Positions 1-64,000 of a stretch of 64,000 nt of DNA are shown here, piece by piece. The notes under the pieces are model-generated. The model had not been told where the DNA came from. It ran no database searches and saw only the letters and a list, made by a program, of their open reading frames with translations. Both the position numbers and the translations under genes were made by a program. Location of the stretch: positions 141,697 through 205,696 of the forward strand of contig BGKB01000129.1 of NCBI GenBank assembly GCA_003116975.1. The letters are read 5' to 3'. Every line of letters begins with the position of its first letter. Position 1 is the stretch's first letter. The DNA is from Aurantiochytrium sp. KH105 (lineage: Eukaryota; Sar; Bigyra; Thraustochytrida; Thraustochytriidae).

Positions 1-1738
1 GAAGCACTTGCTTGCTTTCGCGACGACAACGATAGCGAAGCGTGGAAAGGAGGTCGAAGCGACGATGACCAATACAAACGGCTGCTGGGGATGCAGTTGC
101 TCACAAAGGCAACGCGCGGAAACGCAGAAATATGCAACTTTAGGGAGTCTCGCGCACCCCTCTCCCGTCCAGTGAAGCTGCCGTCGCCACGCGCGCCGAC
201 GTGCGCGGCAACGCACAGACGGCTCCAAGCCACGTCGGGGCCATCGCTATCTGCTATCTCTTACCCGCCCGCTGCCGCATGCTGCAGCCTCTGGCCGACC
301 GCAACCCACCTGACGATACGGGGTCTCGAAATAGAAAACCCTCCTCAATGGGGAGGCCCGATCAGAACCAAACGGAACGAGCAAGCTGTTTATTGTCGCG
401 AATGATCAGATCCAACAAAAACTTGAAATTGACAGTGACAGTGACATGTGAATGAAGAACAAAAAATGTTCTCCTTCCTTTCTTTCTTGTTATTATCGCA
501 AGAAGAAGGAGAAGGAGAAGAACGAAGGAAATAAAATTGCAATCACCACCCACGTCTTCTTCTTCTTCCATGGCTTCTCCTTCTCCGTCTTCTTCTTCTT
601 CGAGTTGTTGTTGTTCTTCTTCTTGGAGCTCTGCCAGCCAGGTGGGGTGTATACCTCTGCGGCATAACGGAAGGAGGCGGGGAAGCTCGCGCGCATGCGA
701 CTGCGATTGCGTTTGCGAGAGCGACGCGGACGGAGGTCTGTCTTCTTGAGGCTGTGAGCGCGGTGAAGCGTTTCAGGGACGCAGGGCAGGCCTCATGGGA
801 TAGGAATCTTTGGTCACGATCCGCGACTAGTGGTGCGGCCACCAAAGTGGTGCTGCCTTCGCCGACCTTACTGTTAGTAGGAGTACGGCGAGGAAGCTTT
901 GACCCACATCGCTGCACAAGTTTAGCGAAGCAGCTCTTGCATGCCTGGACAGTCGTCATGCATCATACGCCAGGTGTGGCCGTTATTCTCGTCATCTCGT
1001 CTCGTCTCGTCTCGTCTCGTTTCGCGTCGTCTCGAGATCGCGGTGTCTGCAACCACATGATCGAGGTCAAGCAGCAGCATGAGCAGCATGAGTCGCAAGC
1101 GTTTTTCCCAAGCACGAACCAGCCAATTTGCTTTGTTATTAGGTCACCGTGAACAGTTGCAAAAAAGCCACAGCTTCGTCTCCCCGGCGTCCAAGCTCGA
1201 CGGCCATTGCGGAGGAGCAACAGCAACAGCGACAGCGATACGAGCCACACCACCAGCGTACAGAACAAGCGAATTATTCGCAAGCGATGAGACACGCACC
1301 ACGGCAGGAAGCTAGCTAGCTAGCTAGCTAGCTGGCAGGCTGGCTGATGTGGTCCAGCCTGGCCTGGGCTGGCCTGGCACGTACGTAGCTGCAGCCCGAG
1401 TTTCTGCCTTCCACGGAATGCTGCGCTAGCCTGCCTGCTACAGCCCGATGGCCGCTGTGAGAAAAGGAGGAGCTGCGATGAACACGCGAGTTCTGCACCG
1501 GTTCCGCAGTAGATCTGCGCGTGCTTGTGAGCAGGAAGACACTGCGCCGTGCCAGACAGCAGGCAAGCAAGCTTGGTTTGGAAACCTTGGGATTGTGCGC
1601 GCTGTCGGGACCCCGCCTGCAGCGCGCACGGAGAACTCTTGCTCCCCGACGCTGCGCGCAGACAGCGCTCGCTGCGCCTCTTGCGGCTGAGCTTGTATAA
1701 GCGTCTGTGTGTAAATATACCTCCCCGACAACGCAACC
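1..1738. other. Non-coding 5' region with simple repeats
   Basis: No reading frame here has recognisable domains or a convincing composition. The stretch holds a TTC/CTT-rich tract at about 545-628, a TCTCG pentanucleotide array at about 993-1034 and an AGCT tetranucleotide array at about 1310-1333. Short frames on both strands translate into low-complexity or Arg/Ser-rich peptides typical of chance frames in GC-rich DNA. The right end presumably carries the promoter and 5' leader of the F-box gene. Confidence 0.5.
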
Positions 1739-3613
1739 ATGGCCCAAGCCGCCAAGGACATGCACCTCGCGGTGGCCTTGCTTGCAGAGACCAGACTCGA
1801 CAGTGACGATGACGATGGCGACGAAAATAGCGACGACGATAACGACGACAAGAGCGACAACAGCAGCATGGGAAGAGGAGCGCATGTCGTAAATAGTGAA
1901 CATGACTTTTTCGCAAAAGATTTGTCAAACGCAGAACCGAGCGCCTTGGACCTCGAGTCGGGATACCCGCCCCATCACTCCTATACGGATGACTTGGGGC
2001 GCGCGCCAGTCCTAAGCAGCCCTCTTCTCAAGCTTCCTGATGAGGTGCTGCACCGTATCATAAGGATGACCGCAACGCGCGCAGGAGATCTCGCCCTCGT
2101 TGGTAGAGTGTGCAGGCGTCTGCGAGATGCCTCCCGCGACGACTTGCTGTGGAAGTGGGTCCTTTTGGAGCACCTCGGAGCCTCGAAACTACCGGTGCTG
2201 CGCAATCATGTTGCAGGATGCGACCTTTGCGCCGATTCCGTCAAGCGTAAACACGCAATACGACGGCGACGAGTGCTTTCAAATGGAACGTGGCGCGACT
2301 GCATGAAGCAGCAATCTCACGGCGAAGACGTGATCGACGTTTTGGGCTTTTACACCGATGGCGGGCACAGTGGTCAGATGAGCGGACCTGCGCAGCGAAA
2401 CTGGGCCGGAACCGTCTTTCGGCCTGACAGCAAGTCATTTTATTGCAGTCAACGCAGCGCCAACGTCTTGTTGTGCGGTGTCGTTGCTGGCCCTTTGCGA
2501 GCAAATTGCTCGCCGCACGAAGAGACGCTCGCGGAGCGCAAAGAAAACATGCGACGCAGGGCCCTCTTGGCCTGTCTCAAAGGATCATATTACAACATTA
2601 GCTCGCACCCGAACCTCCTTAACCGAGCCAGCACAGACGAGCTCGAGACGATGTTCACGCGCCTGGTGCAGAGTCCAGCTGGTCTCGACGTGCTCGTTTC
2701 GGCCAAATTCGGGTTGTACAATGTGTTCTCGATCCGCCGTCGCGCGCGAGAAGCCTATCGAAACGGACTGCAGCTCTTGCAACGCAAAATTATCCAAGAG
2801 ACGGTGGCGAGTGTTGCCGCCGAAAACAGCGTCGTGCTTGACGGCGCAGCACGCGGAGACCGTCTGCTTTTCCACGACGCCTACCTCATGGGGGACACAG
2901 ACGATGAAGTTGTCCGTCCTGGAGTGTTTTTCCGCCACGCAAACCAGCGTCGTGATATTGCAGTAGTACGCCGGCTTGTCGTCGACCGCGACGGCAACTT
3001 TTCGTGTCCTGTAAATTGCGGCGTCATCTTCTTTGGGGACCCATCATCGTTACTCAGCCCGCAGGCAAATGGGGAGAACGGCACATATTCAGAAGAAGAG
3101 CTGGCTATCTCAGCTGCCGGTGGGGGTCAACCTGCACGAACGAGCAAAGAATCAGAATCATCCTCGAAAGACCGGTCTTGTGACGAGCAACATGAGTCCC
3201 AGGCCGCAGCTGCGAGGCTCGCAGATCGAGTCGCGGAGTTCAAGTCGCTTCCAAGTGTCTCGCTCTTTGACGACCTCGCGACCATCGAAGACGTCGAGGC
3301 CCTGTCAGATCAGGGCCTGCTCCCTCCTATTGCCGAAGTCCGCGTGCGTGGCTCAGTATGCTTGGTGATTTTTGATCGTCCTCGGCGTCGCTGCATAGAG
3401 GAAGAAGAAGACGGGCTTTATCCCGTCGTGTGGTTTGTTATGGCGCCAGGGACCTCGTGCGCGCAGCTCGACATACCTTTGCCTAAACCGCGACTTACAA
3501 GGCTTATTTGCGCAAAGCTTATTCGCTCGGAAAAACGGGTGTCCACGCTTGCGACCGTCAACGTGGACTGCGCTGGGATCTACGCCTTTGGCCACGTCTT
3601 GCGCCTGGCTTGA
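1739..3613 (+). CDS. F-box domain protein
   Basis: This is a 624-residue protein. The N-terminus has a very acidic Asp-rich stretch (residues ~21-40). An F-box follows at about residues 93-140, recognisable from LLKLPDEVLHRIIRM and the later R-VCRRLRDASRDDLLWKWV pattern (Leu-Pro start, conserved Trp near the end). F-boxes bind Skp1 in SCF ubiquitin ligases, and the rest of the protein usually selects the substrate. Here the remaining ~480 residues match no repeat type I recognise (no clear LRR, WD40 or Kelch). They contain a basic region with CDLC and a Ser/Glu-rich linker at about residues 440-490. The start was chosen as the first ATG of the open frame, in good context (acc ATG g). The F-box is clear; a substrate cannot be named. 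Confidence 0.8.
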   Translation: MAQAAKDMHLAVALLAETRLDSDDDDGDENSDDDNDDKSDNSSMGRGAHVVNSEHDFFAKDLSNAEPSALDLESGYPPHHSYTDDLGRAPVLSSPLLKLPDEVLHRIIRMTATRAGDLALVGRVCRRLRDASRDDLLWKWVLLEHLGASKLPVLRNHVAGCDLCADSVKRKHAIRRRRVLSNGTWRDCMKQQSHGEDVIDVLGFYTDGGHSGQMSGPAQRNWAGTVFRPDSKSFYCSQRSANVLLCGVVAGPLRANCSPHEETLAERKENMRRRALLACLKGSYYNISSHPNLLNRASTDELETMFTRLVQSPAGLDVLVSAKFGLYNVFSIRRRAREAYRNGLQLLQRKIIQETVASVAAENSVVLDGAARGDRLLFHDAYLMGDTDDEVVRPGVFFRHANQRRDIAVVRRLVVDRDGNFSCPVNCGVIFFGDPSSLLSPQANGENGTYSEEELAISAAGGGQPARTSKESESSSKDRSCDEQHESQAAAARLADRVAEFKSLPSVSLFDDLATIEDVEALSDQGLLPPIAEVRVRGSVCLVIFDRPRRRCIEEEEDGLYPVVWFVMAPGTSCAQLDIPLPKPRLTRLICAKLIRSEKRVSTLATVNVDCAGIYAFGHVLRLA

Positions 3614-3776
3614 GCGGGCTCTCAGCTGCCTCTGGGCTGCGTAAGCGGCTTCGGCGCGTTCACGCTCACGCCCGTCGACAGACATGGGCGGTATCATATC
3701 ATTCCATCGGGCATCTGGTTTTTTCTTTTCGACAACAGAACTACTTCACCACACGCGTGGCCGTGCGTGTGGCGCG

Positions 3777-5156
3777 ATGCCGCCGGGGCTTGAGATGGTC
3801 AGTTTAATCGAGGATGGGGCACGTGGCGCGACCGAATCCGCGCAAGGAGAAGACGAACTTGCGCAAGGAGGAGACGACTCGTATGATGAAGAACCTTGCG
3901 AGAAACGCACACAAGAGGGAAAAAGAGGGCGGGAAAAATACACCTGGAGGCTCGTTGGGCTGGTTTTCCTTGTGGCTACTGTTGTGACGGGCCTGGTGAG
4001 TGTTCTTGGCCCCGCGACGGTAGAAGACCCCCTTTTCACGACACTCGGTGACTCGAACCCTGATGAGCCGAGTTATGGAGAGCTTGTTGTGGCGGTACCA
4101 GCAGGCATGAATATTTGCGAAGTGAGCGCTGTTGCAAGCGACAGAGAACCAATTAAAGTTGTCGGGGGTGACGTCGCATTCGATGGAGATCCTTTTACAT
4201 GTGTGCCTTCAAACTCTTCCGAGTACAAGCACACCGCGAGATACGAAAAGAAAAACAAGATCAATCAAATCTACGTGCGCACGACCCAGAGCATTGAGAG
4301 CGGGCGTCTGCAAGTCTACGTTGATGGATTGCGCTTTCCAGACAGTGACATTTTTACCTACCAACATGTAATTAGCATTAGCGGCCCGGCAGAAGCAATG
4401 TACTCCTCGGATGAGTGTAAAGAGAACGCGCTTCAAATCGCAGAAGTCAAGGTAAACGTCAGCACAGGCAGCGGAAGTTTAGTTGCGATTGCCGCCACCT
4501 CCGAAGAAGGGCAGCACCCCGCAATACTTGCAGCCGACGGGGACTTCACCACCTTTTTCCTTTCGGCTAATATCGTCGGTACAAGGTGGACTGCTGGTGT
4601 GCTTGGGGCGGTCGTGGAGCGGATTGAAATCTATCCTCGCCTCGATCGGTGTCAAGGGCGAATGGACAAGATCAAGGTGGAGCTTGATGGCATCGACGTT
4701 ACAAACACAGACACGACAGCTATTGCCAATGTCCTCAGGTTTGAGCAAAGTGTAACATGGAACAAGAGAGGATGTGCTGGCGAGGAAGCATTCATTACAC
4801 TTTGCAACGTTCAGGTCCGCGACGAGATGTCCGGCAAAGAAATAAAACTTTTTCATGCACAGCAGGTCTCCACCTACCTGGGCAGACATGCATCTCTCGC
4901 CATTGATGGAATTGTGGATGGAATACCGACAAAAGGGCATTGTGCGCACTCAAATCAGGCCAAGCTTGCTTGGTGGGCCGCTTACTTTTTCGAGAGTCCC
5001 ATCTTTGCCAAGGTTACCTGGTCGCAGCGTAAAGAGAACGTCGTGAGGATGCATTGTGTTGATGGGCGAATGTGGAACACCCATGTGTGGATTAATCGAA
5101 AAGACATTACCTTGACGCAGCAGAATAATTGGGTTCGTCTCGTGAAGTCATCGTGA
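3777..5156 (+). CDS. Single-pass membrane protein with F5/8 type C-like ectodomain (copy 1)
   Basis: This 459-residue protein has an acidic cytoplasmic-type N-terminus containing QGGDDSYDEE, then one hydrophobic segment at about residues 58-78 (LVGLVFLVATVV core), then a ~380-residue extracellular-type region. The ectodomain appears to carry two discoidin-like units. The first, from ~241, has ADGDFTTFF, a Trp and the ERIEIYPRLDRCQG strand. The second, from ~361, has AIDGIVDG, HCAHSNQ, a WW pair and KVTW. This resembles F5/8 type C or fucolectin folds that bind glycans, but the call rests on pattern only. The frame is open from 3684. I prefer the ATG at 3777 because the upstream DNA aligns with copy 2 in a different reading frame (a 46-nt versus 36-nt spacer), which suggests leader sequence. 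It is followed directly by its tandem paralogue. Confidence 0.7.
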   Translation: MPPGLEMVSLIEDGARGATESAQGEDELAQGGDDSYDEEPCEKRTQEGKRGREKYTWRLVGLVFLVATVVTGLVSVLGPATVEDPLFTTLGDSNPDEPSYGELVVAVPAGMNICEVSAVASDREPIKVVGGDVAFDGDPFTCVPSNSSEYKHTARYEKKNKINQIYVRTTQSIESGRLQVYVDGLRFPDSDIFTYQHVISISGPAEAMYSSDECKENALQIAEVKVNVSTGSGSLVAIAATSEEGQHPAILAADGDFTTFFLSANIVGTRWTAGVLGAVVERIEIYPRLDRCQGRMDKIKVELDGIDVTNTDTTAIANVLRFEQSVTWNKRGCAGEEAFITLCNVQVRDEMSGKEIKLFHAQQVSTYLGRHASLAIDGIVDGIPTKGHCAHSNQAKLAWWAAYFFESPIFAKVTWSQRKENVVRMHCVDGRMWNTHVWINRKDITLTQQNNWVRLVKSS

Positions 5157-5422
5157 AAAGACCTGATCCCCTTTTATTTGTGGTTTTAGCGAGGTTTTTT
5201 AATTTTTTTTGTGTATTAGGCCTATTGATTTTTTATTTGCCAGTGTTGGATTGATTGATACCTGATTGATTGACACTGTGAATACTTGATTGATTGATTG
5301 TGCAAACAAGGATGATCTTTGCACCTAGCTACCATGGCTAGTCAACTCTGCACCTGGTCTGCGCTGATGTGGAGATGAGCATTATTGACAACAAAACTGC
5401 TTCACCTCGACACGCTGGCACG
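5157..5422. repeat. Intergenic spacer of the duplicated pair, with ATTG-type repeats
   Basis: The spacer is T-rich after the first gene and contains ATTG tetranucleotide repeats at about 5249-5300. A block starting at 5387 is homologous to 3731 onwards, upstream of copy 1. This shows that the duplication unit included the 5' leader. Confidence 0.5.
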
Positions 5423-6730
5423 ATGGTGGTGATGAGGAGAGACCGGGCCAATGAGAATGGCGCACGGGGCGAGGGCCAACATGCGCAAGGAGGAGACGAC
5501 TCGTACGACGAGGGAGGGATGAGATTCACTCCACAGCAAGCGAGTAGGGGCTCCGGAGGCTGTTGTAGCTGGACGCTTAGTATGGCGGGCCTGGCTATTT
5601 TTGTCGCCGCGCTGGTATCCTGGATGGCCGATAGCTTGAACCCGAGTTATGGACAGCTTGTTGTGGTGGTGCCGGCAGGCATAAGTATCTGCGAGGTGAG
5701 CGCGATGTCTCGAAGCGGCGAAAATGTACCCATCAAAGTTGTCGAAGATAACGTCGCATTCGATGGAAATGCTTTCACGTGTGCGCCTTCAAGCTCTTTC
5801 GAGTCCAAGCACACCGTGACATACCAAAAAAGTAAATGGATCCAGAGTTTCTATGTGCGCACGACTCATGCCTTTAAAAGCGGGCTTTTACAAATTTCTG
5901 TCGACGGGTTACGATTTCCAGACGAAAATATTATAGGCTATCAGAATGTTGTCAGCATTAGTTCCACGGGAAAAGCGATTTACTCTCGGGATGATTGCGA
6001 TGAGAATGCGCTCCAAATCGCAGAAGTAAAGGTAGATGTTAGCTCGGGCAGCGGTAAGCTTATTGCGATGTCCGCCACGTCTGTAGATCGGTATCACCCC
6101 GCATATCTTGCAACCGATGGGGACATTAACACCTTTTTTTCCTCGGCTAATACACCCGGAGCAACGTGGAGTGCCGGTGTGCTCGGAGCAGCCGTGGAGC
6201 GGATTGAAATCTATCCTCGCTTCGATCGGTGTCAAGGGGGAATGGACAAGATCAAGGTAGAGGTTAATGGCATCGATGTGACGAACTCGAAGATGACAGC
6301 TGTTGCCAATGTTCTCAGGTTCGAGCAAAGTGTGACATGGAACGACAGAGGATGTCCTGGCGAGAAAGCATTCATTGTACTTTGCAACGTTCAGGTTCAC
6401 GTCGGGATGTTCAGCAAGGAGATGAAACTTTTACATGCACAGCAGGTCTCCACCTACCAGGGCAGGCATGCATCTCTGGCCACTGATGGAGTCGTGGATG
6501 GAATACCGACAAAAGGGCACTGTGCGCATACGAATCAGGCCAAGCTTGCCTGGTGGGCCGCTTATTTCTTTGGGGATCCCAAGTCTGCCAAGGTCACTTG
6601 GTCACAGCGAAAAGAGAATGTGGTGAGGACACCATGTGTTGACGGGCGGATGTGGAACACTCATGTGTTGATCAATGAAAAGGATGTCACCTCGACCTAC
6701 CAAAATAACTGGGTTCGTCTCATGAAGTGA
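5423..6730 (+). CDS. Single-pass membrane protein with F5/8 type C-like ectodomain (copy 2)
   Basis: This 435-residue tandem paralogue of the preceding gene has the same layout. The acidic N-terminus has QGGDDSYDEG, one membrane segment lies at about residues 50-68 (SMAGLAIFVAALV core), and the ectodomain has two discoidin-like units. Shared landmarks are SYGQLVVVVPAGISICEVS, ERIEIYPRFDRCQG, QQVSTYQGRHASLATDG and WSQRKENVVR. Most cysteines are conserved between copies, consistent with a disulphide-bonded extracellular domain. The cytoplasmic linker before the membrane segment differs between copies (Lys/Arg-rich in copy 1, Gly/Cys-rich in copy 2). The ATG at 5423 aligns with the one chosen in copy 1; an upstream in-frame ATG exists at 5369. 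The function is unknown; carbohydrate or surface recognition is an inference. Confidence 0.7.
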   Translation: MVVMRRDRANENGARGEGQHAQGGDDSYDEGGMRFTPQQASRGSGGCCSWTLSMAGLAIFVAALVSWMADSLNPSYGQLVVVVPAGISICEVSAMSRSGENVPIKVVEDNVAFDGNAFTCAPSSSFESKHTVTYQKSKWIQSFYVRTTHAFKSGLLQISVDGLRFPDENIIGYQNVVSISSTGKAIYSRDDCDENALQIAEVKVDVSSGSGKLIAMSATSVDRYHPAYLATDGDINTFFSSANTPGATWSAGVLGAAVERIEIYPRFDRCQGGMDKIKVEVNGIDVTNSKMTAVANVLRFEQSVTWNDRGCPGEKAFIVLCNVQVHVGMFSKEMKLLHAQQVSTYQGRHASLATDGVVDGIPTKGHCAHTNQAKLAWWAAYFFGDPKSAKVTWSQRKENVVRTPCVDGRMWNTHVLINEKDVTSTYQNNWVRLMK

Positions 6731-6744
6731 AAGTAATGGAAGGT

Positions 6745-6796
6745 CTTGTTTGCTTGTTTCTTTGTTTGTTTGTTTCTTTGTTTGTTTGTTTGTTTA
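6745..6796. repeat. TTTG tetranucleotide microsatellite
   Basis: A run of TTTG/TTTC units lies in the short interval between the converging copy 2 gene and the EF-hand gene, probably in a 3' UTR. Confidence 0.7.
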
Positions 6797-6933
6797 TACG
6801 CTACGTGAACAAGGATGACCGATGCACCTTGGTATGTTTGCTTTGTTGTGGACATGAGTGGGCATCCTCGAATAGCAACGTAAGGGTCATGGTATTGCAT
6901 CGTGTGTTTCAGAGATTGAGCGTTGAGCTCACG

Positions 6934-8052
6934 TCAATAACAATTTGAGTTAGGTGGTGCCTGGACGTAGAAATTATGGGCTCGCGTGAGCGCGCCCGGC
7001 CCGGGCGGAGAAGGCCTTTGATTTGGTGTGGGTGGCTTTGCTTTTTCGCGAGCGGAGTCGTGCACACGGTGGCTCATTGCAGTCGTTGGCGCGTCTGCAC
7101 GCACGCGCGCCAAGGCGTCAAGGATGAGCTTGCCCTCGCGATGTGCAGCAGATCCAGGCGGCGCGCAGTTGGCTTGCAGCAACATTTGTCGCCTGTGCGA
7201 GGCAATTATGAGTGGGACGGTGAGCTGCTGGCCGGACGCCTCGGGAGGGCCTCCCGAGAGGAGCTCAAAGAAGGATGCCATTCGCGCCTGAGCTTCGCAG
7301 CGTAATGCGTCCTCGACGGCGCGGCCATCGACAGTGACGGCGCGTCGTGGCCTAGGACTCTGCTGCGCACGCTGGCGATTTCGCCGCGAAGGCCGGGACG
7401 GAGCAGCATGTGCGCGTTCAACCTGGGTGGAAACCTCTTTGCGCTGCAAAACTTGGAATAGATCGTTGAGCGTGATGCTGGGATCATCGTCTTCTTTTTC
7501 GCCAAGGGCGACGCCAAGCAAATTGATGACATCGTTCCGCGTTCGAGCAAGTCCTACCGAGATCAGCGGGTCTAGCAAATCGTCCACACCGACAGTGCCG
7601 TCCGCGGCGCAATCCAGAGAGCGGAACCACATGCGCATCTTTTGCAACTGCGCTCGCTGCACGAGGGGCTCGGGTCCTTTGCCACGACGATGCATCCAGC
7701 GTGCTTGCCAGTACGCTGCTTCGCCATCAATTGGTTCAATGTCTGCAAGAGCGTCATGAACGCGGCGGCGGTCCTTGCAACAAGAAATCTCGGTCACCAG
7801 CCTGTTGCGCGCAATTACCGCAATTCGCGCCAACTCTTTTTCGTGCTCCTTTCGTTGCTCCTGGCACGATCTTGGCTGACGCCCCAGACGAGAGATTCCC
7901 TTCCTTTTGTCGCCATTGTCCTCGTCATCCTCTTCGAGCCCCGGTCGCTGCGGCAGCTGTGGCTTGCGCGCCGCTGCAAAGTGGTGTTTCCTCTTGCTGC
8001 GCTCATGCTTTGCGCGCAGCGTGTGCAAACCAAGAGTCGTCATGAACAGCAA
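6934..8052 (-). CDS. EF-hand-containing protein, otherwise unrecognised
   Basis: This 372-residue basic protein has a highly charged N-terminal half (Lys/Arg/Glu-rich, an acidic LEEDDEDNGD patch) that may form helices. At about residues 145-195 there is an EF-hand-like unit: a Trp-Phe entering helix, the loop DCAADGTVGVDD (acidic at loop positions 1, 5 and 12, Gly at 6) and LLDPLISVGLARTR as exit. A second, weaker helix-loop (DDDPSITLNDLF) follows. The arrangement, with the phrase LLDPLISVG, is reminiscent of ciliary EF-hand proteins, but I cannot assign a name. The C-terminal part is Pro/Arg/Ala-rich. Calcium binding is inferred from the loop. The gene converges on the duplicated membrane-protein pair. 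Confidence 0.65.
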   Translation of the reverse strand: MLFMTTLGLHTLRAKHERSKRKHHFAAARKPQLPQRPGLEEDDEDNGDKRKGISRLGRQPRSCQEQRKEHEKELARIAVIARNRLVTEISCCKDRRRVHDALADIEPIDGEAAYWQARWMHRRGKGPEPLVQRAQLQKMRMWFRSLDCAADGTVGVDDLLDPLISVGLARTRNDVINLLGVALGEKEDDDPSITLNDLFQVLQRKEVSTQVERAHAAPSRPSRRNRQRAQQSPRPRRAVTVDGRAVEDALRCEAQARMASFFELLSGGPPEASGQQLTVPLIIASHRRQMLLQANCAPPGSAAHREGKLILDALARVRADAPTTAMSHRVHDSAREKAKPPTPNQRPSPPGPGALTRAHNFYVQAPPNSNCY

Positions 8053-8587
8053 GTGCGCGGCTGCGCTTGAGATCGCGAGGGAGAGGGAGAGAAGGCGAAG
8101 AAGAGCGCACGTCCGTCTGCCACGTCACACGCATGCGCGCGCGCGCGCGCGCGAACGCGCGAGCTCAATCGCCACTGCTTCGGAAACCGTGACTGCTCAG
8201 CTAGGCAAGGCCAGCCGAATGGACCCAACTTGAGAGCGCGGACCCCCCAAGGGACACCCTCCATGTGTACCTCTCATCTGCACGAAGTCAAGCCGAGAGA
8301 GGCAAAGAAGCGCTAAGCCGAGACAAACAAGCGCCAGCTGAGAGGACACTTTCTCGTTTGAGAGACGAAATAATTAATTTAGAGCTGAGTTTGGTTCCTT
8401 TTTGGGGGTAGATTTAGCTTGCCATGTGTTGGCACGATGGATAGGTGGGAAAAATTGAGTGAGTGAATGCATCACAAGATGTGACTCCTTGACTTGCCTT
8501 GTCTTTGATTGACTCAGTTGGTTGGTCTTGTCTCGTCTTGTCTTGTCTTGCATCTTTTCCGGCCTTTTGGCCGCATGGTCAAAGTTG
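8053..8587. other. Intergenic: EF-hand gene promoter and reductase 3' flank
   Basis: No gene is seen. The interval contains a CG dinucleotide run at about 8135-8152 and a TCTTG-type repeat at about 8524-8553. It separates two minus-strand genes and should hold the 5' region of the EF-hand gene. Confidence 0.4.
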
Positions 8588-9568
8588 TCAGAGAATAAAG
8601 GGTACAACAGCCTTGCGCTCCGCAGGGTAATCATCAAACTTCGCCTTGTACCATGCATGCGAACGCAGCGCCGTAAGTCCCAAATTAAGGCAAACAAAGA
8701 CAAAGGCGAGCCACAACGAAAGATTGACAGAATCCATGAGTGCAAAGCCGAGATAAATGAGCATCTCCAAAAAGTAGTGAGGACATGACACCAAGGCAAA
8801 GAGTCTGCCCTGAGGCACCCGGTAGACGCTACATCCAGAAGCTGCTGTGGATTCGGTAGGTCGCAAGCCGGCAAGGATGCGGTGCGTCTGGTGCTGCTCG
8901 TACATGCCCAACGCGAAAAGCGCAACGCCGAGCCAAAAAACCGGGTTCCACACCTCGGAGTCGGCGTCGTAGAACTCGTCCACGGGGCGGTAAAGCGAAG
9001 ACTCAACAACAATGCTCCAGCCAAAGGCAAGATAAAAGGTAATGCCGATGATGTAGCCGAAGATGTGCATTTGCGCATTTGGATTCGGTCGAAAGAGACG
9101 GTCTTCCTCATGAACGCGGCGCAGGCCTTGAAGCGCGAGCAAGACAAGCATCGTCGTCGAGCGCTGCCAGCCCGTGACCACAGGAGGATGCCAGTCCGAA
9201 GCGCAGACTGCAAGACCGGTGAACTCGCGCAAGACCCCTTGGTCCGAGATGAGCCCTTCCGCCCATTGCTGCACGACAGCATCCCAGCGTGAGTACGTCG
9301 CCACGGTGAGCATGACCGCCCACCGCCAGCAGACGGCGTAAAAGTGAGCAAAGTAGCGCTTGGGCACCATCCACGCTCGCGTCCGTTGCACGAAGCCCTT
9401 GTGGCCCTTCTTCCCCTCGCCCGCAGCGCTCTGTCCGCGCAGCTTGCCGTAGCGGCTCAGGTCTGCCGCGGGCGTCCAGCACGCCGCCACCAGCGTCACC
9501 CCGATGGCCAGGAGCCAGTACGCCTGGGCGAGCAGGGCGCCCAGGTGCGCGCACCCGACCAGCTCCAT
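8588..9568 (-). CDS. SRD5A3: Polyprenol reductase / steroid 5-alpha-reductase family (SRD5A3/DFG10-like)
   Basis: This 326-residue polytopic membrane protein is very close in length to human SRD5A3 (318). Family landmarks lie at the C-terminus: CPHYFLEMLIYLGF, then WYKAKFDDYPAERKAVVPF as the last residues, the NADPH-binding and conserved tail region of 3-oxo-5-alpha-steroid 4-dehydrogenases. The upstream segment HQTHRILAGLR matches the conserved His/Arg stretch of the family. The enzyme is expected to work in the ER membrane on the polyprenol-to-dolichol branch that supplies dolichol for N-glycosylation. The frame is open upstream to 9706, but that extension is Arg/Ala-rich GC repeat sequence, so the Met at 9568 (MELVGCAHLG) preceding the first membrane helix is the better start. 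It is divergent from the myotubularin gene. Confidence 0.85.
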   Translation of the reverse strand: MELVGCAHLGALLAQAYWLLAIGVTLVAACWTPAADLSRYGKLRGQSAAGEGKKGHKGFVQRTRAWMVPKRYFAHFYAVCWRWAVMLTVATYSRWDAVVQQWAEGLISDQGVLREFTGLAVCASDWHPPVVTGWQRSTTMLVLLALQGLRRVHEEDRLFRPNPNAQMHIFGYIIGITFYLAFGWSIVVESSLYRPVDEFYDADSEVWNPVFWLGVALFALGMYEQHQTHRILAGLRPTESTAASGCSVYRVPQGRLFALVSCPHYFLEMLIYLGFALMDSVNLSLWLAFVFVCLNLGLTALRSHAWYKAKFDDYPAERKAVVPFIL

Positions 9569-10206
9569 CGTCTCCCTCGCCCTCCCCGCGCCCTCCCTCG
9601 CGCGCGCCCTCCGCCGCGTCTGCGTCGCGCCGCGCCGCGCCGCGCCGCGCCGCCGCGCTGCCGGAGTACAGTACGTCGTTCGCGCTTTGCTTGGTCTCCC
9701 CTGCAAAGTAGTATCTATCTATCTATCTGTGCCGCTTCCGGCAGAGGGACGCATCGACCGCGTCCCCGTCGCGGCCGGGCCCCTTCGCTCGCGCGGCGAG
9801 CCCCTCGCGAGTCCGCGGCGACCTGCAGCTGGCTCCGCGGCGAGCCTGCGCGGCTGCCTCCGCCCCGCCATCGCCGCGGCCCTCCGGGCTCCGCTTCTCC
9901 CGCGCACGGCGCGCGGGGCGCGGGCACGCCGCGCTGGCACGTGCCGCGAGACAGCGCCGGCGGGCGGGCCCCGAATTTCGCTCTCTTTTGGGGTCCCGTA
10001 TCCGGCGGGAGCCTCGCGACGAGGCGATGGATCCAAGGAGGCATGCAGGCAACTGCAAGCTGCGCGCGAGCAAACCCCGAGACCGAGCCTGGCCCCGCGC
10101 GCGCGTGGGCGTCCCGCTGGTGCCGCTGCCGCCGCCGCCGCCGCTGCCGCCGCCGCTGCCGCCGGGGGGCCCGCGCCACCGCTGCAGCTTTGCCGGGAAG
10201 GGCGAG
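9569..10206. promoter_or_regulatory. Head-to-head intergenic region, possible bidirectional promoter
   Basis: This is very GC-rich DNA between two divergent genes, with CGCCG-type repeats at about 9630-9660, a CTAT run at 9714-9728 and a CCG-rich tract at 10128-10165. No discrete promoter motif can be assigned by eye. Part of it (from 9988) is in frame with the myotubularin gene and could be an N-terminal extension. Confidence 0.35.
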
Positions 10207-12783
10207 ATGGCGTCGGCACGCGAACCGCGAGGCGGCAGCGCGAGGAAAACGCGCGAGTCCGCGCGGTCCGAGGTGGACTGGGACCCGCTCTCCGGCCTCG
10301 GGAGCGGGCCCGTGCCGGACGAAGGCAAGGAGTTTAACCCGTTCGCGAGCCCGCAACCCGCAAATGTGCCGTCCCTCGATACGGAGGAGAACAAGGGTTC
10401 CGTTGCGCATGCTGGGATGAGCGCCTTGGCGCGGACGTCTTCAGGGTCACCTCAAGAATTCCTCACGAACCAACATCATGTTCGCGGCACAGAACGCCAT
10501 AAGACCGCCAGCGCCACTTCAGACATGCACTTCATGAAACCCTCAGTACACCGCAAGCTATCTCCGGCCCGATTGGGCTCGCCGCCTCAGGGGAGTCCCG
10601 CATCGCCTCCTCCAGCATATTCTGCAACCGCACAGTCGCACGCTACCCCTGCTTTTGCGTCAACAGCACCCATACCTTCAGTGCGTCAGACCATGAGATT
10701 GCCCAAGTCTTTCAGTAGCGAAGGCCAAGGAGGGTCTGCGGCGCCGAGGAACGCTCGCGCGAGCAGCCCTCCTGCAAGTGCAACGAACAATGCTGCGTCT
10801 ACACCGCAAAACGTTGCCGTGGCGAAAACATTCGATGCAGAAAAGACTCTGGTCAATATTGACCGCGTCGCGTACGTTTCGATGAATCAAAATGTTATTC
10901 ATGGCACGCTACGCGTGACGAACTATCGCGTTGTGTTCGAGCCCGTTCTGCAAAGCAAACCAGACAGCGAGCAGTGGCTTTTCCAGGAAGATAGCATCTT
11001 TGACGTTCCTCTGGGGTGTGTGGACCGCATTGCACGCGGAGCCAGCGGCCAAGTCGTGGGTGGACGTGGCAAAGATGCTCTCATGGTCAGCCTTACATGC
11101 AAAGACTTTCGCCGTCTCCACTTTAAGTTTGCATCGACTGCGGACGCGTCCAAGGTGCACGACTTGGTGCGCATGTCAGCCTTTCCTGTCAGTGAAGGCC
11201 AAGGGCTTCGCTGGCTCTTTGCGCTCGAGTTCGGGCAATGGACTCTTTCCAAGGGCAGCGAACCGCTCCAAGGCTGGAGCTTGTACAACCCTCAACAAGA
11301 ATTTATCCGTCAGGGTCTTTTCGGCCCCGGTGCAGACACAAAGTATTGGAGGCTCAGCGATGCGAATCGCCGCTACCAGTTGTGCGGGAGCTACCCTTCC
11401 ATTCTCGCGGTACCCTCGACAGTATCGGACGACGACCTCCGCGCCGTAGCGGCGTTTCGGAGCAAGGGCCGCATCCCCGCGCTGACTTATTACAACGCAG
11501 ACAACAAGGGATCCATCTGGCGAAGCAGCCAACCCAAGGTGGGTCTCGCCAACAATACCTGTTGGGCCGACGAAAAACTTTGGGCAAGTGCACTCGAACG
11601 AGCCAACAGTGTCGCCGCTCGCATCGTCGACTGCCGCCCCTACAAGAACGCCTTGGGCAACAAGGCCAAGGGTATGGGCTACGAGGATGAGGTCCGCTAC
11701 CCGCACACGTCTGTGACCTTTCAAAATATCCAGAACATTCACACGATTCGCGCGTCCATGGATAAATTGATGAATCTCATTACGAGCTCGGCAAGCTCGA
11801 GCGGGGGCAGCTCGAGCGTGTCGAGCCCCGGGCACAATTGGCTGGGAAACGTGGAGAACACAGGCTGGCTCAATCATTTGCGCTCGGTATTGAACGCAAG
11901 CGTCACCGTGGCGCGTTATGTGGCTTGCAACGGGTTTCCCGTTCTCGTGCATTGCTCGGACGGCTGGGACCGCACCTCGCAGGTGTGCGCGTTGGCACAG
12001 CTCTTGCTCGACCCATACTATCGCACGCTCGAGGGATTTCCCGTTCTGGTCGAAAAAGAGTGGCTATCCTTTGGGTACCGCTTCATGACGCGCACCGGCC
12101 ATGGTATGGAGGGCGGATCGGAGGAGCGATCACCGTGCTTTTTGCAATTCATTGACTGCGTCTGGCAGCTTTTGAACCAGTTTGCGCCCTGCTTTGAATT
12201 CAACGAGGCCTATCTCGTGTGCATCCTCGAGCATTTGTACTCTTGCAAGTACGGAACTTTTCTGTGCGACAACGAGGCTGAGCGCGTGCGCGAAGCGATT
12301 CCGCTCAAGACGATATCGCTCTGGGACCATCTCGCAGGTCGTAGGGAGGACTTTCTTAACATTCTTTATGCGCCTTTGCCCAATGAGCTCGAGGAAAAAA
12401 TCCCCCTTCTTCCGCATCCAGCGGTGGTGGCCCGTAAGGTGGTGCTTTGGGACGCGTACTATCTACGCTACACCAGCGTACCTTCGCTGCATCGCCACGC
12501 CTTTCGCTATCTCGGTCGCGCCAAATTTCGCCGCGACATACAGAGTACCGAATCCAAGCTCAAAGCCGCGCTGCAGGAGGCGTGCAAGGAAAAGGAGCGA
12601 CTTCAAGCTAAAATACTTGCTTTGCGCAGTTCCGTGACGGAGCTGTCGGTCGGCGACCGGGTATCAGACGTGGGAAGTCCCGTAAATGCCGCACCGTCGC
12701 CCACGACGGTCCCCAAAGACGAAAACGGCAATGAAGATGCGACGTCCGACGCTCTCGGCGAGAGCAACGAAGAGGTTATCTGA
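10207..12783 (+). CDS. Myotubularin-family phosphoinositide 3-phosphatase
   Basis: This 858-residue protein starts at the Met MASAREPRGG; the open frame extends to 9988 (931 residues) through a Pro-rich GC tract. The first ~200 residues are disordered and Ser/Pro-rich. A PH-GRAM domain begins near residue 209 (GTLRVTNYRVVFEP). The phosphatase domain contains the myotubularin active-site signature HCSDGWDRTS with the nucleophilic Cys at about residue 583 and the Arg six residues later, so it is predicted to be catalytically active rather than a dead paralogue. Family enzymes remove the 3-phosphate from PI3P and PI(3,5)P2 on endosomal and autophagic membranes. A short charged coiled-coil-like helix (TESKLKAALQEACKEKERLQ) follows. 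There is no FYVE or DENN module. The gene converges on the carboxypeptidase gene. Confidence 0.92.
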   Translation: MASAREPRGGSARKTRESARSEVDWDPLSGLGSGPVPDEGKEFNPFASPQPANVPSLDTEENKGSVAHAGMSALARTSSGSPQEFLTNQHHVRGTERHKTASATSDMHFMKPSVHRKLSPARLGSPPQGSPASPPPAYSATAQSHATPAFASTAPIPSVRQTMRLPKSFSSEGQGGSAAPRNARASSPPASATNNAASTPQNVAVAKTFDAEKTLVNIDRVAYVSMNQNVIHGTLRVTNYRVVFEPVLQSKPDSEQWLFQEDSIFDVPLGCVDRIARGASGQVVGGRGKDALMVSLTCKDFRRLHFKFASTADASKVHDLVRMSAFPVSEGQGLRWLFALEFGQWTLSKGSEPLQGWSLYNPQQEFIRQGLFGPGADTKYWRLSDANRRYQLCGSYPSILAVPSTVSDDDLRAVAAFRSKGRIPALTYYNADNKGSIWRSSQPKVGLANNTCWADEKLWASALERANSVAARIVDCRPYKNALGNKAKGMGYEDEVRYPHTSVTFQNIQNIHTIRASMDKLMNLITSSASSSGGSSSVSSPGHNWLGNVENTGWLNHLRSVLNASVTVARYVACNGFPVLVHCSDGWDRTSQVCALAQLLLDPYYRTLEGFPVLVEKEWLSFGYRFMTRTGHGMEGGSEERSPCFLQFIDCVWQLLNQFAPCFEFNEAYLVCILEHLYSCKYGTFLCDNEAERVREAIPLKTISLWDHLAGRREDFLNILYAPLPNELEEKIPLLPHPAVVARKVVLWDAYYLRYTSVPSLHRHAFRYLGRAKFRRDIQSTESKLKAALQEACKEKERLQAKILALRSSVTELSVGDRVSDVGSPVNAAPSPTTVPKDENGNEDATSDALGESNEEVI

Positions 12784-12939
12784 GCGAAATGGAAACAGCG
12801 CCTAAAAGAGGGGAACATTCGATTCAAGGATGGTCCGTGACCTTGGAGCAGAATCTCTGCGCTCGTTGATTGATGCACAGGTATTCCGAATTTTCGAGGA
12901 CGGCGGCCAAGAAAGTTCAAAAAGTGTTTATGATTTCTT

Positions 12940-14775
12940 CTACATTATCGTCGAGGTTGGCGCAGAGGTCCCAAAGATGCGGAGAGTGCTGTTAAGCGCA
13001 AGGTTTTCCCGCTCCATGAGACCGTTGACGCGAAGAGTCATTCGGTACCCAGAGGGCAATGCCAGCGCCTCTCGATTAAGGCGCAGTTTTGTCTGTCCGC
13101 GGAGTGCAACGTCATGCTCAAGATGTGTCGGCTGCTTGGCGGGATCACGAGCAATGAAGACATCAAATGTGCACGGCTCGGATAGCAGCGAGACCTCGAG
13201 AGACTCGACGGCGAAGCCGAGCCAGCGGATGCCGTGCGTTGCAATGGTTTTCGGTGCAATCGCGCCAGTTTGACTTTCTGCAATCCGTTCAATCTCGAGC
13301 GAGCAGTCCTCGAGCGCATAGCCGCGGTCGCAGGTGCAGGCGCCACGCGTGATAGAGTCGCAGGCGCCATGACCCGAGCACTCGTTCAATGCCTTACATA
13401 GGCTTGCGCTCACAGAGCAGCCCGCGTCTGCTTCGGTGTTTTTGCTCGTCAAAGATTCATGACAAACGAGTGAGCCCTGATTAATGTAGTCCTGTAGAAT
13501 GGAAAATGATGTCTCGTAGTTGTTGTGCGGCACATAATGACCTGCCTTGGGAACGACCATGAAGGAAAAGTTGGCTGTCGCGCGATAGTATCCGCCGACG
13601 TGGCCACTAGCGAGTTTGTAAATTTTGCGCGATTGCGCCCAAAAGGCCTTTTCGTCTGCAAAACGAAGCGTGCGCAGCCAGCTTTCCTGACCAAACGGCC
13701 CATCTTTGGTGTCGAATTCGCCCGCATAAATGAGCATTTTCGCTCCTCGCGCGAGCAAGTCCTCGTACACGTTAATGTAAGCGCGAACGTTGTCGAGACT
13801 GAGAGCGCGGCCCACACGCGCCGAGCTCATCTCGAACACCGGAGTTTTGGTGCTGTGACTCACGTGCAGCTGGCGGTGTACCTCGGGTCGCGACAAGTAG
13901 CGGACAACGGCGTCTTCGAGAGGCGCAAAGTCGTAATTGAATTGTCGCGCATCATAAACGTGCACGTTGGCGCTGACCACTTCAACAAAGGCCGTAATGT
14001 TCTTGCAAGCCTCTTCGCTTGCCAAAGGGTCATTTGCGATTGACTCTTCGCACTTTTTTTCAAGCGCGGCAACTTGAGCAACTTGGGTCTGGTCAAGGAG
14101 GCCAAGCGCCGTGGGGAGTACGTGCATTGCCGTGCGCTGGGTTCGTGGAGCTACAAGAGGATTACCAATGAGTGTGGCCTCGACCTGGACACCACTGTCA
14201 AGAAGCGCACGAGTGAACATGGGCAGGTACTTGCCTCCGTACGACTCACCTGTTAGGTAAAGAGGCAGAGTCTTGGTCCATGGATGCAACGCATAAAATC
14301 CTTGCATGAAGCGCGTGAATTCTGTCGTGACTTGATCCATGGTTTCGAGCAGTGGCTCGCCAAAGGAGAATCCTGTGCCGACGGGCTGGTCAAGGTACAC
14401 TACATTTGCAATCTCAGCCCAGGTTTTGTTTGTGCGCCGGACCCCTGCGCCATCACCGACGACGCGGAGCGGGCCGTGAAAGAGAAAATTGGCTAGCTGC
14501 GAGGAAGCACCGGGCCCGCCGTTCACCCAGATGACGAGCGGTGCATCTGCAGGATCTCCTTTCATGTGTTGCACGAGCCAGTAAAAGAGTTCGTGCTCGC
14601 GCGTCGTTGCGACGGTGCCCGCGAACATGCACGGTAGGCCTCGATCTGCTTCATCTTCAAAGCCGTAGAGCTCGCTGACAAAGTGCTCATGCGTAGCGTG
14701 CTCGGCGCATTGCGCTGCGCTAGCGCCCGCAAGCGTCGCGGCAATCGCCGCCACGACCGCGACCAGCGTCCACAT
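12940..14775 (-). CDS. Secreted serine carboxypeptidase (S10 family) with EGF-like module
   Basis: This 611-residue protein begins with a signal peptide (MWTLVAVVAAIAATLAGASA, cleavage expected near the Ala-Gln that follows). The S10 peptidase hallmarks are present: WVNGGPGASS oxyanion region, GESYGG with the nucleophilic Ser at about residue 178, YAGEFDTKDG with the Asp, and AGHYVPHN with the His at about residue 411. Family enzymes remove C-terminal residues from peptides in vacuoles or outside the cell. Unusually, the peptidase is followed by an EGF-like unit (CSGHGACDSITRGACTCDRG) and a ~100-residue beta-type tail. The frame is open 23 codons further upstream, but the chosen Met puts the hydrophobic signal at the N-terminus. 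It is divergent from POLD1. Confidence 0.9.
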   Translation of the reverse strand: MWTLVAVVAAIAATLAGASAAQCAEHATHEHFVSELYGFEDEADRGLPCMFAGTVATTREHELFYWLVQHMKGDPADAPLVIWVNGGPGASSQLANFLFHGPLRVVGDGAGVRRTNKTWAEIANVVYLDQPVGTGFSFGEPLLETMDQVTTEFTRFMQGFYALHPWTKTLPLYLTGESYGGKYLPMFTRALLDSGVQVEATLIGNPLVAPRTQRTAMHVLPTALGLLDQTQVAQVAALEKKCEESIANDPLASEEACKNITAFVEVVSANVHVYDARQFNYDFAPLEDAVVRYLSRPEVHRQLHVSHSTKTPVFEMSSARVGRALSLDNVRAYINVYEDLLARGAKMLIYAGEFDTKDGPFGQESWLRTLRFADEKAFWAQSRKIYKLASGHVGGYYRATANFSFMVVPKAGHYVPHNNYETSFSILQDYINQGSLVCHESLTSKNTEADAGCSVSASLCKALNECSGHGACDSITRGACTCDRGYALEDCSLEIERIAESQTGAIAPKTIATHGIRWLGFAVESLEVSLLSEPCTFDVFIARDPAKQPTHLEHDVALRGQTKLRLNREALALPSGYRMTLRVNGLMERENLALNSTLRIFGTSAPTSTIM

Positions 14776-15635
14776 CGTGGCGAAAAGATCTTTTTGTCTT
14801 TTTGTTGAGACCTTGCCCAGTTGAGCGACATGGGAAATGTGCACAATCTTGTTGTCAATAATTGCTGGGCCTGCCTGATCTCACAAACGTGACCTGCGTG
14901 ACTTTACGTATAGGGGCCTGCACAAGATGAAGAGGAAAAAGAAGAAGATGATGACAAAGAAGAAGAGGAGGAGAACTCTCACTGCTTGCTGCAGCTGCGA
15001 GTTGTCGCGAGGAGTGCCGTCTGAATTTCCATTTGTTGTCCGTCCTTGAAGCTCAATGACACGCAAGGTTCCACGCTCACATGGTCGCCATAAGCATCAC
15101 GCTTATCTTCTTTCGTATGTTCAAAAATCGATCATCATGAGCGAGCCGCAAGACTACTTCCCGGTTATGATCATATTCTCCCGTGTGGCGCACACTCGCT
15201 TGTCTCATCATAAGCTGTCTCCGAGAGCTCAATCTAAACTCAAAACTCGACAGGCCGCTCACCTGCTGCTGCACGCTCTCTCCCGCGTTCTCGCCCCTGC
15301 ATGCAGTGCATCCATCCATCATGCGAGACCACGCACGTCGGCCGGGCAACCTAACGACCACGGCTAGGGAGTAGACCTAACGGCGAGTGAATTTGAATTT
15401 GAACTTGGCGGAGCAGTGCGGAGCAGAGCACGAACGAACGGACGCCCGCAAGCGCGCGCGAACGAAGCACGACCGGCCGGCCGGGCGAGGCAGGCAGGCA
15501 GGCAGGCAGGCAGGCGACCGCCGCGGCCTCGATCCGCAGCGCGGCGGACCACGTTCGCCCGCTCGCAAGCAAACAAGCAAGCAAGCTAGCAAGCAAGTCC
15601 AGTCCGTGGATCCGTGCGTGAGCCCGACCCGGTCC
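14776..15635. promoter_or_regulatory. Head-to-head intergenic region between carboxypeptidase and POLD1
   Basis: No gene is seen. Repeats include a GGCA/CAGG array at about 15488-15517 and an AAGC-type array at about 15563-15598, just upstream of the POLD1 start. The open frame entering POLD1 extends to 15387 across these repeats, but the resulting Arg/Gln/Ala-rich peptide is not part of the family. Confidence 0.4.
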
Positions 15636-18600
15636 ATGAAGCGCGTGAGCGCGCCCGCGGAGGCGCTTACAGAGGCACCGGAGACCGCGAGCAGCGGCGC
15701 AGAAGACTCACCGGACGCGAAGCGCGCCAAGAAGGCCTCGGCCAAGATGGAAAAGGTCGAGACGGTGAACGTTTTTGCCCAAAGCGGCGTCGCAAGCGCA
15801 CAAACTGCGGCAACTGCTCTCAACGCTGCCAAAAAGGAAGCGAACAGCGGAGATGACTTTGCCACGCTGCTCGCCGACGCAGCGGATGCCGGCACCTCGA
15901 ACTTGAGCTTGGAGCGTCCTGCGCTGGACGGATCCGAGATGGAAAATGACATTGTTCTCCAGTGGGTTGACATGGACATGTACTCTGGGGACCCACTCCG
16001 GGAGCACCCAGTACCTGGCGAGCATGTCCCAGGCTTGCGCTCAGGCGAGGTGCCCATCATCCGCGTGTATGGTGTGACTGACAAGGGTCAGAGCGTGATG
16101 TGCCATGTCTATGGTGTCACGCCCTACTTTTACACGGACATCCCCGGAGACGCCTTTGGGGAGAGCGAACTGAGCCGCTTTCGCGAAGCGCTCGACGCAC
16201 GAGTGTGCTCGGCAGCCCGCACTAACCAAGGCTCTGCTGTCGTGGCCGTGGTCATCCGCGAGAAGATGAGCATCATGGGGTACTGCGGCGGGGCCAAGAA
16301 AAGGTATCTCCAAATCATGATGAGCTTGCCGAACCTCGTCCCAAAGGCCAAGAGTGTCTTGCAGAACGGATTTGCATGCCCGGGGTTTCCTGAAAAACAG
16401 TTCATGACGTATGAGAGCAACGTGCCGTTTGTGCTGCGTTACATGGTGGACAACGATATCGTGGGCAGCAACTGGCTGACCATCCCCAAGGGACGATATC
16501 GCGCGCGCGGCCCTTCGTCGCGCATGTCGCGCTGTCAGCTCGAGGTTGAGGCCGTGTACGAGGACATTGTCTCGCACGACCCAGCTTTGCCCGAGTGGTC
16601 AGCGATTGCGCCTCTGCGCATCATGTCCTTTGATATTGAGTGCATGGGTCGGCGCGGCGTCTTTCCGGATCCCACGCAGGACCCGGTGATCCAGATCGCA
16701 AGCTACATCAAGGTCCAGGGCGAGGACCACGCACGCGCCAAGGTAGTGCTTGTGCTTGATTCGTGCTTGCCCATTGTAGGCGCGCAAGTCAAGAGCTTTT
16801 CGGATGAGCGCGAGCTTCTCCTCGAGTGGACGCGTCTTGTTCAGCGCGCAGATCCAGACGTCGTCACGGGCTACAACGTCGAGTCCTTTGACTTTGACTA
16901 CTTGATGGGCCGCGCCAAGGCGCTCAAGATTGAGGCCCAATTCGGGCAGCTTGGCAAGCTGCGCAACAAGGTTGCCAAAATCAACAAGAAGACGTTTTCC
17001 TCGGCTGCATACGGAACCCGCGAGAATTCGGAGATTGAGATGGAAGGTCGCGTGGTCATGGACATGATTCAGTACATGTATCGCAACCACAAGTTGTCCT
17101 CGTACTCGCTCAACGCTGTCTCGAGCGAGTTTCTTGGGCAGCAAAAGGAGGACGTACATCATTCCATCATTAGCGATCTTCAGCGCGGAAGTGACGAAGA
17201 TCGTCGTCGTCTCGCGGTCTACTGTCTCAAGGATGCATACTTGCCGCTCCAGCTCCTGGAAAAGCTCATGGTTCTCATCAACTACCTTGAGATGGCTCGT
17301 GTCACAGGTGTCCCCGTGCCCTTTCTCTTTTCACGAGGTCAGCAGATCAAGGTGCTCAGCATGCTTTATCGCAAGTGCCTGCAGCTCGACATTATCGTGC
17401 CTGTGTTGCCCCGCGCCGGGGGCGATGGCAACGGCGAGGTTTCGTACGAGGGCGCCACTGTGATCGAACCGATCCGCGGGTTTTATGATGAACCGATTGC
17501 TACACTCGATTTCGCCTCCTTGTACCCCTCTGTGATGATGGCGCACAATTTGTGCTATACAACGCTGATTCCAACTGGTGAGGAAAAGGGTCTGGTCGAG
17601 AACAAGGACTACAAGAAAACGCCCACGGGCCACTTGTTCGCGACAACGGAGCGGCAAAAGGGTATTCTACCGACCATTTTGGAGGAGCTTTTGGCTGCCC
17701 GAAAGCGCGCGAAAAAGGACATGAAGGCTGCGAAGGATCCCCTGCGCAAGGCCGTCATGAATGGACGTCAGCTGGCCCTCAAGGTCTCGGCAAACTCCGT
17801 CTATGGCTTCACTGGAGCGACGATTGGCGCCTTGCCGTGCATCCCCATTTCTTCCTCGGTCACGGCATACGGACGCGAGATGATTGACGCAACCAAGGCT
17901 GCTGTGGAGCGCAAATACACGATCAAGAATGGCTACAAGGCTGATGCCCAGGTCATTTACGGTGATACCGACTCTGTGATGATCAAGTTTGGAGGTCTCG
18001 ACGTGGCCGAGTCCATGGAGCTTGGATTGAAGGCGGCAAATGAGCTCACGGAGGAGCTTTTCATCAAGCCCATTGCGCTGGAATTTGAAAAGGTGTACTC
18101 GCCCTTTTTGCTTCTTGCAAAAAAGGCGTACGCTGGCATGTACTATTGCAGCTCCGCCGAGAAGCCCGATAAAATGGACGTCAAGGGTCTCGTTACCGTG
18201 CGTCGTGACAATTGCGGGCTTGCACGGACTGTTGTCGGTACTTGCTTGCACAAGATTCTTGTCGATCGTTCTGTCGACGATGCTGTGGCGTACGCCAAGG
18301 AAACCATTTCTGCACTCTTGCAGAACAAGGTGGACATTTCACTTCTCATCGTCACCAAATCTCTGAGCGGCAAATCTGAGGACTATGCAGTCAAGCAGGC
18401 CCATGTTGAGCTTGCTGCGCGTATGCGGGCACGCGACGCTGGTTCTGCTCCTGTTGTGGGTGATCGTGTCCCCTACGTGATTATCAAGGCCGCAAAGGGG
18501 GCCCCCGCATACATGAAGTCTGAAGATCCGTTGTATGTTTTGCAGCACAACATTCCCCTTGACTTCGATTACTACCTGGACCAGATTGGAAAGCCACTCA

Positions 18601-19010
18601 AGCGCATTTTCACGCCAATCCTCACCAACCCGGATTCTCTGCTCCATGGGGACCACACGCTCAAACGCTACAAAGCTCTTCCCTCGAGCAACGTTGGCAT
18701 CGCTCGCTTTGCCGTGAAAAAGCTGCAGTGCATTGGCTGTCGTGCACCCATCGATTGCAAGGGCGGACTTTGCCGCAGTTGCGAGAAGAATCGCGAGTCC
18801 ATTTACCTAGATCGCCTTGCAGAGGCGAATGATCTCGAAGATCGCTTCGCTCGCCTCTGGACCGAGTGCCAACGCTGCCAGGGTAGTCTGCACCAGGACG
18901 TGCTTTGTACTTCGCGCGACTGTCCCATTTTTTACATGCGCAAAAAGGTCCAAAAGGACATTGAGCAGGTCCAGATCAAGATCGACCGCTTTGCAGAGAT
19001 TGACTTTTGA
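15636..19010 (+). CDS. POLD1: DNA polymerase delta catalytic subunit
   Basis: The 1124-residue length compares with 1107 in human, which supports the Met at 15636 (MKRVSAPAEA) over the frame's upstream Met at 15387. This family-B polymerase carries intact proofreading and synthesis motifs: Exo I FDIECMGRRG (~331), Exo II YNVESFDFDYLMG, Exo III YCLKDAYLP, Pol motif A DFASLYPSVM (~624), motif B KVSANSVYGFTGA and motif C YGDTDSVM (~775). The C-terminus has the CysA zinc module (CIGC...CRSC, ~1031) and the CysB iron-sulphur module (CQRC...CTSRDC, ~1078) that hold the accessory subunits. It acts in the nucleus on lagging-strand replication and repair. The gene is intronless here, unlike in most eukaryotes. 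An NLS-like KRAKKASAK lies in the N-terminus. Confidence 0.97.
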   Translation: MKRVSAPAEALTEAPETASSGAEDSPDAKRAKKASAKMEKVETVNVFAQSGVASAQTAATALNAAKKEANSGDDFATLLADAADAGTSNLSLERPALDGSEMENDIVLQWVDMDMYSGDPLREHPVPGEHVPGLRSGEVPIIRVYGVTDKGQSVMCHVYGVTPYFYTDIPGDAFGESELSRFREALDARVCSAARTNQGSAVVAVVIREKMSIMGYCGGAKKRYLQIMMSLPNLVPKAKSVLQNGFACPGFPEKQFMTYESNVPFVLRYMVDNDIVGSNWLTIPKGRYRARGPSSRMSRCQLEVEAVYEDIVSHDPALPEWSAIAPLRIMSFDIECMGRRGVFPDPTQDPVIQIASYIKVQGEDHARAKVVLVLDSCLPIVGAQVKSFSDERELLLEWTRLVQRADPDVVTGYNVESFDFDYLMGRAKALKIEAQFGQLGKLRNKVAKINKKTFSSAAYGTRENSEIEMEGRVVMDMIQYMYRNHKLSSYSLNAVSSEFLGQQKEDVHHSIISDLQRGSDEDRRRLAVYCLKDAYLPLQLLEKLMVLINYLEMARVTGVPVPFLFSRGQQIKVLSMLYRKCLQLDIIVPVLPRAGGDGNGEVSYEGATVIEPIRGFYDEPIATLDFASLYPSVMMAHNLCYTTLIPTGEEKGLVENKDYKKTPTGHLFATTERQKGILPTILEELLAARKRAKKDMKAAKDPLRKAVMNGRQLALKVSANSVYGFTGATIGALPCIPISSSVTAYGREMIDATKAAVERKYTIKNGYKADAQVIYGDTDSVMIKFGGLDVAESMELGLKAANELTEELFIKPIALEFEKVYSPFLLLAKKAYAGMYYCSSAEKPDKMDVKGLVTVRRDNCGLARTVVGTCLHKILVDRSVDDAVAYAKETISALLQNKVDISLLIVTKSLSGKSEDYAVKQAHVELAARMRARDAGSAPVVGDRVPYVIIKAAKGAPAYMKSEDPLYVLQHNIPLDFDYYLDQIGKPLKRIFTPILTNPDSLLHGDHTLKRYKALPSSNVGIARFAVKKLQCIGCRAPIDCKGGLCRSCEKNRESIYLDRLAEANDLEDRFARLWTECQRCQGSLHQDVLCTSRDCPIFYMRKKVQKDIEQVQIKIDRFAEIDF

Positions 19011-19382
19011 ATAGAGACCAATTTTTTTTCTTCCAAATCAAAAAACTGCCTAGATGAGACACTTGTTGTGGCTGGCTGGCTGGCTTGCTATTCCTAGCTA
19101 GTTAGCCTTAGCTAGCGAACCTTGCAAACTATCCAGACGGACGAAAATGTAGAGAAAATAATAATGACAGAGGACGAGACGCAAAATGCATGGACTTAAA
19201 ATTGATAAGATGCTTCCAGCTCTTCGGGAACAAAAAATAATGTTCTTCAATTTTATGAAAAAGAAACCGTAAAGGGCGTTCCGTCAAAGGTTACATTGTG
19301 GATCTATGCTCTAAATTACTCTCTTGTCTTCCTTCTCCCCCTCTCCCTCTAACCCTCACATTCTGATTCGCACGCCTTACGA
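19011..19382. other. POLD1 3' flank
   Basis: AT-richer than the genes around it, with a GCTG run near 19070-19085 and a CTAG-rich patch. No coding potential is seen; it is probably the 3' UTRs of converging transcripts. Confidence 0.4.
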
Positions 19383-20003
19383 CTAGAATTCGATCTCCAA
19401 GCCCTCCATTTCAATCGAGTCAATAGCATTTGATGCAAGAACGTGTATGCGACCGTCTTGATAATAACTGGTTTGTGAAGAGGAGTCCGGACGTTTACTT
19501 TCCGTACAGGTTGCGCAGCCCGCGCAACACGCATTGCATCCTGGCCCAACTTGGGAAAGAGGAACGACGATTATTTGCAAAGCCTCGCAATGGATGTCGC
19601 GACGAGCGTGCTTGCGCAAGTGCTGTGCAAGATTTACCTCTCCCTCGAGATTTAGATCAACTAGTCGAGGAACAGAGTCCGATTCATCTTTACCCAGGTA
19701 CGCAAGACGGTAAGAAGACCTTCGAACACGATGAGTCCAGCCGTGGGGGTTCTTTGTTTGCTCGCACTCAAAGAGAATTTCCCGAAAAAGCGTCGAGCGC
19801 CTGCCTCCCGACGTTCCGGCTTGCGCGGTGCCAAAATCAAGCTCGACTAATCCACGAAAGCGCTCGAACGTGCACGTTTTGTCGTCGATGTGCACCACGC
19901 CAAGCACATCCGAAAGGCCACCTTGCGTGCTGCCCACTAAGTATGCATGCTCCTCCAGCACGTTGGCTGGCGCAGTATACAAGCGCACCTGCACCGCCAC
20001 CAT
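19383..20003 (-). CDS. Hypothetical protein
   Basis: This 206-residue soluble-type protein is not recognised. It begins MVAVQVRLYTAPANVLEEHA and has a mixed alpha/beta composition with no membrane segment or signal peptide. A Cys cluster, CNACCAGCATC, occurs at about residues 155-165 and could bind metal. The opposite strand carries an overlapping frame of similar length (19430-20089). I prefer this strand because its composition is balanced and acidic, whereas the opposite frame is Arg/Pro/Cys-rich. It converges on POLD1. Confidence is moderate because no family supports it. Confidence 0.5.
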   Translation of the reverse strand: MVAVQVRLYTAPANVLEEHAYLVGSTQGGLSDVLGVVHIDDKTCTFERFRGLVELDFGTAQAGTSGGRRSTLFREILFECEQTKNPHGWTHRVRRSSYRLAYLGKDESDSVPRLVDLNLEGEVNLAQHLRKHARRDIHCEALQIIVVPLSQVGPGCNACCAGCATCTESKRPDSSSQTSYYQDGRIHVLASNAIDSIEMEGLEIEF

Positions 20004-20142
20004 GTCGTCTCGCTCTTTCTTTCTTTGGTGAGACAGAGAATGAGAGAAAGAAAGAACCGGACATGGTTGACAGTGAGTTGGGTCCTTGAAGGTCGGGTCC
20101 GTTGACGCTAACCGTGCCGCCGATTCCGATATCGTGCACGAT

Positions 20143-20428
20143 AATTATGGTTAGCCACCATAAACGGGACGAAATTGGGACGAAATTTCTGCTCACTTTA
20201 TCCGTCTGGGCACGGTCAGATCTACACCGCGTGTTATGATTTTGAGCTTGATTTTAGGTTCACGAGTCTAAATTACCATACCAGAGTTTGAGATTCTAAA
20301 AAGTGTTTTTGATTGAGATTTAGATGAAAGACTGATTTGGCGGCTGCGAGTATAAAGAAGTCTATTTGGTCAGAATAGGCCCTGAGTCTCGTCCCGAAAA
20401 ACGGGACGATATTGTGGCTAATATGACC
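20143..20428. mobile_element. Putative MITE-like palindromic element
   Basis: Inverted ends are visible. On the left, TTAGCCACCATA lies at about 20151-20162, followed by ACGGGACG. On the right, the reverse complement TTAGCCACAATA ends near 20421, preceded by a hairpin GTCCCG-AAAAA-CGGGAC at about 20391-20407. The unit is about 280 bp, AT-richer than its surroundings and non-coding, as expected of a miniature inverted-repeat element. A related hairpin (CCCG-TTTTT-CGGG) recurs at about 20857-20870. Target-site duplications were not established. Confidence 0.35.
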
Positions 20429-20490
20429 AAGACCCTCTTATACTGGAGTTTCGTGCAGTAAATTCAAAAATTGCGTTGCGCTCGGGGGAC

Positions 20491-20664
20491 TTATTGCTGT
20501 GGCGCTCGCACGTCACCATCCTCGAAGGCAGGCGTCATGGCGTAGACGAACTTGCGTGCCGACCACAGCGCGAAGAAGGATGGATGGTGCGAGAACAGCT
20601 GCAGCACGTCTGCTAGGTGGCCTCGTCGTTGCGCGACGCAACGCGACGCCAAGGTAAGATTATG
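20491..20664 (-). pseudogene. Orphan coding-like fragment
   Basis: A minus-strand open stretch of ~57 codons ending in a TAA at 20491 encodes a natural-looking C-terminus (HLADVLQLFSHHPSFFALWS, then KFVYAMTPAFEDGDV). No ATG or upstream exon is visible, and in-frame stops lie just beyond 20664. It may be a displaced 3' end of a gene or an exon remnant. I do not recognise the family. Confidence 0.25.
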
Positions 20665-20849
20665 CAGCCGTCGCAGCTATCAACGAAGAGCGGTGGTAAG
20701 GCTCCCGCTAGAATGCCAACATGTACCCACTTTGTAGATCAAGCTTGATCATGTCCACCAGGTGAATCCCCCTGAAAACTTGCATGACGACGAAGGGGTA
20801 TCGTGGGAATCACTATGCCAACGTGCGAGATAAAAAAATCTTTCTTTTC

Positions 20850-20872
20850 TGATTCGTCCCGTTTTTCGGGTT
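20850..20872. repeat. Small palindrome at the edge of the EFTUD2 fragment
   Basis: The stretch TCGTCCCGTTTTTCGGG forms a 4-bp CCCG/CGGG stem around T5. It is an inverted counterpart of the hairpin at about 20391-20407. Homology to EFTUD2 begins within about 10 bp of it. Confidence 0.4.
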
Positions 20873-20874
20873 GA

Positions 20875-21615
20875 GAGTCTGTGCGCGAGTCATTCGTGCA
20901 GCGATTTCGCTGGGCGTCCCAAGAAGGCCCGCTTTGCGATGAGCCGATGCGCAAAGTCAAATTTAGGATGTTGGGTGCTTCGCTCGCAGAGGAGCCTGTG
21001 CACCGAGGTGCTGGCTTTGTCATTCCCGCGGTGCGTCGTGCAGCGTACTCTGCATTTCTTACGGCAGCGCCACGTCTAATGAAGCCCATTTATTCTGTGG
21101 AAGTACAGGCTCCGCGAGATTTGGCTGCGGCCATCAATCGCACGCTCAACATGCGCCGAGGTCGCATTTTCGCAGACGCGGTTATCCCAGGGACAACACC
21201 GTTCAGTCTCTTCCATGGCTATCTGCCGGTGATTGACTCGTTTGGCTTCGAGACGGATCTCCGGACCCACACGCACGGCGCCGCCTTTTGCCACCAGTCG
21301 TTCGATCATTGGGCGGTGGTGCCCGGCGATCCGATGGACTCCTCGATCGTGATTCGGCCTCTGGAAGCGAGCCGGAATCAGGAGCTCGCTCGCGATTTTA
21401 TGCTCAAGACGCGTCGGCGAAAGGGTCTCCCGGAGGATGTAGCCGTCGCAAAGTACTTTGACGATCCGAGCCTGCTCAAGGCCTACGAGCGGGCCATTCG
21501 CAGACGAACTCGTGACGCCGACGCTGCTTCGGACTCGGGGTCTTCTTCTGGCTCCGGTTCGGACTCGGACTCGGACTCGGACTCGAGCTCATCGTCCTCT
21601 GCAGGTCGCGTCTAA
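20875..21615 (+). pseudogene. 5'-truncated EFTUD2/Snu114 (U5 snRNP GTPase) C-terminal fragment
   Basis: About 245 codons match the C-terminal fifth of the U5-116K splicing GTPase: EGPLCDEPMRKVKFRML, EEPVHRGAGFVIPAVRRAAY, SAFLTAAPRLMKP, FGFETDLRTHTHGAAF, WAVVPGDPMDSSIVIRPLE and MLKTRRRKGLPEDV. These are elongation-factor-like domains IV-V. The whole GTPase half is missing, and nothing upstream on this strand encodes it. The open stretch starts with an in-frame TGA at 20872-20874 and the first usable codon is GTG; the first internal ATG is at 20947. The family's usual C-terminal tail is replaced by a Ser/Asp/Gly-rich tail. It may be a truncated duplicate, a last exon separated from the rest, or an assembly join. 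The reading frame is otherwise intact, so the event is recent or the fragment is expressed. Confidence 0.75.
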
Positions 21616-21916
21616 GCTGCTCTGGATCTGCTATGAATATTGATGGTTCTGAAACGAAATTGTCGTCCATGCATGCAGTAGAACATGAATAACCATTGTG
21701 ATTTGCATTGGGTTGCATGGCCTTTAAACATTTCCACCAATCATCACCAATCGGCGTTGAAATAATGAACTTCTTCAGTGTGAGATGATCGTGCGAGTCT
21801 CTCTCGTGAACGGAGGAGGATTGCAAAAGCCTGTGCAGCAAACTAGAGCCACGCACGGCCTGTGTCGCAAAGCAGTACGAACAACAACAACAATAACATT
21901 TATCTAATTCTACTGA
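21616..21916. other. Intergenic spacer
   Basis: AT-richer, non-coding interval between the EFTUD2 fragment and the 3' end of the Roc-COR-TIR gene. Nothing else is seen. Confidence 0.4.
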
Positions 21917-24535
21917 TCAGCGGGCGGTCCTGATGCGCTCGATGAGCTCATTGTAAAAGGCCTCTGCCAGGTACAGGCGACGCTGGAAAGGCATGGACTC
22001 CGTCTCCTTGAAGAGATGCTTGGCCGATGCCGGAGCAGCATTAATGTATGCGGAGAAAGGGGCGAACCCCGGACGATTCGGATCACTCTCGTGCACAACC
22101 AAAATAGGTTTCTCCTCTTGCAATGCTGTTTCCAGCTCCATGGTTACGGCACCTTCGAACACGGTCTTGGAAAGGAAGAGCAAGTAACACTTGGATTCTC
22201 GGATGCCTCGCTTCATTGCATCCTCTGCGAGATTGCCCTTGGTTTCCTGGTCAATCCAGACACGAAGCCCACGATTGCGAAGCTTCTCCGCCATGAGATT
22301 GCAAGCATCGCCTGCGTCAACTTGACGATGACTCAGAAAGACGTGGTATTCAAGCCCAGCAGCCAGCGGGATATTCGCCCTTTCCACGATCCCAGTGTCC
22401 TTCTCGTCTTCGGTCAGCGAACCATCCTCGAAGAAGGGTTCAAAATCGGCGACAGAAGCATTTCCTACGCCAACCAACGCGACTGTGGCTGCCGCCGCCT
22501 TGCGAGCGTCGATCAATTCCTCGTAATCGACGAGCGCGAAAGGGTCGTTGGGTGATTGTAAACGTAGTTGCCAGGGCAAACCCTTGAAAACGGCGTCACG
22601 CGCTCCGAGGAACATGCTAATGAGAGTCTTGAGCGTGCTTGCCGGGGCTTCTGTCCCAGGAACCATGATGAGCCGAATCCGATCTCCTTCGTCCTCCAGG
22701 GCAAACTCCGACAAACCAAAGCGAATGATAGCGTGCCGTCCCGCAAGGCGCGGGGGATGACGAAGCACACCCAAATCGCCGCTGTGCTTGGCACAAAGCG
22801 AAAGAAGACGTGCAAAGACACCATCAGGGAGAAAGTATTCGGAAAAGTCCAACACGCAGGTGAGCCCGCTCCGAACGCTTGCAATGTCTTGTTCGAGTTT
22901 GCGGTCCGTCGAGTTCTTGAGCAGACTGCTCACCAAGAAAAGCGTCTCATCTTGGCGGCCCCTCGTCAGCGCCTCTTCTGGAAACGCCCAGTTTGACATC
23001 AGCATCGTCTCATGCATGAACTCCCGCAGATAGTCGACTTCTTCGTCATTCCACAGAAACCTCAGCAGACTGAGCGTGGCGATGCCGCGTTTGCGCAGCA
23101 CTGCAAAGTCTTTCTTGAGACCAGAGTTCTGCAGTTCGCGATTGTAGTGCATCTGATTGACGTGGATCTTGTCCGCAATCACGCGCGAAAGCTTGTCCAA
23201 GAGCCACTGCGGATTCAGAACGACCTTGTCGTGCAAGGTGTCCGTTGCGCGGAGATGGACGAGCATGCCGAGCTCATGGAAGAAGCTCAAGAGCTCGTCG
23301 GTCTGATCACCGGCGTGGTACTTGGTCGCGAGTTCTTGCACTGTATCAAAAGGCACATAATCGCAGTCCAGCTTTAGCAGGTCGTCCAACACCTTGAGCC
23401 AGCGCAGCGAGATCTTCCGCGAGACGGCCTCGAGCGACGATGCGCTTGCTTCGACAGCAGCGCGCAATTCCGAGGCACGATTTGGCTCGGGGCTCATGTT
23501 GTCGATAGGAAAGAAGCTCAAGATTGCTCTCGAATTTGGCACGATGTTTTCGTTTTCGTGAACAGACAGATATTCGATGAGGATATCCTCCACCTCGTTG
23601 GCGTCAACTGCCGTCTGGTCATAGTGTGTGCCCACTAGAATAATGGGTGCAGCTGGCGCATGCAGCTTGATCGAGTTGAGCCAAAAGGAAAGGTACTCCA
23701 CGGCTTGGTCTTGCTTGAAGAGGAGTTCCTGCATGTCGAAGACGACCAAGAAGACGCCACCCTCGCGCGTGAGGAAAATGTGGTGTAGCGCGTAAAAGAC
23801 CTCCTGGCCCGCATAGTCCCAGATCGTAAAGATGATCTTCTGGCCCGATTGCGTCTTGCCGGCCATGTTTCTGATCTCTGCTATGTCGAATCGTCGCGCC
23901 ACCTCGGCCTCGGGCACCAGTTCTACCTGCACCTCTGCCGCGAAAGGCCGCGCGGCAGAAGAACGACGGCGTCCAAAGACGACATTTGAAATGCCTTGGG
24001 AGACGCGCCTCGGTATCGATTGCCTCTTCTTGCTTCTGGGTTGCTCTTCTTGCACGGCCATGCGCAGCGCCGCCACGCGGTACGCCTGGCGTTCAAATCC
24101 GCTGTCGAATTCCTCTTCCCGCCACGACTCTGCATCGGTGCGCTTGAGCTCGACGCCTACCGTCGAGAGGTGCTCCGCCACGGGCGGCATGCCCAGCAGC
24201 GAGCGCACCACGGACGTCTTGCCGGCGGCGCCCTGGCCGACGACCATGAGCTTGCAGCGGCCCAGCTCCGCGGGGTCCCCGTTCGCCAGCGCCGCCTTGA
24301 GCGCCTCCTCCTCCGCCGCAGTCGTCGCGGGGCCGCCGAGCACGTCCTCGATGGGCCGCGCGGCCTCCGTGCCGTACAGCACGCGCGTCGAGGCGCCCTT
24401 CTCCGCGTCCCAGATGCGCACGACGAGGGCGCCGTCCTTCTTGCTCCACGCACGCAGGTAGCCGTCCCAGCTGACGGCCAGCACGAGGTCGGCGGTCTGC
24501 GCGACGCCCCTCACGCTGCCTTGGATGCGGCCCAT
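21917..24535 (-). CDS. Roc-COR-TIR protein (ROCO-type GTPase fused to TIR domain)
   Basis: This is an 872-residue protein starting at MGRIQGSVRG; the frame extends to 25009 but only through repeat-derived Pro/Ser/Leu sequence. The N-terminus has a WD40-like strand pair (VLAVSWDGYLRAWSKKDGA). The Roc GTPase has P-loop GQGAAGKTSV (~97), switch II WDYAGQEVFYALHH (~234) and a THYD guanine-specificity-like motif (~304). A COR dimerisation region follows (~390-600; FFHELGMLVHL, VVLNPQWLLDKL). A C-terminal TIR domain (~725-870) begins EYHVFLSHRQVDAGDAC and retains a Glu in TMELETAL where NADase TIR domains carry their catalytic Glu. ROCO proteins are GTP-gated dimers, and TIR domains signal by self-association or NAD+ cleavage. 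A stress or innate-immune role is inferred. No LRRs or kinase are present. Confidence 0.85.
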   Translation of the reverse strand: MGRIQGSVRGVAQTADLVLAVSWDGYLRAWSKKDGALVVRIWDAEKGASTRVLYGTEAARPIEDVLGGPATTAAEEEALKAALANGDPAELGRCKLMVVGQGAAGKTSVVRSLLGMPPVAEHLSTVGVELKRTDAESWREEEFDSGFERQAYRVAALRMAVQEEQPRSKKRQSIPRRVSQGISNVVFGRRRSSAARPFAAEVQVELVPEAEVARRFDIAEIRNMAGKTQSGQKIIFTIWDYAGQEVFYALHHIFLTREGGVFLVVFDMQELLFKQDQAVEYLSFWLNSIKLHAPAAPIILVGTHYDQTAVDANEVEDILIEYLSVHENENIVPNSRAILSFFPIDNMSPEPNRASELRAAVEASASSLEAVSRKISLRWLKVLDDLLKLDCDYVPFDTVQELATKYHAGDQTDELLSFFHELGMLVHLRATDTLHDKVVLNPQWLLDKLSRVIADKIHVNQMHYNRELQNSGLKKDFAVLRKRGIATLSLLRFLWNDEEVDYLREFMHETMLMSNWAFPEEALTRGRQDETLFLVSSLLKNSTDRKLEQDIASVRSGLTCVLDFSEYFLPDGVFARLLSLCAKHSGDLGVLRHPPRLAGRHAIIRFGLSEFALEDEGDRIRLIMVPGTEAPASTLKTLISMFLGARDAVFKGLPWQLRLQSPNDPFALVDYEELIDARKAAAATVALVGVGNASVADFEPFFEDGSLTEDEKDTGIVERANIPLAAGLEYHVFLSHRQVDAGDACNLMAEKLRNRGLRVWIDQETKGNLAEDAMKRGIRESKCYLLFLSKTVFEGAVTMELETALQEEKPILVVHESDPNRPGFAPFSAYINAAPASAKHLFKETESMPFQRRLYLAEAFYNELIERIRTAR

Positions 24536-24637
24536 GGCGGCAAAGGCGAGGGGAGCGACGGCGGGCGGGCGGGCAAACGGGCAAGCGACGCGAAGAAGCG
24601 CCGCGAGCGACTGCGGCTGCGGCGGAGGGGGGGGGCG

Positions 24638-24716
24638 AGAAAGCAAAGAGAGAGGGAGAAAGCAAAGAGAGAGGGAGAAAGCAAAGAGAGAGGGAGAAAG
24701 CAAAGAGAGAGGGAGA
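24638..24716. repeat. 19-bp tandem repeat, about four copies
   Basis: The unit GAAAGCAAAGAGAGAGGGA is repeated about four times almost perfectly, immediately upstream of the Roc-COR-TIR start and so probably in its 5' leader or promoter. Confidence 0.85.
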
Positions 24717-25914
24717 CTCGGACGAGGGGATGGAAAGAAGGGCGCGAGAGGAGAGAAAGCCTGGCTGGGCTGGCTGCTGATGCGACGCGGCCTTGGCGCG
24801 TTCTCCGCGGGGGGCGTGCGCGGACGGAGCGTGCCGCAGCGGCGCCCGCGCGAAGGGGGAAAAGGGGGGGAGGGAGGGGCTTGCTGGCTTGCGCCTTGCG
24901 CGCCTGCCTGCCTGCCTACCACGCGTTCGCGCCGCGGGCGCAAGGGCAAGAGCGAAAGGTGTTTGTGCAAAAAAAAAAATGCCAGCGCGTGCCATGCACA
25001 CGGCTGCACGCGCGGCTTTCGTTTCCTTTTCCGTGCACGATATTATACAGCTCGTGAGCAGAGTGAGCAAGCCTCGGAAAGCTGCGCGGAGCGCGGAGCG
25101 AATGGAGGGAGGACGTAGTATACTATAACATAATGGGATGCGGTGAATGGCGAGAGCGCGGAACACAATCTCATCTCTCAAGGTGCCTCCATTCATTAAG
25201 ATTTAGCTGGTTCGCACTCACAAAAAGTGCGCCCTTTTCTATAAAATGACAGAAAATTGGACCACGCAGGGAAAGAGAAGAAGGACGAGCAGGTTTACCA
25301 CAAATTCTTCTTTGCTGAAAGATTCTATCACTTCACGACATGGACGTTGCACAAATGATTGTAGTTGTGCGAAGAGTCGGCCGACTCAATGACGAATGCA
25401 TCTTGATCACTCGATCAGATCGTCGACCTTGTGTTTGGTGGACACAAGCGGCGACGTTGATGTCGTGTCATCAACGCACAGAATTTCAAGCGTCTCGACA
25501 TTGGGCTATCTATCTCACAAATGGCGTTGCGCACCGGGGAGCGAGGAAGGCGGAAGCAGCCCTATTTTATTCTATCATATTTCCAAAGACCGCATAAAAA
25601 CGAAGACTTGACAGACACGAAAATCCGCACTTGCGTTTCGGCTTGGTCTCCAGAGCGCGAATCTGGTCTTTTCGAGCCACGAAACTTCGTAGACGGAAGG
25701 TTATCGCGTGCGTGGTCCGCGCGAGGGGCTGACACTGGGCGCTAGTAAGGGCCGGATACTGGCAGGTCGCAATGGAGGACAGGTGCAAGTGCCTTGTGTC
25801 TCTTTGCGGATAATCAGTGTGAGTGCACGCACAACAAGCTAACCACCGCCCAGCGAGTTGCACGGACCCGAGGTCGCCCTTGAAAAGAGCAAAAACCGGC
25901 GCGTGAGGAGAGGA
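24717..25914. other. Upstream region of Roc-COR-TIR gene; no gene seen
   Basis: The left part is GC-rich with CTGC-type repeats near 24900-24920 and an A9 tract near 24970. The rest is of ordinary composition. Short frames on both strands look like chance translations. Confidence 0.35.
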
Positions 25915-26819
25915 GAAAACGAAGAGTGCCAAGCGTCTGCTTTCCCGTGCTCGAGACACCGCTAAGGTTTCTCTGTCCCAAGACGATCGGCAAACGAAAA
26001 GAAAGATGACCATGTCCGGATTGCAAAATGTGCAGGTCAACCACGTTGAAGAAGAACTTGACGACAGTGGCAATGCTGCGCAAAACGCAAATGCCTGACT
26101 TATTAGACTCAGACATTGACGGAACCCTGCACGCGCCAGTCCCTGCACAGCGCACAGCTGGCATACCGAATCAACGACCAGAAGGTGAGAAGATCCCGTA
26201 GCCACCTTTTTCGAACGATATACCATCAAGTCCTTTCCGCTCAAGCCAAGGCCGCTTTGAGAGATGCATCGACTCTAGAACAAGTCTGCGTGACTTGAAG
26301 ATGCTTTTTGATTTGATGGATAGGGCTGCGAGCAACTTTCCATCACAAGAAAATCGGGACAATCCGGACCCTGGGACGATGACAAAGACGCACAGATCTT
26401 CGATGGCACAGGCGATGCTCCAAGCTACACGTGCCATTGCATCTACCCTGTATCCAGGAAATCCCGAATTTTTGATACGAGAGCTTGCTAAGCGCATCGA
26501 TGACGAGAAAGCCTTCAATTGCGACAATGATGTCTCTTTTTGCCAAGCAGTAATAGACAATTCGCGACGTAGCTCCATCGAGCCTCGTATGAGCCGCGCG
26601 ATATTGTCGAACAGCTTGCCCCACAAGGTCCTCGAAGACCTGCGAGCAGCCGGTCAAGTAGGGATGGGCAGCATGAAGTGTCAGCGCCACACGCCGTGAC
26701 TACGCGGACCTGTTCGAGTTTGGCGTGCTCATAGACCCCACTTTTCGTCGGCGCAAATTCAATACTTCGGATGCTGACTTTGCGCTCCGTTTTGCTCTCG
26801 CCCTAAGGCGACACCCATA
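25915..26819 (+). pseudogene. Degenerate gene remnant, frameshifted, family unknown
   Basis: Several plus-strand fragments with natural amino-acid composition follow one another in different frames. One at about 25915-26097 has KSAKRLLSRARDTAKVSLS, then SGLQNVQVNHVEEELDDSG and a TGA. Another at 26295-26699 has MKMLFDLMDRAASNF, SLPHKVLEDLRAAGQVG and a TGA. A third at about 26694-26819 has RDYADLFEFGVLIDPTFRRR, then LRFALALRRHP and a TAA. The third continues in sense where the second breaks, which suggests a single gene disrupted by frameshift. I cannot name the family. It could be a multi-exon gene, but no consensus splice signals bridge the breaks by eye. Confidence 0.4.
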
Positions 26820-27310
26820 ACATTTGCTATGCTCTTGCTCCGCCAGAAAATCCAAGCGTCCGGTTGAGTGATGGCGAGGAGTATTCCCCTTCTTGCGGCG
26901 CGTGCAACTTTCCGTATTGGGTCTTAGCACAGCCTACGAGTCTCGTTCAAAGAAACACGGACATGATTGGCGAGGAGGACAAGCTAGATGCGCTGCAATA
27001 TATTTCTGGTGTCGAGACCAAGTGGGAACTATACCACGGTCGAGCCGCTCGATGTGTTGCTCAAGAGGATGCCATTGATGCACACCTGCAAGGAATGAGC
27101 ACACGGTGCGTCCAAAACTGCGGATTTAGTGAGGCGCTCATAATTGAAGATTCGAAGATGAAGGTCCGTGCAGAGCGCTTCATTTGATGCGGCAGCATTC
27201 CGCCCAGGCGCCACCTTCGATCGCTCGCAGAGTGAGACCGGCTGTGCGATGCAGATGCTCGCGCGCTCAGGGGACCTTCTGTTAAGACACGTTTTCAGGC
27301 TTTTAAGGAC

Positions 27311-28500
27311 GTGAAGATGAAGATCAAGTTTGAGTCCCTCACTGTCGTGGGGTCACGCCCTGACGAGCTATGGGTCGATGAAAACCTTTCCAATGCAGGA
27401 GAGCAAAGTAAAGCGAAGGAGGCCATTTTCCTACATGAGCACAAGAAATCAGCCGTCTTACCGCCCCCCGAATCTTTCGAGGCGAGAGAGAACACTCGAG
27501 ACGACGAGGAGGAGAAGGAAAGCAACTCGAGACAACTACGGATCTGGGAATATGGGTTGCGGCGCACGCCAGCACAGGAAAGCGCGCGTTTGATCGCAGC
27601 GGCCCGCGAGAGTGAGAGAGGCGGTGGAGGGAATGCTCAGAGCACCAGCGGGGATGATACAAACCCCCCTTATGTCCACAGCGGCACCACGGAAGCGCTG
27701 GAACAGGTCTATGGCTGCATGATTGCCCTCGGGCTTCGGGATGGGGCGCTTAGTACGACAGAGTACACCTGCTTTCTCGAGCGTGAGGAATGGCGAGGAA
27801 GCGATGAGAATCGAGAACCCATTACGCACCGGCTCCCCGTATCCAAGGCGTATTCGTGCACAGATAAAGGTACGAAGTCCGTGCACATGAATTACCTCAT
27901 TGCGCTCTGTTAAGCACTGGAGGACCGGGAAGCTCGCAACCAGTTTCCCGAACGTGACTCACAACTGGGGCAGCACATACTCGAGGAATGGTGCAGCGGC
28001 CTACAAGGTAATTGCGCCAGGGGCTCCTCGGTCCAACGTTGCAATCCGTGCGATGACGCGACATATGAATCCTTCAGAGGCGTTTGCGATACCGAACCGG
28101 GCGCTCTCGGCCACGATCTGCTTCTGCCGCTCCCACGAAACGCCGTGGCGGGCTTGCAACTGGTTCGCCGTCATCACCCTGGACGTCGGGGCGAGTCTGC
28201 AAGAGATCGACGCGCCCTTCGCCGCCGAGGTCCGCGAGGGGGCCCTTGCGGCGTTGACCCGCGTGCACGCCGCCGGGTGTTTGCACGGCGACGTGGCGCT
28301 GCGCAACTTCGTTTTATGTCCCTAGACGGGAGCTGTCCGAGTAATTGACTTTGTGCGCGCTCGACTCGTCAAGCTCGAGTCCGCGGAGGCCAAGCAAGGC
28401 GCCGAAGCAGAGATGCGCGAGCTGCACGAATGTCTCGGCGCAGGGGTCCCTGATCGACAGCAACAATCGGGAGCCACCGGCGCGTCCTCCAGCACCAACA
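27311..28500 (+). pseudogene. Protein-kinase-like gene remnant with frameshift and in-frame stop
   Basis: The first part (27311-27913) includes EALEQVYGCMIALGLRDGAL, then STTEYTCFLEREEW and LPVSKAYS. This resembles the region before the catalytic core in expanded protist and fungal kinase-like families (Q-x-YGYM...TT...WFL). A frame change near 27900 leads to 27900-28325, which contains HAAGCLHGDVALRNFVL, the HGD-x4-N catalytic-loop pattern of such kinases. An in-frame TAG at 28323-28325 follows, after which the same frame resumes with VRVIDFVRARLVKLESAEAK, a DF-type metal-binding motif. The order of motifs is correct but the gene is broken at least twice. It probably belongs to a multicopy, possibly element-associated family. 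Confidence 0.55.
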
Positions 28501-28784
28501 CGCGCGACCTCGCGTGAATATATTGTTATAGCCTGAAACAATTGAACCTATCCTGCTTTTATTACCCGCTACGGCTGCCGCGGCCGTGGCCAACATGCGT
28601 CTTCTTTTCGCAACGAAATTCCTTTTTTGGATCGCACTTTCGCGTGCCAGAGCGACACTTGGTAAATATTGTATTCGCGGGGTTGTAAGGTTTCTTTTAG
28701 TCGGAGGCTAGGCCTAGGCTGGACTAGGCCCTGGACTAGGCCTCGGCCTTTCAAGTTGTCGAGCTAAGCCCGAAGCACGAGCCC

Positions 28785-28980
28785 ACCTCCGATATGCACA
28801 CCGATCTTTGAGGCTGCTTTGGTCAGAGCTGATCATCCGCTGGCGCTGTCGGTTGCGAAAACACTTGTGAAGGCCTGGTGGAACGCTACGTTAGTCGCCC
28901 ACCTCCGAGTGAGTTGACACTCTTCACACCGATCCTCTAAGGCTGCTTTGATCAAGGATGATGGAATCAAAGGCTGCTAT
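28785..28980. repeat. Diverged direct repeat upstream of membrane-protein gene
   Basis: Two related blocks, at about 28787-28845 and 28898-28980, share CCCACCTCCGA, then CACACCGATC, then GGCTGCTTTG(G/A)TCA and GATCATC. They lie 100-290 bp upstream of the start of the next gene and could be regulatory or a fragment of a dispersed repeat. Confidence 0.45.
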
Positions 28981-29070
28981 GGTCAAGCGCGATCATCGAT
29001 GCAAGTGCAGCCGGAGACGCCAGCGCGGCAGAGTGATGCAGCAAATCGAAAACGGAGGAGCCGAGTCGCG

Positions 29071-29973
29071 ATGAGTGATCAGATTGAAGCTGAGATGTCT
29101 CGCTGGTCGAAAATGAATTGGCTGGAGCAAGTCCTGCAAACTGTAGTTGGGATCGTCGATGGGCGCGCCATCGATCTCAATTATCGACTCATTGTCGAGC
29201 GCACGCAGCTCCTCACCGTCATTGCCTCCCTTGCACTGACGAGCGCCGCGTCTGCGCTCTTCTCTAATCCAATGGATGCACCCACGCCGGAGCACATGTT
29301 CCGGGTTCTCAACGCCGTCTCCAATGCCCGCGAATTTTACGCACAAGAAGGAGCTCCGCTCGCAGACCGTTCCCTGTGGATCGTCGAGGAGGCAGAGAGA
29401 GTGCTCGCGCTGACTGGAGGCAACTCCTCGTCAAGCATTCTCTTGGATGAAACGGAGAATGACTACTTTGAAAGCCGATACAGTGAGCTCGGGGGGTCAA
29501 TCTACGACTCAATGAACCACTTTTTGAACGGAATTATCTTCTCTGTTCTGACGTACGTGTCTGTCGTTTTTGTGCAAAGAAGCGAGACGCGGCACTTCTT
29601 CAATTTGTTCTACTACCTCCATCTCGGTGGTATTCTCGTAACAATCATTAGTCTCACGATCGGGAGCAGTCACTTGGGCATGTTCATCCAGACGCGAATC
29701 ATGTTTACATATCCGACGGCGCTGACAATGTATCGTATTCTCCGCTACAACGACATTTGGGCAAGCCAGGCATTCTCTGCTAGCAATGTTGCAACGACTC
29801 CGGCCGACAACAATTTCAAGATTGGACGTCTGCAAATCCTTATGGTCCTGATCAGCTTCCCGGCTCTGTTCGTCAATTGCCTTGAAACCTTTTATCGCAT
29901 CAAGGAAGCGCGGTCGCAGTCACCCGAAACTGGCGCCATCTCACCGAAACGTGACTCTCGTCTCACCATTTAA
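29071..29973 (+). CDS. Multi-pass membrane protein, unrecognised
   Basis: This 300-residue protein is called from the Met at 29071 (MSDQIEAEMS); the frame is open from 28948, but the extension runs through repeat DNA. Hydrophobic segments lie at about residues 46-64, 151-168, 181-199 and 255-272, with a less hydrophobic one near 205-223. A soluble loop of ~85 residues separates the first and second segments. The C-terminus is short, basic and Ser-rich. No signature motif or family is recognised. It resembles four-to-five-helix small transporters or channels only in general layout. The gene is intact beside decayed neighbours and converges, with a 75-bp gap, on the next gene. Confidence 0.65.
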   Translation: MSDQIEAEMSRWSKMNWLEQVLQTVVGIVDGRAIDLNYRLIVERTQLLTVIASLALTSAASALFSNPMDAPTPEHMFRVLNAVSNAREFYAQEGAPLADRSLWIVEEAERVLALTGGNSSSSILLDETENDYFESRYSELGGSIYDSMNHFLNGIIFSVLTYVSVVFVQRSETRHFFNLFYYLHLGGILVTIISLTIGSSHLGMFIQTRIMFTYPTALTMYRILRYNDIWASQAFSASNVATTPADNNFKIGRLQILMVLISFPALFVNCLETFYRIKEARSQSPETGAISPKRDSRLTI

Positions 29974-30048
29974 GCCAGCCTTCTCATTTCGCACGCCAAA
30001 GCAATTTTGATGATATGCTGTTTCCAGAAGGCCTTGACTTGCTGAACC

Positions 30049-31980
30049 TCATTGCATGCGCTGTGACATGCGAGCGCAGGCAAAGCTGCCGCTGTGCTTG
30101 GCGTCAGCGTCTGTTCGTTGTATGTCCAATAGTTTGCGCTGAAGAGGAACCTCCTCAAGTAGAACATCAACCTCCTCGCGCGACATGTTCGCAAGAAGGC
30201 GTTCGCGGTCGTCCCCAAGGATCTCGCGTGCGCGTGCGAGCTCATGCAGCACATCAAATCTCCGAAGTAGACGTAAATCGACCACGATAAGCGCGGCCTC
30301 CTTTTGCAAGCGCTGCGCAATGTTGTCGGAATGAATGATCGTGCGAAGAAATTGTGCAATGCAATTCATGTCTTGGTCGGACATGACACCGTGAACAATG
30401 AGCGCCAGGATCCATTCAAGACCAAGCAGGACGATATTGTCGTCAACGCCGAGTTCCACCTCGAGAAATTTAATCATTGCCCTCGCTGGGCTCAGTTCTC
30501 TTGAATGCAACGATACCGACCTGCAAAGGACATCGAAGGCTAGCTGATATGTGAACAGGGTCTCTGCAGTTTCGCCACTTAAGCCCGCATCTCTAAGACT
30601 CGAACCAAGACTGAGAATACCGTCGAGAATTCGGTCAGCCACAACGGCAACGGATGGCTCGAGGCGGTAAAGCACAGATTCATTGCGAAGAATTTCGCTG
30701 CAAAGAATGAGCGCAGCTTGCTTTGAACCTTCTCGCTCTGCAATTGTCCAGTCCGCGACTGCGGTCCAAAAGCGTAGCGCAAGTTCATCTTTTGCGTCGA
30801 GACCGTCGCAAGCAAGAGCACGTTGCGCCGCTGCTGCTGCATCTTCGAATACAGATTCTGACCAATGCGCCGTGTCCGATACTCGATCTAATAAGTCTCC
30901 GAGAAGGATTGCTGTCCCTGGCTCACAGACGAGAACTCCAGGACTGGAGAGAATTGAGGCCGCAGCTGACGCAAGGCGTGGGTCGTCGATGGCAAGCGCC
31001 CGTGCGAGGAGAGTTGCGCAACTGTGCGCTGCCAAAGACTGGAGTTGTACAATGGTGTCGAGCCTCGATGCCCCAAGGTCGGAGCGGAAAAAATCTGCAA
31101 GAATCTCAAAGACATGATGTGCGGGGCAGGAACCCGTCACAATGAGCCATTCCAGTGCGAGATTGACCCATTGCACGATAAGCGCAACCAGTGCGCGATC
31201 GAGGTCAGCTTCATCACTGCTGCGCATCTCCTCCTGCTCTTCCCCCTCGGCATAAGGGTCATCAATTGCAACAAAGCTGGCATGGTGGACAATTGCAGCA
31301 AAAAGATCAATTCCGTGAAAAGCAGCGGGATCTCGTAGGCTCTCGTTGAGAATGCCATCCAAGAGAAATCTTGTAGAGCCTGAGACCAAGTCTTCGGCGG
31401 CAAGCATATCGACTACCTGGGAAGCAGCAAAGGCAACAGCTGCTCCAGCTTTGTGAGCTGGCGAGCTTCGCACTGTGAAGAGGAGTTCTGCAACAGGTTC
31501 TGGGTCGCGTAGATCCACCATGATACCAAGGAGCGTGGCTGCTGCACGATGTTGTCGCCAGTCGCTGCCATGCTGAATGGCTTGTCGAGCGAAGGCAAGA
31601 CATTGTGTCTCGAATATGGACGAGAGCTGCAGGCAGTCTCGTATTGCGTAGAGTACATCCTCGGTAGCGCGAAGGGTTTCGTCGTCCTGCGCTTCGCAAA
31701 GTATGCTGACGAGAACTTCGAAAAAGTCTGGAGCGAGTTCAAGGTCAACTTTCGTCATGCTTCCGTCAATGCTCTTGTGTCGTTGCAACCTCTGCGCAAC
31801 GCGAGCGAGTTCCTCACGGAGCATTGCCTCACCATCGTCTCGTCGGAGCCGTCGCGCGAGCTCTTCGCCGAGACGTTCAATCCTCGCATACGGCGTCGGC
31901 GTCGTCGCCGCCACGCTCGCCATCTCGTCCGAAACGGATATGTTTGCTTGTTGTTTCGTCGATGAGAGGCTTTGCGGCAT
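30049..31980 (-). CDS. Helical-repeat-like (armadillo/HEAT-type) protein, unrecognised
   Basis: This 643-residue, Leu/Ala-rich, almost entirely helical-looking acidic protein consists of successive amphipathic helix pairs (for example LVSILCEAQDDETLRATEDV, then HRAAATLLGIMVDLRDPEPV and SAAASILSSPGVLVCEPGTA). That is what armadillo or HEAT repeat scaffolds look like, but no repeat consensus is strong enough to name. No membrane segment, signal or catalytic motif is seen. Translation may begin at the first Met or at the second (31923, MASVAATTPT). It is divergent from the SAP-domain gene. Confidence 0.65.
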   Translation of the reverse strand: MPQSLSSTKQQANISVSDEMASVAATTPTPYARIERLGEELARRLRRDDGEAMLREELARVAQRLQRHKSIDGSMTKVDLELAPDFFEVLVSILCEAQDDETLRATEDVLYAIRDCLQLSSIFETQCLAFARQAIQHGSDWRQHRAAATLLGIMVDLRDPEPVAELLFTVRSSPAHKAGAAVAFAASQVVDMLAAEDLVSGSTRFLLDGILNESLRDPAAFHGIDLFAAIVHHASFVAIDDPYAEGEEQEEMRSSDEADLDRALVALIVQWVNLALEWLIVTGSCPAHHVFEILADFFRSDLGASRLDTIVQLQSLAAHSCATLLARALAIDDPRLASAAASILSSPGVLVCEPGTAILLGDLLDRVSDTAHWSESVFEDAAAAAQRALACDGLDAKDELALRFWTAVADWTIAEREGSKQAALILCSEILRNESVLYRLEPSVAVVADRILDGILSLGSSLRDAGLSGETAETLFTYQLAFDVLCRSVSLHSRELSPARAMIKFLEVELGVDDNIVLLGLEWILALIVHGVMSDQDMNCIAQFLRTIIHSDNIAQRLQKEAALIVVDLRLLRRFDVLHELARAREILGDDRERLLANMSREEVDVLLEEVPLQRKLLDIQRTDADAKHSGSFACARMSQRMQ

Positions 31981-33205
31981 TCATGCAAGCATGTCCATTG
32001 CTGCATCGCTCGTCACCTTGCCTTCCCCCCCTCGCTGCCTGCCTCCCTCGCTCGCTCGACCCTGCCCTCAGTCTTGAACTGGATTCCCTCTTCGCCTCCA
32101 TATCAACTCCCCACACCTGCGTGCGGGCCCAAGTGACATGACACGGCCGGGCAATCAAGGTCTCGTTGTCTCGGTTATTGGAACGTTCTCATGTCCCCGA
32201 TTGGCGTGCACAGGCCTCGGACTTTTTAGCCTACGACGACGACACAACGGGTGGGCGAAGTGCGGTTGGCTGATCTTGCCGCCGGATGCAAGCCATCCGA
32301 TTTCGCTGCCAGCTGCAACCGCGTCTTCGGGCTCGACCGACAGGGTTTAGGCGTTCTTTTACTCAGCATCTCGCAGCATTTTCTCGAAGATAGAACCCTC
32401 CTCAAGCGTCTCAGAAGCCCCAGGCACGATATCACTGGCCTCATTATTATTTCTTTCTTCCCTCTCGCTCCTTCTTCTCTCAGACACTTTCATTCGTTTC
32501 TTCCTTTGCTTTCCTTATTGACCCGCCGCTCTCGCCCCGATCCCGTTCTCAAAGACAGCCGACTCGCCCAGCACGAGGCCCCGTTCGCCCCGACCTCGCT
32601 CCCCAAGACCCCCGGCGCGCTCAGCACGGACTCGCCCAGCCCGAGGCCTCGTTCACGCCGGCCTCGATCTCCAGGACGCTCGCTCTCTGCAGGTCGCCAC
32701 GGTCGCAGCTGCCGCTCCCCCTATGTGTCACAAATGTGCCGGTCGCCCGCGCATAGCCCCCTTGATAGGCCGCTTTCCGGGCGCCAATCTTCGAGGCGCG
32801 CAGGGATCGAGCGCCCGCGCCGCGACCGGGCGCGACCGGGCGCGGCCAGACCGCCAACCGCCCGCCGCCGCGCCGCCGCGCCGCGCACGCCGCAGGCCCG
32901 GCCGCGCCGGAGAGCGGAGCGGAGCAGCGCAGCGGAGGGAGGGAGGGAGGGAGCGAGGCCCCGCCGGCGGCATCGTGCGAGGCCGAGCGAGCCTCGATCG
33001 ATCGATCGATCGAACGGCGCGCGAGGCCGCGCGCGCGCAGGGAGCGGCCTTCGCGGCCTTCGCGCGGCGCAGCGCGGCCTTCGCGCGGCGCAGCGCGGCG
33101 CAGCGCGGCGCGGCGCAGCGCGCGAGGCCCCCGGGCGCCGGGAGCGGAGCCGGCCTGGGCTGGATTGAGCGCGCGAGCGAGCGAAGGAAGCGAAGCGGGG
33201 CCGTC
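31981..33205. promoter_or_regulatory. Head-to-head intergenic region
   Basis: The left half is of ordinary composition with CCTC-type repeats near 32025-32060. The right half (32810-33190) is extremely GC-rich with GCGCGGC repeats, a GGGA array at 32936-32951 and a GATC array at about 32995-33012. The long open frame continuing from the SAP gene through this DNA yields an Arg/Ala-rich peptide and is judged untranslated. Confidence 0.4.
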
Positions 33206-36200
33206 ATGACGACAACCACCGCCACCTCGGCGACGGCCGCCGCGACGCCGGCGAAGGCAGCCTCGACGCCCGCGGCCAGTCGCCGCACGCCCAAGCCGCA
33301 CGCGACGCCGAGGCGCGTGATGGAGAGCAAGGCCACTTTCAATGAGCAGCGCATCGAGGAAATGACCGTCAAGGCCTTGCAGGATGCGCTGCGATCCTGC
33401 CAAAAGGCTGTATCAGGTCGCAAGGCGGAGCTGCAAGAGCGCCTCTTGGACGCTGTCGAGGGAGGCGCTTCGACACCGCTGCCCGCGCCCTCGCCGCGGG
33501 CGTCTGCTGCGGCCAAGACGCCTGGACCCAAGAGCTCATCGTCATCTTCATCCTCTACCTCATCAACCTCCTCCACGAAAGCCACTGCCAGCAAAACAAA
33601 GGCAGGGGCTGCCCACGTTGCAACGCCAAGGCGAGCGCGACCAGCAAAGACGCCCAAGGCAAGTACCAGCAAGAAGAAGAGGCAAGGAAAGCAAGCCGAG
33701 GACGGCGAGGATGGGCAACAGCAAAAGTCTGGCCCCAGTGAAAACATGCGAGATCTTGTTCTTGAAGACGATGGATCTGTGACATGGCGTGGCCAAGACG
33801 TGCTCAAGCTCAAGGTTATGGAGCTTAAAGATGCTCTGCGTACGCTCGATCTCGCAGACTCTACAATCCGCCTCAAGTCTGATCTGCAGGATGCTCTCGT
33901 AAAAAATGCGAAACCTCGTCAAGGGGCGGCGGCCTCGACATCATCTTCTGATGCGGGACCCAAGACGGATTCCGCCACCAAAAATGAGTCGAAGAAGAAG
34001 AAGAAGAAGAAGGATCAGCAGCAACAGCAGCAACAGAAACAAGAGGATCAGGCAAAGAATACAGCAAGTGCAGTTCTGAACAACGGGGAGGATGAGGAAA
34101 TGGACGGGGGCAACAAGGCCCCAACACCCTTTAAGCCTCCAGCATCACGTCGCACAGGCCCTCGCTCAAGTCTCGGCAAGAGTGAAACTGATGCAGATGG
34201 AATTGTTGAGCCAACGCCAGTCCGGAAACCCAAATCCTCGTCGCTACGAAAAACCGGACCGCGCCGATCGCTTGGAGCTCCAGACGCAACGGAGAACGCT
34301 GCTCCTGAGGACGAAGTTATCTCCGAAGACAAAAAAGAGGAGGGTGAGGAGGAAGAGGAACAGCATCAGCAACAGCAGCAGCCGCAAGAGGAGGAGAAAG
34401 AACATGGAGGTCATCAAGAGAAAAACGAAATCATTGCCAGCGATACAAGCGCAAGTGTAGCTCCGACCCCAGTCCTAGCCCCCTCCCCGCCGAGAGAAAC
34501 AAGCAGGCCAATTGAGGCACCCTTGCGAAAGGCTCGCAAGACACCACGGAGGACAGGCCCGCGCTCCGCAAAGAAGATTCGGCCTGTCGCGGAGCTGGCC
34601 CAGCAGGATTTGAACGACGATATCGAGAGTGGCCCTCAAGACGATGACGAGGGCCTCGCAGGATCCACTGCTGGTTCAATGGATGATAAACGTCCAGATC
34701 ACAGCAGTGACGAAGAGAAGGAAGAGGCCGCTGAGGAGAATGGAGCGGAAGATCAGTCGGAGAACGAAAAGCCTGGTGTCGAAGACGATAAAATGGAAGA
34801 AGACGAGGGAGAAGAGAAAGAGGAAGAAGAGAAGATCGAGGTTGATATTCCCAAGGTGCTTTTAGACGTATTGCACACTTGGCATGTGGTCGATTTGCAA
34901 GATGCAATGCGCGAGCTCGAACTGCCTCTTCATTCGCACGAGAAAAAGGATGAGCTCATTGAGGCTTTAGGAAGACATTTGGTGACAGGCACTGAAAGCT
35001 TAACGGTTGCCGACCTCAAGAGGTATCTACACTTGATCGGCGGCAAGGTCTCGGGCCGCAAAGCGGAGCTGCAAGCACGAGTGGCCCGTTTCCTCGGTGG
35101 AGACATCACTGGCACCAAGCTGCACGAGATGCAACTGCAGTCGGATGACGAGAGTGCGTCGGTAAAGAAACCGAAGCCGAGTCCCCGGAAAAAGTCGCCC
35201 AAGAAGGCAGACGCAAGGCATTTGCAATGCGAGGAGAATGCGGACGCGATCAGGCAGGACGAACCCAAAGGCACTAAAGAAAAACGTGGACCGTCGACTG
35301 GCCCTGATCGTGAAAGTGGGGTCGTGCCCCCCACGCCTTTGATGAATGGGCGCGTGGAGACACTAGAGTATGCAGTGAGCGAGACTCATGTCATCAGTGG
35401 CGGAAAGGAAAAGTTGGTACCGTCAGAGGAATTGTCTGCCAGTAAGCAGTGGACGCAAGCTGAAGCGGATGAGATCCCAGCGGGCACGACCAACACGCCT
35501 ACAAAGGCAAGCACCTCACAATTGCTTGGGGCAGAAAACGACGCAGAGGGCTTCTTCACTCCTGTGGAATCGGAGGAACGACCGGCTGGCGGAACGCGCC
35601 CTGGCGAAGAAGAGGAGGAGGAAATGCTGGAGAGCCGCTCTGTGATGCGCAAGGGTGAAAAGGACGAAGCCGAGGTGATCCCACCAACACCTGCGCCTGC
35701 GGACCAGGCGTTGTCCGGAAACTGGAGCGACGCCGCAGTCCCAGGTTCGCCGGCAGAGGCCCTCAAGGAAAAAGTGAGAGCCGCAACAAGTGTGTCTGAA
35801 CGCGCCAACGACAAAGTGGACGGTGACGGCAATGAAAGCGGGCGTGGCATGATTGTACCCGAGACCCCAGCACGCACGGAAACCCCTGACCCGGCCAAGG
35901 AAATTGAGCGTCTCATGGACGAGCTGCAGCAGGACGGAATCACCGCTGACGACTTTAAAAAGTTTCACGGCCTCTTGGCCCAACTTGTTGGTGACGACGG
36001 TGCAAAGTCTGGAAGCAAGAAGCGCAAGTCCAAAAGCGCGAGCAAAAGCAAGGCGAGCAGCAAAAAGAAGAAAAAGCTCTCGAGTGTGAAGAAATCCAGA
36101 AAGCGTAGCGCAGAAAATGCTGAAGCGGCAGAGCTGCTCGGAGATGATGAAGCTGGCGCCGGGTACGACTCGGAGGGCCGTCAGGAGCGCGCAATAAATG

Positions 36201-37291
36201 CGGATGGAAGTGTCAAGAAGAGCAAAAAGAAGAAATCGAGCACGAAAAAGTCAAGCAAGAAGAAGAAGAAGCGTATCAAGATGAGCGCTCTCGACGGCGA
36301 TGAGGATGACGGTGTCATTGGGATTGGAAGCCAAAGTGCGACCGCGCGCAAGCTTGGGCGCTCGCAGGCACGTGACCATTATGACTCGTTTCGGCACACG
36401 CATCACCCGTCACACAAGCATCAATCGGTGCATCTCGTGGACGACTCGCTTGACTCGGTGGCCACCCCCATGGTGAATGCTACGCCCCATTCGGAATCGA
36501 GCCGAGCCCACCACAATGATGATCATGGCGACAGAGGTGATGCGCTTTTCCCCGGCAAGCCCAAGTGGCGTGAATCGCTCCTTTCGAACCAGAGTTTTGA
36601 GCAGCACAGTCTGCTTGACTCGAGTGGTCACAAGATCGCGCCTTCTCCCTTTGCCAATGGGAAGTCAAGGTCTGTTGTGGCAGCTTCACCCTTCACAAAT
36701 GGCACGCCGCGTCGTCCAGGACAATATGGCGCTGCCCCGGGGCTCGGCGGATTTGGCGCTTCATCAGTGTCGCGTGCTCGCGGGGGACCCGTCTTTCCGA
36801 AATTTGGAAGCGCCGTGCACATGGGAACGCCCGCGCCAGCAGCGAATGGGAACTTTAGCCATGGGCCAAAGGCTGCCGCCGCTGTTGCTGGAGGAGGTGC
36901 ACCGAGGTCGCATCACGACCCTTCTGCTGTGGCCCAGCGAGTCCTGCAGTCGATTGACCGAGAGAGTCGCGAGCTGTCCCGAGACGCCCTGAGTCAAGCG
37001 CACCAGGCGCATTCGCGATTCGATGGCGCGGGCTCTCACGACTCGTTTTATTCCCCGTCAACGTTTGCGAGGCCGGCGCCTCGCCCAGCCGCGAATGGCG
37101 GCGGCTTTGCGGTCCCGGATACCCCGCCCGTAAAACACCTAAATGTGAAGCGGCGCCCTGGGTCCACTGTCCAGCCCAAGTTCGAGTTTTCGCCGGCCCG
37201 TGCGGAACGCGGAGGCTTTCATGCATCGAAGCCTGTCGCGACGGACGAGAGTCTCGAGCAAAGCTTTCCGTTCCCAAGTCTTGATGACTAA
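33206..37291 (+). CDS. Large chromatin-type protein with four SAP domains
   Basis: This 1361-residue protein starts at MTTTTATSAT. Four SAP-like helix-turn-helix motifs are visible: ~49-85 (MTVKALQDALRSCQ...GRKAELQERLLDA), ~198-235 (LKVMELKDALRTLDL...LKSDLQDALV), ~549-590 (WHVVDLQDAMRELEL...KKDELIEALG) and ~598-632 (LTVADLKRYLHLIGG...GRKAELQARV). SAP motifs bind AT-rich scaffold or matrix DNA. Between them lie acidic Glu-rich tracts and three copies of an (R/K)TGPR(S/R)S motif. Lys/Ser-rich NLS-like stretches (~930-1030) follow. TP-containing motifs recur (VPPTP, IPPTP, VPETP, VPDTPP) and are candidate proline-directed kinase sites. The C-terminal third has FANGKSRS / FTNGTPRR repeats. It is nuclear by inference. 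I recognise no orthologue by name. Confidence 0.8.
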   Translation: MTTTTATSATAAATPAKAASTPAASRRTPKPHATPRRVMESKATFNEQRIEEMTVKALQDALRSCQKAVSGRKAELQERLLDAVEGGASTPLPAPSPRASAAAKTPGPKSSSSSSSSTSSTSSTKATASKTKAGAAHVATPRRARPAKTPKASTSKKKRQGKQAEDGEDGQQQKSGPSENMRDLVLEDDGSVTWRGQDVLKLKVMELKDALRTLDLADSTIRLKSDLQDALVKNAKPRQGAAASTSSSDAGPKTDSATKNESKKKKKKKDQQQQQQQKQEDQAKNTASAVLNNGEDEEMDGGNKAPTPFKPPASRRTGPRSSLGKSETDADGIVEPTPVRKPKSSSLRKTGPRRSLGAPDATENAAPEDEVISEDKKEEGEEEEEQHQQQQQPQEEEKEHGGHQEKNEIIASDTSASVAPTPVLAPSPPRETSRPIEAPLRKARKTPRRTGPRSAKKIRPVAELAQQDLNDDIESGPQDDDEGLAGSTAGSMDDKRPDHSSDEEKEEAAEENGAEDQSENEKPGVEDDKMEEDEGEEKEEEEKIEVDIPKVLLDVLHTWHVVDLQDAMRELELPLHSHEKKDELIEALGRHLVTGTESLTVADLKRYLHLIGGKVSGRKAELQARVARFLGGDITGTKLHEMQLQSDDESASVKKPKPSPRKKSPKKADARHLQCEENADAIRQDEPKGTKEKRGPSTGPDRESGVVPPTPLMNGRVETLEYAVSETHVISGGKEKLVPSEELSASKQWTQAEADEIPAGTTNTPTKASTSQLLGAENDAEGFFTPVESEERPAGGTRPGEEEEEEMLESRSVMRKGEKDEAEVIPPTPAPADQALSGNWSDAAVPGSPAEALKEKVRAATSVSERANDKVDGDGNESGRGMIVPETPARTETPDPAKEIERLMDELQQDGITADDFKKFHGLLAQLVGDDGAKSGSKKRKSKSASKSKASSKKKKKLSSVKKSRKRSAENAEAAELLGDDEAGAGYDSEGRQERAINADGSVKKSKKKKSSTKKSSKKKKKRIKMSALDGDEDDGVIGIGSQSATARKLGRSQARDHYDSFRHTHHPSHKHQSVHLVDDSLDSVATPMVNATPHSESSRAHHNDDHGDRGDALFPGKPKWRESLLSNQSFEQHSLLDSSGHKIAPSPFANGKSRSVVAASPFTNGTPRRPGQYGAAPGLGGFGASSVSRARGGPVFPKFGSAVHMGTPAPAANGNFSHGPKAAAAVAGGGAPRSHHDPSAVAQRVLQSIDRESRELSRDALSQAHQAHSRFDGAGSHDSFYSPSTFARPAPRPAANGGGFAVPDTPPVKHLNVKRRPGSTVQPKFEFSPARAERGGFHASKPVATDESLEQSFPFPSLDD

Positions 37292-37650
37292 TGAATTCTC
37301 GGAAGTTTATTTTTCAGACAGATGTGCAACTCGCTTGATTTTGTTTTTAGGTTTTTGGACTTGGTTTGTTTTCTCCCCTTGCGAACCTTCAGAAGGGGCA
37401 GACGGATTGCATGAGAAAAGAGAGAAAAGGACACACGTCTGCAGATAAATGAATTGACAACAAAAGTGAAATTGGGGGGCTACACATGCACACAAGGTGC
37501 GGATGACGAGAGGCGTTGCGGCTTTCCCGTCTCGACACTCACATTTCCTTGTTTTCTTTGTTTGTTCTGGCTTGGAAAGAATGAGGAGCAACGCGACGGA
37601 AGATTCGTTTGGATGATACAATGCGCCGCCCTCAATTGCGTGCGCAAGAT
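37292..37650. other. Intergenic, convergent 3' ends
   Basis: AT-richer spacer between the SAP gene and the first Cys-rich secreted gene, probably containing both 3' UTRs. No gene is seen. Confidence 0.4.
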
Positions 37651-39252
37651 TTACGCTCGGACGCAGACCCCAGTCTTGGCGCCCTCCTGGTCAGTTTCTT
37701 CGACATAGTTGTTCTTGCAAGGATCATCTGTCCAGCTATTTTGGCAAATGGGCTGATCTTTCCCGCCACACGCCGTGCAAGATCCGTCGACCAAAGGCGT
37801 GGTCCCTGGCTTGCAGAACTCGCCTGAAAAGTTGACTTCGTCATAGGAAAGTGGCGGGTACCCTGGTGAAATGCCCGTGATTCCATCCATGGACTGCGTC
37901 CATCTCGTGTAAATCTGGATCTCGCCATCATCAAGAATTCGAAGCTGAACTTGTGCGTTCTCCATGTCTCTGTGGGGGACGTCGTCAAGATTGAGCATGG
38001 TGACCATGAAAAACTTTCGGCCGTCCGTGAGAGAGCCAGCTCGGGCGTGAACGCATCCGTATTCGCCTTCCGGGCACATCGGAGTCGAGTGGTCAAATGA
38101 GAAGCTAATGCGCTTGCGTTTGTAGTGTGAAGCAAGTGTGATGCTTTCGTCGCTTTGTAAGAGATCGCAGCCTGGAAAATTGCCTTCTGCATTGGGAAAG
38201 ACAATCTGGCCTTGCGCGCTGACGCAAATGCTCTTGTAGGTGACATCGAAAAAGGTGAACTCAAAGTCGAGATCGACGACTGTAGGCGCCTGGAGGTTCC
38301 GAATGACGTAGGCGGCGGATGCATGGTCTCCGCCCAGAGAAAACTGCGCACGGGGCTCTTTTGTTACTCGGTACTGCTCCTTTGTGACGGGCTTGAACGA
38401 AAGCGATGTGCCAGCAGCCTCCGAGCTCTGGCCAGCGTCGCTATCGTAGGCCCAAACCTCGGCGATGTGCGTGCCGACAATCCCGCATTGTGGCATTCCG
38501 TTCGATCCACACGGCTGACACGTCTGATCGCTGTCTGGTGTGAGTCCGTTCTGACAGATATTCTCACCCTGATTCGTGCACCATGGTCGGCCGTTGGAGC
38601 CGCAGTACTCGCAGAGGCCGTCTTGGTCGATTGTGAGGCCTGTTCTGCAAGGTTCGCACGAGGTCTCGCACCCTGGTTCACCTTTTGTACCGCAATAGTG
38701 GCAGAGACCTGTATCGTCGATGCCAAGGCCATTTCCGCAAGGGGCTTCGTTGGGATTGGCGCAGGCAGGCTTTCCTAGCTTCCCGCAGCGTGTGCATTCT
38801 TGCGTTCCGTCAAGTTTTGGTGTGTAGCCGGGCAGGCACTTGTTGTCGCCTTGGCAAAAGTCAGCATCTTGGGTTCCGCAGGCGTAGCAAAGACCATCGG
38901 CCTCGTAAAAGCCGAGCTCGCATGGTTCCTCCGTGTCGCGAGTACAGACAGGCCGCTTATTCGTGCCGCAGCTGACGCAAACCCCGGTTTCATCGACCGC
39001 GAGACCTGCAGCGCAGGCCTCTTCACCGGTGGCTGTGCACGGTAGACGATTATAGATTCCGCATGGAGAGCACATGGTGATATTTTCGCCTGTAGAGCTG
39101 TCGGTAAAAGTATAGACGACCAGGGCCTCGCCACACACGCCGTTTGCACATGGTGCCTGATTCCGGGTCCCGCACTCTGCATCGGCGCGGCTTGCGGCGA
39201 CGAGAGAAGCCGCGACGGCCAGCATGGCCGCGACTGGCAGCTTGCCAAGCAT
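37651..39252 (-). CDS. Secreted Cys-rich repeat protein, array member 1
   Basis: This 533-residue protein has a clear signal peptide (MLGKLPVAAMLAVAASLVAA, then ADAECG). Eight tandem Cys repeats of ~28-38 residues follow, each built on C-x2-CG-x5-(P/F)-x-C...C...G...C, for example CVSCGTNKRPVC, CYACGTQDADFC, CTRCGKLGKPAC and CEYCGSNGRPWC. A ~190-residue Cys-poor beta-rich domain follows, containing LDFEFTFFDVTYKSICVSAQ and QIVFP, which resembles the fold seen in plexin-domain (TEM7-like) and similar extracellular proteins. A ninth Cys repeat (CGGKDQPIC...CVRA) ends the chain. It is the most diverged of four same-strand paralogues. An extracellular structural, adhesive or ligand-binding role is inferred. 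Confidence 0.8.
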   Translation of the reverse strand: MLGKLPVAAMLAVAASLVAASRADAECGTRNQAPCANGVCGEALVVYTFTDSSTGENITMCSPCGIYNRLPCTATGEEACAAGLAVDETGVCVSCGTNKRPVCTRDTEEPCELGFYEADGLCYACGTQDADFCQGDNKCLPGYTPKLDGTQECTRCGKLGKPACANPNEAPCGNGLGIDDTGLCHYCGTKGEPGCETSCEPCRTGLTIDQDGLCEYCGSNGRPWCTNQGENICQNGLTPDSDQTCQPCGSNGMPQCGIVGTHIAEVWAYDSDAGQSSEAAGTSLSFKPVTKEQYRVTKEPRAQFSLGGDHASAAYVIRNLQAPTVVDLDFEFTFFDVTYKSICVSAQGQIVFPNAEGNFPGCDLLQSDESITLASHYKRKRISFSFDHSTPMCPEGEYGCVHARAGSLTDGRKFFMVTMLNLDDVPHRDMENAQVQLRILDDGEIQIYTRWTQSMDGITGISPGYPPLSYDEVNFSGEFCKPGTTPLVDGSCTACGGKDQPICQNSWTDDPCKNNYVEETDQEGAKTGVCVRA

Positions 39253-40321
39253 CGAGACGGTCCTGCGCTGCTACTCGTTGCTCACTTTCCGGTTTGGGTG
39301 AGTTTGCCAAGCTAAGCTCTGAGGCGCTTGGCCCGGCCCGGCCAGGCCACCTTTTCCGCGTCCCTTTCGTTTGCAGGCTCGCTCTTGCGGACCACAGCCT
39401 TGGTCCCGTTTTTCTCTCTTTTCGCGCTCTGGGACTCGGGCGTAGGCCCGCGGGCAAGACGCGGGCAAGACGCAGGGCGCGCCGGCGTCACGTGCGTTCG
39501 AGAGCTCCCCGATGTTCGCCCTCTGCTGGCCTCGCGCGGGGCCAGGTCGCGGCTATGGTTGGCTTTCCTCCCCCGGGACTGCAGCCAGCGCCCGGTCTTA
39601 CGGGCAGCAGCGAATGGCGATTGCGCCGCGCCCGCGCCGCTGTCGCTGTTTCCGTTTCCGTTTCCGTTTCCGTCTTCTGTCGGCGCGGACGTCTGCGTGG
39701 ACAGAGGGTGGTCCCGTTCTTGCACCTGACTACGCTTGTCTCAAGGGCGAGGCCCTGCAGTTGTGCGTGCGTGCGTGCGTGCGCGCGTGTTCGTCCTTGC
39801 GTGCATGCTGGGACTGCTGGCCGGGCCAGTTCGGCGAGCCGGGTCCGCGCCCGCAGTTGACTCACTTGCAAGGCTTACTTTTTCTTATTTATTTTGGTTC
39901 GATCAACTTTCTCACTACTACGAAGTGGAGTTCGCGATCTTGGACTCCGTCTGAGGCCGGGACAGTCGAGCAGCCTACTGAGCAGCCCGCCAGCCGGGTG
40001 CAGGCTGTTGGCAGAACTAGGAGGTGTAGCGAAGAAGCCGCTGACCGAGCGAGTGAGAACGTGCGTGGGAGACAAGAAGAAGAAGAAGAAGAAGAACGGC
40101 GTGAAGAAGAAGAACGGCGAGAAGACTCATGTGCCACAGTGAACGGGTTTTCTTTGTTGTTTGTTTTTTTGTTTTTCACGCGAAATGCGCTTGATGTTGC
40201 GACCAGCACGTACTCTGACACGTGAAAAAAAGGGGGAGTATGAGTCATGAAACTAGCATTTGTCTGTATTTTATACAAGAAGAAAGTGTGCCGTTCGGAT
40301 CTGACAGAAAAAACTAACGAT
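39253..40321. other. Intergenic spacer within the secreted-protein array
   Basis: No gene is seen. The spacer contains a TTTCCG hexamer array near 39650-39672, a GTGC/GCGT array at about 39764-39790 and a GAAGAA-rich tract near 40075-40100. The right end is the 5' side of member 1 and the left end the 3' side of member 2. Confidence 0.4.
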
Positions 40322-41947
40322 TTACGCGCGAACGCAGAGCCCGGTCTTTTTGCCGTCTTCATCGGTTTCCTCAACAAAATTGTTGCGACAAGGCTCGTCT
40401 GACTTGCTGTTTTCGCAAATGGGCTGGTTCTTGCCGCCACAGGTTGCGCAGGTGCCATCGGCCAAGGGGGTCGTGCGGGGCTTGCAGAACTCGCCCGAAA
40501 AGTTGACCTCCTCATAGTTGAGCGGCGCGTAGCCCGGCGAGATGCCCATGAGACCGTCCCGCGAGCGCGACCAGCGCGTGTACATTTGAATCTCGCCATC
40601 ACTCATGATGCGGGTCTGCACCTGCGCAACGTTGAGGTCGTAGGCCGGGTTCGACACATCGGCGACGTTGAGCATGCTTACCATGAAAAACTTGCGACCA
40701 TCCTCGAGCACACCTTTTCTTGCATGCATGCAACCAAGACCCTTGTCTCCGCAGCTGGGCGTCCAGTGATCAAAGGAGAAGCTAATGCGCTTGGCGTTGT
40801 AGTGCGTTTCCAATGTAATGGGCGTATCCGTGCCAATCAGTTCGCAGCCAGTGAAGAGTCCCTCGGTGTCGGGAAAGACAATATGGCCTTGCGAGCTCAA
40901 ACACAACGAGCTGTAGTTGGTGCCGTAAAAGGGAAACTCAAAGTCCAGATCAAAGGTTTCTGGCTCAGTGATGTTACGAAGAAGGTATTCCATGGAAGCA
41001 GCGCCTCCAAGGTAGCTGTTGCCACGCGGCTCTTTGGTGACGCGGTACTGGTCATCTGTAAGAGCCTTGAATGAAAACGCTGTCCCGGTAATGTCAAACG
41101 ACTCGCCAGACTCGCCGTTGAACTCCCAGACCTCCGCAAGGTGGGTTCCCATGATACCGCATTGCGGCTTGCCGTTCGATCCGCATGCCTGGCAAGTGCC
41201 ATCTTCGGCAGGAGTGAGCCCGTTGCGGCAAATATCTTCGCCCTGATTCGTGCACCAGACCCTCTTGCTCCAGCCGCAGTACTGGCAAAGACCCTCGCTG
41301 TCGAGAGCAAGACCAGTTCTGCACGGCTCGCACGTTGTCTCGCAGCCAGGTTTTCCCGCTGTGCCGCAATATTCGCAGAGACCACTGCCCTCGTTGACAC
41401 CAAGGCCGTTGCTACACGGCGACTCGTTCGGGTTGGCACAAGCGGGCATGTCCTTGTAGCCACAACGCGTGCACGCCTCGGTGTCATCAAGCATGGGCGT
41501 GTAGCCAGGAAGGCACTTGTTCTGACCCTCGCAAAAGGCAGCGCCCTCGATGCCGCAAGTGTAGCAGTAGCCGTCCTTCTCGTAGTAGCCATTCTCGCAA
41601 GGCTCTTCGCCGTCATGAGTGCATACAGGGCGCTTGTTGGTGCCGCAGCCAATGCAGGTTCCAGCGTTGGCAACTTTGCCCTCGGTATCGATCGCGAGTC
41701 CGGCAGCGCACGGCTCGGTGCCCTCCGCCGTGCAGGGGAGACGGTTCCAGTGGCCGCAAGGGGAGCATACGGTGACGGTCTCGCTGTCGCTGTTGGTGTA
41801 GGTGTACTCGACGAGGCCTTCTTCGCAGGGTGTTTCTCCGTTGCAGGGTGCCTGGTTGCGGGCTCCGCACTCGCCATCAGCGTGGCTGATAGCGATGAGT
41901 GAAGCAAGAACGCCCAGCATTGCGAGTCTATTCGTTTTCGAGATCAT
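40322..41947 (-). CDS. Secreted Cys-rich repeat protein, array member 2
   Basis: This 541-residue protein starts at MISKTNRLAM, giving a basic n-region and hydrophobic core (LGVLASLIAI) before the first repeat (ECGARNQAPC). A Met six codons upstream is possible. The layout is the same as its neighbours: eight CG-x5-P-x-C repeats, a beta-rich domain with LDFEFPFYGTNYSSLCLSSQ and HIVFP, then SGEFCKPRTTP and a ninth repeat ending CVRA. Repeats three to eight are almost identical at the DNA level to members 3 and 4, whereas the beta-rich domain differs more, pointing to gene conversion confined to the Cys repeats. Confidence 0.83.
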   Translation of the reverse strand: MISKTNRLAMLGVLASLIAISHADGECGARNQAPCNGETPCEEGLVEYTYTNSDSETVTVCSPCGHWNRLPCTAEGTEPCAAGLAIDTEGKVANAGTCIGCGTNKRPVCTHDGEEPCENGYYEKDGYCYTCGIEGAAFCEGQNKCLPGYTPMLDDTEACTRCGYKDMPACANPNESPCSNGLGVNEGSGLCEYCGTAGKPGCETTCEPCRTGLALDSEGLCQYCGWSKRVWCTNQGEDICRNGLTPAEDGTCQACGSNGKPQCGIMGTHLAEVWEFNGESGESFDITGTAFSFKALTDDQYRVTKEPRGNSYLGGAASMEYLLRNITEPETFDLDFEFPFYGTNYSSLCLSSQGHIVFPDTEGLFTGCELIGTDTPITLETHYNAKRISFSFDHWTPSCGDKGLGCMHARKGVLEDGRKFFMVSMLNVADVSNPAYDLNVAQVQTRIMSDGEIQMYTRWSRSRDGLMGISPGYAPLNYEEVNFSGEFCKPRTTPLADGTCATCGGKNQPICENSKSDEPCRNNFVEETDEDGKKTGLCVRA

Positions 41948-43474
41948 GGTTGCTTCTTTTCTCAATGGGCTGGGGTGGGCTTCTCTCCTCGCTCTGCTTT
42001 TTTGTACTCGCGTGTTTTGGGTTTGCTTTTCTATGTGCCCGTGTTGATGTGCAACACGGCGGCGCGCTACATTCGCGGCGGCCTCTGCCTGTCCTTGCTC
42101 GCGCGCAGCACAAGGCTAGGCACAAACAAGGCCTAGTCTTTGGCATTCGGGACTACGAGCGTGCGCTTTCAGGCCCAGGGACTCCCGGCGTGGCCCTCGT
42201 TCGGTGAGTCCAAACCCAGGAAAAATAAAGGGCGAGCGCTCCCCGAAGCCAATCAAGTTCGTGTTGGCGCGGAGTGTGTCCCGTGCACAAAAATGGATTC
42301 TAAGAGTGGGTCATACGAAATAGGCTTAGCTGATGCATATGAGCTGAGCCGCCAGCAGCCAAATCGCCTGGCCCACGTGCCGACTCGGACGAGAGCGAGC
42401 GCGGCGCCCTCATCTCGAGGCCCGCGTCCAGAATGGCCTTCCCGGGTCGGTGTTGTCCGACTTCTTGTCCAACGGGGAGAGGTGAGGTGAGGTGAGGTGA
42501 GGGGAGGTGAGGTGAGGGGAGGGGAGGAGATGGATAAAGTACAAGTGCAGTATAGCTCTTATTCTTTATTTTATAAACTGACTCTACTAATAAGTAAATG
42601 ATACTTTCAAAGTGGGAGGAGAATAGTACGAAGTACGACTCGCGGTTTGGGACAAGACCGAATGCCACGGTGTGGAGTGGAGGCTGGCCCCTCTTTCGTT
42701 TCGCCGCTGGCTATTCGAGTTTCTTGCACCGCCCGACCCACCAGCACGCGGCCGTCCGGGACGCAACATCTTCTTGTGCCACTCGGAGAAAAAAGGAGAA
42801 GGGAAGAAGCGCTTGCACGATGGAAGACCGATGTCCGATTGCAAACTTGATCGAGGACATCCGATGTGCAGTAGCGCCGGATGAAGGACGTTGACACACT
42901 AAGCTGGATGAGTCTATGAATGACCTGTCCTACGCGGACAAAAAAAGAGAGTGAGCTGTCCCGTGTCTTGCGCTGGACTACTGTTGCATTGCGCTGGACT
43001 TGGTCGATATTCTGGGCCGATGCAAGTCATGCCACTGACTGCATTGCCACGCATTTGTGCAGCGTTGGAGCACGTTTCTCAAACCGATTTGAAACTTCCA
43101 CCTCCCTCAAGCCCGTGCGCATTTCTACGCCCGAGTGAGCGGGCTTTTACTGTCCTGGACTTTCTTCTTTTAATTTTAAAGTGCACTTCAGTTCGCGATG
43201 TTTCTAGTCCTGCAAGTTAAGGTCAGTTCCACCTCCCAACAAACAAGGGATCCTTTGCAGCTATTTTCACCTTTGGATTGATGATCAAACGCAAAACTTA
43301 TTGTCCTTATATGATGAAATTTAGTAAGAAACACGGTTTGAGAATGGAGAAACTTGAAATGATTACCTCTGATTCTGTTGCATGATTCGAGTGTGATTGA
43401 ATGTCTCGGACAGTAATTCTTCTTCAGATATGAATGATTGTATGAATATCTTGAGAGATTTGTAATTCTTTTCT
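41948..43474. other. Intergenic spacer within the secreted-protein array
   Basis: No gene is seen. The most obvious feature is the GGTGA/GGGGA array at about 42475-42530. The interval from ~43190 to 43470, next to the 3' end of member 3, is AT-rich. Short frames near 42600-42900 on both strands overlap one another and look like chance. Confidence 0.4.
42475..42530. repeat. GGTGA pentanucleotide array
   Basis: About ten units of GGTGA or GGGGA lie in the spacer upstream of array member 2. Confidence 0.8.
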
Positions 43475-45088
43475 CTAAGGCCGCACGCAGAGACCGGTCT
43501 TTTTGCCTTCGTCGTCGACCTCCTCGACAAACCTGTTGCGGCAAGGCTTGTCTGACTTGCTGTTTTCGCAAATTGGCTGGTTCTTGCCGCCACAGGTTTT
43601 GCAGGTACCATCGGCCAAGGGGGTCGTGCGGGGCTTGCAGAACTCGCCCGAGAAGTTGACCTCCTCGTAGTTGAGCGGCGCGTAGCCCGGTGAAATTCCC
43701 ATGATACCGTCTCGAGAGCGCGACCAGCGCGTGTACATTTGGATCTCGCCATCACTCAGAATGCGGACTTGCACTTGCGCAACGCTGAGGTCGTAGGCCG
43801 GGTTCGACACATCGGGGACATTGAGCATGTTCACCGTGAAGAACTGACGGCCATCCTCGAGCACACCCTTTTTGGCGCGCATGCATCCGAGGTTTTTATC
43901 TCCGCATGCAGGAACCCAGTGATCGAAGGAGAAGCTAATGCGCTTGGCGTTGTAGTGCGTTTCCAATGTAATGGGCGTATCCGTGTCAATCAGTTCGCAG
44001 CCAGGGAAGAGTCCCTCGGTGTCGGGAAAGACAATATGGCCCTGCGAGCTTAAACACAACGAGCTGTACTTAGTGCCGTAAAAGGGAAACTCAAAGTCCA
44101 GATCAAAGTTCATTGGCTCTCGAATGTCCGTTTCAAGCCAAGAGGAAGATGTAGCGCCTCCAAGGTAGTTGTTGCCACGCGGCTCTTTGGTGACGCGGTA
44201 CTGGTCATCTGTAACAGCCTTGAATGAAAACGCTGTCCCGGTAATGTCAAACGACTCGCCAGACTCGCCGTCGAACTCCCAGACCTCCGCAAGGTGGGTT
44301 CCCATGATACCGCATTGCGGCTTGCCGTTCGATCCGCATGCCTGGCAAGTGCCATCTTCGGCAGGAGTGAGCCCGTTGCGGCAAATATCTTCGCCCTGAT
44401 TCGTGCACCAGACCCTCTTGCTCCAGCCGCAGTACTGGCAAAGATCGTCGCTGTCGAGAGCCAGACCAGTTCTGCACGGCTCGCACGTCGTCTCGCAGCC
44501 AGGTTTTCCCGCTGTGCCGCAATATTCGCAAAGGCCACTGTCGTGATTAACACCAAGGCCGTTGCTGCACGGCGACTCGTTCGGGTTGGCACAAGCGGGC
44601 ATGTTCTTGTAGCCACAACGCGTGCACGCCTCGGCGTCATCAAGCATGGGCGTGTAGCCAGGAAGGCACTTGTTCTGACCCTCGCAAAAGGCAGCGCCCT
44701 CGATGCCGCAAGTGTAGCAGTAGCCGTCCTTCTCGTAGTAGCCATTCTCGCAAGGCTCTTCGCCGTCATGAGTGCATACAGGGCGCTTGTTGGTGCCGCA
44801 GCCAATGCAGGTTCCAGCGTTGGCAACTTTGCCCTGAGTATCGATCGAGAGTCCGGCAGAGCACGGCTCGGTTCCCTCCGCCGTGCAGGGGAGACGGTTC
44901 CAGTGGCCGCAAGGGGAGCATACGGTGACGGTCTCGCTGTCGCTGTTAGTGTAGGTGTATTCGACGAGGTCTTCTTCGCAGGGTGTATCTCCGACGCAGG
45001 GTGCCTGGTTGCGGGCTCCGCACTCGTCAGCGTAGCTGGCGACAGCGAGCGACGCCAGCACGGCAAGGATTGCCGCTGCGCTTCGCAT
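43475..45088 (-). CDS. Secreted Cys-rich repeat protein, array member 3
   Basis: This 537-residue protein starts at MRSAAAILAVLASLAVASYA, a signal peptide nearly the same as in member 4. An upstream in-frame Met at 45124 would bury the signal behind a charged stretch. It has eight Cys repeats (CGARNQAPC, CSPCGHWNRLPC, CIGCGTNKRPVC, CYTCGIEGAAFC, CTRCGYKNMPAC, CEYCGTAGKPGC, CQYCGWSKRVWC, CQACGSNGKPQC), a beta-rich domain (FPFYGTKYSSLCLSSQ) and a ninth repeat ending CVRP. It is closest to member 2 throughout. Because the beta-rich domain is also similar to member 2, these two are the most recent duplicates. Confidence 0.83.
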   Translation of the reverse strand: MRSAAAILAVLASLAVASYADECGARNQAPCVGDTPCEEDLVEYTYTNSDSETVTVCSPCGHWNRLPCTAEGTEPCSAGLSIDTQGKVANAGTCIGCGTNKRPVCTHDGEEPCENGYYEKDGYCYTCGIEGAAFCEGQNKCLPGYTPMLDDAEACTRCGYKNMPACANPNESPCSNGLGVNHDSGLCEYCGTAGKPGCETTCEPCRTGLALDSDDLCQYCGWSKRVWCTNQGEDICRNGLTPAEDGTCQACGSNGKPQCGIMGTHLAEVWEFDGESGESFDITGTAFSFKAVTDDQYRVTKEPRGNNYLGGATSSSWLETDIREPMNFDLDFEFPFYGTKYSSLCLSSQGHIVFPDTEGLFPGCELIDTDTPITLETHYNAKRISFSFDHWVPACGDKNLGCMRAKKGVLEDGRQFFTVNMLNVPDVSNPAYDLSVAQVQVRILSDGEIQMYTRWSRSRDGIMGISPGYAPLNYEEVNFSGEFCKPRTTPLADGTCKTCGGKNQPICENSKSDKPCRNRFVEEVDDEGKKTGLCVRP

Positions 45089-47027
45089 CTTCAGTCTTCG
45101 ATCGATGGTGCGCCTCTCGTTCACTTGTGCTTGGGTGGCTGAGCTGCTTGAGCTTGAGTCGCAAGAGTTTCAGGTTTGCTTCTCGCGAGACATCCCTGCT
45201 GCTGCGCCTTGCTCTTGTCTCGTGATCCTCCACCCCTTAACTCGCAATGTAATGCAGTTCCAAGTCATGACCGCGAGTCGGCTGGTCTCCCCTCCGCCGC
45301 TTCGCTCTCCCGCATGGCCAAGCGGGAGGTAATTCTACGAATTTGTTGTCCCGAGGTCCCGGAGCGGTACGTTCGCGGCGGCCCGCGTCCAGCGGTGAGC
45401 TCGCGTGTCCACTGCCTCTGTGCGCTGCATGCACATCGTGCCCTGCATGCACATCGCGCCCTGCATGCACATCGTGCCATGTACAGCTCAAGCCAGTGCA
45501 CCTCAGTGAGGGACCTCCACTCCAGCCCCTCGTTCTCTGAGACCTCGCTCTCCCGGACGGACGCCCAGTTGGTGCGTTGTCCATGTCCCGAAAGATCGCC
45601 GGGGCTGGCGGCCGGCCCGGCCCGGGAGAGCGGCCTGGCGCGAAGACGCCGCGAGGCGAAGCTCTTCGCGTGTCTTGACTCGAGTTGTCTGCTCAGACTT
45701 CTTGCGGGCCGAACTGCGGCGGGCTCGACGACCCAGAGGGAGGTTTTCTGCGTGCGCAGACAAATCAAGTAAGCCTCTACCACATCGCACAGTCTGCGGC
45801 TGGCTGGCGGCTGGCCGCCTGCCAGGCAGGCGACAGCGTTGTCGGCGCGCCGGGAAGAACGTACGTCCATTCGTTCTCCCGGGCGCAGCGGCCGCTCCCC
45901 ACGTGCGGGCGGTGTCCACTGCAATCCCGGGTGGCGGCCGCCGGTGGATCTGGACTCGCATCTTTTCGGACGGCCTCGGCCAGATAGATGGACGGGAAAA
46001 AGGAAGAAAGGAAGAATGGAAGGAAGTAGCCCGCACTCCCCCGCTCGCCCCGCAGCCTGGGCTTCCGCCGTCGCCTTTGCTTCTCTTCTCTCAGGCTCTC
46101 TCTCTCTCTCTCTCCCTCTGGGCTTTTTCAACCAAGCGATGAGGCGCAGGCAACTCGCAGTCGAGTCGGGACCTGACAGTAACATGACTGCAGGGCGCGT
46201 GTGTGCAATCAAGTCTTTTCGTGGATAGAGGAGTGATGCGCAAACTGCGGAGGAGGAGGAGAACGCGCATGGACGCACGGCCGGGATCTCTGATCGCTCG
46301 ACGTGTCATCGAAGGGTGGCAGCTGCGTTGAGCACTCCTCGGCGCTTGGCCCGTAAATCTTGTAGGAAAAGAAAAGAAAACAAAAGAGAAGAAAAGAAAA
46401 GAAAAGAAGGGCGGGGAGACTGGCGGCCAGCGCGACGATGGCCGGAACGACTGGCCGCTCTCCCGTGACCGATCACAATCACGGCGGCAGCAGCCTGTCC
46501 AGCAGTTTCGCTGCACAAGAAAGTATACTTGAGGGGACGGCTGCATATGGGTTATCTGGAAAGAACGCGGGCGGACAAGACTTATTCGTGCTCACTGTCA
46601 ATTGGGTGTTCGCTGGCTCTCGTATTCGACCATCCGTGTATAGTAAATTGATTGGCCCCGGTTGAGGTCCGCTGCGGGGACAAAACGCCACAGTTATTCC
46701 CACATTGGCTCAAGCCGTCGAGGCGCAAGAGTCGTCCGTCGATCTTCGACGCGGTCTGAAGCATGCTGGCGCGCGAGCGAGCGGACGAGCGGGCGAGCGG
46801 ACATGCGGACGAACGAGCGAACGCGGGCCGATGTTGCCCTGCACAAAGCGTCGCCAGCCAGAACACTCTTTTCCAGGGCTCTTCACGATGACAGGCGGCA
46901 GAATCAATATGTATACAGTTTCTGAACAAAACACGCATCGAACGAAACTCTTTCTTACATCACCAGCCTCAGCATTCGTCATCTATTGTCAAAATTTCTT
47001 ATAGAACTTTCTTTTGAGGGGTGGAAA
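45089..47027. other. Intergenic spacer within the secreted-protein array
   Basis: Nearly 2 kb without a convincing gene. Overlapping frames on both strands have Arg/Ser/Pro-rich, low-complexity translations. Repeats include the 18-bp array at 45425-45478, a CT run at about 46093-46112 and a GAAAA-type tract at about 46365-46408. Confidence 0.4.
45425..45478. repeat. 18-bp tandem repeat, three copies
   Basis: The unit CTGCATGCACATCGTGCC is present three times with one mismatch. It contains the palindrome TGCATGCA, in the 5' flank of array member 3. Confidence 0.85.
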
Positions 47028-48647
47028 TTACGCTCGCACGCAGTATCCCGTCTTCTTGTCGTCCACATCAGTCTCTTGGACAAAGTTGTTCTTGCAAGGA
47101 CTGTCCGCGTTGCTGTTCCTGCAAATGGGCTGGTTCTTGCCGCCGCATTTTGCGCACGTGCCATCGCCGATCGGCGTCGTTCCAGGCTTACAAAACTCGC
47201 CCGAAAAGTTGACATCTTCGAAGCTGAGCGGCGGGTAACCCGGCGAGAGACCCATGATGCCATCGCGGGAGCGACCAGCGCGCGTGTACATTTGAATCTC
47301 ACCGTCATCGATGATGCGAACCGTGATTTGGGCCCACGTCTCTTCAAGGCTGCCCTGCCACCAGCCGGTCTCATCGACAACGTTGAGCAGCTTCACCATC
47401 ATGAACTTGCGTCCATCAGTAAGACTACCTTGCTTTGCACCGATGCAGCCGATGCCATTGCTCGTGCATTCGGGAACCCACGAATTAAAGTTGAAGCTGA
47501 TGCGCTTTGCGCTGTAGTGCGTATCAAGCGTGATGGCCGTATTCTCGACGAGAGCGCAGTCCTGCACCTGCACATCTGTACCGGTAAATACCAGGTGACC
47601 TTGGGGGCTCAGGCACAGCGAGCTGTACATGGTGCCGTAAAAGGGGAAGTCGAAGTCGAGGTTGACGATCATTGGCGAGGTAATGTCGCTTTCGATCGTT
47701 GACGCGGACGCGACATCACCAAGATGAGCATCGCCGCGGTTCTCCTTGGTGACAATGTATTGGTCGTCGTTCACAGGCTTAAAGTAGAATGCGTCCTTGA
47801 GAAGGTCGAAATATTCACCAGAGCTGCCAAGATCCCACTTTTCGGCAATGTGCGTTCCCATGATGCCGCACTGGTGCTGGCCATTTGATCCGCATGCCTG
47901 GCAAGTACCATCTTCAGCAGGAGTGAGCCCGTTGCGGCAAATGTCTTCGCCCTGATTCGTGCACCAAATCTTCTTGCCCCAGCCGCAGTACTGGCAAAGA
48001 CCGTCGCCGTCGAGAGCAAGACCAGTTCTGCACGGCTCGCACGTTGTCTCGCAGCCAGGTTTTCCCGCTGTGCCGCAATATTCGCAGAGACCACTGTCCT
48101 CGTTGACACCAAGGCCGTTGCTGCACGGCGACTCGTTCGGGTTGGCGCAAGCGGGCATGTCCTTGTAGCCACAACGCGTGCACGCCTCGGTGTCACCAAG
48201 CATGGGCGTGTAGCCAGGAAGGCACTTGTTCTGACCCTCGCAAAAGGCAGCGCCCTCGATGCCGCAAGTGTAGCAGTAGCCGTCCTTCTCGTAGTAGCCA
48301 TTCTCGCAAGGCTCTTCGCCGTCATGAGTGCATACAGGGCGCTTGTTGGTGCCACAGTCGATGCATGTCCCTTCCGTGGTGATTAAACCTTTCGTATCAA
48401 CCGCATAACCAGCAGAGCACGGCTCGGTGCCCTTCGCCGTGCAGGGGAGACGGTTCCAGTAGCCGCAAGGGGAGCATACGGTGACGGTCTCGCTTTCGCT
48501 GTTAGTGTAGGTGTACTCGACGAGGCCTTCTTCGCAGGGTGCTGCTCCGTCGCAGGGTGGCTGGTTGCGGGCTCCGCACTCGTCGTCAGCGTAGCTGGCG
48601 ACAACGAGCGACGCCAGCACGGCAAGGATTGCCGCTGCGCCTCGCAT
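47028..48647 (-). CDS. Secreted Cys-rich repeat protein, array member 4
   Basis: This 539-residue protein starts at MRGAAAILAVLASLVVASYA, a signal peptide matching member 3. The open frame continues to 48866 through a TTC microsatellite that would encode poly-Arg, so that extension is rejected. The first two repeats and repeats four to eight are nearly identical to members 2 and 3 (repeat three begins CIDCGTNKRPVC). The beta-rich domain is clearly diverged (for example DFDFPFYGTMYSSLCLSPQ, HLVFTG, and an extra WWQGSLEETW stretch). The ninth repeat ends CVRA. The contrast between conserved repeats and diverged core supports module-specific gene conversion. Confidence 0.83.
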   Translation of the reverse strand: MRGAAAILAVLASLVVASYADDECGARNQPPCDGAAPCEEGLVEYTYTNSESETVTVCSPCGYWNRLPCTAKGTEPCSAGYAVDTKGLITTEGTCIDCGTNKRPVCTHDGEEPCENGYYEKDGYCYTCGIEGAAFCEGQNKCLPGYTPMLGDTEACTRCGYKDMPACANPNESPCSNGLGVNEDSGLCEYCGTAGKPGCETTCEPCRTGLALDGDGLCQYCGWGKKIWCTNQGEDICRNGLTPAEDGTCQACGSNGQHQCGIMGTHIAEKWDLGSSGEYFDLLKDAFYFKPVNDDQYIVTKENRGDAHLGDVASASTIESDITSPMIVNLDFDFPFYGTMYSSLCLSPQGHLVFTGTDVQVQDCALVENTAITLDTHYSAKRISFNFNSWVPECTSNGIGCIGAKQGSLTDGRKFMMVKLLNVVDETGWWQGSLEETWAQITVRIIDDGEIQMYTRAGRSRDGIMGLSPGYPPLSFEDVNFSGEFCKPGTTPIGDGTCAKCGGKNQPICRNSNADSPCKNNFVQETDVDDKKTGYCVRA

Positions 48648-51173
48648 CTTCTTTCTTCTTCTTCTTCTTCTTCTTCTTCTTCTTGTGTTGTTTGTGCTTG
48701 TGCTTGAGTTTGCTCTTCGGCGTTTCGGGTTTGCTCGATCTCTGCTGTCCCTTTCGCGCGAGATCCTCCTCCCTCTCTCCCCCCTTTTCCCTCCCTTCAT
48801 CAGCCCGTTTGTCCTGCATTGAACTGCGTTGTTCTGCGACGGGTGTCCTGTCCTGGCCACGTTCAAGGTGCCGTTCTCCCTCTCTTTGCTCCCACTATTT
48901 ACTGTCCCTGCTACACCGCGCAGAGAGACGCCCCTCGCGCTTCCCCTCCTCGCCCCTCACATCCATCAAACAAGTTGCGCTCCCCTGGCCGGGACCTCGC
49001 GCGCGGCCCGTGTCCAGCGCCGCGGCCCGAGGCCCGAGACGGGGACCCGCGCCCGCCCGGCGACCAGGGCGACCGGCCCTGGCGACTGTCTTCGGCCGGC
49101 GTCCGGGACGAGGACACGACGCCTCTCCTCGTTGGGCTGGGCTGGGCTGGGCTGGGCCGGGCTGGTCACGCGCATCTCTTCTCCTCGCTGCCTCAGAGGG
49201 AGCGTCGAGGTGCTCGGCCCAGGCGGGACGCCGTGCCAGACGCGCGGACTCGAGGCCGAGGGAGAGCGCGAGGGCCGCGCGAGTTGAAGCAGCGCGAGTT
49301 GAAGCAGCGCGAGCATTGCATTGCGCGAGGGCCGGGGTCCGTCGAGGACGAGCGACGACCCGCGGCCAGGGCCACCCACCCCGGCCACAGCCAGGCCAGG
49401 GCGGTGTGGGGGCGCGATGATAAGAAGTACGGCAAACGAGTTCCGACGCGCGGACGCGGCCAGGCTCGGCTCGTAGGCGCCGAGCACTTCCGCCATGGTG
49501 GCAGGTTGGACGCCGCGGAGACGCGAGGCAGCGAGCGGGGCGGGGTGTGACTCTCTGTGCAAGAAGCACGAGTCCCGAGCCCGTGCGATTCGCGACTCGT
49601 GTCCTCTGGCTGGTGGCTGCCGTGGCGAGGAGAGATTAACGTCCCTGATGGGCAGATAAATGCTCATTCAGATTGTCGCTTCTTCAGGATTGTTTGCGGC
49701 GACGGAGAAGAAAAGGAGAGAAGTTGGCGAACAGTCCGACGAGCTCCGCGTTGTGAGCGGTTGCAGCGAGATTCTTGTCCGAGACATCAATTGGTAAGCC
49801 AGCTCGTCTCGAACAACGCAGGTGAATCTCCGGGGCCTTTCGCACGTCCTCGGTTCTGCAGGAAAAAAATTGATGCCGCTGAATAAGGTTGCTGCAGTCT
49901 TGTCGTGTTTGGAAAAAGATAAGGTGTAGGAACCGCTGATGCATAGACCTTTGTCCACCAAATTCGCGGTCTTGAGGGGTGCATTGAGAAGCACACGCGA
50001 AAGCGAAATAGGAGGAAGGGGTCGTCCGAAGTTTTGAGCATGCCGGCCTTGAGCCGACCTTGGGATTCCTTGTGCCCAATCGAGACGTCCCGCTCAAGCC
50101 CTCAAATCAAAGGTATTGTCAGTCACGGCCACGGCTGGCTGGCTGGCTGGCTTGATGCACACGGACGGGCCGCGTCACTGTGGCCATGCTGTGGGGACAA
50201 ATATCCACTTCTGGTATACCACACAAGTCCCGCATCATCTTCCGCAGCAAAAGTGGATGTACACCCCGAGTTGGCCCAGTCTCACAGTCAAGTCTCGAGC
50301 TGGACCGAGTTGACCGATGCGAGGCGCAAGTCAACAGCAGGGCCATAATCAAGTTCGGCACAACGTTTAGGTCGGGCCAATGGTGGGTGACTCAGACGGC
50401 CAACCAAGTGGGCCAAATGAGCGAAGAGCATTGCACAGCAGGACGAACGGTTCCCACGTTGAGACGGGAGAACGCTTGTCATGTGTTGAAATAGGTAGGT
50501 AGGCAGGTAGCATGCGCTGGCAACAGCTTGCGTGTCAACTACTTTGGTTTTTTTAAAGTCCTGATAGGAGACGAGGGAGTAGTGGACGATGACGAAGGAA
50601 ACGGACTTTGCAAACACAGTAAGAGTGAAATGAAAGTTTGGCTGTCTGGCTCATGAGACGAGCAACACATAAATGGCCAAATTACCCGTGAGTCAAGTCT
50701 TAAATGAGTGAAAATTCATGCGACGGTCACGCTCTAGCCCATCGTACGTTAGAATTTGCGCGGTGGGCGTCTTGTAGTTTGGAACGATCCTTCATGCTGA
50801 CAAATGCGGTGAATAGAGTGTTGTCCGTAGCAGGTCGCGGGCTGAGGACGTTGTTTAGTCGATCACCAATTTCCACCGGCGTGTAGTTTGATGAAGACGT
50901 CTTGCTTATGGCAATTTTGACTGTATGATGCTGTTCGTTTCCTGAGCTTCTACAGCTACAAATTCAACAAGACTTCAAGCAACTTTTTATAGGCCTCGAA
51001 ATAGAAACGAAGGAATTGCTGATTTTCTATCCGTCATTGGGCAAGGGAGCCCTAAATTTCATCACTCGCCTCAAATCAAGTGCCCCGGCCGCTTCGGAAC
51101 CGCGACGCGTCGAGAGAGACACGTATCTTGAACGAGTTGTCGTCGCGGGACGCAGCGCACAGAGCGATCAACC
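48648..51173. other. 2.5-kb region without a recognisable gene
   Basis: The left part is GC-rich with GGGCT repeats at about 49136-49160 and divergent frames rich in Arg/Pro/Ala. The right part (49550-51170) has ordinary composition, a GGCT run near 50136-50150 and GGTA repeats near 50492-50508. No domains are seen on either strand. The far right is presumably the promoter of the PTPA-TIP41 gene. Confidence 0.35.
48650..48684. repeat. TTC trinucleotide microsatellite
   Basis: About 11 TTC units lie immediately upstream of the member 4 start codon, within its probable 5' leader. Confidence 0.85.
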
Positions 51174-53219
51174 ATGGCGGACGTAGCGGACAGCGCACCG
51201 GTGCGGCGCATCGTGCGGCCTGAGCACCTGAACGCGTTCCTCTCCTCGCCCACTTATGAGCGTCTGGAAACTTTCGTGGGCGAGATGAACTCTGCGGCCC
51301 AGGGCGGCAAGCCGACGGTGGCCGCAACGTACGAGGGCGGCGACTCGGGAGTGCAGACGATGCTTGACCTGATCGAGCACGTGGAGCAAATGCTTGAGGA
51401 ACACCCGCCCGTTGCCCAGCAAGCTGCGCGCTTCGGCAACGCGGCGTTTCGGTCCTGGATGGAGGCCGTCGAAAAATCCAGCGTTGACGATATGAGGGCT
51501 CTCAGCGAAGAGCACGCCATGGAGCTTGCTGGCTACTGGTGCGGGAGCTTTGGTAACGCGCGAAGGCTTGATTTCGGCACAGGCCACGAGGCTAGCTTTT
51601 TGGTGTGGCTGTTTGCGAGCCGCGAAGTGGGCGTCGTGAGCGATCTTGAAGGCCTCGTTCTCGCCGTCTTCCCCCGCTATCTGGAGCTCGTTTATGCCGT
51701 GCAGACCCTCTACCGGCTTGAGCCGGCTGGATCGCATGGTGTGTGGTCACTCGACGACTTTCACATTTTGCCCTTTGTTTTTGGGTCGGCGCAGCTCTGT
51801 CCCAAGGAGAATGACCCCACAACGGCGGGAAGTCTGCTTGGCACACGGCCGCGGTCCTCGCGCGACCGCATGATGGTCGAGGACATGGCCGGGTCAAGCA
51901 TGTACATGCGCGCCATCAAGCGCATCACCGAGCTGAAAACGGGCCCTTTTGAAGAGCACTCGCCGCTGCTTACGGATATCGCGCAATTGCCGAGTTGGAA
52001 AAAGGTCAACGCAGGCCTCATCGCCATGTTCAAAGGCGAAGTTCTTGCCAAATTTCCGGTTGCGCAGCATTTTCTCTTTGGCCCTCACTTCCCATGTACG
52101 TGGGAGGTCGACAGAGCCGACCTGTCGGCGCTCGAGACGGAGTCGACCGCGACGGGGCGGCCCTCGGCCACGGGTGCAAGCGCTATGTCTGGTGTGCCAA
52201 GTCCTTTTGAGGCAGCACTTCGCACGCCGGCAAATGGCGATGCTCTGACAAAGTACTTTGGCGTTTCGCGACGCCCGATCGTAGGACCTGGTCGAGGCCG
52301 CGCGCCTGTCCCAAGTTTCGGAGCAGGTGCTGGCGCATCAAATGATGCGACCGAGACGACCGCTGCGGTCGAGACTGCAGCCGTGGCGCACACGCTCTTG
52401 GACGACGAGCGCGGCGTGGAGGTCGCGGGTTTTCGTATCGAGACCAATAAAACACGCATCTCTGGAGAGAGTGAGCTCGACAGCATTCGAGACGAGCACA
52501 CGTTTGAAGGGCATTGTCTGGACTTTCCACTTCCGGAAATGCTCTTTGGTCTCAACATTGTTCGCTTCACTCACCTTGAAAGTGGCGTTTCGCTCGAATT
52601 CAACGCTGCCGACGCCCTGTGCGGATGCAAGATCGTCCGCGCGGAGGACGGCACACCGGACCGCACGCTGTTCAAGCTCCCCAATGCTGCTGACTGGGAA
52701 AATCGACAAACGCTCAATGGCGAAACCATCAAGTCTTGGCGTGATGACTTTGACTGGACTTTTACAACAAGGTACAAGGGCTCGCTCTCCGTACAAGATG
52801 AGCCACGGCCCCTGCCGTCTTCCGAGGACGGCGTGGAGATCGACTACCAGCTGCTGCGCAAGCGTGAACCGTTCTTGTATTTCGAGTCCGTGCCTCTGTA
52901 TGAAGACGATCTCTTTGACTTTGGCGAGAGTAAACTCTCGGTACGTGTGCGTGCCATGACGTCGTGCTTTTTTGCGCTTTCCCGCTTTTGGTTGCGCGTG
53001 GACAACCACTTTGTGCGCTGTTTCGACACGCGCGTCTTTTTCAAGTATGGCGCGGACCACATGGTCATCGAGCACACACGCAAGGAAATGTCAGCCAAGG
53101 AACTTGCGGACAAGGGATTTGGGGACATGCGCATTATGATGAACGAGGAGCGCGTAGAGAAGCTGCTGCGCGAGATCTCGCGCGAGACCATCAAGATCCC
53201 GCTCACGGCCAGCGAGTAG
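51174..53219 (+). CDS. PTPA-TIP41 fusion protein (PP2A-family phosphatase regulator)
   Basis: This 681-residue single frame has no stop between its halves. Residues ~12-320 are a phosphotyrosyl phosphatase activator (PTPA/PPP2R4) domain: DFGTGHEASF (~133), GVWSLDDFHILPFVFGSAQL (~188) and LPSWKKVNAGLIAMFKGEVL, then FPVAQHFLFG. PTPA is a prolyl isomerase-like chaperone that activates PP2A catalytic subunits. Residues ~413-675 are a TIP41/TIPRL domain: VAGFRIETNKTRIS, LPEMLFGLNIVRF, EFNAADAL, WTFTTRYKGSL and YFESVPLYEDDLFDFG. TIP41 binds PP2A/PP4/PP6 catalytic subunits and, in yeast, acts in TOR signalling with Tap42. The ~90-residue linker is low-complexity Ala/Thr/Gly/Pro. The two are normally separate genes. 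The start Met (MADVADSAPV) is in good context. Confidence 0.92.
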   Translation: MADVADSAPVRRIVRPEHLNAFLSSPTYERLETFVGEMNSAAQGGKPTVAATYEGGDSGVQTMLDLIEHVEQMLEEHPPVAQQAARFGNAAFRSWMEAVEKSSVDDMRALSEEHAMELAGYWCGSFGNARRLDFGTGHEASFLVWLFASREVGVVSDLEGLVLAVFPRYLELVYAVQTLYRLEPAGSHGVWSLDDFHILPFVFGSAQLCPKENDPTTAGSLLGTRPRSSRDRMMVEDMAGSSMYMRAIKRITELKTGPFEEHSPLLTDIAQLPSWKKVNAGLIAMFKGEVLAKFPVAQHFLFGPHFPCTWEVDRADLSALETESTATGRPSATGASAMSGVPSPFEAALRTPANGDALTKYFGVSRRPIVGPGRGRAPVPSFGAGAGASNDATETTAAVETAAVAHTLLDDERGVEVAGFRIETNKTRISGESELDSIRDEHTFEGHCLDFPLPEMLFGLNIVRFTHLESGVSLEFNAADALCGCKIVRAEDGTPDRTLFKLPNAADWENRQTLNGETIKSWRDDFDWTFTTRYKGSLSVQDEPRPLPSSEDGVEIDYQLLRKREPFLYFESVPLYEDDLFDFGESKLSVRVRAMTSCFFALSRFWLRVDNHFVRCFDTRVFFKYGADHMVIEHTRKEMSAKELADKGFGDMRIMMNEERVEKLLREISRETIKIPLTASE

Positions 53220-53434
53220 AGAATGGGGAAAAGGAAAAAGGAAAGAATTTATATATAAAAAGTGACTGCGAAGTGAAGTGAAAACGAGTAGAAGAGAAAT
53301 ATCTACTTGGAGGAGAACGCACGCGAAACAAGCATACTTCACGATGATGCAAAGAGCATCCATTTCGAAAAGCTTCTTGCAAGTACGTGCACAAAAGGTC
53401 GAAAGTGCCGTCGGCCGGTCGCACTTTTTTTTCC

Positions 53435-54602
53435 TTAGAGGCGCGAAGACGCAAGCACATTGGGCATGCGGTTGCGGATCGTGGACTCAGCTTCGCCAAT
53501 AAAGTTGTCCATGAGCTCCTTCACGGTCGGAAGGTCGTCAATGAGGCCAATCACCTGGCCGGCTGTCCAGATGCCACCGTCGGCATCACCGTTGCGCTCC
53601 GCTTCGCGGCCGCGGGTGCCGGCAACAAGGTGCGCGATATCGCTAAAGTCAAGGTCCATGCCCTTTGCCTTTTGGATCTCGTCCACCTCGCTGGCCACCC
53701 TGTTCTTGAAGACGCGTGCCGTGTTGTGGAGAGCGCGGAACATGAGTACGGTGTCCGTCTCCTGGGCATCAACCATGCGCTGCTTGAAAGATTCCGGCCA
53801 GTTGCACTCTTTGGTGGCGCAAAAGCGCGTGCCCATGTTGACACCCTCGGCGCCGAGCGCAATGGCGGCAGCGAGCTGCTTGCCGTCACCAATGCCTCCA
53901 CTTGCCACAAATGGGGCACGAAGCTTCTTGGCGGCCTTGGCCAAAAGTACAATGGCGCCAATGTCTTCCTCACCGGGACTGTTGTGTCACGCCACACGTT
54001 TTTTTTATTCGTAATCGTTTCGTTAGTGGCGGAGGTCAGCGAGCGAAACAAGCGAGCCAAATTGAGAGAGGGGTTGTAAAGAACTGCGGAGGGGAGGGGA
54101 AAAGGAAAGAGGGGAAACGGAATGTCAAGAGGCTGAGTCAAACGTACTGTCCGGCGCACTCAAAGGAGTCCATGGAGATGATATCGACGCCAATTCTCTC
54201 CGCACTGAGGGCATGGCGAATGGTGACACACTTGTGAATGCAAATGAGACCTGCGGCCTTGAACTTGCCAACCCACTTTTTGGGGTTGTTGCCAGCAGTT
54301 TCGACAATCTTGACGCCGCTCTCGATGATGGCGTCCGCGAATCCTTCGTAGTCAGGGGGGACCATGGCGGGCAGAATCGTGAGGTTGACGCCAAAAGGCT
54401 TGGAAGTCAGCTTGCGCACGCGTTCAATGTCGCGCCGGAGGTTCTCGGGCGTTTCGCTACGGAGCGCGGTCAGCATGCCGAGACCACCTGCCTCCGAGAC
54501 AGCCGCGCACAGTTCCACGGTGCCGACGCCCGTCATGCCTCCGCAGATCACCGGGTGCTCGATGCCGAGCAGCTCGGTCACGCGCGTGCGAAAGACTCCC
54601 AT
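53435..54602 (-). CDS. Nitronate monooxygenase family protein (2-nitropropane dioxygenase-like), two exons
   Basis: Exon 1 is 54148-54602 and exon 2 is 53435-53978, together encoding 332 residues, normal for the family. Landmarks are ICGGMTGVGTVELCAAVSEA at the N-terminus, FGVNLTI, then across the splice the FECAGHPGEED motif with its conserved His, and ASGGIGDGKQLAAAIALGAE plus GVNMGTRF, the phosphate-binding part of the FMN site. These TIM-barrel flavoproteins oxidise nitronates such as propionate-3-nitronate and give nitronate detoxification. Splicing restores the motif exactly: the His codon is split CA|T by the intron. Both exon frames end in stops without splicing (exon 1 would end CAGQYV). 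It converges on the PTPA-TIP41 gene. Confidence 0.88.
53979..54147 (-). other. Intron of the nitronate monooxygenase gene
   Basis: This 169-nt intron has donor GTACGT directly after CCGGACA and acceptor CACAACAG before TCCCGG. It contains a pyrimidine-rich stretch in its first half. It is phase 2, splitting the conserved His codon. It is the only intron in the window I can establish from protein continuity. Confidence 0.85.
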
Positions 54603-55600
54603 TCTTCTCGTTATCGTTGTTGCTCTTGTCTCTTTTGTTTATCTTTTGGTCTCGAGCGTTGTTCTGTTAACAGACCCGCCAAGAATCATGCGCTCGCGTC
54701 AGTATGCGTTGCGACTTTCAAACCCCCTTCTCCTCCTGATCATTAAAATATGATCAGGTTCGTCATCATGCGACAACCCCGCATCCTCCGGCTCGCATCA
54801 CGACCTTCTAGCTCAGCGCGCCAACGTAAAGTCGCTCCCCGCTCTCTCGCACGCGCGCACGCGCGCACGCGCGCACGCCCGTCGCTCGCCTCGCCTCGCC
54901 TCGCCTCGCCAGGCCCTCCGCGCGGGATCCTGAGCACGCGAAAGTCGCGTCCGCCCACACGATGTGCCTTCCATCCCGGGCCTCGCTCCCCGCGCGTCGC
55001 CGCGCCCTCGCCCTCGCCCTCGCCCTCGCCCTCGCCGCGCCGCTCGCGCCCGCGCAGGCCGCGGGTGGCGGCGCCTGGACCCGACCTACCTTTCGGGTTT
55101 GCTCGCTGGGATTCTGCCTGCCTGCTCAAATTTTAAGCCTCGGCTTGGCCAGGCTTGGATTCCTGCTCCGCGCATAGTCGCGGTTAGGTCAGGGGAGGGA
55201 GGAGGGAGGCCATGTCCGCCGCCGCGCTCCTGGGACGAAGGCTAGCTATATCTGGATAGAGAGCGAGCTAGGGACGCAGCTGGGCCACGGCTTGGACGGA
55301 CGGACGGACGCAAGGCGCGCGGGCGGCCGGCGGGAGATTCCGCAGACGAAGGAGGAGGGGAAGAGGCGGACGTCAGGCTCGAGATGGACGGCACGATTTG
55401 TGGGCGCAAGGTGGCGCGGATGTGACGCGTGAGCTTGTTGGGAGGGATGCCTAGAAGAGGCATTGCCGGGAGGGTTGACGATGCGGGTAGAAGCTGCAGT
55501 GCTGTTCCCGGTCAGCTTTTGCAGGAGCCGTTTGTGTTGTAAGCGCTGCGTCTCCAGGAGCAATTGAAGCGACCTCGCTGTAGAAGTCGCGCAGGAGCGA
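54603..55600. other. GC-rich upstream region of the nitronate monooxygenase gene
   Basis: Contains GCGCAC repeats at 54848-54872, CGCCT repeats at about 54887-54908 and CGCCCT repeats at about 55006-55036. No supported gene is seen on either strand. Confidence 0.35.
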
Positions 55601-55619
55601 AACTACCTGGGATTTTGAG

Positions 55620-57100
55620 CCGGAAAGCCTGGTCTGACTTTTTCTAGGCAGCCTTGAGCAAGTAGTTGGCCGCAGCCACGTTTGCTTGTACGCTTTCCTG
55701 GACCTTTTCTACCTCCACGGAGAAGTCTTCTCCACTCGACCCTCGCTCCCGCCTCTACTCGCCGATACTGCATGCGCAGTACAACCTCACTTGCATTTTC
55801 TTAAAGCGATCCTGGAACTTTTGAACCTCGATCAGCAAGCTTTTCCGCGCTGGAATACACCATGATTCTCAGCGCGACATTGCGCCACAAAGCTACGAGT
55901 CAGAGCGGCTCATCGTCGGGGTTAGTTGAACCGTTGAACGCGCGTCCTCTGCTCCGCCTCACTTGCCACGAGCGGTGTGTTTGGGACATAAACTTAATAT
56001 CCTCTTGCCTTGATCTTGAGACGAGTTTCTGCCCGCGATCACGAGGGCCTCCAAGTCAGCAACTACTCTTTCGTCAAGTCTGCGCGCCGCTCTCAAGTAG
56101 CCAAACGCCGTCCTGGGCTTGTGGTATTCCAGTCCGCGCAAGACTCTGTACAACGTGGCGTCTCGAAAGCGCATCCTCGAACTTGGGAGCGCGTCCTCGA
56201 AATTCATGTTGAGAGAGTCTCAAAAGCACAAGTGGAAGAGCGCGAGTGGAGATATAGGCTGCACGAAAAATTGAAAACGTATTGCGCTATCCGAAAAGCT
56301 CTGTGGTTGCTCTCGAGTCGCAAATTATAATCCATTGGGTGTGAACTCTTCTTTACAGAATTAGCGAGTTGGCGGGCAGACGCTCGGCTTCGAACGTTCT
56401 AAGCTTTATCACCGGTGTCTCGAACGCGAACGAACCCGCCGAATTGCAGCCCTAGGTTCCTCCGTTCCACCGGTCGACTTGTTCCTCCCTTCTCGAGCGT
56501 ACTCGATCTTTTTGCTGCTCGATGATTCTCGCGACTTTTTGCACCTCAGTTTGAACTTTATCAACTTTCTCGAGCACCATTTGCATGGCAAAGACATGGC
56601 CTGGACTAGTCTTGATGAATCGCGCGACTTGTTGCACTTCATCCTGGACTTTGTTAATTTCTCGAACCACGTTTTGCATGACAAGATCATGGCCTGCACC
56701 AGTATTCCCTACAATGCCATAAAAGTTAGACAAAACGGTAATGATAGCAAGCACCTGTACTGCGCCAATGTCTTGACGCGATAAAAGCCAGAAAATACAA
56801 ACGAGAAATAGATCCTTCGCTGGATAGAACCTCTATACAGGATTGTCGACTCGAAGGTTTTCAGTAAGACCACCAATACGAACAAAGTCAAAAAGTAAAT
56901 GATGAAAACCAGCAATGAGACCCAGCGGTGAGCTGCGTGAAAGTTGCAAGAAATAATAGAAACTCCACGCAACGCAGCTTACATCCGCCCTATTGCTCCA
57001 GAAGAAGCAATAACCGCACACAGAGTCTATCAGGAAAAATATAAAATGAAGCACACTGAGTACATTTCCATCTCGTTTTCTCATCCTGCCATTTCAACAT
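55620..57100 (-). pseudogene. Coiled-coil/membrane-segment gene remnant or multi-exon gene
   Basis: Minus-strand fragments in several frames look coding. 56833-57084 and 56709-56972 encode hydrophobic, membrane-type segments (WVSLLVFIIYFLTLFVLVVL). 56452-56760 encodes another hydrophobic stretch (VLAIITVLSNFYGIVG) and two ~30-residue coiled-coil repeats: MQNVVREINKVQDEVQQVAR, then MQMVLEKVDKVQTEVQKVAR. 55959-56207 encodes a charged helical tail ending in a stop. Further weak copies of the heptad motif (VEKVQESVQ) lie near 55700. The frames do not join without indels or introns. I cannot tell a decayed gene from an intron-containing one and recognise no family. Confidence 0.35.
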
Positions 57101-57107
57101 CCCAATT

Positions 57108-57745
57108 TTAGAGAAGCTCAACGGGGCTGTGAGACGAGAGTTGAGATGAAGAAAAATTCATGGTTTCTGCGTTGCAAATCTTTCGGTGATCACTCTGTCT
57201 ATTTTCGATACTTTGCCGAGCAAGCAAGAGTAAGAGACTTGCTGAATTTTTGGTCTTCGCCTTCGGGGTTTGCTCAATATTTGCACAGCTGCCCAGAAAT
57301 TCTTCGAGAATAGACAGCGCACGGTCACGATATTTCAACTGTTGAGCAAAGTAGCTCATCCAGTTCAGATCGCCAAGGCTCAGGACTAAAATTTGGCCAC
57401 CATCCGTTTGAAATAAAGAGAGAATGAACTGGACCAGTCCTGTTTCGTCCAATTTTGGTCGAACATATTTGGCGAGCGCGAGCACCGGCGTGACTTGACC
57501 GCGTGGACTCTATCTGTACCTTTTCAAACCAAGAAAATTGGACCTTGGTCAGTCGTGCTTGACCATAGAGCATGACCAGCTGTCTGATGCAACAGCAGAT
57601 CCAACTCCGACATGCAGGTACGGTGATTATGCTTCTCGTGCGCCTCTTTCCATTGTGCTTGAAGCAGCGAGAGCGAACCATCAAGCGCAGGAAGATGCGA
57701 GAGGAGGGAGGTGTGGAAGCGAAAGGAAGGGAGCGCCCCTACCAC
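57108..57745 (-). pseudogene. Coding-like fragments, family unknown
   Basis: Two overlapping minus-strand frames, 57524-57745 (SLLQAQWKEAHEKHNHRTCM) and 57108-57485 (TDGGQILVLSLGDLNWMSYF, then KYRDRALSILEEFLGSC), have helical, natural composition. They look like one gene broken by a frameshift near 57490-57520. TPR-like helices are possible but not established. They lie between the coiled-coil fragments and the 268-bp tandem duplication. Confidence 0.3.
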
Positions 57746-57759
57746 AGCGGCTTTCAGTA

Positions 57760-58296
57760 GCCGTTGATCCTTTGTACCAATGGCAATGTGGCTCTAGCAG
57801 AGGAAATAGCCTGTGCTCGAAAGACCTGCGTGTGCTTGCATTCCCATAAGAGTCAAACTGCTGTCCATTCTCCACGGTCAAGCGCGATTGACCACCAAGG
57901 GCCAGTTTTCTTAGAATAAAGAGTACATCATGATATTTAACAACCAGGGTGGACGTTTTTATGAGACGTTCGCGCCCCTGCTCACTAGTTCTCTTCTTCC
58001 GAAAGTTGGATGATGCCGCTAAACAGCCTTCCCTTCAGTACAGAGCCGTTGCCACTGACATTGGCAGCGAAAATAGCTTGTGCACTAAAGATTTGCGTGT
58101 GCTTGCATTCCCATAAGAGTTAAACTGCTGTTCATTCTCCACGGCCAAGCGCGATTGACTACCAAGGTCCATCTTTCTTGGAATAAAGAGTAAATTATGG
58201 TTTAGAACAAGAAGGGTGGACGTGTCCATGTGACGCTCCCCTGCTCACTAGTCCTAGTTCTGTTCTTCCGAAAGTTGAATGATGCCGCTAAAATCC
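57760..58296. repeat. Tandem duplication, period about 268 bp, two diverged copies
   Basis: Copy 1 spans about 57760-58027 and copy 2 about 58036-58296. They share TGCGTGTGCTTGCATTCCC (57827 and 58094), CATTCTCCACGG and TTCTTCCGAAAGTTG (57995 and 58264). On the minus strand both encode the same peptide pattern (QSRL-VEN-QQF-SYGNASTR-S), with changes such as Arg/Lys and Asp/Asn, so the duplicated segment probably derives from coding DNA. Confidence 0.7.
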
Positions 58297-58468
58297 TTTT
58301 CTTCATTGCAGAGCCGCAGGACGCGATGCCCGAGCGCCCGCGCTTGCTAGCGATATTATACATGACTGCAAATAACGCACTTCAATACTGCGGAGCAGTA
58401 AGTGAGTACAAGCAGTTGAGGCCGGTCGCCCACGCAGGCATGGCACACGGTAACTCAATGCCACACGA

Positions 58469-61400
58469 TTAGGTCACAGGTTCCATTCCCTGGCAATGCA
58501 AGATGTGTACCATCCCGCTGGTGTCACCAACCACGTAAACACTTCCCTGGCGGGCTGAAACTTGAATCGCATGATCCGTCGTGAAGCCAATCCCTCCGCT
58601 AAGCTTCACATGCGTTCCATTTTCAAAGTTCACCAACGTGTTTGTTCCAGGTTCAGTCGATGTCTCCGCTTCATCCTCGTCGAGTGTCTCGCCCGTTCGA
58701 GCGTTCCGGTAACAAGTCTCCTTGCGTGACTTCGATACTACCGTGTCGCCCTGTATCGCCACGCTATGGACGAAATCAGAGTGCCCCTTCAACACGTGCT
58801 GCTCCTCGCCAGACATAGCGTTCCAGATACGCACCGTCTTATCATTGGACCCAGACACGATGGTGTCGCCCTGTACAGCCACGCTCCTGACCACATCAGC
58901 GTGCCCCTTCATAACGTGCTGGTCCTCGCCCAATATAGCGTTCCAGATGCGCACCGTCTTGTCATAAGATCCAGACACGATGGTGTCGCCCTGAATCGCC
59001 ACGCTCCTGACCCTATCAGAGTGCCCCTTCAACACGTGCTGGTCCTCGCCAGACGTAGCGTTCCAGATGCGCACCGTGTTGTCCCGTGACCCACTGACGA
59101 TGGTGTCGCCCTGTATCGCCACGCTGTAGACGTAACCAGAGTGCCCCTTCAACACGTGCTGCTCCTCGCCCGACGTAGCGTTCCAGATGCGCACCGTTTT
59201 GTCCAAGGACCCAGACACGATGGTGTCGCCCTGTATCGCCACGCTGTAGACGTTTTCAGAGTGCCCCTTCAACACGTGCTGCTCCTCGCCCGATGTAGCG
59301 TTCCAGATGCGCACCGTGTTGTCCCGTGACCCACTGACGATAGTGTCGCCCTGTATCGCCACGCTGCAGACGCTTTCAGAGTGCCCCTTCAACACGTGCT
59401 GCTCCTCGCCCGACGTAGCGTTCCAGATTCGTACCGTTTTGTCCCTTGACCCAGACACGATGGTGTCGCCCTGTATCGCCACGCTTCCGACCCAATCAGA
59501 GTGCCCCTTCAACACGTGCTGCTCCTCGCCCGACGTAGCGTTCCAGATGCGCACCGTCTTGTCCCAGGATCCAGACACAATGGTGTCGCCCTGTATCGCC
59601 ACGCTGCTGACGGTACGAGAGTGCCCCTTCAACACGTGCTGGTCCTCGCCCGACTTAGCGTTCCACATGCGCACCGCCTTGTCATAGGACCCAGACACGA
59701 TGGTGTCGCCCTGTTTCGCCACGCTGGTGACTCCCCAAGAGTGCCCTCTCAACACGTGCTGGCCCTCGCCCAATATAGCGTTCCAGATGCGCACCGTCTT
59801 GTCATAAGATCCAGACACGATGGTGTCGCCCAGTATCGCCACACTGTAGACGTTTTCAGAGTGCCCTTCCAACACGTGCTGCTTCTCGCCCGACGTAGTG
59901 CTCCAGATGCGCACTGTGTTGTCCTCGGACCCACTGGCGATGGTGTCGCCCTGTATCGCCACGCTCCTGACCGAACCAGAGTGCTCCTCTAACACGTGCT
60001 GCTCCTCGCCCGACTTAGCGTTCCAGATGCGCACCGTCTTGTCCGAGGACCCAGTGACAATGGTGTCGCCCTGTATCGCCACGCTGTAGACCCGACCAGA
60101 GTGCCTTTTCAACACGTGCTGCTCCTCGCCCGACGTAGCGTTCCAGATGCGCACCGTTCCGTAAGAGGACCCACTGACGATGGTGTCGCCCTGTATTGCG
60201 ACGCTGTAGACCCGACCAGAGTGCCCCTTCAACACGTGCTGCTCCTCGCCCGACGTAGCGTTCCAGATGCGCACCGTCTTGTCATAGGACCCAGACACGA
60301 TGGTGTCGCCCTGTATCGCGACGCTGTAGACCTGACCAGAGTGCCCCTTCAACACGTGCTGCTCCTCGCCCAACGTAGCGTTCCAGATGCGCACCGTCTT
60401 GTCTCTGGACCCAGACACGATGGTGTCGCCCTGTATCGCGACGCTGTAGACCCCACCAGAGTGCCCCCTCATCACGTGCTGCTCCTCGCCCGACGTAGCG
60501 TTCCAGATGCGCACCGAGTTGTCATCGGACCCACTGACGATGGTGTCGCCCTGTATCGCCACGCTCCTGACCCAATCAGAGTGCCCCTTCAACACGTGGA
60601 GCAAGGGGTCACGAGGATGAGCAAGGGTGACGCGAGCAGGCTCCAGCCATGGCTGATCAGGTGTTTGCAGACTACGTGCCAAGGGATCTTTCGACTCGTG
60701 GCCAAGACGCGCAAGAACTTGCGACGCAAGTTCGTTGGGATCGTAGCTGAGGGCATACACTGCTTTGCTCAGGAAGCGGGGCGCAGCACTTTCGGGCGCA
60801 AAGTAGATGTCGAGTTCGACGCAGTCGCGAATGAGGTTTCCGATTGTGGCGCGCCTTTGTGCCTCATCGTCACCAACAGAGATGGCGCTCTGTACCCATG
60901 CAAAGTCATTCAGGAGCTCGAAAGCCTCAGCGTGCTTGCCGCTCTTGACGAGGTGAAAGACGGCGTGACGGAGCGAGAAAACGTCGTTCCGCGAGTTGCT
61001 GCAGTAGTCGGCCAAGGCAATGTGGCCATCGTCAATGTCCACGCCAAGGTTTCCGCTCCGATCGAAATCAATCAGCCAGTCTGCCATCTGCTTGTGAATG
61101 AGCGCCACGCGACCATCGCCGCCCTGGTACAAGAGATTACGCGCGTCACCAACGATCTTTTTCGTTTTGTTCTTGGTTTTGCCAAGAATCACGGTGAGTT
61201 GCTCGACGCTCAGCGGCTCGCGCGCTGCTACGATGGGAGTTAGCAGAGACTGGTAGGCGTCATTACCGCCCATCTTGTTGCGTAGGCGCTCAAAATACTC
61301 TCTGAACATGCCGCCAAGCCCATTAGGAATAGCGTCTTTCTTGGAGATGTCCTGCGCTGTCAACAATCCCCCTCGCTTCTCCTCGTACATCCGGTTCAGG

Positions 61401-62905
61401 GTCTCGGGAAGGAAGCTCGCCCAGAGAAAGAGACCTTCGGATCGCTTGGAAAGAATCTTGGCGCAAGAAGCAACGTGCTTTTGCTCCACGGTATCTTTCA
61501 TGTCGCACAGCAAATGCTTGATGTGCTTTTTGATGTCGCAAAAGTTCTGTTCGTCCTTGAGCTCCAGCACTTTAAAATCAAGGCTGTTGTTGGTGATGCC
61601 GCGTTGAATCTCGCCTTCGGGACGCGTGCTCACGACCAAGCTGAGCCATGAGGGGATCTTTTCATTCCACGTACGAATGACCGCTGTCAGGACATCGTCG
61701 CTCTTGCTGCACTCGTCGAGAGCGTCAAGCACGACCACTTGTCGCGTCTGGTTTTTGTCTTTGCCGAGCTCATTCAACGGATCGACGAGAATAATCCGAA
61801 ATACGTCCGCCAACTTCATATTCTCATCACGGATATCACCGAGGTTCAACGAATCAAGTTGATCGTCAAAGCCGGGAACGCTCTGATAGAGCTGCGATGC
61901 GATGCTGAAAAGAGCCTCTTTCGGATCAGCAGCCTTGAATTCATCGTGCCGAAAGAAATGGTACGCTGCCACAGAAATAGGCTCGCGCGTTTTGTTGCTG
62001 CGTCGCCACAGGCTACGCACTCGAGATGGCTTTCGGCGAGCTTTCACACTACCATCGTCTTCGATAGTTTCAGTCACATCCCCGTCGATCAGGAGAGCGC
62101 CTCCACGGTGGCAAAGCTCGGCCATGATGACACTCTTGCCGACGCCGCCGTCGCCGACAAGAATGAAGACGTCACTCTGTTCCTTGTTGTACCAGTCGCA
62201 AAGCTCGTCGATGATCCAGCTCCGCGTGCCGAGGGTAAACTTTTCAGCCTTGCTCTTGGCATGCACCGCTGAGTTGCAGGGGTTTAATTTTTGTTCGAGT
62301 TTTTCCTCTTTGGTTTCCTCTTTGAGAGTCCTCTGGGGGAATAAGTCAAGTTTATCATTCACATCCTGCATTGTGCCCTCGAGATTCTTCACTCCGCGAT
62401 TGATACTCTTCACCTCGCGGGCGGTTTCGTTCCCTGTGGTCCAGACATCCTGAAGCACGTCGATTTTAAGATCATGCACACACTGTTTCACGATCTTCTC
62501 CGCCTCCTCAATTTTGCTGCGATCGCTTGGCACATTTGCCAATACGCGTGCTTGCCGGGCGGCGCCTTGACACGTTCTAAGCAAACGAAACCATGTGCCT
62601 GGCGTGCCTTGATCTGACATCCTTTCATGTGCTGGTCTTTGAAATGGGGCAAGTTTTTCTCGTACCTCCTTCAACCTGATCGTGACCTCCTCCACCTTGC
62701 CTTTTAAATCGGAGTTCGGAGTCTCGTCTCCTTTGAACTCATTGAGTTCTTTATCAATCTGCTTGAGCCGTCCATCAAGAGAATCGAGTTGCTTTTTAAG
62801 AGATTCAACTTTCTCGTCGTTGATGGCCAAGTTATCGAAAAGGTCCCTAACGACTTTGTATGCCTGCCACGCGGCCTTCACCACTTCAATCGCTTCCGCC
62901 GCCAT
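58469..62905 (-). CDS. NACHT-type NTPase with WD40 repeat array (NLR/NWD-like)
   Basis: This is a 1478-residue protein. Residues ~1-95 are a helical, heptad-rich N-terminus (VESLKKQLDSLDGRLKQIDK), and a further helical linker with a NACHT-flanking charged region runs to ~225. The NTPase has P-loop VGDGGVGKSVIMAEL (~251-258) and Walker B VVVLDALDECSK (~389-399), followed by VVSTRPEGE as a sensor-like strand. A winged-helix/helical region follows to ~765. Fifteen WD40 repeats of exactly 40 residues then run from ~770 to ~1370, plus a decayed sixteenth and a ~90-residue unique C-terminus. This is the STAND architecture of fungal HET-E-like and animal NWD proteins: the sensor array gates nucleotide-dependent oligomerisation and the N-terminal domain signals. 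A recognition or immunity role is inferred. No known death-effector domain is identified at the N-terminus. Confidence 0.88.
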   Translation of the reverse strand: MAAEAIEVVKAAWQAYKVVRDLFDNLAINDEKVESLKKQLDSLDGRLKQIDKELNEFKGDETPNSDLKGKVEEVTIRLKEVREKLAPFQRPAHERMSDQGTPGTWFRLLRTCQGAARQARVLANVPSDRSKIEEAEKIVKQCVHDLKIDVLQDVWTTGNETAREVKSINRGVKNLEGTMQDVNDKLDLFPQRTLKEETKEEKLEQKLNPCNSAVHAKSKAEKFTLGTRSWIIDELCDWYNKEQSDVFILVGDGGVGKSVIMAELCHRGGALLIDGDVTETIEDDGSVKARRKPSRVRSLWRRSNKTREPISVAAYHFFRHDEFKAADPKEALFSIASQLYQSVPGFDDQLDSLNLGDIRDENMKLADVFRIILVDPLNELGKDKNQTRQVVVLDALDECSKSDDVLTAVIRTWNEKIPSWLSLVVSTRPEGEIQRGITNNSLDFKVLELKDEQNFCDIKKHIKHLLCDMKDTVEQKHVASCAKILSKRSEGLFLWASFLPETLNRMYEEKRGGLLTAQDISKKDAIPNGLGGMFREYFERLRNKMGGNDAYQSLLTPIVAAREPLSVEQLTVILGKTKNKTKKIVGDARNLLYQGGDGRVALIHKQMADWLIDFDRSGNLGVDIDDGHIALADYCSNSRNDVFSLRHAVFHLVKSGKHAEAFELLNDFAWVQSAISVGDDEAQRRATIGNLIRDCVELDIYFAPESAAPRFLSKAVYALSYDPNELASQVLARLGHESKDPLARSLQTPDQPWLEPARVTLAHPRDPLLHVLKGHSDWVRSVAIQGDTIVSGSDDNSVRIWNATSGEEQHVMRGHSGGVYSVAIQGDTIVSGSRDKTVRIWNATLGEEQHVLKGHSGQVYSVAIQGDTIVSGSYDKTVRIWNATSGEEQHVLKGHSGRVYSVAIQGDTIVSGSSYGTVRIWNATSGEEQHVLKRHSGRVYSVAIQGDTIVTGSSDKTVRIWNAKSGEEQHVLEEHSGSVRSVAIQGDTIASGSEDNTVRIWSTTSGEKQHVLEGHSENVYSVAILGDTIVSGSYDKTVRIWNAILGEGQHVLRGHSWGVTSVAKQGDTIVSGSYDKAVRMWNAKSGEDQHVLKGHSRTVSSVAIQGDTIVSGSWDKTVRIWNATSGEEQHVLKGHSDWVGSVAIQGDTIVSGSRDKTVRIWNATSGEEQHVLKGHSESVCSVAIQGDTIVSGSRDNTVRIWNATSGEEQHVLKGHSENVYSVAIQGDTIVSGSLDKTVRIWNATSGEEQHVLKGHSGYVYSVAIQGDTIVSGSRDNTVRIWNATSGEDQHVLKGHSDRVRSVAIQGDTIVSGSYDKTVRIWNAILGEDQHVMKGHADVVRSVAVQGDTIVSGSNDKTVRIWNAMSGEEQHVLKGHSDFVHSVAIQGDTVVSKSRKETCYRNARTGETLDEDEAETSTEPGTNTLVNFENGTHVKLSGGIGFTTDHAIQVSARQGSVYVVGDTSGMVHILHCQGMEPVT
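58799..60598 (-). repeat. Fifteen tandem 120-bp WD40-coding repeats
   Basis: Exactly in-frame 120-bp units encode a consensus starting HVLKGHS-x-x-V-x-SVAIQGD, then TIVSGS-x-D-K-TVRIWNATSG and EEQ. DNA identity between units is very high. A sixteenth, degenerate unit follows to about 58680. Amino-acid differences concentrate at the two residues after GHS, the residue after the next Val, and the residue after SGS. Confidence 0.95.
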
Positions 62906-64000
62906 GGTGAAAGTGGTGCGAGCGCAAGCTCAAGCCAACTTCTCGCTGCACACTTTGCCTGCTCGAACCGCGACCGAGCTTTGCTCGGCACGCGCGAATC
63001 GATGGGCGTTCGGGGTCTGCTGGCCGTCGTTGCCTGAGGGTTGCGCCTTTGCTGGCGCACGCCCAATTTAGTTTTTCTCACCCCTGCGGGCGCGCGAGGA
63101 CCCCCTTCCCCCTCACTGCTGCGGGGCACGCGCCGGCAGCAGCAGCTGCAGCAGCAGCTGCAGCTGCAGCTCGTCATCGCTACTACATCTGTCACTGCGA
63201 GACAAACCTGCAGACCAACCAGTGGGAGGCTTGTCGTTGTCCCTCTATACCGATCATTGCCGTTTGCGCGAGAGGGGGAGTGTTGGAGAAAAGGGACGCA
63301 AGTGCGTGCGCGCCCGGTACTCGCTGTCGCAGTCGCGGTCGCTGGCGCTGCAATCTCCGCTGCGTTGCGGGCAGCTGCGCGTGTCGGCCATCGGCACCGT
63401 GGCGCCCTAACTGACTGGTGACTGTGAATGAGTCTTCTTGTCCTCTTTACGCCGGCCACAGCCACTCACGCACGGCAGCCAGTTCGCCGCCAGCTGCGGG
63501 CGTCGACTTGCAGCCTGCGAACGCACACCCTCTACACTCCAGGTGAATGTTGGATTGCCTCCCAAAATGGGGGCACTTTTTTCACACCGCGCGGAAAGGA
63601 AGAAAGGGGAAAAAGGAGGGAAAGGATCGGGTAGATCACCGGGACTTAAAGCTCTCGTGACCTCAACGCGACCAGATTTGTACGATTCTATAGAAATGTA
63701 CATTCCTTAATTTCTAATCCACCTTAACTGGGTATATCTCCCCACGGAAGAATTTACAGAGGTCTAGGAGTACTAGAGCACAGCTATGTAGGTTGCGAAG
63801 TTGTCACCTTAATAAGCTATGCCTTATCACAAAACGAGTCAGTGACGGATAAATATTTCATCGTGCGCCACATGCTATATTATTTTCCCGGTAACTCAAT
63901 AATTTACCCGAACCTTTCATATGATTTATATGGGATGGGAAAAAACGGAGACTGTTCAGTCGATCAATCACTTGCAGGCTCGCGATGGTCTTGCAGATAT
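62906..64000. other. Upstream region of the NACHT-WD40 gene; no gene seen
   Basis: Contains a GCAGCAGCTGCA-type repeat at about 63132-63170. From about 63700 to the window end the DNA becomes clearly AT-richer, with many stops in all frames. No RNA gene or coding region is recognised. Confidence 0.4.

What the first reader, a model, noticed from the sequence alone, without database searches (positions are those of the whole stretch)
58469..62905. NLR-like NACHT-WD40 receptor with homogenised repeats and hypervariable surface positions
Fifteen WD40 units are each exactly 40 codons and nearly identical, yet four positions vary strongly. The two residues after GHS are DW, GG, GQ, GR, GR, GS, EN, WG, RT, DW, ES, EN, GY, DR and DV in order. 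The residue after the following Val is R, Y, Y, Y, Y, R, Y, T, S, G, C, Y, Y, R and R. The residue after SGS (or TGS) is D, R, Y, S, S, E, Y, Y, W, R, R, L, R, Y and N. The scaffold between them is almost invariant. In fungal HET-D/HET-E NLRs the same combination, concerted evolution of repeats with diversifying selection at a few binding-face residues, marks allorecognition or pathogen receptors. Seen here in a protist-type genome, it suggests a rapidly re-shuffled recognition receptor.
Basis: partly seen in the sequence, partly recalled or inferred. Interest (0 to 1): 0.88.

Follow-up and report, generated by a model that had tools for sequence, protein, structure and literature searches.

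The report
Hypervariable NACHT-WD40 receptor family in protist
A single-celled organism, probably a thraustochytrid, carries a large family of immune-receptor-like genes whose sensor repeats are kept much alike except at a few binding-surface positions that differ from copy to copy, the same design known from fungal self/non-self receptors.

Summary
In detail: 58469-62905(-) is an intact 1478-aa frame with 15 WD40 units of exactly 40 codons (plus a degenerate 16th), and the listed residues are right. The variable positions are unit codons 8, 9, 11, 25 (27 mildly), in the d-a loop and b-c turn of a modelled propeller array. The gene belongs to about 59 loci in its own diploid-like 76 Mb genome. 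In 30 of 33 relatives with the NTPase frame in view a TIR motif precedes the NACHT part; the window's copy carries a unique helical N-terminus instead. Of 288 units, 198 share one near-identical scaffold. Yet 505 unit pairs from different arrays with identical scaffolds are almost as different as random pairs at codons 9/11/25. Synonymous diversity rises toward those codons, as expected from diversifying selection plus gene conversion. At two sites the two haplotypes carry different receptors or different arrays. The positions equal the positively selected pairs of fungal HET-D/HET-E. Best reading: a non-fungal version of that recognition system, with TIR effectors, apparently undescribed in this lineage within the searches made. 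Ligand, expression and cell-death output are inferred.

The parts
58469..62905 (-). Complete gene: helical N-terminus - NACHT-type NTPase - 16-unit WD40 array, 1478 aa, intronless frame
62285..62905 (-). N-terminal module, about 207 aa, predicted all helical; no second copy found in the genome; stands where the relatives have their TIR module
   Evidence: 1 match = itself; homology to L053 starts at 62284; helices, low confidence; Pfam hits no better than for the reversed sequence
60611..62284 (-). STAND/NACHT-type nucleotide-binding part with Walker A GDGGVGKS, LDALDE Walker B-like motif (motif names recalled) and winged helix
   Evidence: NPHP3_N 66.1 bits (cut-off 24.8), HTH_TANC1 28.6 (27), NACHT 23.4 (26.7, below cut-off); purifying selection
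58799..60598 (-). WD40 units 1-15, 120 bp each; hypervariable unit codons 8, 9, 11, 25 (27 weaker)
58679..58798 (-). Degenerate 16th unit
58469..58678 (-). C-terminal tail shared with relatives; low model confidence, two short strands
50000..58376 (.). Flank shared with the other haplotype (C61, about 91% identity up to 58317, 87% to 58376); collinearity ends at 58376, just beside the receptor's 3' end; C61 carries a different, inverted TIR-NACHT-WD40 gene about 2.7 kb further on

Best explanation
The gene encodes an intracellular NLR-type receptor. Its WD40 array folds into tandem beta-propellers, with a break after unit 7. Unequal crossing-over and gene conversion within and between about 59 related loci keep the scaffold of the units alike and change repeat number. 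Diversifying selection renews the residues at codons 8, 9, 11 and 25 (27), which line the top face of the propellers and would contact ligands. Ligand binding would release the NACHT-type NTPase to oligomerise and bring together the N-terminal module: a TIR with a conserved CLxE glutamate in most relatives seen, an unclassified helical module in the window's gene; the output is likely signalling or death of the cell. Ligands would be variable non-self: viruses, parasites or partners of other genotype. Shown here: architecture, family, concerted scaffold, hypervariable sites and their place in the model, purifying selection on the NTPase, haplotype difference. Inferred: ligand binding, oligomerisation, NADase or cell-death output, biological target.
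For: Array and sites. Shared scaffold: 198 of 288 units lie within 12 nt of one consensus. With all units of 18 genes, median scaffold pS between genes is 0.170 against 0.242 for their NACHT parts, lower in 113 of 153 gene pairs and in 16 of 17 with the window's gene. Decoupling: 505 between-array pairs with identical 105-nt scaffolds differ at 5.39 of 9 nt at codons 9/11/25, random pairs 5.83. 270 distinct combinations at 9/11/25/27 in 292 units. Four-fold diversity rises near the variable codons (rho -0.63, p 0.015; rho -0.66, p 0.011 with all units of 24 homogenised arrays). NTPase dN/dS median 0.27 over 253 pairs. TIR_2 over cut-off in 4 of 4 relatives scanned; CLxE in 29 of 30 relatives whose TIR part was in view. 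Structure: pLDDT 82.7, variable sites in loops; best PDB match Apaf-1. Haplotype difference. Same codon pairs as in HET-D/HET-E (PMC1805685, passages).
Against: No expression, ligand or phenotype data. Same-codon pN/pS barely exceeds 1 at codons 9, 11 and 25 and is 0.89 at 27. Units are closer within their array than between arrays in only 8 of 18 genes, so homogenisation is family-wide, not gene by gene. Two apparent allelic pairs of diverged members show almost no change at the variable codons, so the dynamics do not hold for every member. Whole-unit copying between genes leaves little trace: 1 of 505 identical-scaffold pairs shares all nine variable nt. The NACHT Pfam model is below cut-off; the N-terminal module is unclassified and its model is poor. 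The propeller model has pTM 0.50 and WD40 matches are plentiful (1963 with E up to 0.001), so Apaf-1 at rank 1 (TM-score 0.41) is weak evidence. Assembly method unknown.
Confidence: 0.78

Rival explanations
1. Codon-targeted mutagenesis: a dedicated DNA-level process (for example templated, reverse-transcriptase based, or donor-cassette based) rewrites the variable codons, and selection merely filters the result.
For: Variable codons are saturated even between units with identical scaffolds, with hardly any rise from 0 to 6 scaffold differences (means 5.39, 5.52, 5.57, 5.62, 5.60, 5.61, 5.58 of 9 nt). In the 198-unit set, JC-corrected diversity of positions 1-2 is 10-30 times that of four-fold sites at codons 9, 11, 25 (inflated, as the set was picked for near-identical scaffolds). 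62-70% of 7475 close pairs differ there by multi-nucleotide changes (pairs are not independent).
Against: Synonymous diversity rises gradually toward the variable codons, while codon 10, between codons 9 and 11, stays near the scaffold level (0.111 against a mean of 0.088): linkage, but no strict codon targeting. Codon 11 avoids first-base C/G (6%), easier to read as a protein-level restriction. Apparent alleles L046/L047 and L018/L019 are nearly unchanged at these codons. No reverse transcriptase or template was looked for.
Confidence: 0.1
2. No diversifying selection: expanded WD40 arrays in which the loop positions are simply unconstrained, while the rest is held by structure and homogenisation.
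For: WD40 loop positions vary between blades in ordinary WD40 proteins too (recalled); in the diverged arrays L018 and L046 they vary between blades yet are stable between apparent alleles. Same-codon pN/pS is near 1.
Against: Relaxed sites should not exceed the neutral rate, but pN at codons 9, 11 and 25 is 2.4-2.6 times scaffold pS over all 33 arrays, and positions 1-2 are 5.5-6.4 times as diverse as four-fold sites with all units of 24 homogenised arrays (7.0-8.2 in the 198-unit set). Neighbouring four-fold sites are 2.6 times as diverse as distant ones.
Confidence: 0.08
3. Assembly artefact: collapsed or chimeric repeat arrays and false haplotype differences.
For: Family members lie near contig ends more often than expected (23 of 43 with known contig length within 10 kb, 6.8 expected) and some contigs end inside the gene (L014, L020, L034). 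The window's gene is in the last 5.6 kb of its contig. Short-read assemblies of such arrays are unreliable (PMC12222747, abstract).
Against: The frame stays open over 15 units with no indel; the N-terminal module is single-copy; the second haplotype site lies inside two contigs and aligns on the one flank tested; two apparent allelic pairs agree unit by unit.
Confidence: 0.06

Closest known systems
HNWD/NWD family of Podospora anserina (HET-D, HET-E, HET-R)
   Same: NACHT-WD40 family; near-identical repeats under concerted evolution; variable repeat number; variable codon pairs flank one conserved residue each: 7/9 and 25/27 there (PMC1805685, passages), 9/11 around V10 and 25/27 around D26 here; top-face loops; tandem propellers modelled there too (PMC12222747, section 17 read).
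   Different: Apparently non-fungal genome; 40-codon unit, 42 in HNWD by recollection; about 59 loci on two haplotypes here against 10 family members there; N-terminus TIR or helical instead of HET; NPHP3_N-type NTPase; RIP not known here (recalled); recognition not demonstrated.
Apaf-1
   Same: NTPase followed by tandem WD40 propellers; best solved-structure match of the modelled array, TM-score 0.41.
   Different: Apaf-1 repeats are diverged and not hypervariable; NB-ARC and CARD instead of NACHT-type and TIR (recalled).
Brown-algal ROCO and NB-ARC-TPR exon-shuffling candidate receptors
   Same: Stramenopile candidate immune receptors with shuffled parts (PMC11378527, search listing with title and start of abstract only).
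   Different: LRR/TPR exons shuffled as exons (recalled); here an intronless WD40 array with codon-level hypervariability.
DGR-diversified NACHT sensors of multicellular bacteria
   Same: NACHT-associated sensors with focal hypervariability (PMC10907252, passages).
   Different: C-type-lectin target and reverse transcriptase there; WD40 arrays here, and no such element was searched for.

Membership tests
NLR (STAND NTPase with N-terminal effector and C-terminal repeats) | NACHT- or NB-ARC-type STAND NTPase | tested here: met
   NPHP3_N 66.1 bits over cut-off 24.8 and a winged helix over cut-off; the NACHT model itself is below its cut-off (23.4 of 26.7). That NPHP3_N belongs to the NACHT/STAND group is recalled
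NLR (STAND NTPase with N-terminal effector and C-terminal repeats) | C-terminal superstructure-forming repeats | tested here: met
   WD40 Pfam E 1.3e-124, 15 stretches; propeller-like model
NLR (STAND NTPase with N-terminal effector and C-terminal repeats) | Recognised N-terminal effector or adaptor domain | tested here: inconclusive
   Window gene: none; its Pfam hits are no better than those of the reversed sequence. Relatives: TIR_2 over cut-off in 4 of 4 scanned
NLR (STAND NTPase with N-terminal effector and C-terminal repeats) | Ligand-triggered oligomerisation and immune output | not testable with these tools
   Needs experiments
Fungal HNWD family | Concerted evolution of WD40 units within and between genes | tested here: met
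   Between genes: scaffold pS below NACHT pS in 113 of 153 gene pairs, shared scaffold. Within genes: identical units in arrays such as L012 and L043, but within-array closer than between-array in only 8 of 18
Fungal HNWD family | Hypervariable codon pairs on the propeller top face | tested here: met
   published positions
Fungal HNWD family | HET effector domain at the N-terminus | tested here: not met
   No HET match among the hits shown for the window protein (25 of 44 shown) or its N-terminus (25 of 43 shown; all shown); TIR_2 in relatives
Fungal HNWD family | Fungal origin | tested here: inconclusive
   Organism unnamed; four PfaD-type PUFA-synthase loci and no light-harvesting protein suggest a thraustochytrid, not a fungus; rRNA searches failed
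Fungal HNWD family | Repeat-number polymorphism between individuals | tested here: inconclusive
   8 against 11 units on two haplotypes of one site; no second isolate

The most novel reading that the evidence does not exclude
A single-celled stramenopile runs a repertoire-making receptor system: about 59 TIR/helical-NACHT-WD40 loci act as one evolving library of propeller blades. In it the binding-face codons are rewritten many times faster than neutral sites by a dedicated diversifying process acting with selection, and the two haplotypes of a site can carry different receptors.
Probability: 0.12. Interest if true: 0.95.

Novelty: new variant of a known kind. Interest (0 to 1): 0.76.

Why it matters
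The design known from fungal incompatibility receptors (homogenised WD40 blades with a few hypervariable top-face codons) appears in a genome that looks far from fungi, with TIR-type N-termini. It makes a long-standing question testable: does this design arise whenever NACHT-WD40 receptors face variable non-self, and what speeds change at the variable codons where fungal RIP is not known to exist? Thraustochytrids are marine, virus-exposed and industrially grown (recalled); a recognition or cell-death repertoire there would bear on their virus resistance and on the origin of NLR immunity.

Tried and rejected
N-terminal module as HeLo-like, MLKL-like or another named domain: PF17111 (PigL_N, formerly a HeLo-like name as I recall) and Seryl_tRNA_N gave weak sub-threshold hits, but the reversed sequence gave a better one (DUF2730, E 2.7e-6, over its cut-off), so no assignment. 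PDB sequence search: 0 hits up to E 1 for N-terminus plus NACHT, one at E 0.18 for the N-terminus. The model of N-terminus plus NACHT was poor (pLDDT 46) and used only for its helical content.

Subtelomeric library: contig-end enrichment is real, but some contigs break inside the gene and no (TTAGGG)4 was found (other telomere motifs not tried); not claimed. Bacterial origin: 1 relative at 24% identity in genome contigs, found by two exact peptide patterns; uninformative. L022/L023 as alleles: rejected; L023 pairs with L012 by flank; the frame of L012 lacks the TIR part, a masked base lying near. Organism by rRNA: failed three times.

Limits of the counts. The 59 loci are my merging of 64 matches, both haplotypes counted, and matches at contig ends may be halves of one gene. 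The 198-unit set was picked for closeness to the consensus, which lowers its synonymous diversity by construction; one search repeats the tests without that choice at unit level. Near/far cut-offs (4 and 6 codons) were chosen after seeing the values; the cut-off-free Spearman p is 0.015 on 14 four-fold codons, and the two-fold codons alone are not significant (rho -0.60, p 0.07). Unit counts are lower bounds where spacings exceed 40 (for example L016). Rows dropped: L001-L009, L013, L048-L052 from the unit scan (L013 replaced by its longer copy L053); units with fewer than 20 scaffold matches, N or stops; second alleles L019 and L047, also L038, a near copy of L035.

Full report
Observation. 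The frame 58469-62905(-) is open for 1478 codons. It holds 15 WD40 units of exactly 40 codons and a degenerate 16th, a 120-bp tandem array with 0% indels. Over the 15 units pN is 0.73, 0.71, 0.64 and 0.45 at unit codons 9, 25, 11 and 8, against 0.06 for the scaffold and a scaffold pS of 0.18; codon 22 reaches 0.45 only through AGT/TCT serine codons.

Family. The window is the end of contig C129 of a 76-Mb, 367-contig genome. A search with the N-terminal plus NACHT part gave 64 matches, which I merge to 59 loci on both haplotypes, two of them with an in-frame TGA. In the near-full-length matches homology starts at residue 199-206; a few begin later, some at contig ends. The window's N-terminal module has no other copy in the genome. 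Four relatives scanned all have TIR_2 over cut-off. Of 33 relatives with a P-loop frame, 3 frames are too short to show the TIR part, 29 of the other 30 keep the CLxE motif and one has D. That this glutamate is the NADase catalytic residue is recalled. The nucleotide-binding part matches NPHP3_N and a TANC1-type winged helix over cut-off, NACHT just below. It is under purifying selection (median dN/dS 0.27 over 253 pairs of 23 sequences).

Organism. Not named. No light-harvesting protein was found, and PfaD-type PUFA synthase occurs over cut-off at four loci, in two pairs of equal score. With the genome's size this suggests a diploid thraustochytrid; that PUFA synthase marks thraustochytrids is recalled. 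rRNA searches failed.

Concerted scaffold, free codons. 325 units were found in 36 array rows, L030 counted in two frames. Of 288 units kept, 198, from 29 array rows, lie within 12 nt of one scaffold consensus. A fairer test uses all units of 18 genes: median scaffold pS between genes is 0.170, NACHT pS of the same gene pairs 0.242; the scaffold is lower in 113 of 153 pairs and in 16 of 17 pairs with the window's gene. Units are closer within than between arrays in only 8 of 18 genes, so the homogenisation is family-wide. The variable codons do not follow it. Among 505 pairs from different arrays with identical 105-nt scaffolds, the mean difference at codons 9/11/25 is 5.39 of 9 nt, and 5.83 for random pairs; one of the 505 shares all nine. 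Within arrays, 36 identical-scaffold pairs differ by 3.03 on average, 9 of them not at all (recent unit duplication). 270 distinct combinations at 9/11/25/27 occur in 292 units; the Podospora paper reports 55 in 69 (PMC1805685, passages). Residues are weakly linked inside the neighbouring groups (8-9 z 4.5, 8-11 z 3.7, 9-11 z 2.8, 25-27 z 3.7) and less across them (8-25 z 0.5, 11-25 z 0.8, 8-27 z -0.8, 9-25 z 2.0, 11-27 z 2.0, 9-27 z 1.6), as recombination inside units would give.

Selection or mutation. Over 33 arrays pN at codons 9, 11 and 25 is 2.4-2.6 times scaffold pS (lower bootstrap limits 1.87-2.05), 4.2-5.0 times after JC correction. It is only 1.10-1.33 times pS at the same codon (lower limits 1.00-1.07), and 0.89 at codon 27. 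Positions 1-2 of these codons are 5.5-6.4 times as diverse as four-fold sites with all units of 24 homogenised arrays, 7.0-8.2 times in the selected 198-unit set. Four-fold diversity rises toward the variable codons (rho -0.63, p 0.015, 14 codons; near/far 2.6 with cut-offs chosen afterwards; two-fold codons same sign, not significant; rho -0.66, p 0.011 in the other set). This is the footprint expected of selection plus conversion, though a mild local rise in mutation would look alike. Against a general mutator, apparent alleles of two diverged members are nearly unchanged at codons 9/11/25: in L046/L047 none of 33 changes its amino acid, in L018/L019 one of 33 (11 units compared in each).

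Haplotypes. Window 50000-58317 aligns to C61 at about 91%, and collinearity stops at 58376. On C61 a TIR-NACHT-WD40 gene with 6 units lies about 2.7 kb beyond, in the opposite orientation relative to the flank. At a second site, C72 and C155 align in the upstream flank (84-90%) but carry arrays of 8 and 11 units with different variable residues. In 21 arrays that reach the C-terminal unit the count runs from 4 to 16; one of the two 4-unit rows (L030) is split by masked sequence, and some counts are lower bounds.

Structure. The modelled array (pLDDT 82.7, pTM 0.50, 15-sequence alignment) shows regular four-strand blades and a low-confidence break at residues 280-288, after unit 7. Codons 8-9 fall in the loop before strand a, codon 11 at its start, codons 25 and 27 in the b-c turn; this is read from the secondary-structure string, coordinates not being available. 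How units 8-16 close is not resolved. Foldseek's best solved matches are Apaf-1 entries (ranks 1-3, TM-score about 0.41); designed eight-bladed Tako8 proteins cover one propeller (TM 0.84-0.85 by target).

Comparison. The positively selected codons of HNWD repeats are 7, 9, 25 and 27, in pairs around conserved codons 8 and 26, on top-face loops (PMC1805685, passages; also PMC2873952, passages). The pairs 9/11 and 25/27 here are the structural equivalents. Highly conserved repeats are reported as rare overall (0.4% in plants, 0.8% in animals, 1.2% in dikarya) and enriched in fungal NLRs (PMC4986451, passages). Searches for thraustochytrid with genome and NACHT gave one paper, on a desaturase by its title; thraustochytrid with TIR domain and Labyrinthulomycetes with NOD-like receptor gave none. 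In a wider search, none of the 20 listed papers of 278 holds Aurantiochytrium or Schizochytrium. I therefore call it apparently undescribed in this lineage, within that open-access library.

Verdict. A real, well-supported and apparently non-fungal version of a fungal-type diversifying receptor family. Function as recognition receptor is inferred.

Noticed in passing
window 21917-25009 (-): Roc-COR-TIR protein (Roc 70 bits, COR-A 49, TIR_2 51). A TIR_2 search of the genome returned 150 matches with 150 of 258 candidates scored, many in frames of about 1200 aa, including the apparent allele at C61:296516. A second large TIR family.
   Followed up: partly
window 50000-58317 against C61:260571-268927: The two haplotypes are only about 91% identical over 8.4 kb, whereas another apparent allelic pair (L018/L019) has dS 0.01 in its NACHT part: very uneven heterozygosity.
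   Followed up: partly
window 63542-64000: Two dispersed repeats abut upstream of the gene: about 108 bp at 63542-63649 and 355 bp at 63646-64000, with copies on many contigs, the best 97-100% identical.
   Followed up: no
window 56452-56754: Short ORF with a two-copy 93-bp repeat (56521-56703) encoding a coiled-coil-like motif, between the neighbouring genes and the receptor.
   Followed up: no
L023 (C72) and L053 (C61) arrays: Some units carry a 5-residue insertion (GGFFSTDNT, GGYFSTDNT and GEFISTDNT types) in the b-c turn, directly at the hypervariable codon 25.
   Followed up: no
G000, 43 family loci with known contig length: 23 of 43 lie within 10 kb of a contig end, 6.8 expected; subtelomeric position or assembly breaks in repeats cannot be told apart.
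   Followed up: partly
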